A DNA stretch of 30,940 nucleotides from a virus. Below the pieces are notes generated by a model. The model saw nothing but the letters and a program-made list of their open reading frames with translations. It did not search any database and was not told the origin of the DNA. Position numbers and translations under genes: made by a program. Where the stretch lies: IMG/VR virus record IMGVR_UViG_3300032087_000804, positions 1 to 30,940 of that record; one strand, written 5' to 3'. This document shows, piece after piece, positions 1 through 30,940 of the stretch (position 1 is its first letter; every line of letters begins with the position of its first letter).

Positions 1-58
1 GCGATACAGCTTCGGCGTTTCGGACCCGCTCGGAATCTACGGTTCTCAGGGTGCGTAA
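1..58 (+). CDS. C-terminal end of probable major capsid protein (partial)
   Basis: An open frame runs in from the left edge (codons start at base 2) and stops with TAA at 56-58. The 18 visible residues end in SDPLGIYGSQGA. This Arg-Tyr-x-Phe-Gly-x-Ser-Asp-Pro-x-Gly style of ending is, from memory, typical of capsid proteins of marine podoviruses. The position fits: a strong terminator follows at once, then small accessory genes, a decoration-like protein and the head-tail genes. With so few residues the identity is an inference from context and could be another virion protein. Confidence 0.45.
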   Translation, partial: RYSFGVSDPLGIYGSQGA

Positions 59-66
59 ATAGGTAT

Positions 67-85
67 CTGTGGGAAGTTCCCACAG
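67..85 (+). repeat. Perfect 9-bp inverted repeat after the capsid gene
   Basis: CTGTGGGAA (67-75) and TTCCCACAG (77-85) are exact reverse complements separated by one base. As RNA this would form a short hairpin with a small loop opened from the inner pairs. It lies directly before the larger terminator hairpin, so the two may stack to give stable 3' ends for the abundant capsid message. Confidence 0.7.
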
Positions 86-136
86 GGGGGAGTGGAGGTT
101 AATCGGGCAGATTCCTCCTCTCCCCCGACCTGTTTT
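86..136 (+). terminator. Probable intrinsic terminator behind the capsid gene
   Basis: A 13-base arm at 86-98 (GGGGGAGTGGAGG) pairs with 114-126 (CCTCCTCTCCCCC) with one mismatch and a 15-base loop. It is followed by GACCTG and a short T-run at 133-136. The stem is very G/C rich, but the T-run is short and set off by six bases, so termination may be partial, leaving some read-through into the small genes downstream. Confidence 0.65.
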
Positions 137-147
137 ATTCATCGTGA

Positions 148-375
148 ATGACGCCCATATCCGAAAGAGAGATCGGCTCTATCGAAGAGAAGGTTAAAAG
201 CCTTGAGCATAGAGCTAAAAGCGATCGAACTTCCATCAATTCAATGATAGATGAAATTGATTCGGTAAGGCTAGAGCTTCATCAGTTTAAAAATAAAGTT
301 TACGGAGTTGGCTCTGCTCTTATATTTTTTCTCAGTATCCTTACTTGGATGATTGACTATTTTGTGAGGAAGTAA
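148..375 (+). CDS. Small membrane-anchored coiled-coil protein
   Basis: Product of 75 residues. Residues 8-50 are charged with heptad-like spacing (EEKVKSLEHRAKS, IDSVRLELHQFK) and should form a coiled coil; residues 52-69 are one hydrophobic membrane helix (VGSALIFFLSILTWMIDY). I do not recognise a named family. The coiled-coil-plus-helix plan resembles XhlA-like, holin-associated proteins. The gene at 4447-4743 has the same two parts in the opposite order. No good Shine-Dalgarno sequence lies before the ATG. It comes first after the terminator and is followed at one base distance by the Lys-rich genes. Function unknown; a role in the membrane at lysis or DNA entry is a guess. Confidence 0.7.
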   Translation: MTPISEREIGSIEEKVKSLEHRAKSDRTSINSMIDEIDSVRLELHQFKNKVYGVGSALIFFLSILTWMIDYFVRK

Positions 376-376
376 G

Positions 377-571
377 ATGCCTGCAAAGAGTAAAAAATCA
401 AAGAGCAAGGTTAACGAAGCTGGTAATTACACAAAGCCTGCAATGCGTAAGTCCTTGTTTAATAAGATTAAAGCAGGAAGCAAAGGTGGAAAGCCCGGTC
501 AATGGAGCGCGAGGAAAGCGCAGATGTTGGCTAAAGAGTATAAGGCCAAGGGCGGAGGCTACAAAGATTAA
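377..571 (+). CDS. Small basic protein of a family common in marine phages
   Basis: Product of 64 residues, about 28% Lys plus Arg. After a Lys/Ser-rich start it carries a compact segment with KAGSKGGKPGQWSARKAQ and LAKEYKAKGGGYK. I recall this as a conserved family of unknown function (a DUF, possibly DUF5872) in uncultured phages and some giant viruses; I am not sure of the family number. AGGAAG at 367-372 lies four bases before the ATG. The stop overlaps the next start (TAATG at 569-573), so translation is probably coupled. The high positive charge suggests nucleic-acid or capsid-interior binding, which is inference only. Confidence 0.75.
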   Translation: MPAKSKKSKSKVNEAGNYTKPAMRKSLFNKIKAGSKGGKPGQWSARKAQMLAKEYKAKGGGYKD

Positions 572-831
572 TGGCTATCAAAAAGCCTCAAAAGTCTCTG
601 AACAAATGGACGAAGGAAAAGTGGGGAACCAAGTCAGGTAAGCCCAGCACTCAGGGGCCTAATGCTACCGGAGAAAGATACTTACCTGAAAAAGCAAGGA
701 AAGCTCTTTCGTCTAGCGAATATGCCGCGACTTCTAGAAAGAAACGAGAAGATACTAAGAAAGGAAAACAGTTTTCCAAGCAGCCCAAAGCAATAGCAAA
801 GAAAACTGCGAAGCACAGAAAGAAGGTTTAG
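571..831 (+). CDS. Small basic conserved protein, unknown function
   Basis: Product of 86 residues, strongly basic. The conserved-looking core reads KWTKEKWGTKSGKPS, then TGERYLPEKARKALSSSEYA, then KQPKAIAKKTAKH. I recognise this pattern from phage and giant-virus small ORFs carrying a DUF (possibly DUF6321 or DUF5872), without a known function. It starts inside the stop codon of the preceding gene (TAATG), and GGAGG at 554-558 is rather far upstream, so coupling probably drives its translation. The ALSSSEYAA segment looks helical. Conservation of this set of small proteins behind the capsid gene suggests a shared packaging or capsid role, but nothing in the sequence proves it. Confidence 0.75.
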   Translation: MAIKKPQKSLNKWTKEKWGTKSGKPSTQGPNATGERYLPEKARKALSSSEYAATSRKKREDTKKGKQFSKQPKAIAKKTAKHRKKV

Positions 832-832
832 C

Positions 833-1111
833 ATGGCTATTAAACGCGGAAGTGAAACGTTCTCTGGATATAACAAACCTAAAAGAACTCCCAATCATCC
901 GAAGAAGAGTCATGCTGTTCTCGCTAAAGAAGGAAGTAAAATTAAATTAATCCGATTTGGGGAGAAGGGTGCTGAAACTGCTGGCAAGCCCAAGGCTGGC
1001 GAGTCAGACAGAATGAAGGCAAAGCGAAAATCTTTTAAAGCCCGACACGGCAAAAATATTGCTAAGGGCAAAATGTCCGCTGCGTATTGGGCGGACAAGG
1101 TGAAATGGTAA
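833..1111 (+). CDS. Small basic conserved protein, unknown function
   Basis: Product of 92 residues. Landmarks are TPNHPKKSHAVLAKEG, IRFGEKGAETAGKPKAGES, then KRKSFKARHGKNIAKGK and the ending MSAAYWADKVKW. I recognise the set IRFGxxGAxTAGKPKxGES and KRKSFKARHxKNIxKGKMSAAYWA as a recurrent small-protein family in marine phages and some large eukaryotic viruses. Its biochemical role is not known to me. AAGG at 823-826 precedes the ATG by six bases. It is the third basic gene in a row and overlaps the next start at 1111. Together with its neighbours it forms a compact cassette next to the capsid gene. Confidence 0.75.
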   Translation: MAIKRGSETFSGYNKPKRTPNHPKKSHAVLAKEGSKIKLIRFGEKGAETAGKPKAGESDRMKAKRKSFKARHGKNIAKGKMSAAYWADKVKW

Positions 1112-1269
1112 TGAATGGCAAGATGAAGATGAATATGAAGAAGATGGCTGGCAAGAAGGCTGGTTATAGCAAGGGCATGGACATGATGGAAGATATGAAC
1201 ATGAGGAAGGGCGCAGCCAAGAAGGCAGCTAAGAAGAAAGCAGCTAAGAAATCTGCAAAGCGCAAGTAA
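1111..1269 (+). CDS. Tiny Lys/Met-rich protein with histone-like Ala-Lys tail
   Basis: I place the start at the ATG at 1111, which overlaps the previous stop (TAATG) and has AAGGTG at 1098-1103 about eight bases upstream, rather than at the in-frame TTG at 1087. The product is 52 residues, with about 37% Lys plus Arg and ten methionines. The last third is an Ala-Lys tract (AAKKAAKKKAAKKSAKRK) like the tail of histone H1 or bacterial HU-like proteins. The composition suggests DNA or RNA binding by charge alone. Low complexity makes family assignment impossible. It ends the run of small genes. Confidence 0.6.
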   Translation: MNGKMKMNMKKMAGKKAGYSKGMDMMEDMNMRKGAAKKAAKKKAAKKSAKRK

Positions 1270-1285
1270 CGCTTTGTAAACCAAT

Positions 1286-1334
1286 CCTGTCAGACTTAAA
1301 AGACAGCACGCGGACTGACAGGTTAATTGCGTGC
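1286..1334 (+). promoter_or_regulatory. Two interleaved inverted repeats, possible RNA pseudoknot
   Basis: In the 81-base gap between two genes, CCTGTCAG (1286-1293) pairs with CTGACAGG (1315-1322). The loop between them contains GCACGC (1306-1311), which pairs with GCGTGC (1329-1334) beyond the first stem. The two stems interleave as in an H-type pseudoknot. No T-run follows, so this is not a simple terminator. The structure ends just before the Shine-Dalgarno GAGGTGA (1338-1344) of the next gene, a place where it could influence ribosome access or mRNA processing. Confidence 0.5.
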
Positions 1335-1350
1335 AATGAGGTGAACAATT

Positions 1351-1782
1351 ATGGGTACGACGACTTTTACTGGACCGATCAAGGCTGGAACGATTCGAGA
1401 CACGACTGGCACTACCGTTGGTAGTAATGTTGCGAATGTTGGATCTGTTGTTATGGCGCAGAGTGCGGTGATCAACGAAGCGGCTTCCGGTACGGCTACT
1501 GATATCGTCATTCCGGCAGGGAGTCAGGTCATCAACTGCACAATATTCCCAACGACTGTATTTGCTGGGGATATAACTTTAGGGACCTCTTCGACCGGAC
1601 AGGGTTTTGCCAGCGCGACTGCGCCTGCTGATAATTCCAGAACCGTTTTTGCTCCTGTCGATAACGCTCTCTGGAAGGATGTTGGAACTTCTGATGTGAG
1701 AATTTATCACGATGGCGCTAGTGCTGGTGGCGGCGTTGGTGTCCTTACTGTCGAGTACATTCAGAACAACAACCTGAGCTAA
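1351..1782 (+). CDS. Probable capsid decoration or virion surface protein
   Basis: Product of 143 residues, rich in Gly, Thr, Ala and Val, and predicted to be mostly beta strand. It opens with TTTFTGPIKAGTIRDTTG, an opening I associate with decoration-like structural proteins encoded near marine-phage capsid genes, and later has IVIPAGSQVINC. The Shine-Dalgarno GAGGTGA at 1338-1344 is strong and well spaced, which suits a highly made protein. The gene sits between the small basic cassette and the tail genes. I infer that the product coats the capsid or acts as a head protein. A small tail protein is the main alternative. Confidence 0.6.
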   Translation: MGTTTFTGPIKAGTIRDTTGTTVGSNVANVGSVVMAQSAVINEAASGTATDIVIPAGSQVINCTIFPTTVFAGDITLGTSSTGQGFASATAPADNSRTVFAPVDNALWKDVGTSDVRIYHDGASAGGGVGVLTVEYIQNNNLS

Positions 1783-1785
1783 CCA

Positions 1786-2031
1786 TTGTCCGACCCCCAA
1801 TGGTATAAGGATTTAAGTCCCAGAGGAAGAGAAGCCGTAGATCAGACTTTGCATTTGATCTGCGGCTTTTCTTTATCTGCACTCGGCGGTGCTTACTCGT
1901 CTGCTGCCGCACTTTACATGAGAGAGTTTTGGCTTCAATGGCCTGTCGAAAGAGTTGCAGACACCAGAAAAGATATGGCTTTTTGGTTGGCTGGAATGGG
2001 ACTTTTTGAAATTTGGAGATACTTTAAATGA
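1786..2031 (+). CDS. Small membrane protein, holin-like position and size
   Basis: Product of 81 residues from a TTG start three bases after the preceding stop. There are two likely membrane helices (about residues 22-46, HLICGFSLSALGG onward, and 64-79, DMAFWLAGMGLFEIW). They are joined by a conserved-looking MREFWLQWPVERVADTRKD. I have seen similar (R)EFWQQWPxxRVxDTxxDxxFW segments in phage membrane proteins but know no proven function. The stop overlaps the start of the signal-peptide protein (ATGA at 2028-2031), so the two are probably translated together. It may be a holin or may help to insert or anchor the exported neighbour. Confidence 0.65.
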   Translation: MSDPQWYKDLSPRGREAVDQTLHLICGFSLSALGGAYSSAAALYMREFWLQWPVERVADTRKDMAFWLAGMGLFEIWRYFK

Positions 2032-4445
2032 TTAAAAACTTTTTGATTTCACTGCTTACGATACTAGCATTTGCAATGCCATCGTATGCAGCGGCTCCGT
2101 CTGTCAAGAAACAAGCGAGGGATGGTGACACCTCCGTTGACTTCGGCATGATGACAGTCGATTTTGTTACTTCAAACACAGCAGGTGTGTACAGCCTTGG
2201 TTTTTCTTACCCGCTATTTTCGCTTGACTGGTCTAATGGAGCTGGGGGCTTTGCTGCTGAGCTTCATGTCTGCGATACGCCGAACGGAGGCGGCGGCGGG
2301 GACTTGAGTGCCAGTGGCGAATGCACGCTTGTTACTGCGCTAGCGACTACGGATTTAACTGTAGAATCTTTTAAGTCCAAGAAGCGTTATATAGTTATTG
2401 AGATTACAACGGCGGGAACTGGAAAGCTCACTATCAAGGGAAGCTGGGACCAAATCAGTAATGCTAGCGATACTCTTACTGGCGCAACGGACGGCAGCTT
2501 TATTTCCGGTATCAACGGCTTGTCTTCAATCGAGTGGGGCGACGGTTACAGAGATATGATTACGGCTTCGGTCACCAGTCCGGGCTGGATCGTAGGCACG
2601 ACGTTTCTCCCCTACTTCAATACGAACGGCGTGAAGGCTAATTGCCCAACTGCCACTTTAGGCGCGGACCCGGCCAAACCGTGGTTCACTTGCCCATCGA
2701 CTGGCCTTCTTAAGACGAAGACATCGGGGATTTTTCTCGATATGGTCAACATGACCCCGAACGAGTCGTGGCCGATTAACCTCGATCTTTACACGGCTGG
2801 AGACACAGACCCCAACGGTATTGGGATTACCATCAAGGCTTCCGGTGGCTCGCAGACCGTGGGTGATGAGGGTGCTAACGGTATCCGCCTTGCGATGAAC
2901 CCAAACTGGGGGAACGCTTTTGGTACAGCCGCAATCCCCGCAAGTACAGGAAATTTTGTTTCCATCCCGTTAGAAGCCGTTTCAACGGAAGACAGTCGGT
3001 ATATAGGCATTGGTAAGCCGCTCGTCTTCTCTGGTTCGTCTTCTGCGTTCACGCGCACGCCTGCTGCACAGCCTCCCTCCACGGTCATCGTTGGCAACGT
3101 GAAATCTGGCACGACTAAAGCCGACTGGACGGTCACTACAACCGTTAACGGAACGGGTATTGAAGCTGATAACTGGTGTGTTTCCCACGACGCCTACAAT
3201 ATCGCCTCCACGCCGGGCACCGGCACGGAGTCCCGCTACTGGCTGAAGATTTCTGCAATCGCGGTGGACGGTTTGTCCTTCACAACGCAATGGTGGTCGC
3301 AAGGCGTAGACCAGAAGTACCCCGACTCGCACCTGTGGTCGCTCGACCCGGACTCTCTTAGCTTTGCCCCTTGCTACACGATCACGGGCGTTTCGCAGAG
3401 TGAAAGCACAAAGCTCGTTGACGCCGTCACGGTCTACAAAACCTCTTCCTACTCCGAAGCTGGATCTGTCGGCTGGGACGTTGTCCCCTACGGTGAGTTC
3501 AAGACCACAGGCGTTAAGGTTCTCCTGAACGCCGACATCAACCCGGCAGGCGCAGGCGCGGCCTTCACGGCACAGAACCAGATTGACTTTCGAGGCCGAC
3601 ATCAGATCACCAACGCCTTCAAGATCGAAGGCGCGAGCTGTGCCACAGACAACCGCGCAACCTCATGCCTCAAAGACGGTACGAAGGGTGCGTTCGCGTA
3701 CGGTCTCGACATCGCCGAGTGGGGTGCCGAGACTGGAGTGCGTTACAAATACTACCAAGGTGGCGACCTCGGTGCCGGTGGTAAGTTTGCCATCATCGAC
3801 CCCCCGACAGCCAACAACGACTGGGGAACCCCCTATGTGGGCATCCCGGTCATCGGCGTGGACGGCGCTCCCGCGAAGTCCCTCATCGTCTCCTCCGACA
3901 AGGGATGGGGCGTGGGCCAGCAGGGCTTCAACCTCGGCCACTTCGCCGTGGTCGATGGCGCTGTGTCGCACACCAACGGAAATATGCTGGTCTGGTCGGA
4001 CGCTGAGGGGGCCTACATCGAGTCGGCCCAGCCGACCCCGCCCAACACCTCGTTCTCGAACTTCCCAGAAATTGGTGACGCCGAGAATGTACTTTACGGA
4101 ACCGGAGACGGACTCACGATCTCCGCGTGGGACTCTTCATATACGGCTACTGATCTTGTTGGAGCTACATACACGGTGAGCCTGCCAGAAATTACGGGAG
4201 CGACCGACATACACAATAGGGTAGAGATCTGGATTGAACCCGGAGTGACATTGACTGTTCAAGGCCATACCAATGACGCAACGGCTTTGAGCTTCAACCT
4301 CATAGCGACCGGCGCAGGCACGGCAAGTATGACGTTCACCGCTGCGGCAAGCAACATCGCGTGCAAGGCTGAAGTGTTTGTGCGAGCGAATAATGCTGTC
4401 ATGACATCTAGCACTTGCCCGACGCAGACCTTAAGCAATCCGTAG
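2028..4445 (+). CDS. Exported, cysteine-paired large protein of unknown function
   Basis: Product of 805 residues. The start has GGAGA at 2015-2019. Residues 1-21 are a textbook Sec signal peptide: basic MIKN, hydrophobic FLISLLTILAFAM, then PSYA with likely cleavage after A21. The mature part is Gly/Ser/Thr-rich and beta-like, with ten cysteines in mostly short-spaced pairs (C82/C99 is the first), as expected for disulfides formed outside the cytoplasm. I see no enzyme motif. Bases 2560-4100 are clearly richer in GC (spot windows 57-68%) than the two ends (42-45%), so the middle looks acquired. It may be a spike-like or cell-surface protein, for example one that blocks superinfection or decorates the host. 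A virion protein with a signal peptide would be unusual. I do not recognise the family. Confidence 0.8.
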   Translation: MIKNFLISLLTILAFAMPSYAAAPSVKKQARDGDTSVDFGMMTVDFVTSNTAGVYSLGFSYPLFSLDWSNGAGGFAAELHVCDTPNGGGGGDLSASGECTLVTALATTDLTVESFKSKKRYIVIEITTAGTGKLTIKGSWDQISNASDTLTGATDGSFISGINGLSSIEWGDGYRDMITASVTSPGWIVGTTFLPYFNTNGVKANCPTATLGADPAKPWFTCPSTGLLKTKTSGIFLDMVNMTPNESWPINLDLYTAGDTDPNGIGITIKASGGSQTVGDEGANGIRLAMNPNWGNAFGTAAIPASTGNFVSIPLEAVSTEDSRYIGIGKPLVFSGSSSAFTRTPAAQPPSTVIVGNVKSGTTKADWTVTTTVNGTGIEADNWCVSHDAYNIASTPGTGTESRYWLKISAIAVDGLSFTTQWWSQGVDQKYPDSHLWSLDPDSLSFAPCYTITGVSQSESTKLVDAVTVYKTSSYSEAGSVGWDVVPYGEFKTTGVKVLLNADINPAGAGAAFTAQNQIDFRGRHQITNAFKIEGASCATDNRATSCLKDGTKGAFAYGLDIAEWGAETGVRYKYYQGGDLGAGGKFAIIDPPTANNDWGTPYVGIPVIGVDGAPAKSLIVSSDKGWGVGQQGFNLGHFAVVDGAVSHTNGNMLVWSDAEGAYIESAQPTPPNTSFSNFPEIGDAENVLYGTGDGLTISAWDSSYTATDLVGATYTVSLPEITGATDIHNRVEIWIEPGVTLTVQGHTNDATALSFNLIATGAGTASMTFTAAASNIACKAEVFVRANNAVMTSSTCPTQTLSNP

Positions 4446-4446
4446 A

Positions 4447-4743
4447 ATGTCGCCTTTAAACTCAGCAATAAACATAACAACTTTTTGGGCTTCCATCGGC
4501 ATTGTAGCCTCTGCCGTCGGTGGCCTTTTCACTATGCAGTTATCTCATACCTCTGCCAATGGACACAGCTCCCTTGCTGAGCAATCTGAAGTTTCTGATG
4601 TAAAGATCAAAATAGAAAGGATAGAAACTGAAGTAAGGCACAATAAAGAGATACTGAACGACCTCAAGACTGACATAAGGCATATCAAAAAAGAGCAGGA
4701 CGACTTCAACAAGGAAGTTTTGGAGGTTATCCGTGGCAACTAG
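4447..4743 (+). CDS. Small membrane protein with long coiled coil
   Basis: Product of 98 residues. An N-terminal membrane helix (about residues 11-31, TFWASIGIVASAVGGLF) is followed by a charged coiled coil at residues 47-95 (VKIKIERIETEVRHNKEI and onward). The ATG lies one base after the preceding stop, with no clear Shine-Dalgarno, so translation is probably coupled. Its end overlaps the start of the head-completion gene at 4733. The plan resembles small phage proteins annotated as holin-associated, but I cannot assign a function. Compare the gene at 148-375, which has the coil first and the helix last. Confidence 0.7.
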   Translation: MSPLNSAINITTFWASIGIVASAVGGLFTMQLSHTSANGHSSLAEQSEVSDVKIKIERIETEVRHNKEILNDLKTDIRHIKKEQDDFNKEVLEVIRGN

Positions 4744-5431
4744 CGGTAGCGTTTCATTTCTCCCTGACGTTGGAGAAATTGCAGAAGAAGCATTTGAGAG
4801 AGCGGGATTGATAATTACTTCTGGTTATGATCTTCGGACAGCCAGAAGGAGCTTAGATCTTTTGCTCATGGAGTGGGCTAACCGAGGTATTAACTTGTGG
4901 TGTGTTAGCGAATACACTCAAGGTTTGGTCGCTGGTCAGGGGCAGTACACCGCAGTTAATTCTTCTCCCAATGTTGCTGTTTCGATACTCGAAGCAGTTC
5001 TCAGGTCCGATGCTGGCGATGCAGACAAGCAAGTCGATTACGATCTAAGCAGAATATCGAGAAGTACTTTTCAAAGCGTTCCGTCGAAGCTCGCCCAAGG
5101 AAGACCAACTCAGATTTACGTTGACAGACAGCGAGGGCAGATCAATCTGAATCTCTGGCCCGTGCCCAACGATTCTACCCAAAAACTTGTCTACACATAT
5201 ATAAGAAGAATGGAAGACACCGGACCCGGAGGCGCTTATGAAGCAGACGTGCCCGCTAGGTTCTGGCCCGCTCTTGTATCCGGTCTGGCCTACAACATCG
5301 CGTTGAAAAAGCCTCAGGTTGCAGACAGAATTCAAATGCTGAAACAAATCTACGATGAGCAGTTTCAGTATGCAGTTGAAGAAGACAGGGAGAAGTCGCC
5401 GCTCAGACTCTTTCCCGGAGGGTACGACTGA
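4733..5431 (+). CDS. P22 gp4-like head-completion / tail accessory protein
   Basis: Product of 232 residues from a GTG start with a strong GGAGG at 4722-4726. It begins with EIAEEAFERAGLIITSGYDL, RTARRSLDLLLMEWANRG and INLW, the pattern I know from the P22 gp4-like family that closes the portal ring after DNA packaging. The usual later block (YTAVNSSPNVAVSILEAVLR, then a basic-aromatic beta region ending in RRMEDTG) is also present. The C-terminal helix (ADRIQMLKQIYDEQFQYAVEEDRE) fits the helical arm of these adaptors. P22 gp4 is 166 residues, so this one is somewhat longer. It is followed directly by the next structural gene (TGA then GTG). Confidence 0.75.
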   Translation: MATSGSVSFLPDVGEIAEEAFERAGLIITSGYDLRTARRSLDLLLMEWANRGINLWCVSEYTQGLVAGQGQYTAVNSSPNVAVSILEAVLRSDAGDADKQVDYDLSRISRSTFQSVPSKLAQGRPTQIYVDRQRGQINLNLWPVPNDSTQKLVYTYIRRMEDTGPGGAYEADVPARFWPALVSGLAYNIALKKPQVADRIQMLKQIYDEQFQYAVEEDREKSPLRLFPGGYD

Positions 5432-6322
5432 GTGGCTTCCTACGCTAAAGGCAAGAAGGCTTTTGGCTTCTGCGACAGATGTGGTTTTAGATACGATCTA
5501 AAGGATCTCAAGTCTGAAACTGTAAATCTTGTCAGCACTAATCTTTTAGTTTGTGAAGAATGTTGGGATCCAGATCATCCCCAGAACATGCTCGGAAGAA
5601 TCAGATACGACGATCCCCAAGCCCTCCGCAATCCCAGACCTCTTGGCGGAATAAGCGGCAGAGATCTTCCCGCTGCCTATAGGTGGGACTTCAAGAACCC
5701 AACGGTCACTATTATACCGTCTGGAGCTTACGCTGGGCTTAGCGTTATTGATGGCTGGTTTGGACACCAGTGCACCATATCAGCCCAAGCGAGCTCTGAG
5801 TCTCTCAGGGTCGATGGTAACAATAGACCAACAGAACTCGGTGGTGATCCGACTATTTCACAGGGGTTTGACTATTCCGGGGAAGGCAACCATCAAAACT
5901 TAAACATAGATACTTCTGTTTATAAGTATGTTGTAAGTTCATTTAGAATAGACACACCTACCGTATTTACAGATAAAAGTCAATTTGTTTTCAATTTTGA
6001 TGGTAGCTTGTTTTGGACAGACCAAACTACTCCGTCTCCGTATCCGTGGTCTGCGGATCGGAGGCAGATTGCAAAACCTTTTCCTTATCTTCCTTTAAGT
6101 CAAGCTGCGTCCGGGTTTTCTGCAAGCGATAAAAATATGACAACAAGGTTTAAACTTGTTTGGGATATGTCTAATGATCCCACTTGGACGGGAACAGTGA
6201 CTGGTTTGAGAATAGATTATATGGACTCTAGGCAAGAACCAAGAGTTGATGCCGATAAAGATTCGGGAATAATTGACGTTGAGTACATAGAAGTTGTGGC
6301 TTTTCACAACATAGATTTATAG
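5432..6322 (+). CDS. Virion protein with N-terminal zinc ribbon
   Basis: Product of 296 residues from a GTG start adjoining the previous stop, with GGAGGG at 5417-5422. Two CxxC knuckles, C14-x2-C17 and C41-x2-C44, with FCDRCGFRYDLKDL between and around them, form a zinc-ribbon-like N-terminus, followed by a DPDHPQ segment. This N-terminus is common in marine podovirus structural genes beside gp4-like proteins. The remaining 230 residues are beta-rich and not recognised (several Asp-aromatic stretches, including WTGTVTGLRIDYMDS). Position suggests a minor head-tail or tail-surface part. The zinc ribbon may hold it to DNA or to the connector. Confidence 0.65.
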   Translation: MASYAKGKKAFGFCDRCGFRYDLKDLKSETVNLVSTNLLVCEECWDPDHPQNMLGRIRYDDPQALRNPRPLGGISGRDLPAAYRWDFKNPTVTIIPSGAYAGLSVIDGWFGHQCTISAQASSESLRVDGNNRPTELGGDPTISQGFDYSGEGNHQNLNIDTSVYKYVVSSFRIDTPTVFTDKSQFVFNFDGSLFWTDQTTPSPYPWSADRRQIAKPFPYLPLSQAASGFSASDKNMTTRFKLVWDMSNDPTWTGTVTGLRIDYMDSRQEPRVDADKDSGIIDVEYIEVVAFHNIDL

Positions 6323-6331
6323 GAGTTTAAA

Positions 6332-6517
6332 ATGCCCAAAGTTGGAATGAAGAATTTTTCGTATGACCAGACCGGATACCAGAAGGCTATGCAGGAAGCG
6401 CAGCGTACCGGATTACCTGTCGAGTTCGAGGATAAGAACTACGCACAGTATTCGTGCGGAGGGTCTGTTCACGGCAAAGGCTACAGAAAAGCTAGGATGC
6501 CCAAGAAGGGGAAGTAA
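6332..6517 (+). CDS. Small conserved-context protein, unknown function
   Basis: Product of 61 residues, basic, with AGGAG at 6321-6325 six bases before the ATG. It has an amphipathic segment (YDQTGYQKAMQEAQRTGLPVE) and a C-terminal GGSVHGKGYRKARMPKKGK tail with one cysteine. Its size and basic end resemble the Lys-rich genes at 377-1269, though the core differs. It sits between two structural genes and is read in the same operon. I do not recognise it; a small connector or scaffolding helper is possible. Confidence 0.6.
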   Translation: MPKVGMKNFSYDQTGYQKAMQEAQRTGLPVEFEDKNYAQYSCGGSVHGKGYRKARMPKKGK

Positions 6518-6520
6518 AAA

Positions 6521-7234
6521 TTGATTGCCTACACATTAGATAGTCTTCGCGCTGCAATAGACGAATGGTTAGAAAATGACTTCTGGGGGGATACCGACCA
6601 GAAGGACAACATCATCTCTATGTCTGAGGAGAAGATCTATAAGACCGTAGGCATTGCTGGGTTTAACACGACGACTAAAGCCTTAACATTTAATACTGGA
6701 GTTGGAATTCCCACAACCCCGCTCCCTAGCAGATTAACCGCAGAGTCACCAGTAACTCCAATATCAATGAGATTGCCGGCTGATGGAAACGGGTATTATT
6801 CGTATCTGCTTCTTAAGGACTTTAATTTTTGTACTGAATATTACGGGAATTTAAATGGAACTCCAAAAGTATACGCTTTCTACAATAATGAAGATGATAA
6901 TTACAACCCGTATGTAACAATTTTCCCTCGACCAGACACGAACTACACAATAGCAAACCCTATACGTTTTCAATATTTTTATAAACCTGAGTCTATAACT
7001 GAAGTAACCGGGACTGCCTCCACTTGGCTCAGCACATATGGACAAGAAGCATTGCTCTATGCGTGCATCACAAATGCTTACATATTCATGAAGGGCGATG
7101 CTGACTTGATAAATTTATATGACACCAAGTTCAAAGAGGCTTTGCAAGCCTTGGTGTTTGAGCAAGGTGGCAGCTTTAGAAACCCGGCATACAACGCAAT
7201 GGATGTGCCGAATAGAAGCATGGTGAATCAATAA
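6521..7234 (+). CDS. Adaptor-like head-tail connector protein
   Basis: Product of 237 residues. I accept the TTG start at 6521 because GGGGAAG (6508-6514) lies seven bases upstream and no ATG occurs until residue 34. The N-terminal helices (LDSLRAAIDEWLEND, then IISMSEEKIYKTV) and the C-terminal block (STYGQEALLYACITNAYIFMKG, LYDTKFKEALQALV) match the pattern of phage adaptor proteins such as the SU10-type adaptor, where a beta domain sits between two helical regions. It would join the portal to the tail. The stop overlaps the tail-fibre start (TAATG). Confidence 0.6.
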   Translation: MIAYTLDSLRAAIDEWLENDFWGDTDQKDNIISMSEEKIYKTVGIAGFNTTTKALTFNTGVGIPTTPLPSRLTAESPVTPISMRLPADGNGYYSYLLLKDFNFCTEYYGNLNGTPKVYAFYNNEDDNYNPYVTIFPRPDTNYTIANPIRFQYFYKPESITEVTGTASTWLSTYGQEALLYACITNAYIFMKGDADLINLYDTKFKEALQALVFEQGGSFRNPAYNAMDVPNRSMVNQ

Positions 7235-10155
7235 TGGCGTCTACTTACACAGATGGACTTGGCATCGAACTCATTGGTACTGGCGATAGGGCTGGTTCTT
7301 GGGGAGATGTAACCAATAACAATCTCCAATCTCTTGAACAGAGCATTAGAGGTGTTTCAACGGTAGCCCTTACCGGAACGACCAGCACTCTAAACATTGG
7401 AGATGGCTCTACTGCTTCTGAGACTGCGACGGACGCAGCAGGAAGATCATCTGTAATTATATTTTCTGGAACCTTAGGCGCGACCCATACAGTGACTTTG
7501 CAGGTCGGCGGAACGAATGCGGACAGAGCATCTTTCGTTGCCATGAATGAAACGACGCAAAATGTCGTGTTATCGAGAGGTAGTGGCAACACTGTAACCA
7601 TTCCGAGTGGTTACACAGCGAGAATATTCCTAGATGGAACAGACGCCAGAAACGCCTTAGCCAATCTCAAGCTAGATAAAATCAGATTTGAAAATGATGA
7701 GATAACAAACGCAACGGCAGGAACATTCAGGATTACTGGAGATATTGCTAATCTTGGAGAGTCATCTGGAACTGATGATGTATACCTGACTACTCCATCT
7801 ACAACCAAAGATTTAATTCTACAGACAAATGGAATAACTTCTGGTAGATCCAAGATAGTAATTGATAGCGCCGATAATGGAAACATTGACATAACCCCAC
7901 ACGGTACAGGCTCTGTCGTTATAAGTAAGGCAGATATAAACAGCGGCACTATAGATGGAACCACTATAAATGCTACGTCTGTAACGACATCTTCAGCAAC
8001 AATAACTGGCGGAACTATAAATAATACCATTATAGGCGGAGTGACTCCAGCCGCAGGCACCTTCTCTACTGTAAACATAGATGGTGGAACTATAGATGGT
8101 ACTATCATAGGCGGAACAACTAAAGCAGCAGGCAACTTCTCCACTGTAGATATAGATGGTGGAACTATAGACGGAGCGACTGTAAATACGTCCACGATTA
8201 CAGGCTCCACCATCTCTGGAAGCACAGGCTCTTTTACAACGCTTACCGCAACTGGAACAACTACCGCAGCAGCAATAAACGCATCAGGGAACATTGATTC
8301 TGACGGGGATATAACTGCCAGCAACTTTACGGCAGATGCTAACGGAAATATCTCTACGTCGGGAACCGGAACGATCTCAACCGTCAACGGAAATATCTCC
8401 ACCTCTGGAACTGGTTCAATTTCGTCCGCCTCTACAATCACCGCAGCAACTGGCATCACAGCAACTACTGGAGGCGTAACAGCAACTGCTGGAGGATTGA
8501 CCGTCACAGCGGGCGGAGCGGATATCTCTGGCGGAATAAATAATAATAATGGTGGTATAACAAATGCAGGAAATATATCCGGCGCTGGCACTATAGGCTC
8601 TGGAGCAATTACAAGCTCAGGAGCGATTACAGGCGGAGCGATTACAGGGACTAGCCTCGACGTTGGAACTGGTGCATCGAACACTGTCACAGCCGGGAAG
8701 GTTCTTTCAGGAACTTTAGATCACGCAGCTTCAATCACCTCAAAGATTAGCAATGTAGATAAATTCAACGTAGACGGAAATGGCGCTCAGGTCGTAGCTT
8801 CGAATGGATATTTAAATATGTCCTCTACGTCCGGTGCGACAGGGTTTGGGTTTAGAAACAACAGCGGTTCGCTAGAAATAAAAAATAGCTCGGCCGGAAG
8901 CTGGGGATCTATCGCAGTTCTTTCAGGTTCAAATTTGTCCGTTAGTGGATCTGTGACCGCCGGAACCACTGTAACAGCAACGACCGGATTAACTGTTGCT
9001 GGCGGCGGAGCAAATATAACCGGAAACAGCACGATAGGTGGAACGCTTGGCGGTCTGACTGGCTTAACCGTAGATAGCGGCGGAGCAACGGTTACTGCTG
9101 GCGGGTTAACCGTTTCTGCTGGCGGAGCGACCATATCCGGTAATAGCACACTAACAGGAACCCTCGGTGGGCTAACTGGTCTAACCGTTGCCAGCGGCGG
9201 AGCAAATATAACCGGAAACAGTACGATCACAGGAACACTTGGAAGCCTGACTGGTCTAACTGTTGCGAGCGGAGGAGCAACAATTACTGCCGGCGGTTTG
9301 ACTGTTGATGCTGGTGGAGCAGACATAACCGGAAACAGCTTAGTAACAGGAACACTTAGAGCTACGTCAACTTTAACTGCAAGCTCAGGTCTCAATGTAA
9401 CCTCTGGCGGAATTACCGTTGGATTAGGTGGAATCAATAATGGTAACGGCGGTATTTCAAATGCTGGTGCAGTCGCTGGAGTTAGTACACTTACAGCAAG
9501 CGGGTTAACCACATTTTCTGGACCGAGAGTTGATATAAAAGATTCACTCACTTTCGGCCCGTCAACTTCACAGGCATCAATATATACAAACGCATCGGCT
9601 TCAGCCGGATTAGGTACTGAGCAACTTCGTTTCTACAACTCGTCTGGAGTTGCACTACCCGGCACTACAGGAAAATACTTCAATATAACATCACAGGGAG
9701 GATCTACTGGAGTCGGGTTTAGATCAAGCAGCTCTATAGTAGAAGTAAGATCTAAAGCTACGGCAACAGCAGATAATTGGGGTCGCATCTACCACTCCGG
9801 CATGGTTAGTGGAGATGGTGCTTTCTTTGAGCATACAGTTGCATTAAGCACAATAGGCACTCTACCTCAAGACTATTCAACTACTCATCTTTTAGGAGCC
9901 GAACCAAGGCTTGCAACATTTCTTCTTAAATGCACCGACGCTACCGGAGATCTCGGCTGGTCTCAAAACGATGTAGTGCAAATTGGTTGGTCTGGTTCGG
10001 AAGCTAATAACAATAGTGGCATTTGCCCGTATTTCAACTCAACACAAATTGGCTTTGACACGAATAGTTTTATTTACCTTCAAAATAAAGGATCAATCAA
10101 TAAAGCAGCGATAACTCTTTCGAAATGGTCTGTAATAATGAGGGCTTGGAAGTAA
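7234..10155 (+). CDS. Large repetitive tail fibre protein
   Basis: Product of 973 residues; GGTGA at 7222-7226. Residues 1-40 (YTDGLGIELIGTGDRAGSWGDVTNNN in part) are a virion-attachment opening common in phage fibres. Residues about 215-770 are Gly/Thr/Ser/Ala repeats of two kinds: GGTIDGTxIGGTTxAAGxFSTVxID early, and TGLTVxSGGAxITxGNSTxTGTLG later. Both suit a trimeric beta-helix or triple-beta shaft. The last 200 residues are non-repetitive and end LSKWSVIMRAWK, a kind of C-terminal domain I associate with receptor-binding fibre tips. It is the likely host-range determinant. Long open frames on the opposite strand here are a by-product of the repeats. Confidence 0.8.
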   Translation: MASTYTDGLGIELIGTGDRAGSWGDVTNNNLQSLEQSIRGVSTVALTGTTSTLNIGDGSTASETATDAAGRSSVIIFSGTLGATHTVTLQVGGTNADRASFVAMNETTQNVVLSRGSGNTVTIPSGYTARIFLDGTDARNALANLKLDKIRFENDEITNATAGTFRITGDIANLGESSGTDDVYLTTPSTTKDLILQTNGITSGRSKIVIDSADNGNIDITPHGTGSVVISKADINSGTIDGTTINATSVTTSSATITGGTINNTIIGGVTPAAGTFSTVNIDGGTIDGTIIGGTTKAAGNFSTVDIDGGTIDGATVNTSTITGSTISGSTGSFTTLTATGTTTAAAINASGNIDSDGDITASNFTADANGNISTSGTGTISTVNGNISTSGTGSISSASTITAATGITATTGGVTATAGGLTVTAGGADISGGINNNNGGITNAGNISGAGTIGSGAITSSGAITGGAITGTSLDVGTGASNTVTAGKVLSGTLDHAASITSKISNVDKFNVDGNGAQVVASNGYLNMSSTSGATGFGFRNNSGSLEIKNSSAGSWGSIAVLSGSNLSVSGSVTAGTTVTATTGLTVAGGGANITGNSTIGGTLGGLTGLTVDSGGATVTAGGLTVSAGGATISGNSTLTGTLGGLTGLTVASGGANITGNSTITGTLGSLTGLTVASGGATITAGGLTVDAGGADITGNSLVTGTLRATSTLTASSGLNVTSGGITVGLGGINNGNGGISNAGAVAGVSTLTASGLTTFSGPRVDIKDSLTFGPSTSQASIYTNASASAGLGTEQLRFYNSSGVALPGTTGKYFNITSQGGSTGVGFRSSSSIVEVRSKATATADNWGRIYHSGMVSGDGAFFEHTVALSTIGTLPQDYSTTHLLGAEPRLATFLLKCTDATGDLGWSQNDVVQIGWSGSEANNNSGICPYFNSTQIGFDTNSFIYLQNKGSINKAAITLSKWSVIMRAWK
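8989..9360 (+). repeat. Tandem coding repeats in the tail fibre shaft
   Basis: Imperfect direct repeats of about 75-80 bases encode units of roughly 26 residues around TGLTVxSGGAxITGNSTxTGTLG. At least four copies are visible, some with an extra TAGGLTVxAGG insertion. An earlier array at about 8040-8190 encodes GGTIDGTIIGG-type units. Such repeats allow length change of the fibre by recombination. Confidence 0.7.
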
Positions 10156-10158
10156 TAA

Positions 10159-12885
10159 ATGCCGTATAGAAAAGTCACATTTCCTCCCGGTATAAATAGA
10201 GAAGGAACTCAGTATTCCGCTGAAGGAAACTGGTATGACTGTGACTTGATTAGGTTCAGGCAGGGCAGACCTGAAAAAATTGGTGGCTGGACTAAGTATT
10301 CTCAAAGTGAATTTCTTGGAATATCTAGGAGCTTGTTGAATTGGTCATCCATTCTGGGTGCCAACTTGATGGCCGTAGGAACAGACAAGAAACTATACGT
10401 TGATCTTGGTGGCATCTATCACGATATCACGCCGATGGAGTATAAGTCTCAAGGAACGCTAGACCTTGACATGGCGAATACATCGACCAACACGAACGCG
10501 CAGCTTAGCTTTGACGTTCTTGCTGGTGATGTAGTCAGGATGAGCAGTGATGCAAATTCTGTAGGCGATGAGCTTATGATCGTTGCTACCGGAGGATTAG
10601 CCGGTGCAACCGTCGTGTTAGAGCGAGGCAGCTTCTCTACTATTACGTCAGAACACACGTCCGGGGATGCCGCGTTTCTTTTAGAAAAACTTTCAAACCC
10701 GATATATCCGATCGCAGGGTCAAGTACCGTACTTATAAATTTTGCAAATCATGGACTGACTACTGGGGACTTCATAAACTTCCTCAGCATGTCGTCCTCC
10801 CCTACAGGTCTGGATAGAAGATCTTTATTTTACCCGCTGTTCGACGGAGCTACTAATCCAGCATCTGGATATGACGCAGCGAGGTCAACTCAGAGCTGGT
10901 GTGTAACCAGAGTCTTGGACGGTGACTACTTCGAGATAACTTTAGAGAATTCAGTTACCGGAACTCCAGCAACACTCTCAGCAAGCATATTAAGCTCAGG
11001 CACAACAATACAGCTAAGTGTAAATACTTTTGTAAGTAGTGACTACATCAAGATTGAAGATGAGTATATACAAATAACTAGCGGTCCCTCTGGCGTTGGG
11101 CCATATACATACAACTGCAATAAAGGCCAACTCGGTTCAAGATCAAAGGATCACTCATCTGGTTTGCCAGTCTATCTAGTAGGTGCTTCTGGCGGTCTAG
11201 GCTCCGGCGGCGACACCATCATAATGAGGGACATTCAAGCATCCGAGTCCACATTCGTTGAGTTCAGCGGGTGGAGTGCTGGATCTTGGGGAGGGGTTCC
11301 ATCAGCGACAACTTCGACAACGCTAAGTGCAAACCTAGCCGCTGGAGCAACTGCATCAGCGAACGTCGCAAGCACAGCTAGTTTCCCCTCATCTGGAAGC
11401 ATAATTATAGATTCAGAGGTAATAAGTTATTCCTCAACTACGGGGACTACATTCAACACCCTTACCAGAGGGGACTACTCGACAGTCGATAGTTTCCACG
11501 CCTCGGGATCTTCCGTATTCCTTCTAGATCAATACTGGACAGCTTGGGGAGACCCGACAGTTCCCATAACGAATGACAACTCTAATCTAAATATTTGGTC
11601 GCTCGACACATTCGGAGAAGATCTAGTCGGGTGCAAGACAAGGACGAAGCCATTTTACTGGAACACGTCTTTGAAGATGAGTAATGGATACCCCTACAAC
11701 ACTAGGTATTCAACCTCTTCCCATAGCGCATCACCTAACGGATACGCATCTGGAATCATGCTGTCAGATGCAGTTCCGATGTCGTCATTGGGATTATCAA
11801 CAGATGATGGTCATGGATCTGTTCCCGATCAAGTTGGATTCTTGATGACAAATCCAGCCTCTAGGCAAATTATTGCTTTTGGAGCAACTGATACATTCGG
11901 CAATTACGACCCGATGCTTATAAGATGGTGCGATATTGACAGACCCGGATCTTGGGAAGGAACAAGCTCTAACGCCGCTGGCGGCACGCCACTACAGAAA
12001 GGCTCTAAAATTATCTCGGCTGCTCGCTCTGACAGACAGATAATCGTCTGGACAGATTCATCTATGTACTCTTTGAGTTGGGTTGGCGGGAATTTTGTAT
12101 TCGCACTTCAAGAAATTGCTGATGGAGTTTCTTTAGCTTCTATAAATGCACACAAGGCCGCCAGGGGAATTGTGTACTGGATGGGAGATAACAACTTCTT
12201 TCAAACTGATGGAACCACTGTTCAAAAAATAGATTGCTCTGTGCTTTCAAAGGTATTTGAAGAGTTAAATTACTTCAAAAGAGAAGTTATATTTACTGCC
12301 TCGAATTTGTTGTTTAATGAAATAATATGGTTTTATCCATCCAGAACGTCAAGTGAACCTGACAAATATGTTTTGTACAATTATGTAGATGGTACATGGG
12401 CGTATGGATCTATGCCTAGAACTGCTTGGTCAGATTCCGGCTTGAGGGAAAAACCAAACTCTGCTTACAGCAGAGGTCAGTATTCTTCTGGTGCATATCA
12501 AGGGATCGAAAGATCTATAATTTATAACCAAGAAGATGGGTATAAAGACGACCAGTCAAAAATGGATTCTTACATAGAAAGTGGATACTTCGATCTTGAT
12601 GATGGAGACGAATCTATTTTTGTAGATAGATTCATTCCAGACATAAGAGGTTTGTATACGACTGTGCCTGAGATTGCTGTAGATCTTGTCGCAAAAGATT
12701 ATCCAGCGTCAACCAGAACAACCACTAGATCATTAACTCTCGACCAGTCCATGGAATATGTAAACACAAGAATCCGGGGAAGAACTATGTCGGTCAAATT
12801 CTACGACAATAACAGCACTCGGGAAGAGTCAGGTTGGGAGCTTGGCGACTCAAGGATGCGAGTCAAACCGGATGGAAGAAGATAG
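10159..12885 (+). CDS. P22 gp10-like hub / packaged-DNA stabilisation protein
   Basis: Product of 908 residues; GGAAG at 10148-10152. The opening PPGINREGTQYSAEGNWYD and RFRQGRPEKIGGW is typical of a large marine-podovirus virion family. About residues 555-720 carry motifs like P22 gp10 (FLMTNPASRQIIAFGATD, DRQIIVWTDSSMYSLSWVGG, VYWMGDNNFFQTDG), the hub that plugs the portal and holds the fibres. It is nearly twice the length of P22 gp10 (472 residues). Part of the excess is two similar inserts at about residues 275-340 and 385-460, each with an IxIxxExIxYxS strand pair, a Gly-rich turn, an RG or LGSR element and a His near the end. The stop overlaps the next start. Confidence 0.7.
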   Translation: MPYRKVTFPPGINREGTQYSAEGNWYDCDLIRFRQGRPEKIGGWTKYSQSEFLGISRSLLNWSSILGANLMAVGTDKKLYVDLGGIYHDITPMEYKSQGTLDLDMANTSTNTNAQLSFDVLAGDVVRMSSDANSVGDELMIVATGGLAGATVVLERGSFSTITSEHTSGDAAFLLEKLSNPIYPIAGSSTVLINFANHGLTTGDFINFLSMSSSPTGLDRRSLFYPLFDGATNPASGYDAARSTQSWCVTRVLDGDYFEITLENSVTGTPATLSASILSSGTTIQLSVNTFVSSDYIKIEDEYIQITSGPSGVGPYTYNCNKGQLGSRSKDHSSGLPVYLVGASGGLGSGGDTIIMRDIQASESTFVEFSGWSAGSWGGVPSATTSTTLSANLAAGATASANVASTASFPSSGSIIIDSEVISYSSTTGTTFNTLTRGDYSTVDSFHASGSSVFLLDQYWTAWGDPTVPITNDNSNLNIWSLDTFGEDLVGCKTRTKPFYWNTSLKMSNGYPYNTRYSTSSHSASPNGYASGIMLSDAVPMSSLGLSTDDGHGSVPDQVGFLMTNPASRQIIAFGATDTFGNYDPMLIRWCDIDRPGSWEGTSSNAAGGTPLQKGSKIISAARSDRQIIVWTDSSMYSLSWVGGNFVFALQEIADGVSLASINAHKAARGIVYWMGDNNFFQTDGTTVQKIDCSVLSKVFEELNYFKREVIFTASNLLFNEIIWFYPSRTSSEPDKYVLYNYVDGTWAYGSMPRTAWSDSGLREKPNSAYSRGQYSSGAYQGIERSIIYNQEDGYKDDQSKMDSYIESGYFDLDDGDESIFVDRFIPDIRGLYTTVPEIAVDLVAKDYPASTRTTTRSLTLDQSMEYVNTRIRGRTMSVKFYDNNSTREESGWELGDSRMRVKPDGRR

Positions 12886-13040
12886 TGGCTGAAAATAAAG
12901 ATGACTTAAATAGAGAAATCTTCGTCAACATTCCTGCTGGAAAGAAAGAAAACTACACAGCGGAAGATAGGCGATCAAATAATAAGATTATAAAATTAAC
13001 TATGGCGTTTCCGCCTATAGGTATAGTTACTTATGGCTGA
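12885..13040 (+). CDS. Very small protein between hub and next virion gene
   Basis: I choose the GTG at 12885, which overlaps the hub stop (TAGTG), giving 51 residues beginning MAENKDDLNREIF; the frame is open upstream to 12834, but that would run 52 bases into the hub gene. GGAAGAAG at 12874-12881 gives a plausible Shine-Dalgarno. The product is a small mixed-charge domain with NIPAGKKENYTAEDRRSNN and a hydrophobic end. I do not recognise it. It overlaps the following gene by eight bases, which supports a translated, coupled gene. Confidence 0.55.
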   Translation: MAENKDDLNREIFVNIPAGKKENYTAEDRRSNNKIIKLTMAFPPIGIVTYG

Positions 13041-13437
13041 TGGATTCAAGATACTTGCTCAGGCGATACTCCCCTCCTCTACCAATCCGCCTTTTGCCGA
13101 CTCCTCGGATTGCTTGATCTACCAAGTCCCGGTTGCTTCCGCCACGAGGTTCAACTCAAGGGATTACTCGCAAGCGGTTATATCTTCAATAATTGTCTGT
13201 CATGCAGATTCGGCAGCGGCTACTCATCCGTATACGATAAGAGTAGTGAAGAGTGGTTCTGGGTTCGATGATAAGCAATATGTAATTTATAATAAAAGTT
13301 TATCCGCAGGTCAGACTGACATTCTTTCATTAGGAATAGGATTAGTTTCCGGCGACGCGATATACGCTGAGTCTTTTAAAAACGCAAGTGCAATTTCTGA
13401 TTTCTCTATAAGCATTTTTGGAACAGAAGTAGTCTAG
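13033..13437 (+). CDS. Small beta-rich virion protein
   Basis: Product of 134 residues starting inside the end of the preceding gene. It is mainly beta with short strands (KILAQAILPSS, SQAVISSIIVC, HPYTIRVVKSG, DKQYVIYNKS, LSLGIGLVSGDAIYAES) and a FSISIFGTEV end. The pattern AQAxLP and LxxGxxLxxGDxIxAxS is shared by small phage tail proteins that decorate hubs or fibres. No named family can be given. The place between the hub and the ejection proteins supports a tail-surface or fibre-accessory role. Confidence 0.6.
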   Translation: MADGFKILAQAILPSSTNPPFADSSDCLIYQVPVASATRFNSRDYSQAVISSIIVCHADSAAATHPYTIRVVKSGSGFDDKQYVIYNKSLSAGQTDILSLGIGLVSGDAIYAESFKNASAISDFSISIFGTEVV

Positions 13438-13445
13438 GCAAAGCT

Positions 13446-14618
13446 ATGGTTAATAAAAATTTTGGTCAATTCGAATCTCTGGAAGATAAAAATCCTACGG
13501 GCAAATTAATGCCTGATGAACTTCCGGCCATCGCCGGGAGCCCCTTGCCTGATGCGGGTTTAAAGAATAGGACGATGGGGGATGTATTCCCTGAAAAAGA
13601 TCAACCCACTCCCGCTCAGTTCGATAACAGAAGTGAGGGCCTGAAAAGACTTAAGGCAATGCCCAACAGAAGTCCTCTCGGGCCTGTCACTGGAGCAAGG
13701 CGACCTTTGCCTACCCAGAAACCTTTGCCGATGCAGCAAGATCAGGATGAGGTTGGGACTGGCGATCGTTGGCTTGGTGAGCTTTGGCAAGGATTGACTG
13801 CTGACGAAAAGCCGCAGGGCGGATTCGCTGGCGGTGGCCGGGTAGCGATGGGGTCTCAGCCGGGAATGGATCTGTATAACAAAGTTACTATGGATCTTGA
13901 GTCCGGCGGCGTTGGCGGTTATGCCCAAGGCGGGATGATTGAGAAGTCTAGGGATATAGCTTCGAAGGGTCGCAATGGCGACACCATGCTTATGCACGTT
14001 AACCCCAAAGAGCTTAGTGGATTGCAGGCTCTTCTTGGCCCGGTCACCATAAACCCGGAAACGGGGAACCCGGAAGCGTTTGCTTGGTTTGCTGCGCTTC
14101 CCCTACTCGGCCAGATGGCCGTGGCCGGGGCCGCTGGCGCAGGCGTCGGCGCAGGCGTCGGCGCAATAGCTGGCGGCAAGGAAGGTGCGCTTCAAGGCTT
14201 AGCCATAGGCGGGATGCTCGGAACTCTCGGCGCTGGCGCTGCGGGCATAGCAGGGGCAGGAGCAGGGGCAGGATCAGGACTAGCGCCCGGAGCGGGCGTA
14301 TTGGCTCCCGGTTACGGAGGAGGAGTTACGGCTTCTCAGCTTGCTGCCGGGAATGTGACTGCTGCGGAGCTTGCAAACTTAACGGCAGCTGGTTCTGGTT
14401 CTGGAGCAGGTGCTGGAGTAGGAGCAGGGCTTAAAGCAGCTTCGACGGGGCTTTCATCGCTGATGTCAGGCATGAGCAGGCCTAGTCAATCGCCTGCATC
14501 TCCCCCCCCGATGCAACCAGCGCCTAAATTCACGAAGCCTGTCAGCCCTTATGACTTAGATGAGCGACGCATGGCCGGCGGTATCGGATCTATCCCCGGA
14601 TCTGGAAGAATCGTGTAG
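13446..14618 (+). CDS. Gly/Ala-rich ejection (internal virion) protein
   Basis: Product of 390 residues. The first half is Pro-rich and probably flexible. Then come GGRVAMGSQPG, a block MLMHVNPKELSGLQAL and INPETGNPEAFAW, which I know from phage ejection or tape-like proteins. Residues about 215-335 are a long Gly/Ala zipper (GAGVGAGVGAIAGG and similar) suited to entering a membrane. I infer it leaves the virion with the DNA and helps form a channel across the cell envelope, as P22 gp7/gp16/gp20 or T7 gp14-16 do. The GC-rich, low-complexity coding makes frames on other strands spuriously open. Next gene follows after nine bases. Confidence 0.65.
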   Translation: MVNKNFGQFESLEDKNPTGKLMPDELPAIAGSPLPDAGLKNRTMGDVFPEKDQPTPAQFDNRSEGLKRLKAMPNRSPLGPVTGARRPLPTQKPLPMQQDQDEVGTGDRWLGELWQGLTADEKPQGGFAGGGRVAMGSQPGMDLYNKVTMDLESGGVGGYAQGGMIEKSRDIASKGRNGDTMLMHVNPKELSGLQALLGPVTINPETGNPEAFAWFAALPLLGQMAVAGAAGAGVGAGVGAIAGGKEGALQGLAIGGMLGTLGAGAAGIAGAGAGAGSGLAPGAGVLAPGYGGGVTASQLAAGNVTAAELANLTAAGSGSGAGAGVGAGLKAASTGLSSLMSGMSRPSQSPASPPPMQPAPKFTKPVSPYDLDERRMAGGIGSIPGSGRIV

Positions 14619-14627
14619 GAGTTTACA

Positions 14628-17237
14628 ATGGCTATTGAAGATCCGAACAACACCGGAATACAAACCGTAGCTGATAACCAAGAGCAGTTCGATGAGACGC
14701 CCTCTTGGTTCAACCCGGATAGTCTAGAAACTGGGGCAGACCTCGGCGTGCAGAATACGCAAGGACTGTACGGGTACGGTCTTCCGCAGTATGGGGAGTT
14801 TACGCCGACTGATCTTCAGGAAGAATTTGATCCCTACGCCTACGACTTTGAATCGGCAACTGACACTTCGTATATGCTCGAAGATCCGGAAGTTCCCTCC
14901 GGTCTAACTGAGGTATACGCTCCAACGGAGAGAGATCCATTTAGGAGTGATTGGAACGAAGCAAGCCTGAGGGAAATTGTAGGCTATGAAGGGGAGCGGT
15001 TATCGCCTGAGCAGATGAGTGTTGCTCAAGAAGCTGAGCTTTTCCTTATCTCCTTAGAGCAAGAAGCACTCGGCCAAGGGTTTACAGATGTAAACAGTTT
15101 TCTCAGATCTATTGAGCTTAACGATGAAATGTATTTCCGTGCGCTCAAGAATAAAATTAATGAAAGCTCTGCAATCTTAAATCAGTTCGGCGATCAGTAT
15201 AGGTTCGAAAGAGCATCAGACGCAGCCGCCCAGATAGGCGAACCGAGAACAGATGCAGAGCGGTTTGAGTTAGCTAGACAAACCTTAATCAATCTTGTTT
15301 CGCTAGGTGTCTACACAGAAGCAGAAGCTATTGCAATACTTAGCAGCGATGAAGAGATATACAAACTCTTAGGCCAAGAAGCTCCGGAAGTTCCTTCCTT
15401 TGGAGAGGCAGAACAAAATTTTATTTACGCACCTTGGGACACGGACAGGCAGTTTGGTTTCCAGTTCGATCCCAACTCCGGCTCCTTTGTCCCAGCTCTT
15501 GACGAGAATCAGTTCATCGCCAGTAACAACGACGGAGAAGAGTTCATTGTTACGCATGACCCAAATGACAGGTACTTGATTACTGGTATAGCAAGCCTGA
15601 GCGAGTACCCCGATTTCTTTACAGGAGAAACTCAAAGCACGACTGAAGAGCCGAGTCCCGGTCAAGAAGAAACCCCAAACCTTCGATACGCTCCGTGGGA
15701 TACTGACAAACAGTTTGGCTATACCGTATCCAGTGGAGTTCCTCAGTTATCTCTTTCTGCTAACCAAGAAATAATGACAGATACGAGAGGCAGGAGCGTA
15801 CTCTATACATTCGACGATAACGGTCGCCCTGCTTCTGCGGTAGATGTAACCGACTTGCAGTCCATCCTCTTGGGAAACAACCCTCCCAGTATCACAAATT
15901 ATAACTATAGCGATGGCGATCAGGGCGGCGATGGCGAAGTAACCCAAAATCCACCCACAGGTGGAGGGTTAGTTAGTGTCATCGGTGGTCCGTTAGATCC
16001 TCTGGAAATGCCTGTCTTCGCCGGGAGTAACGATTACGATTTTGGATCTGATTTAGATAACTTTCCATCTTCAGTTTTGAAATTGTTTACAGGCGATGAA
16101 CCTGAGTTAAATCTACAATCTCTTTTATCTACAAACTTTAATTCAGACCCAATACTAAATGAAAATTTTGCCAAGGTATCCAAAGAGCAATACGACGTGG
16201 CCGACGGCCCGAAAACGACAGCTCAAAGAGTAGTTCAAGATGGCCTAAATAGCTATCGCTACGAAACTGACTACTATGTATTTGAAGGCTCCCCAGAAGA
16301 ACTGAGTCAAATAAACTACGAACAGCAAAATCTGGTAAATTTCTCAAGAGACGGGGATAACTTTGCAGGGATTGACTCTTCATTCCAAGAGGAAATGTTT
16401 AACGAACTTGTTCAAAACTATGTAGGCGGTAGGGGATCACGAAGATCTAGAAACTTAGGCGGAAAGTATATACCGGCATGGTCTTCTAATATATTTACCG
16501 ATAACGATTTCATAGAATCTATGATCGTTTCTCTTGATGAATATATGGACGTAACTGGAGTTCCGTTCGAATCAATTCTTAGATCTTCTCATGAAGATAT
16601 AAATTCAGGATTTGATCTTGAGAATCCGGACACCTTTGACATATCTCATTTTATGTTCGGAGATGAAGAGTCTGGTTGGGATGGATACTACGATACTTTC
16701 GCTCAACTTGTCAGAGACAGTGGTGGATCTGTAGGTACAGAACAAGATATTAATCAGATAATTCCGTTGGAAAGACTTGCCTTGCTAGCGTCCTTTTCAT
16801 TACAGCCTGTAGACAGATTAATGAACCCCATAGTCAATGAGAGAATGGGCGGTGAAGTTCAGAACGTAACGACTTCTTTAACGCAAGAATTCTTAAACCG
16901 TTATGGACCGTATGAACCACCTCAGTTTGTACAAGATGTAAACGCTATCAACATGAAAGCTGGTGGTGGCTACATCGGTGGATTCGATGGCGGCATGGAC
17001 GACACAATATCTACAACGATAGATGGAAGCGACCCAGCTGCATTATCAAGTGGGGAGTTCGTCATTCCCGCAGACGTTGTATCCCACTTAGGCGATGGGA
17101 ACAATCAAAATGGAGCAGCAAAGCTGTATAACTTCTTGGATCAGGTCAGGGTAAATAAGACCGGATCAGTAGAGCAGCCTGCCCCTATAAACGATGGTAT
17201 CATGTCTAACATGATTGGAGATAATTATGGGTTCTAG
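14628..17237 (+). CDS. Large acidic internal virion protein with duplicated module
   Basis: Product of 869 residues, with AGGAG at 14617-14621. It is acidic and rich in Asp, Glu, Gln and Tyr. Two related copies begin YAPWDTDRQFGF (residue 267) and YAPWDTDKQFGY (residue 354), each about 60 residues, showing an internal duplication. The C-terminus (about 789-850) has GGMDDTISTTIDG, PAALSSGEFVIPADVVSHLG and GAAKLYNFLDQVR, a motif set found in many phage ejection-type proteins. I infer that the protein is packaged inside the head or tail and ejected. No enzyme motif is seen. Confidence 0.65.
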   Translation: MAIEDPNNTGIQTVADNQEQFDETPSWFNPDSLETGADLGVQNTQGLYGYGLPQYGEFTPTDLQEEFDPYAYDFESATDTSYMLEDPEVPSGLTEVYAPTERDPFRSDWNEASLREIVGYEGERLSPEQMSVAQEAELFLISLEQEALGQGFTDVNSFLRSIELNDEMYFRALKNKINESSAILNQFGDQYRFERASDAAAQIGEPRTDAERFELARQTLINLVSLGVYTEAEAIAILSSDEEIYKLLGQEAPEVPSFGEAEQNFIYAPWDTDRQFGFQFDPNSGSFVPALDENQFIASNNDGEEFIVTHDPNDRYLITGIASLSEYPDFFTGETQSTTEEPSPGQEETPNLRYAPWDTDKQFGYTVSSGVPQLSLSANQEIMTDTRGRSVLYTFDDNGRPASAVDVTDLQSILLGNNPPSITNYNYSDGDQGGDGEVTQNPPTGGGLVSVIGGPLDPLEMPVFAGSNDYDFGSDLDNFPSSVLKLFTGDEPELNLQSLLSTNFNSDPILNENFAKVSKEQYDVADGPKTTAQRVVQDGLNSYRYETDYYVFEGSPEELSQINYEQQNLVNFSRDGDNFAGIDSSFQEEMFNELVQNYVGGRGSRRSRNLGGKYIPAWSSNIFTDNDFIESMIVSLDEYMDVTGVPFESILRSSHEDINSGFDLENPDTFDISHFMFGDEESGWDGYYDTFAQLVRDSGGSVGTEQDINQIIPLERLALLASFSLQPVDRLMNPIVNERMGGEVQNVTTSLTQEFLNRYGPYEPPQFVQDVNAINMKAGGGYIGGFDGGMDDTISTTIDGSDPAALSSGEFVIPADVVSHLGDGNNQNGAAKLYNFLDQVRVNKTGSVEQPAPINDGIMSNMIGDNYGF

Positions 17238-18138
17238 CGGCGGCGGCGGTACGCAAAGAGTTATCCAAGATCTTCCCTCTTGGTCTAAGCCGTATTGGGA
17301 AGGTATCGCAGCTACGGGTAAGGGCATTGCCAATCAGAGGTACTCGCGATATCCGGGCCAACGAGTTGCCGGGTTTTCGCCGATGGAGCTTCAAGCGTTC
17401 GGCGGTGTGCAGTCCCTCTACGACCAAGGGGCCAGACCTGAGCTTGCTCAGTCTAGGGGTATTGCCTCTCAGGCTTCGAGAGTAGGATTCGATACGCCTA
17501 CATTCCCTGCGATGTCTCAGCAATACATGAACCCGTACCTTGAAAACATACTCGATCTCGGAAGAGAGAGAATGATTGAAGACTATCAAGGTGCGCTGAA
17601 CCAGTCCAGAAGAAATGTATCTGACGCTGCGATAGCCGCCGGGGCGGTGGGCGGAAGAGGAACTTTAATGGGGGCGAGAGAGGCTGGAGCTATTTCCGAT
17701 GAAGCCCTTCGAGCAATGAGAGAGTTCGAAGCTGACACAAGATTTAGAGCGTTCGATCAAGCTCAACAGGCTTTTGCCCAAGATGTTCAGAATAGGCAGT
17801 CTGGAGCAAGGCTTGGATTGGACGCATCGGCACAGCTTCAGAACTTAGCGAACATGCAGCAAACTCAAGCCCTAGAAAGAATAAACGCATTACAGCAAGC
17901 GGGAGTTCGAGGCAGGGAAATGGAACAGGCCATACGGGATCAGGCATACCAAGATTTTGTTGAGCGCAGAGATTGGAAACGAAACCAGCTTAACTACTTC
18001 GCCTCCCTGTTGTCTGGAACTCCTTACGCAACGGCAATGAATCAGGCGACTAGAACGCCGGGTCCGAGCGCGGGTCAGATTGCAGGCGGTTTAGGCATAG
18101 CAGGTATTGGCGCTCTCGGCAGCTACCTCGGATCTTAA
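17227..18138 (+). CDS. Helical internal virion (ejection) protein
   Basis: I choose the ATG at 17227 (GGAG at 17216-17219, seven bases away) rather than the in-frame ATG at 17215, giving 303 residues. The start is Gly-rich (MGSSGGGGTQRV), followed by QDLPSWSKPYWEG. Further on, YMNPYLENILDLGRERM and then AIAAGAVGGRGTLMGAREAG match a motif pair widespread in phage virion proteins that precede a lytic transglycosylase. Long amphipathic helices follow (residues 150-260), and the C-terminal GGLGIAGIGALGSYLG is a short membrane-like zipper. It overlaps the preceding gene by 11 bases. Confidence 0.65.
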   Translation: MGSSGGGGTQRVIQDLPSWSKPYWEGIAATGKGIANQRYSRYPGQRVAGFSPMELQAFGGVQSLYDQGARPELAQSRGIASQASRVGFDTPTFPAMSQQYMNPYLENILDLGRERMIEDYQGALNQSRRNVSDAAIAAGAVGGRGTLMGAREAGAISDEALRAMREFEADTRFRAFDQAQQAFAQDVQNRQSGARLGLDASAQLQNLANMQQTQALERINALQQAGVRGREMEQAIRDQAYQDFVERRDWKRNQLNYFASLLSGTPYATAMNQATRTPGPSAGQIAGGLGIAGIGALGSYLGS

Positions 18139-18148
18139 GGGTAACATC

Positions 18149-19924
18149 ATGACTGCAAATTTATTACAGCTACAAGAAATGCTTCGCAATTTAGACATGC
18201 CTTCTGTTCAGAAGGTTGCTGCCGGTGAGTCAGGCAAAGCAGCTCAGATCTTAGGCATGGATGAGATCAAAAGAAGAACCGAGATGTTGAGCGAAATGGA
18301 ATCCAAGCAGGGTGAAAAGCAGATGCAAGATCCCGCCTTGGTAGACCAGTATCTCGCAATGTCTCAGCAGGTCATGGGCCAACCTGCACAATCAGCGCCC
18401 CAAGCTCCACCGATTCAATCTCAAGGTGGGATTATGGGCATGATGCCTCAAGATCAGATGCAGCCTCAAATGGATGTGCCCACTCAAATGATGTACGGAG
18501 GAGGAAGCGTCAGGAAATTCCAGACAGGCGGTGGCATACCCCCTCAAGCTAGGCAGCAGATGATGGCTTTTAATCTATACGATACTATTCGTCGTGCAAG
18601 TGGAGGTGGCAGAGAAGAGATTATAAGAAAAATTAGGCAAGAAGCTATCAAGCAAGGAGTTGATCCGAATCTAGCAGTAGCTACGGCTATGACTGAATCC
18701 GGATTAGATCCGATGGCAGTATCTCCTGCCGGGGCTCAAGGGTTATTCCAACTAATGCCCGGAACTCAAATCGAAGTAGGCGTTAGCAATCCGTTCAATG
18801 TGGACGAGAATATTGCTGGTGGAGTTTCCTACATAGATAAAATGGCCGAAAGGTTTCCTGATTCCGAAGACGCAATACGAGCTTATAACTGGGGTCAGGG
18901 GAATATGGGTAACTACCTTACGGGTAGATACCTTTCGAAAAATCCGGTTGGCGCAATTCCGGAAGAAACAAGGAACTACCTAACTAGGGTACAGACTATT
19001 CAAAACCTCTTAGGCTACAACCCGATTGTTGAAACAGCAGGTGATGATTTCCCCCAGACTCCGTTTAGTCCAGATGGTGTCGGCTACTTGCCGGCTCCGG
19101 ATCTGACAATGCAAAGTCAAGTTCCTACGCGAAGTCAAGTTTCTGAGAGTCCGCCTACTTTGGAAGAGCTTATGGCTATAACAGGTATGCGAAGTCCGGC
19201 ATCGGGAATACCGACAAAAGAAATAGACACCGGCAGGAACGCTATTCCCGAACCCGTAGATGTAGCCAATGCGTTAGCTTCGGGGGTATACGGAGAGTCC
19301 CAAATGAAACGGCCTCCCCGTGAGTACGGAAGCATAGTCGAAGAAAAGCCAGATCTGTTCTTCGCGAGTCCCGGTGAGATTCCGAGTAAAGCAAGCGAAG
19401 AGTCGATGGTCGATGCCACTGATGAAATGTTTGATGAAATAATAGGTAAATCGAGAAAGATCAGGGTAACGCCAGAAACCTATTCTGCCTCTGAAACTAC
19501 AAAATCCAGAAATCTCCAGCCTTTATTCGACGCGATGATGCGTGGTGGTCTTGAGTTCGCCTCCGGTAAAAACATCGGAGAGGCAGGGATCGCTGGTTTA
19601 AATCAAGCGACCACTCTTGCTCAGCAAAGAAGAGAGAACGCTAGAAGAGATGCAGCAGAGAAGTTAGCAGAGAGAGTTGGTGAATCTAACATAGCGTTAA
19701 ACAAAGCCAGAGGAGAGGCCCTCGAGGATACATACTATCAAGCTGCTAAGGTAGCCCAAGCTGTTTTAGCCAAAGACCCCAAATTCTTTATGGCTTCGCC
19801 AGCAGAACAGCAAAGATTATTATCAGAGTTAATATCGTCGATACAGAGTCGTGGACTTGGTGGTGGAATCTCTGGAATCCCAGCTAACACCGAAAGATTC
19901 AATGCTGCGTTTGGAGCAATGTAA
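18149..19924 (+). CDS. Ejection protein with SLT lytic transglycosylase domain
   Basis: I start at the ATG at 18149, which has AAGGG at 18137-18141; an upstream in-frame start at 18107 would overlap the previous gene. The product is 591 residues. Residues about 155-300 are a soluble lytic transglycosylase domain: ATAMTESGLDPMAVS with the likely catalytic Glu at 183, GAQGLFQLMPGTQ, AYNWGQGN and ETRNYLTRV. The enzyme cleaves the glycan strands of peptidoglycan, here presumably locally to let the DNA-ejection channel through. The N-terminus is Gln/Met-rich and flexible; the C-terminal third is helical. Comparable virion transglycosylases are T7 gp16 and P22-type ejection proteins. Confidence 0.8.
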   Translation: MTANLLQLQEMLRNLDMPSVQKVAAGESGKAAQILGMDEIKRRTEMLSEMESKQGEKQMQDPALVDQYLAMSQQVMGQPAQSAPQAPPIQSQGGIMGMMPQDQMQPQMDVPTQMMYGGGSVRKFQTGGGIPPQARQQMMAFNLYDTIRRASGGGREEIIRKIRQEAIKQGVDPNLAVATAMTESGLDPMAVSPAGAQGLFQLMPGTQIEVGVSNPFNVDENIAGGVSYIDKMAERFPDSEDAIRAYNWGQGNMGNYLTGRYLSKNPVGAIPEETRNYLTRVQTIQNLLGYNPIVETAGDDFPQTPFSPDGVGYLPAPDLTMQSQVPTRSQVSESPPTLEELMAITGMRSPASGIPTKEIDTGRNAIPEPVDVANALASGVYGESQMKRPPREYGSIVEEKPDLFFASPGEIPSKASEESMVDATDEMFDEIIGKSRKIRVTPETYSASETTKSRNLQPLFDAMMRGGLEFASGKNIGEAGIAGLNQATTLAQQRRENARRDAAEKLAERVGESNIALNKARGEALEDTYYQAAKVAQAVLAKDPKFFMASPAEQQRLLSELISSIQSRGLGGGISGIPANTERFNAAFGAM

Positions 19925-19926
19925 AT

Positions 19927-22900
19927 ATGGCTTGGCTTGAGAACGAACCGAATGGCATAGAGTTACCTGACGGGAAGGTAATATCGTTTCCTGCTGGTAT
20001 CACGAGAGAACAGGCTTATCAACAGCTGATGCAGGAGAGACCTGATCTTTTCGAAAAGCCTTCTGGTTTCTTCCCTGCTGCTAGATCTACGGTCACGCGA
20101 ATGGCCGGAGCCTTATCTGCGGCACCGTCAACAGTTCTCGGTGGCTTTGGCTCTCAAGAATCTTTAGACGAAGCCGGACGGATATACGAAGAAACAAACA
20201 GAGCAGCTGCGGAGATTCTGCCTGAGCCTGTCGAATACACAGATATCTTTGATGATTACGAGAAAAAAGGTTTAGCAGACGCAGCAAGCACCGCTTGGAC
20301 ATTCGCAAAAGAACAAGTTGGCATATCTACTCCGTACATGCTTCCCGCGATGGCTGCTGGCAAGGTCGGGGCTTCGGATCTTGTAGCTAAAACTAAACTG
20401 GGACAAAAAGTTGGCGCTGGCCTTGCTAGGCTTTTGCCTGTCCTCAGGGCCGGAGCAACCGCTTCGCCTCATCCTTTAGCGAAGGCTGGATTTGGTGCAG
20501 CTTTCGCTATCGGAACTCTCGCCACTCAATTCTTTGCAGACAACCTCGAGCGACAGTATGAAGTTGCCTCTGAAGGTGGGCAAAAAGATGTAACGCCGGA
20601 AGACATAAACAACTTTGCTGCCGCTGCCGCCGCCGGTCCGCAGGCAGCAATGGACTACATATTCATTGCCTTGACCGGAGGCATTGGTCGTGGCGCTCAG
20701 CTTGCGGCGACCCAGAGCCTTAAACAATCCCTTGCCGCCACCACCACGCGAGCCGGGAAAGAGACATTATCAAAGACTATCGGCAAGGGGGCCTTAGAGT
20801 CATTAACGGAATTTCCTACGGAGTTGATGCAAACGGTACTCGAAAGAGCGCAAGCTGGCGAGTCTATCAGCTTAGATGATGTTGGATTTGTTGATGAGAT
20901 GAAAGCAACTGTAGCCGGAACCATCCCTGTAGTGGGAGTTTTCGGAGCTGCCGGTACATACAGGTCTCATCGAGCAAATAAGAAAGCTGAAGAGAACTGG
21001 AATAAAATGTCTGATGCCGAAAGGAGGCTCAGAAAAAGTCAGGACTCTCAGAGGGAAGCTGCTTATCAAGCTGAAATAGAAAGAGCAGAAAGGATTCAAT
21101 CGGAGAATGAAAATCGTTGGAGGTTAGCTAACGAAGAAGCTGGCAGAAACAACGATACAGTCAGAATGGCTGGACTTCAGGCTCAAGAGAACACTCCTGT
21201 AGAGATAGCAGATGTCATAGAGGCTGCTGACTCCAGAAACATTCTTACGAATACAGACGGGTTTAGGGCTTTTGTATTACGGCAAACGAACGGCAGGACA
21301 GCAAACTTAAAAGATACTGACAACAAAGAAAGAAGAAAGATTAGATCGGTACTGTCTGGCCTGAAGGTTCAAGAGTACGTCGAAGAAGATGGCGGAGCGG
21401 ACATGCCTATGTTCACCCGAGCGCAGTTCGATGCTGCCGTGAAGGGAACTCGAAAGGCTAAGTCGATTAATGGAGACACCGTTCGCCAAGTTCTGGGAAT
21501 GGGGAACTCCAAGACTGACAGAGCCGTTGCTTCAAGTATTGTTCAAGCGTTAGAGACTAGAGGATACGCTCAAAGAGTTAGTCAGAAAGATAGAAAGAAA
21601 CCTCTAAAGCCCAGAAGAACTCCCTACACAGAGAACCAGTACGAAGAACTTCTTAGAATCGGCCAAGAGAATGGACGAATAACTCAGGGTGATTTTGAAA
21701 GTGTGACTGGTAAGTACGGTGCAGAAACGTACAAGGAGTTTATCTCTGACATGCGGGTCAGGGGAGACCTCCCTAAGACTGATAAAGTTAAGGGCATGTT
21801 TACGCCTGTCACTTATCAGGACATTCAAGAAGCTGATGACGGAAGGGCTTTAAAGGTTGGTGACTACGAAGTCACTACTGAGCCCTCCGAAGGTTACTTC
21901 GTTCGTAACGCGAACGGCGAGATTGTAGACGGTGCGATTAATAGAAAAGAAGCCATCAACTCCGCTAAGCGTTTGAAGCATCGGAGCAGAAGCTACACCG
22001 TAAAGAAAAACGGACAAGAAATAAAAACTTACAAGAACAAAAACAACGCTAAAAGTTTAGCAGAAGAAATTGAAACTTCTGATCCGGGCGCAAGGGTGGA
22101 AGTTTTATCGAATCAACCTGTTGATTTCGCAGTAGACAAGAATAAATCGAGTGGGTTCGCAACGATTGAAAGAGTGAACGAGGAGGGGAGAACAACTTCT
22201 GTTCTTGAATACGGATTTGCTCCCGATGAAAACTCCGCAAACATTCTTAGAGACGAAAGAATTTCAGAACTCACTCCCGGTCTAGCTGACTGGGATGTTC
22301 GAAGTGCTGAAGAAAAATCTCGCGCCCGCGAAAGACTCGCCGGTTTCTTCAGGGCTCGCGGAGCCAGACTAGATCCAGCGTTAAGGGAAGAGTTCGCGAC
22401 AGCGGAGGAGCTTCCGAGCTTTGCCCCTGAGAGAAGAATCGAAGGCGATCAAACTCAAAGGAATCAAACGATTCTTAAAGAGCTTGAGCAAGCTTTAGTT
22501 GATGCCGGTGTCAAGAGTGACGTAGCCGCAAAGGTAATCAATGAGTCCGTAAATGCAGAAGGATTCTTTGACCCCAACCTCGGCGGGCTTCGGACTATTG
22601 CAATCAACTTAAACCACCCGACTGTCAGGAATGCGACAACGGATGCAGAGATCCGTCAGGCGGTGAGAGATGTTGTAAATCACGAAGCTATCCACGCCAT
22701 GAGAGATCTAGACTTGTTCACGATGAACGAGTGGAGAGCATTAGTTAATGCGACTTACAGGGTCAAGCGGAGCGATGGTAAGTCATTTAGCGAATGGGCC
22801 GAAGAAACCTATAAAGGCGTAAACGGTTACGAAACTGAAGAATCTATTCAAGAAGAAGCTGTCGCTGAAATGTACCGGCAGTTCTATTCAGATAAGAATG

Positions 22901-25900
22901 TCAGAAGACAAATTGCTGGTCGTCCCCGGACTCTGCTTGAGCGCATCCAGAGATTCATGGAGAAACTTGCCAATGCGTTCAGCGGTATCGGATTTGCTGA
23001 CGCCTCGCAAGTTATCAGCAATATCGGAACTGTTCAATCTAGAGAAAGAAATCAGATCAGGACTCTTAAGGACACCGAGGAATCCTCTGCTCAACAAGCA
23101 AGAATAATCAGAGGCGAGATTGCAAGAAGGCAGGCAGATTCCGAGCAGCCTGAAGAAAGAAAAGTCAACAAGACTTTAAAGCGTCACTCGATCACCAGCC
23201 AGAAAATGCTTGGAGAGTTTGAAAGAAGAGAAGAAGAGTCAGACTCTGCATACAAGCAAGAGCTTATTAAGGAGATGTCTAAACGGTCTGTTGCGGGTGA
23301 CAGCTCTTACTTACTCGAAGTGCCCGGCGGTTTCGTTCCTGCTGACATGACAGCAAAGTTCTCTTTGAAGTTAGACAGCATGACGGATTCAGACTTAAAT
23401 TTATTGAGCGACACTAGATATACCAGAAGGCTCATGCAGGCAGCGGGCATAAAAAATTCTGGCTCCGTTGACAATTACATGCGTTTTGCAAACGCAATTA
23501 ATAGAGCCGTAAGAAATATAGTAAAGGGTCAAAGAGTAGAAGATCGAAGAATTCTCAACGTAGACGACAATCCCATGGAGGGCGAAGAGTTAAAGAGCCA
23601 AATAGAAACTTTAGAAGCTGAATTACAAAGTGTAAAAAACACTAAGTCAAGAGAGCTGCATAGGCCACAGTATGGTCATGGATTCTTATATAACGATTCT
23701 ACCATCCCACTTCAAGAAGGGGTAATTCAGGAAGTAGAAAAACTTAACGGATTTGCTTTTGAAAATGATGGTCATGACATGGGATATCAAGAGCAAAGCA
23801 CTATCTTGACAAGTGAATTCGAATTCTCTGGAGACTTAAAGCAAGAGTATGATTTGAATGTTGAATTAGTCTTAAACACACTATCCGAAAGAGATTATAC
23901 TTCGTTCAATAAAGGACATCTAATTGTCTCAGCGGTTCAAGAAGAACTTGAGAATGGTTCCATATCATTTATAAAGCCAGCTATAGAATTTGGTCACGAA
24001 AACCATCTCCCGATGGAAGCAAGAGCTGTTGTGGTTCTTAGCGACTATGGAAAACTTAAGGATTTAATTGACTCAGGAAAAACTCCAAGCGCCGTAACTA
24101 TCGCGTCGCTCCATAAAAGGTATGTAAATCCTATAATAGACAGCCTCAAACACACCGGCTCTTCGACGCAAGCTAGGCTTATTTTGAGAAGTTTAGATAA
24201 CTCAGAATTGGCTATTAACTCTACGATGAAGGGCTTATCGGATGAAACGCCAAGATTTTTGGAAGGTTACAAGGCTGTCTTGGAATTTTCCGAAACGTAT
24301 TTCGACAACAAGTCAGCAGGTGTTGAAGGTTTAAAACAAAGCATAGAAGAAATAGTTAAAGATAAAGACAATCAATGGGACAATGGCCCACGCAGCATCC
24401 AAAACTTCACCGGGTCTGTTCTGCAAACTCCCGTAGAAAGAGCCCATGCGGCTATCTTTAAGTATATCTTTGAAAGCACTACGCCAGCTACAAACATGCC
24501 TACCTTTAGAGGTACAACTCTTTCTAGATTTTTATTTGACATTTCTTCAAGGGATGAAGCTGGCGCACTCGGGGGCACAACTACCTACGAGGAAGCACTT
24601 GATTGGGCGAATGAAAGAGCGGTAAGCAGGACAATATCTATAGACGGAATTGGAGAATTATCTTCTAAAATAGAAACGGCTGAAGATGACTTTAATGATG
24701 GTCTTCTTTTTGTATTACCTGCTGGAAACGTGCGCGCCCAAACTCCTGCTCACATGCAAGAGCAAGCAAGAGGTTTCGACTATGAAGCTGGATTGTTTAC
24801 TAGCGGAACTTTTGAAGTAAAAGAATTTTATCCTTTCAAAAATGCTTTAGAGTATAACGACTTAGTAATTAATGTTCTAGGTCGGCAACTAATGGAGATG
24901 GCTGAGCAACGAATGGCAGTGAGTAAGGGAGAAAGATCAGATCAAGATATTTATGATGGAGTATTTCCATTAATAAATAAATCTTTTAGCCCAATGAGTA
25001 ATATAGATTCTTTGGAAAGTTGGAAAAATTCGAACGATTATATTATTCCATTTCTTTCTTATCGCACACGATCTAACAATACTAAAGATTTAGAGACTAA
25101 AATATTCAAAGCACTTTTATTGAAAGGACTTTCATCATCTGAAGATTCTGCTTCAAAAATCGTTAAGTTAGATGAAGATGGTAAATTAGAATTTGATATT
25201 GACTGGTATTACGAATGGAAACTCAACCAGCCTTCTGTCAGTTTTGAAGAAGAAGAAAATTCTCTTATCCGTACAATTCTATTTAGAGCAATTACTGGCG
25301 ATAAAGTAAACGGCGCGTACAACCGTAAGCTATTTAACGCTTTACACACGATGGTTTCTATAACTCCTCCAGTTATTGACCTAGAAGCACTTCCAGATTT
25401 AGAGGGTTTCGTTGATGGCAATTTTTATTATTGGAGTAACTCACCCCAAGAACTTTTAAAGAAAGCAGCTGAAGATGCAAATGTTTTTCACTATAGAAAA
25501 GATGATGATGTACCTTCGGCTCAACGCGGACGTGGCGTCAAGGGTGGGTTCGTCGTACTTAATCAATTAGATAATGATATGAAGAGCTTTGGGGCAAATT
25601 ATCTAGCATCCAAAGACGCCGTGAAGGAGAGAGCCCCCGTTATAGGTTGGACTAGGAGCCCGAAATGGTCGATTGTTAACGTAGACGAGGGCGGATTCCA
25701 ACAGGTTGGGAGCCAAACTGGATCAAACGCAGGTGGAATGTATAGAAACGAAGACACCGGGGAGCAGTATTACGTTAAGACACCGAGAGATCCTGATATC
25801 GGGAGAAACGAAATTCTCGCTAGTAAGCTGTACCAGCTTGCCGGTGTCGAAGTCGCTGACGCTAACCCCGCAGTAAGGAACGGCGAGTTTTCTGTAGCCT

Positions 25901-28900
25901 CTTCGTTTGTTCCCGGTTTAGAGATGGATGAAGATCTTCTTGCAAGCGAGAGAGTGCCGGGCGTGCAAGAGAACTTTGCTGTCGATGCGTGGCTGGGGAA
26001 CTGGGATGTTGTTGGGCTTGTGTTTGACAACCTGCTTATCAAGGAAGGGCGCGGGGTTAGGATTGACCCCGGCGGCACGATGGCTTATCGCGCTCAGGGC
26101 GGGCTGAAGAATGATATGCGAGCAGGTCTCTGGGGTCCGGAAGCTAACGATATAGATTCCATGAGAGACATGAATATTGCCCCGGAAGCCTCTCAAGTCT
26201 TTGACAAGGTTACAGACGAAGACTTAGTAAAAGGCATTGACAAGGTTCTTTCTATTCCTGTTGATGATCTTCGCAAAGCTGTTAGCGAATTTGGCCCTGT
26301 TGACCCAGAAGAAAACGAAGAAGCGTTCAACATCCTTGAAGCAAGGAGAAGGGATCTAGCTTCTCGCAGGGCAGATATTGTCGGCGACAGCAGCGCCGCA
26401 GCCCAGTTCACCAGCACGGGCCAGCCCGGAAGAAAGTTCTCCCTGAACGATCTTCAGTGGAAAGACAAGGGTACCGCAAGCCAAGAGACTAGCTCTGTCG
26501 AATCCTTCTCTCCTGATAAGGCGATAGAAAAGGTCTCCGAGTCTACGAACGAAAGGGGTCGGGAGAGAGATCGCAAAATAATTAGAGCGATGAAGGACTT
26601 TAAGACTTCTCCTGACTTTGACATAACCGAGATTACACCTAAGGAGTGGGGTCCGATAGAGAATATATCTAGCCCGTCTTACGGTGTCATGGTCAAAGAT
26701 GATAAGGATAATATCGTATTAAGAGAAGTCGAAAATTCATTTAAAGGATACAACTGGAGCATAGCCAAGGGCAAACTCGACCCCGGAGAATCCCCTCTTG
26801 AGACTGCACTCAGGGAACTCAAAGAAGAGACTGGGATATCTGAAGACACTGTTCCGAACTTCAGAATCATTGGAGCTTTGCCGGGTCCGTACTCTTCAGA
26901 TGAAAGCGACACTTATTTCTATGTCGCACAGTTCGATAGCCAGACTTCAGATCAAGGAATTTCTAAATTCGGAGATGACTTAATCAATAAAACTCCGGGC
27001 TTTATACCTAGAATTTCAAAAGAAAAGTCAACGGTTTCAGCTGACCAGTCGATCATGGATAATATGTCTATACCGATTGCGCTAGGAGAAATGAAGCCTC
27101 GTAAACTTTCATTATCAAATGAGAAGCTAGTGGAGCTTACCATAGATACAGCTCGGACAAAGGGCGATAGATCTTATGACGTTCTCCACGCCACGATAAG
27201 CCCTCCGCCTGTCCATAAGAGTCTTTGGGAATCTGTAAAAGACGTACTATCGGACAGGCCTCTTGCTTGGTTTAGGCAGAAGTTTATAGACAAGTATGAA
27301 GGAATACGAAGAGCTGTCGAAAAAGCTAGAGAAATTAGAGGAGATGAAAGCTACATGCTTGCTGGCATGGACGCGCTCAAGGCTGCGTACTTATCAGACA
27401 AGTCTAAAGGCATAGTTCAAGAAGCCATTACATCGGGAAGGTTGGTCTACAGGGATGGAATAACCCGAGTGGATACAAACGAAAAGGGGCTTATCGAAAT
27501 ATTACAGCCTCTGTTCAAAGGGGAAGTTGACCTCCTTAGAGATTGGCATGTATGGAAGATCGCAATCAGGGAGGGGAGATTTGAAAAAGAAGGCAGGATG
27601 GTCTCGATGTCTGCCCAAGAGAGACAGACCGTCATGGATACAGCTCAGGCTAACGGCTGGACAGAGCTGTTTGAATCTGTAGATGCAGACTACAGAGAAT
27701 GGAATGATGCAATCGTTGACTACATGAAAGACACAGGAATTATCAACGACAGCATGGGGGAGGTCTTCAAGAAATACGGAGACTACATAGCGTTCTATAG
27801 AGAGTTCGAAGGCGAGGCGGATGAAAGACTCATAGCTGGAATGCAAGATCTCATAGGGGAAGAGCTTGCCCAGATGGAAAGAGATGGACGGATGCCGCCC
27901 ATGAATGCTGCCCAGAAATCCAGAATGCCTTCCTCTATGTTTGGCTCCTTGACTGGAGCGAAGCCGCCTCGCAAGGCAAGGGGCGGAGATTCGATGGTTG
28001 TCGATCCGCTTACTGGAATTATGCGAAACCTAGAAGCGGCTGTCACCAGCGGAATGAAGAACGTCGCAGCAACTAGAGTGATGGACGACGCTGTTCTCAT
28101 TGGAATGGCAACAGAAGTAGAGCCTAGTCAAGTAAGAGCAGACACTCACTCTGTAAGAATGGATGGAGAAGATAGATACTTTAATGTTTTTGATCCGCTT
28201 CTGCATGACTCTCTCGCTGGGATGGCCGAGGGGCACATAAAGTATTTGAACTTCTTTTCCGCTCCCGCTCAGTTCCTTAGGGAAATGGTCACTCGAAGCC
28301 CTGACTTCATCATGGCAAACTTACTCAGAGACTCCTTGTCCACTTGGACTACTGCCGGTGGTACAAAGCCTGTCATAGACACGATGAGAAGTTTCTTTAG
28401 CGGAGAAAACGATTCTTATCAGACCCTAAAGAGCGCAGGGATTATCAGCGGATTTGACAACGCAAGGACAACTAAAGATCTTGTCAAGAAGTTTACTAAG
28501 AAGTTGAAAGAAGAAGGGCAGATGCCGGGGAAGAAGATTCCATTCTGGTCTTCGGCTACAAAGCTGTGGGATTGGAGTGGTGATGTATCCACTAAGTCTG
28601 ACGCAGCAACAAGACAAGCGGTCTATGAAAGCGTTCTTCAAGATCTATTAGAAAAAGGATTCACGAGAGGCCAAGCGGAATCGGAAGCTATCTATCAGGC
28701 GGCTGAGGTGATTAACTTTTCTAGAAGAGGAAACTCTGGACTAGCGAAGATAATCACTGCCGTTGTTCCATTCCTTAATGCAAGAGTGCAAGGCTTAGAC
28801 GTTTTGTATCGAGCAGGGACAGGTAAGTATTCTACCGTAACGAACGAGACTCGAAACAAAGCACTCATAGGATTTTTGAGTAGAGCTTCCCTGCTAGCTA

Positions 28901-29856
28901 CAGCATCCCTTATGTACGCCGGAATGGTGGAAGATGAAGATGAATACAAAAATGCAAAGCCCGAAGTAAGAGATGATAACTGGATTATCCCCGGCTTTGG
29001 TGATATGCCCGGCTTTAAGATACCTGTACCTTTCGAAGTTGGGTTCCTATTTAAAACTGTGCCGGAAAGAGTGTATCACTATTACAGTGGCGACCAGACA
29101 TACAAGCAATCTGTAGATGCAATCAAGAGAGGAGTCGCTTCGACTCTTGAGATCAATGTCTTCGGTCCTCAGTTTGCAAAGCCTGTCTTAGAAGCAATGA
29201 TGAATCATTCATTCTACACCGGCAGCACCATCGTGCCTTGGTATTTAACTAGAGCTGACCCTGAATATCAAAAGAGATTATCTACAAACGAGCTTGCTGT
29301 AACAATCGGAGAAGCGTTTGACGCATCACCGCTTAAGGTAGAGCATGTCCTTAGGGGATACACAGGAACGCTGGGCGGCTACATATTGACAGTTGCTGAC
29401 TGGGCAATGAGAAATGTTAAAGGGCTACCCGCAAGGCCGACCTTAAGAGCGGATCAGATGATGATCGCTAGGCGCTTCTTGCAAAGCGCAGAGGGATCAG
29501 CAGGTGCAATGTCTGAGTGGTACGCATTCAGAAATTCAACGACAGGAATACTGAACGCTTTTAACTCAGCAAGGAACGATGGCGATATTGAAAAAGCCAG
29601 AGAGATATTTGAAGAAAACTCAGGTGTTATATCCATGAAGCCTGCGATCAACGCAATAGACACAGAGCTAGAGAGATTGAGAAGGGCTGAAAGGTTTATA
29701 TTGCTAGACACTAGGACAGACCCAGACCAGAAAGCAGAAGCCATTAAAAGAATTGATGCTCTCAGGAATGCAATACTGTCCTCTTCGAATAAGGTCATGG
29801 AAAAATCTGATCTATCTCCGAGATTTCCGTTCCCTCTATCCGCATTGAATGACTAG
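19927..29856 (+). CDS. Giant ejected multi-domain protein: protease, ADP-ribosyltransferase, kinase-like, Nudix, LPD38
   Basis: Product of 3309 residues. The N-terminus (LPDGKVISFPAGITREQAYQQL, then hydrophobic helices to about residue 340) is of a kind common in phage ejection proteins. Domains then run in order. A zincin-like protease has HEAIH (H919, E920, H923), with E977 or E981 as candidate third ligand. A candidate R-S-E ADP-ribosyltransferase spans about 1490-1640 (R1528 in FRGTT, S1567/S1571, D1618-x-E1620 before GLFTSGTFEV). A kinase-like domain spans about 1930-2150 (K1951, E1962, D2027, N2035, D2047). A Nudix domain at about 2245-2330 has a perfect box from G2282 to I2304. An LPD38-like region spans about 2790-3170 (RSPDFIMANLLRD, NFSRRG, PFLNARVQGLD). 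RKFSL-like motifs mark domain borders. Bases 23560-25540 are AT-rich. Substrates are unknown; the assignment of each domain is by motif only. Confidence 0.8.
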   Translation: MAWLENEPNGIELPDGKVISFPAGITREQAYQQLMQERPDLFEKPSGFFPAARSTVTRMAGALSAAPSTVLGGFGSQESLDEAGRIYEETNRAAAEILPEPVEYTDIFDDYEKKGLADAASTAWTFAKEQVGISTPYMLPAMAAGKVGASDLVAKTKLGQKVGAGLARLLPVLRAGATASPHPLAKAGFGAAFAIGTLATQFFADNLERQYEVASEGGQKDVTPEDINNFAAAAAAGPQAAMDYIFIALTGGIGRGAQLAATQSLKQSLAATTTRAGKETLSKTIGKGALESLTEFPTELMQTVLERAQAGESISLDDVGFVDEMKATVAGTIPVVGVFGAAGTYRSHRANKKAEENWNKMSDAERRLRKSQDSQREAAYQAEIERAERIQSENENRWRLANEEAGRNNDTVRMAGLQAQENTPVEIADVIEAADSRNILTNTDGFRAFVLRQTNGRTANLKDTDNKERRKIRSVLSGLKVQEYVEEDGGADMPMFTRAQFDAAVKGTRKAKSINGDTVRQVLGMGNSKTDRAVASSIVQALETRGYAQRVSQKDRKKPLKPRRTPYTENQYEELLRIGQENGRITQGDFESVTGKYGAETYKEFISDMRVRGDLPKTDKVKGMFTPVTYQDIQEADDGRALKVGDYEVTTEPSEGYFVRNANGEIVDGAINRKEAINSAKRLKHRSRSYTVKKNGQEIKTYKNKNNAKSLAEEIETSDPGARVEVLSNQPVDFAVDKNKSSGFATIERVNEEGRTTSVLEYGFAPDENSANILRDERISELTPGLADWDVRSAEEKSRARERLAGFFRARGARLDPALREEFATAEELPSFAPERRIEGDQTQRNQTILKELEQALVDAGVKSDVAAKVINESVNAEGFFDPNLGGLRTIAINLNHPTVRNATTDAEIRQAVRDVVNHEAIHAMRDLDLFTMNEWRALVNATYRVKRSDGKSFSEWAEETYKGVNGYETEESIQEEAVAEMYRQFYSDKNVRRQIAGRPRTLLERIQRFMEKLANAFSGIGFADASQVISNIGTVQSRERNQIRTLKDTEESSAQQARIIRGEIARRQADSEQPEERKVNKTLKRHSITSQKMLGEFERREEESDSAYKQELIKEMSKRSVAGDSSYLLEVPGGFVPADMTAKFSLKLDSMTDSDLNLLSDTRYTRRLMQAAGIKNSGSVDNYMRFANAINRAVRNIVKGQRVEDRRILNVDDNPMEGEELKSQIETLEAELQSVKNTKSRELHRPQYGHGFLYNDSTIPLQEGVIQEVEKLNGFAFENDGHDMGYQEQSTILTSEFEFSGDLKQEYDLNVELVLNTLSERDYTSFNKGHLIVSAVQEELENGSISFIKPAIEFGHENHLPMEARAVVVLSDYGKLKDLIDSGKTPSAVTIASLHKRYVNPIIDSLKHTGSSTQARLILRSLDNSELAINSTMKGLSDETPRFLEGYKAVLEFSETYFDNKSAGVEGLKQSIEEIVKDKDNQWDNGPRSIQNFTGSVLQTPVERAHAAIFKYIFESTTPATNMPTFRGTTLSRFLFDISSRDEAGALGGTTTYEEALDWANERAVSRTISIDGIGELSSKIETAEDDFNDGLLFVLPAGNVRAQTPAHMQEQARGFDYEAGLFTSGTFEVKEFYPFKNALEYNDLVINVLGRQLMEMAEQRMAVSKGERSDQDIYDGVFPLINKSFSPMSNIDSLESWKNSNDYIIPFLSYRTRSNNTKDLETKIFKALLLKGLSSSEDSASKIVKLDEDGKLEFDIDWYYEWKLNQPSVSFEEEENSLIRTILFRAITGDKVNGAYNRKLFNALHTMVSITPPVIDLEALPDLEGFVDGNFYYWSNSPQELLKKAAEDANVFHYRKDDDVPSAQRGRGVKGGFVVLNQLDNDMKSFGANYLASKDAVKERAPVIGWTRSPKWSIVNVDEGGFQQVGSQTGSNAGGMYRNEDTGEQYYVKTPRDPDIGRNEILASKLYQLAGVEVADANPAVRNGEFSVASSFVPGLEMDEDLLASERVPGVQENFAVDAWLGNWDVVGLVFDNLLIKEGRGVRIDPGGTMAYRAQGGLKNDMRAGLWGPEANDIDSMRDMNIAPEASQVFDKVTDEDLVKGIDKVLSIPVDDLRKAVSEFGPVDPEENEEAFNILEARRRDLASRRADIVGDSSAAAQFTSTGQPGRKFSLNDLQWKDKGTASQETSSVESFSPDKAIEKVSESTNERGRERDRKIIRAMKDFKTSPDFDITEITPKEWGPIENISSPSYGVMVKDDKDNIVLREVENSFKGYNWSIAKGKLDPGESPLETALRELKEETGISEDTVPNFRIIGALPGPYSSDESDTYFYVAQFDSQTSDQGISKFGDDLINKTPGFIPRISKEKSTVSADQSIMDNMSIPIALGEMKPRKLSLSNEKLVELTIDTARTKGDRSYDVLHATISPPPVHKSLWESVKDVLSDRPLAWFRQKFIDKYEGIRRAVEKAREIRGDESYMLAGMDALKAAYLSDKSKGIVQEAITSGRLVYRDGITRVDTNEKGLIEILQPLFKGEVDLLRDWHVWKIAIREGRFEKEGRMVSMSAQERQTVMDTAQANGWTELFESVDADYREWNDAIVDYMKDTGIINDSMGEVFKKYGDYIAFYREFEGEADERLIAGMQDLIGEELAQMERDGRMPPMNAAQKSRMPSSMFGSLTGAKPPRKARGGDSMVVDPLTGIMRNLEAAVTSGMKNVAATRVMDDAVLIGMATEVEPSQVRADTHSVRMDGEDRYFNVFDPLLHDSLAGMAEGHIKYLNFFSAPAQFLREMVTRSPDFIMANLLRDSLSTWTTAGGTKPVIDTMRSFFSGENDSYQTLKSAGIISGFDNARTTKDLVKKFTKKLKEEGQMPGKKIPFWSSATKLWDWSGDVSTKSDAATRQAVYESVLQDLLEKGFTRGQAESEAIYQAAEVINFSRRGNSGLAKIITAVVPFLNARVQGLDVLYRAGTGKYSTVTNETRNKALIGFLSRASLLATASLMYAGMVEDEDEYKNAKPEVRDDNWIIPGFGDMPGFKIPVPFEVGFLFKTVPERVYHYYSGDQTYKQSVDAIKRGVASTLEINVFGPQFAKPVLEAMMNHSFYTGSTIVPWYLTRADPEYQKRLSTNELAVTIGEAFDASPLKVEHVLRGYTGTLGGYILTVADWAMRNVKGLPARPTLRADQMMIARRFLQSAEGSAGAMSEWYAFRNSTTGILNAFNSARNDGDIEKAREIFEENSGVISMKPAINAIDTELERLRRAERFILLDTRTDPDQKAEAIKRIDALRNAILSSSNKVMEKSDLSPRFPFPLSALND

Positions 29857-29860
29857 CTAA

Positions 29861-30178
29861 ATGACAGTATTAAAATTAAAACACGACGTGTCGATGAACG
29901 GGGTCAAGCCGGAGCTTGTCCTTGGCCTGCAAGTTGCGCTTGGATATTTCTGGTCGATGGGTTTGCAAGACATGGTTGTCACATCACTGTGTGATGGAAA
30001 GCATTCGCCAAACTCATTGCACTACGTCGGCTACGCAGCCGATCTGCGGATTTGGGCGATAGAAGAAAAGGATTTAGTTGAGTTCACGGAGGGCTTAGCT
30101 ATTGAGCTAGGTGACGAGTTTGATGTTGTTCTCGAAAGAGATCATATACACATCGAGTTCCAACCTAATAAGAGGTGA
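29861..30178 (+). CDS. M15-like peptidase, probable endolysin
   Basis: Product of 105 residues. GKHSPNSLHYVGYAADLR and VVLERDHIHIEF give the zinc site of the M15 peptidase family: H54 and D61 in the SLHxxGxAxD pattern and H97 in HIH, with E92 or D94 as the likely catalytic acid. These enzymes cut peptide cross-links in peptidoglycan. It is a minimal catalytic domain without a cell-wall-binding part or signal sequence, so it probably depends on a holin for release. It opens the lysis cassette, just before a small membrane protein and the spanins. Its ATG has no clear Shine-Dalgarno and lies four bases after the giant gene. Confidence 0.8.
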   Translation: MTVLKLKHDVSMNGVKPELVLGLQVALGYFWSMGLQDMVVTSLCDGKHSPNSLHYVGYAADLRIWAIEEKDLVEFTEGLAIELGDEFDVVLERDHIHIEFQPNKR

Positions 30179-30181
30179 AAA

Positions 30182-30358
30182 ATGGATTGGATATTAGAAA
30201 ACATTAACAGCATTATAGAGATTGCATTGAACTTAGTGGGAGCATTCGCTGTCGTTGCGACGATGACTCCCAACGATTCCGATAACAAGTTTGTTGATAG
30301 CATCTTAAAGGTTATTAACATTCTCGGAGCTAATTTCGGCAAAGCAAGTAACGGCTAA
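30182..30358 (+). CDS. Small holin-like membrane protein
   Basis: A 58-residue gene with AGAGG at 30171-30175 six bases before its ATG. It has one clear hydrophobic helix (IIEIALNLVGAFAVVATM, residues 11-28), then TPNDSDNKFVDSILKVINI and a short NFGKASNG end. A TxTPxDDxxIxKIxK-like segment followed by NxGKAK is common in small proteins next to phage endolysin genes. Position between the endolysin and the spanins makes it the best holin candidate in the window, although one helix and a weak second amphipathic helix do not prove it. Its stop overlaps the next start (TAATG). Confidence 0.65.
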   Translation: MDWILENINSIIEIALNLVGAFAVVATMTPNDSDNKFVDSILKVINILGANFGKASNG

Positions 30359-30645
30359 TGATTGAAGCTCTGTTCTCAATCGCTGTTTCCATAGGGACTG
30401 TCATAGCATTCTCGCTTCTTTGGGGAGAAGACAAAAGAAACCTCGGAAAGATCAAGAAAGAGAACCAACATGCTGAAGAAAAACTCAACAGCATATCAAA
30501 AGGTATTGAGAAACTTCTCGGACCTCGCCCTAATCGCGCTGTGCTTATCAAGCATTGGAAGCGCAGGCTGCGCGAAGCAACCGAGGGAGACGATAGTACC
30601 ACCCTGCCCGGTCCCGAATCAGGAAGCGATCGAAGCTCTGAGTGA
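30358..30645 (+). CDS. Rz-like inner-membrane spanin
   Basis: Product of 95 residues. An N-terminal membrane helix (IEALFSIAVSIGTVIAFSLLW, residues 2-22) is followed by a charged, helical coil (GEDKRNLGKIKKENQHAEEKL and onward to about residue 55) that would lie in the periplasm. This is the plan of the i-spanin Rz, which with the outer-membrane partner fuses the two membranes in the last step of Gram-negative lysis. The partner gene lies nested in the +1 frame starting at 30470. Start overlaps the previous stop. No conserved sequence motif exists for the family; the call rests on topology and the nested partner. Confidence 0.7.
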   Translation: MIEALFSIAVSIGTVIAFSLLWGEDKRNLGKIKKENQHAEEKLNSISKGIEKLLGPRPNRAVLIKHWKRRLREATEGDDSTTLPGPESGSDRSSE

Positions 30646-30727
30646 CGAGTACGTCCCGTTGCCAGTTCTTCAATACCTGATTGATATTGATATGTATTGC
30701 GATGCAATCGACAGCATAAGAGAATAA
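30470..30727 (+). CDS. Rz1-like outer-membrane lipoprotein spanin, nested
   Basis: Product of 85 residues in the +1 frame relative to the Rz-like gene, overlapping its last 176 bases and running 82 bases beyond it. Residues 1-34 are a lipoprotein signal: basic MLKKNSTAYQKVLR, a hydrophobic stretch DLALIALCLSSI, then lipobox SAGC with C34 as the lipid-bearing residue. A short Pro-rich stretch (IVPPCPVPNQ) follows, as in other Rz1 proteins. It would sit on the inner face of the outer membrane. The nested overlap with the inner-membrane partner is a well-known arrangement, and it confirms both genes. Confidence 0.8.
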   Translation: MLKKNSTAYQKVLRNFSDLALIALCLSSIGSAGCAKQPRETIVPPCPVPNQEAIEALSDEYVPLPVLQYLIDIDMYCDAIDSIRE

Positions 30728-30735
30728 ACAAGGAG

Positions 30736-30761
30736 GCCCCTGTTTCGGCAGGGGCTTTTTT
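30736..30761 (+). terminator. Intrinsic terminator behind the lysis cassette
   Basis: GCCCCTG (30736-30742) pairs perfectly with CAGGGGC (30749-30755) around a six-base TTTCGG loop, followed by six T at 30756-30761. This is a textbook factor-independent terminator eight bases after the last lysis gene. The right arm includes AGGGG (30750-30754), which is also at Shine-Dalgarno distance from the ATG at 30762. Confidence 0.9.
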
Positions 30762-30940
30762 ATGTCAAACAAAAAACAAGAACTTACCGAAGAGAGAATC
30801 AGAAGAGACATTCACCAGCTGAAGCCTCCTCCTCCTTACAAGAGAGCATCAAAGAAACCTAAATTGGGAAAGACAATACTCGTTGTGCCTGACAGTCACG
30901 CAAAACCCGGCATATCCAATCATAGATTCGAATGGTTAGG
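30762..30940 (+). CDS. Metallophosphoesterase, N-terminal part (truncated by window end)
   Basis: An ATG directly after the terminator T-run opens a frame that runs off the window. After a basic, Pro-rich opening (HQLKPPPPYKRAS) comes KTILVVPDSHAKPGISNHRFEWLG. The ILVVPDSHxxPG segment is the first metal-binding motif (Asp-x-His) of calcineurin-like phosphoesterases, and HRFEWLG is typical of the phage versions. These enzymes hydrolyse phosphate esters of nucleotides, nucleic acids or proteins; the substrate here is unknown. It starts a new transcription unit or a read-through one. Confidence 0.7.
   Translation, partial: MSNKKQELTEERIRRDIHQLKPPPPYKRASKKPKLGKTILVVPDSHAKPGISNHRFEWL

Follow-up and report, generated by a model that had tools for sequence, protein, structure and literature searches.

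Among the described systems closest to the locus analysed here, modular tail spikes, such as those of P22-like podoviruses, share its layout of a constant N-terminal domain and an exchanged C-terminal module, some of the alternative modules being right-handed beta-helices. In the usual view, the particles of tailed phages are finished inside the cytoplasm. The Pam1-like head modules of DSL-LC04, Pag-Yong1, HTVC023P/027P and CRP-901 contain a homologous major capsid protein (56–70%) and stabilization protein, and the cement protein is homologous as well in DSL-LC04 and CRP-901. Moreover, phages encode proteins that leave the cytoplasm: exclusion proteins of the T5 Llp/Cor type are small exported lipoproteins, and HTVC023P gp45, of an Asn/Thr-rich family found in several phage types, is a signal-peptide protein of the late block. 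The gp45 gene (L036, 23481–24137) lies in the structural block, and related genes occur in phages of Pelagibacter and Roseobacter, the 141-kb Mosig EXVC030M among them.

The sequence analysed, hereafter the window, is the whole stretch of 30,940 nucleotides of IMG/VR virus record IMGVR_UViG_3300032087_000804 (positions 1 to 30,940). It encodes an 805-aa protein in which a predicted Sec signal peptide precedes a fixed front and a swappable back half, and this combination of export and modularity has no match in the databases searched.

Genome Context

The genes surrounding the one for the predicted exported protein are arranged as follows:

1351–1782, + strand: capsid cement protein, with homology to the protein annotated as cement in phage DSL-LC04 (phmmer E 1.8e-23)
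1786–2031, + strand: 81-aa membrane-protein-like gene with a TTG start and a 4-base overlap with the exported gene
2028–4445, + strand: whole gene of the predicted exported modular protein, 805 aa, 10 Cys
4447–4743, + strand: 98-aa protein with an N-terminal hydrophobic segment and a coiled coil (weak DUF2730), directly downstream of the exported gene
4733–5431, + strand: portal adaptor-like protein (SU10_adaptor, E 1.2e-8)
6521–7234, + strand: second adaptor-like protein (SU10_adaptor, E 1.8e-13)
7234–10155, + strand: 973-aa repeat-rich tail-fibre-like protein without a signal peptide, a candidate ordinary tail fibre judging from its sequence
10159–12885, + strand: P22 gp10-like "packaged DNA stabilization" tail protein

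The P22 gp10-like gene places the virus among the P22/Pam1-like podoviruses, and its product is related to the stabilization proteins of DSL-LC04, CRP-901 and others. A close relative that reaches further upstream (L033) carries the portal and major capsid protein genes followed by the genes of the window, and its capsid protein is 56–70% identical to those of Planktothrix, Pelagibacter, Roseobacter and lake phages. This order, together with the genes of the window, puts the exported gene between the cement and portal adaptor genes, two genes past the start of the cement gene. The 81-aa gene and the exported gene are also paired in L010 (73% identical), and the 81-aa gene is absent beside the homologue of L017. 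The 973-aa protein has no family match in profile searches.

Several other features of the window were observed. The cement gene (1351–1782) is chimeric, being 92–97% identical to L007, L008 and L009 until about position 1466, with identity then lost until about 1745–1760. At 5432–6322 lies a second constant-N/variable-C gene with a CxxC...CxxC zinc-ribbon-like motif at its N-terminus, and the segment 5682–6284 has no DNA match in L002, L003 and L005, both flanks being 85–95% identical. A 3309-residue protein (19927–29856) has zero cysteines and carries an LPD38 and a NUDIX domain. The lysis cassette at 29861–30727 comprises a peptidase-like gene with a SLHYVGYAADLRIW motif and an i-spanin-like ORF (30358–30645) that overlaps, out of frame, an o-spanin-like lipoprotein ORF (30470–30727), these names being given without a supporting family match. 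In view of this peptidase-like gene and the overlapping spanin-like pair, a lysis function for the 805-aa protein was rejected.

Signal Peptide and Relatives

The ORF at 2028–4445 is real; it starts with ATG behind a GGAG ribosome-binding site and shares four bases (ATGA) with the gene before it. It is divided as follows:

2028–2090, + strand: predicted Sec-type signal peptide, residues 1–21, cleavage after SYA
2091–2470, + strand: conserved N-terminal domain (N-domain), about residues 22–147, predicted eight-strand jelly-roll-like beta sandwich; Cys82 and Cys99 invariant in all relatives, including L017
2471–4442, + strand: exchangeable C-terminal cassette (C-module), about residues 148–805, replaced in one piece in relatives; the blastn match breaks off at 2477 and identity is back at 4446

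The predicted signal peptide, MIKNFLISLLTILAFAMPSYA^A, shows the full n-h-c pattern, with the n-region MIKN, the h-region FLISLLTILAFAM and the cleavage motif SYA^A after residue 21, as had been proposed earlier. Signal peptides were called by a heuristic score and not by SignalP, and the score of this one is equalled or exceeded in 0.025% of shuffles of the protein's own first 45 residues. In a heuristic scan of the late block, from which a low-scoring internal TTG start within the 3309-aa ORF was left out, the 805-aa protein was the only convincing signal-peptide protein, apart from the lipoprotein-like ORF 30470–30727. Besides the signal peptide, no second hydrophobic segment of membrane-span grade was found in the protein, which would thus be soluble once cleaved. 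There is no lipobox cysteine after the signal peptide (SYA^A), the first cysteine being residue 82.

A search of IMG/VR returned ten relatives, two distant ones (L016 and L017) and one sharing the C-module only (L027); independent relatives amount to about six C-modules and two N-domains, all of them uncultured. The signal peptide is kept in ten of ten relatives of the close set. In the most diverged of these, L010, 38% of its residues differ and the pattern is kept, with a dN of 0.23 and a dS of 1.44 relative to the window (21 codons, the dS being rough), and, on the basis of heuristic calls and dN/dS, the signal peptide with its SPase I site is conserved under purifying selection. L017 has its own, dissimilar signal peptide ahead of a related N-domain and carries the same head genes. 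L027 likewise has its own, dissimilar signal peptide, followed by an unrelated N-domain and the same C-module as the window; this module is 54.6% identical over 551 aa to that of L033, 41% to that of L031 and 41% to the window's. Since the L027 contig carries tail tube and tape measure genes, it belongs to a different virus type. Three dissimilar signal peptides are therefore found, in the window family, L017 and L027, and the strongest case that computation makes for functional export is that both modules occur with independent signal peptides.

The surroundings of the two outlying homologues contain other genes of interest. In L017, the homologue is flanked by a small, dockerin-like signal-peptide protein (2361–2621; Pfam E 3e-4, just under the cut-off) and by a further signal-peptide protein (7305–7679) that is the start of a second beta-helix-like protein. 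In L027, a Cys-rich GDSL-hydrolase-like gene (1–843; Pfam E 0.015), truncated at its 5' end, and a 336-aa protein without a family match (3378–4388) lie beside the C-module relative. The L027 N-domain and the second exported gene of L017, used as queries, retrieved no further contigs.

The earlier note had suggested superinfection exclusion or receptor masking. Under such a reading, the exported protein would bind or destroy the phage's own receptor on the infected cell and thereby keep its progeny, or other phages, from adsorbing; the outcome would be like that of T5 Llp and the logic like that of influenza neuraminidase. An exported protein with the receptor-binding-like variable C-module described below would be specific to the receptor of the phage itself, and late expression beside the head genes would suit the shielding of progeny from debris. 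However, the protein has no lipobox or membrane anchor that would hold it in the envelope, Ala and not Cys following the cleavage site, and profile libraries including PADLOC gave no match to known exclusion or defence proteins. Moreover, the gene is located in the late head block and not in an early or lysogeny region, and an N-domain tied to the capsid gene lineage would not be needed for exclusion, which seems unlikely as the function of this protein.

Cysteines and Predicted Disulfide Bonds

The ten cysteines counted earlier are confirmed at residues 82, 99, 206, 222, 384, 449, 538, 547, 779 and 797. Their description as mainly near pairs applies to four of the five pairs (spacing 9–18) and fails for 384/449, which are 65 residues apart. 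Cysteines represent 1.28% of the mature protein versus 0.24% in the other 17 predicted genes, a five-fold enrichment (Fisher p = 1e-4). Among the complete relatives, the mature counts are 10, 10, 12, 12, 22, 8, 22 and 10, every one of them even, that of L017 only after dropping one Cys inside the signal peptide. The invariant Cys82 and Cys99 lie at facing ends of consecutive strands in the predicted N-domain model, and all eight cysteines of the window's C-module align with those of L027. This pattern suggests that the 805-aa protein folds with disulfides. The earlier proposal of export and disulfide bonding is reinforced by the three dissimilar signal peptides in three lineages, the even mature Cys counts and the conserved Cys positions.

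The same features bear on a more ordinary explanation, namely, a head or tail spike of the virion that keeps its hydrophobic N-terminus uncleaved, either buried in the particle or touching the membrane on entry. The location of the gene between cement and adaptor genes would agree with it, the constant-N/variable-C layout is that of virion spikes, and in Alcaligenes phage QDWS535 a beta-helix-like protein (judged by eye) that lacks a signal peptide is encoded between the head genes and the holin. Nevertheless, every N-terminus, over three dissimilar sequences, shows the full n-h-c pattern and a cleavage motif of small residues, the Cys enrichment and even counts set the protein apart from the other virion genes of the window, and a separate tail-fibre-like gene is present at 7234–10155. 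Given the cleavage motifs and the cysteine pattern, an uncleaved virion spike is disfavoured and appears quite unlikely.

Exchange of the C-Terminal Module

The DNA of L005 and L006 is 98% identical to the window over positions 1–2477, has no match over 2478–4445 and is again 92–93% identical from 4446, where the next gene starts, so that the exchange is precise almost to the base; further unrelated C-modules follow the same N-domain in L008, L009 and L010. A constant N-terminal domain with an exchangeable C-terminal module, as in a modular receptor-binding protein or tail spike, is thus present, and this cassette exchange fits the adhesin that was among the functions proposed earlier. The C-module of L017 passed TIGR03804 (23.2 bits, cut-off 19.45), which indicates a right-handed beta-helix, and that of L009 has weak matches to the starts of galacturonidase/galactosidase beta-helices. 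For the window's own C-module no family was detected in profile searches, and the full-length structure model, built from eight sequences, has a pLDDT of 33; therefore, its putative glycan binding is taken from the swap partners. A 3C-like proteinase matched by the C-module profile (E 0.008) was discarded, since the match was lost once L027 was added. Residues 690–731 of the L004 protein and 583–624 of the L010 protein form the same Cys-rich cap, CxCDxT...MHxPATACF (52% over 42 residues), and since this cap is shared by different middle modules, the C-module itself is composite.

The N-Terminal Domain

In the close family, the signal peptide and N-domain are kept to about residue 147, with the closing motif KGSWDQ. 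Modelled alone from seven sequences, the N-domain forms an eight-strand jelly-roll-like sandwich (pLDDT 75.5, pTM 0.72), the name "jelly-roll" being taken from its fold matches. Structure comparison returned many jelly-rolls without a clear winner (best Z 7.8). The best phage match, the trimeric cement protein of Helicobacter phage KHP40 (7dou_4; Z 7.6, rmsd 4.2, 99 aligned), is tied with picornavirus capsid proteins and near disulfide-linked spore appendage subunits, with unrelated jelly-rolls at par, and it is a hint only because a Z under 8 can reflect a common arrangement. No sequence match of the N-domain to a cement family was found in Pfam, PHROG or PDB sequences, and a profile match to "SHP of VP1" (9in6; E 1.1) was discarded. 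The cement proteins of Pam1, KHP30 and GP4 are trimers on the capsid surface, which shows the form that a docking site could take and no more (PMC9698820).

The N-domain of L017 is about 45% identical to the window's over residues 52–155, and in two diverged lineages, those of L017 and L033, the N-domain is accompanied by the same set of head genes; the capsid proteins of these two are 67% identical, and two further head-region proteins are shared as well. This co-occurrence, and the different N-domain of L027 in another virus type, would be expected if the N-domain were matched to the particle and the C-module to the target. Simple gene linkage alone could also produce the co-occurrence of N-domain and capsid.

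These observations also concern the possibility of a freely secreted enzyme or adhesin, acting for the infected cell or the phage population (e.g., in matrix degradation) with no link to virion or receptor, the N-domain serving in carbohydrate binding or secretion. Many carbohydrate-binding modules have jelly-roll folds, CBM6 is one of the N-domain fold matches, and the Cys-rich, GDSL-like neighbour in L027 (E 0.015) and the further exported dockerin-like and beta-helix-like genes in L017 would be in line with free secretion. However, a generic binding module would not be required to stay with the head genes, as the N-domain does in two diverged lineages, and free secretion of this kind seems highly unlikely.

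Proposed Function

The best reading of the 805-aa protein is a modular adhesin or glycan-degrading protein for use outside the cytoplasm, similar to a receptor-binding protein but apparently exported. The signal peptide would direct it via Sec to the periplasm, with cleavage after residue 21, as judged from sequence and conservation, and the cysteine pattern points to disulfide-bonded folding. The constant jelly-roll-like N-domain would dock to a partner that does not vary across the virus lineage, the simplest candidate being a phage product, and the exchangeable C-module would bind host-surface or extracellular glycans, which beta-helix versions may also cut. Thus, the protein would work like a tail spike or receptor-binding protein delivered from outside the cytoplasm. 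For the reading as a whole, namely, a late-expressed, disulfide-stabilised, exported target-binding protein docked via its N-domain and acting with its C-module on glycans, we estimate a probability of about 0.58.

The protein most likely acts when the cell lyses or later, either free in the lysate or on released virions, and less probably as a housekeeping envelope protein, and it may have a role as secreted adhesin or depolymerase or a virion-associated one. Against this explanation, a periplasmic protein would still need to cross the outer membrane before lysis. A doubtful but conceivable extension is that outer virion spikes are made by export, the disulfide-bonded spike passing through Sec to the periplasm and, at lysis, docking by its N-domain onto capsids assembled in the cytoplasm, with the N-domain matching the head and the C-module the target. 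Of the earlier interpretation, predicted export, disulfides and the adhesin stand, and superinfection exclusion or receptor masking found no specific support.

The 805-aa protein has no match in Pfam, PHROGs, NCBIfam, PADLOC or INPHARED phage records, the best E among PDB sequences being 0.15, and it adds a family without a match in Pfam, PHROGs, NCBIfam, PDB sequences and the phage record collection searched. Neither the N-domain nor the C-module retrieved a relative in scans of GTDB genomes, and these scans therefore do not point to a host. The titles and abstracts of the literature on signal peptides of tail spikes and on exported virion proteins contained nothing bearing on the matter.

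Comparison with Known Systems

In the head–tail regions of the cultured Pam1-like relatives examined, profile searches found no homologue, and no large exported protein was present. In phage ct7L0027 (L024, 1050–3850), several signal-peptide-like ORFs, one of them annotated as nuclease-like, lie upstream of the stabilization protein. The T5 Llp/Cor exclusion lipoproteins are also phage-encoded and exported and may act at the host surface, export of the window protein being predicted; however, they are small lipoproteins, whereas the window protein is large and has no lipobox. HTVC023P gp45 differs in its 218 aa, in its unrelated sequence and in that no modular C-terminus is seen. Unlike modular tail spikes, the window protein has a conserved, predicted Sec signal peptide and many conserved cysteines, and its gene is located behind the cement gene, with a separate tail-fibre-like gene and with a putative virion attachment.

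The locus would thus represent an exported protein with receptor-binding-type modularity beside capsid genes, whose predicted export is kept in two virus types. If true, either interchangeable spike-like proteins are used by phages beyond the cell, as a tool in their own right, or some parts of the virion are added after lysis. For exported proteins in late phage blocks, HTVC023P gp45 is a precedent, and what is new here is the union of receptor-binding-type modularity with conserved export.
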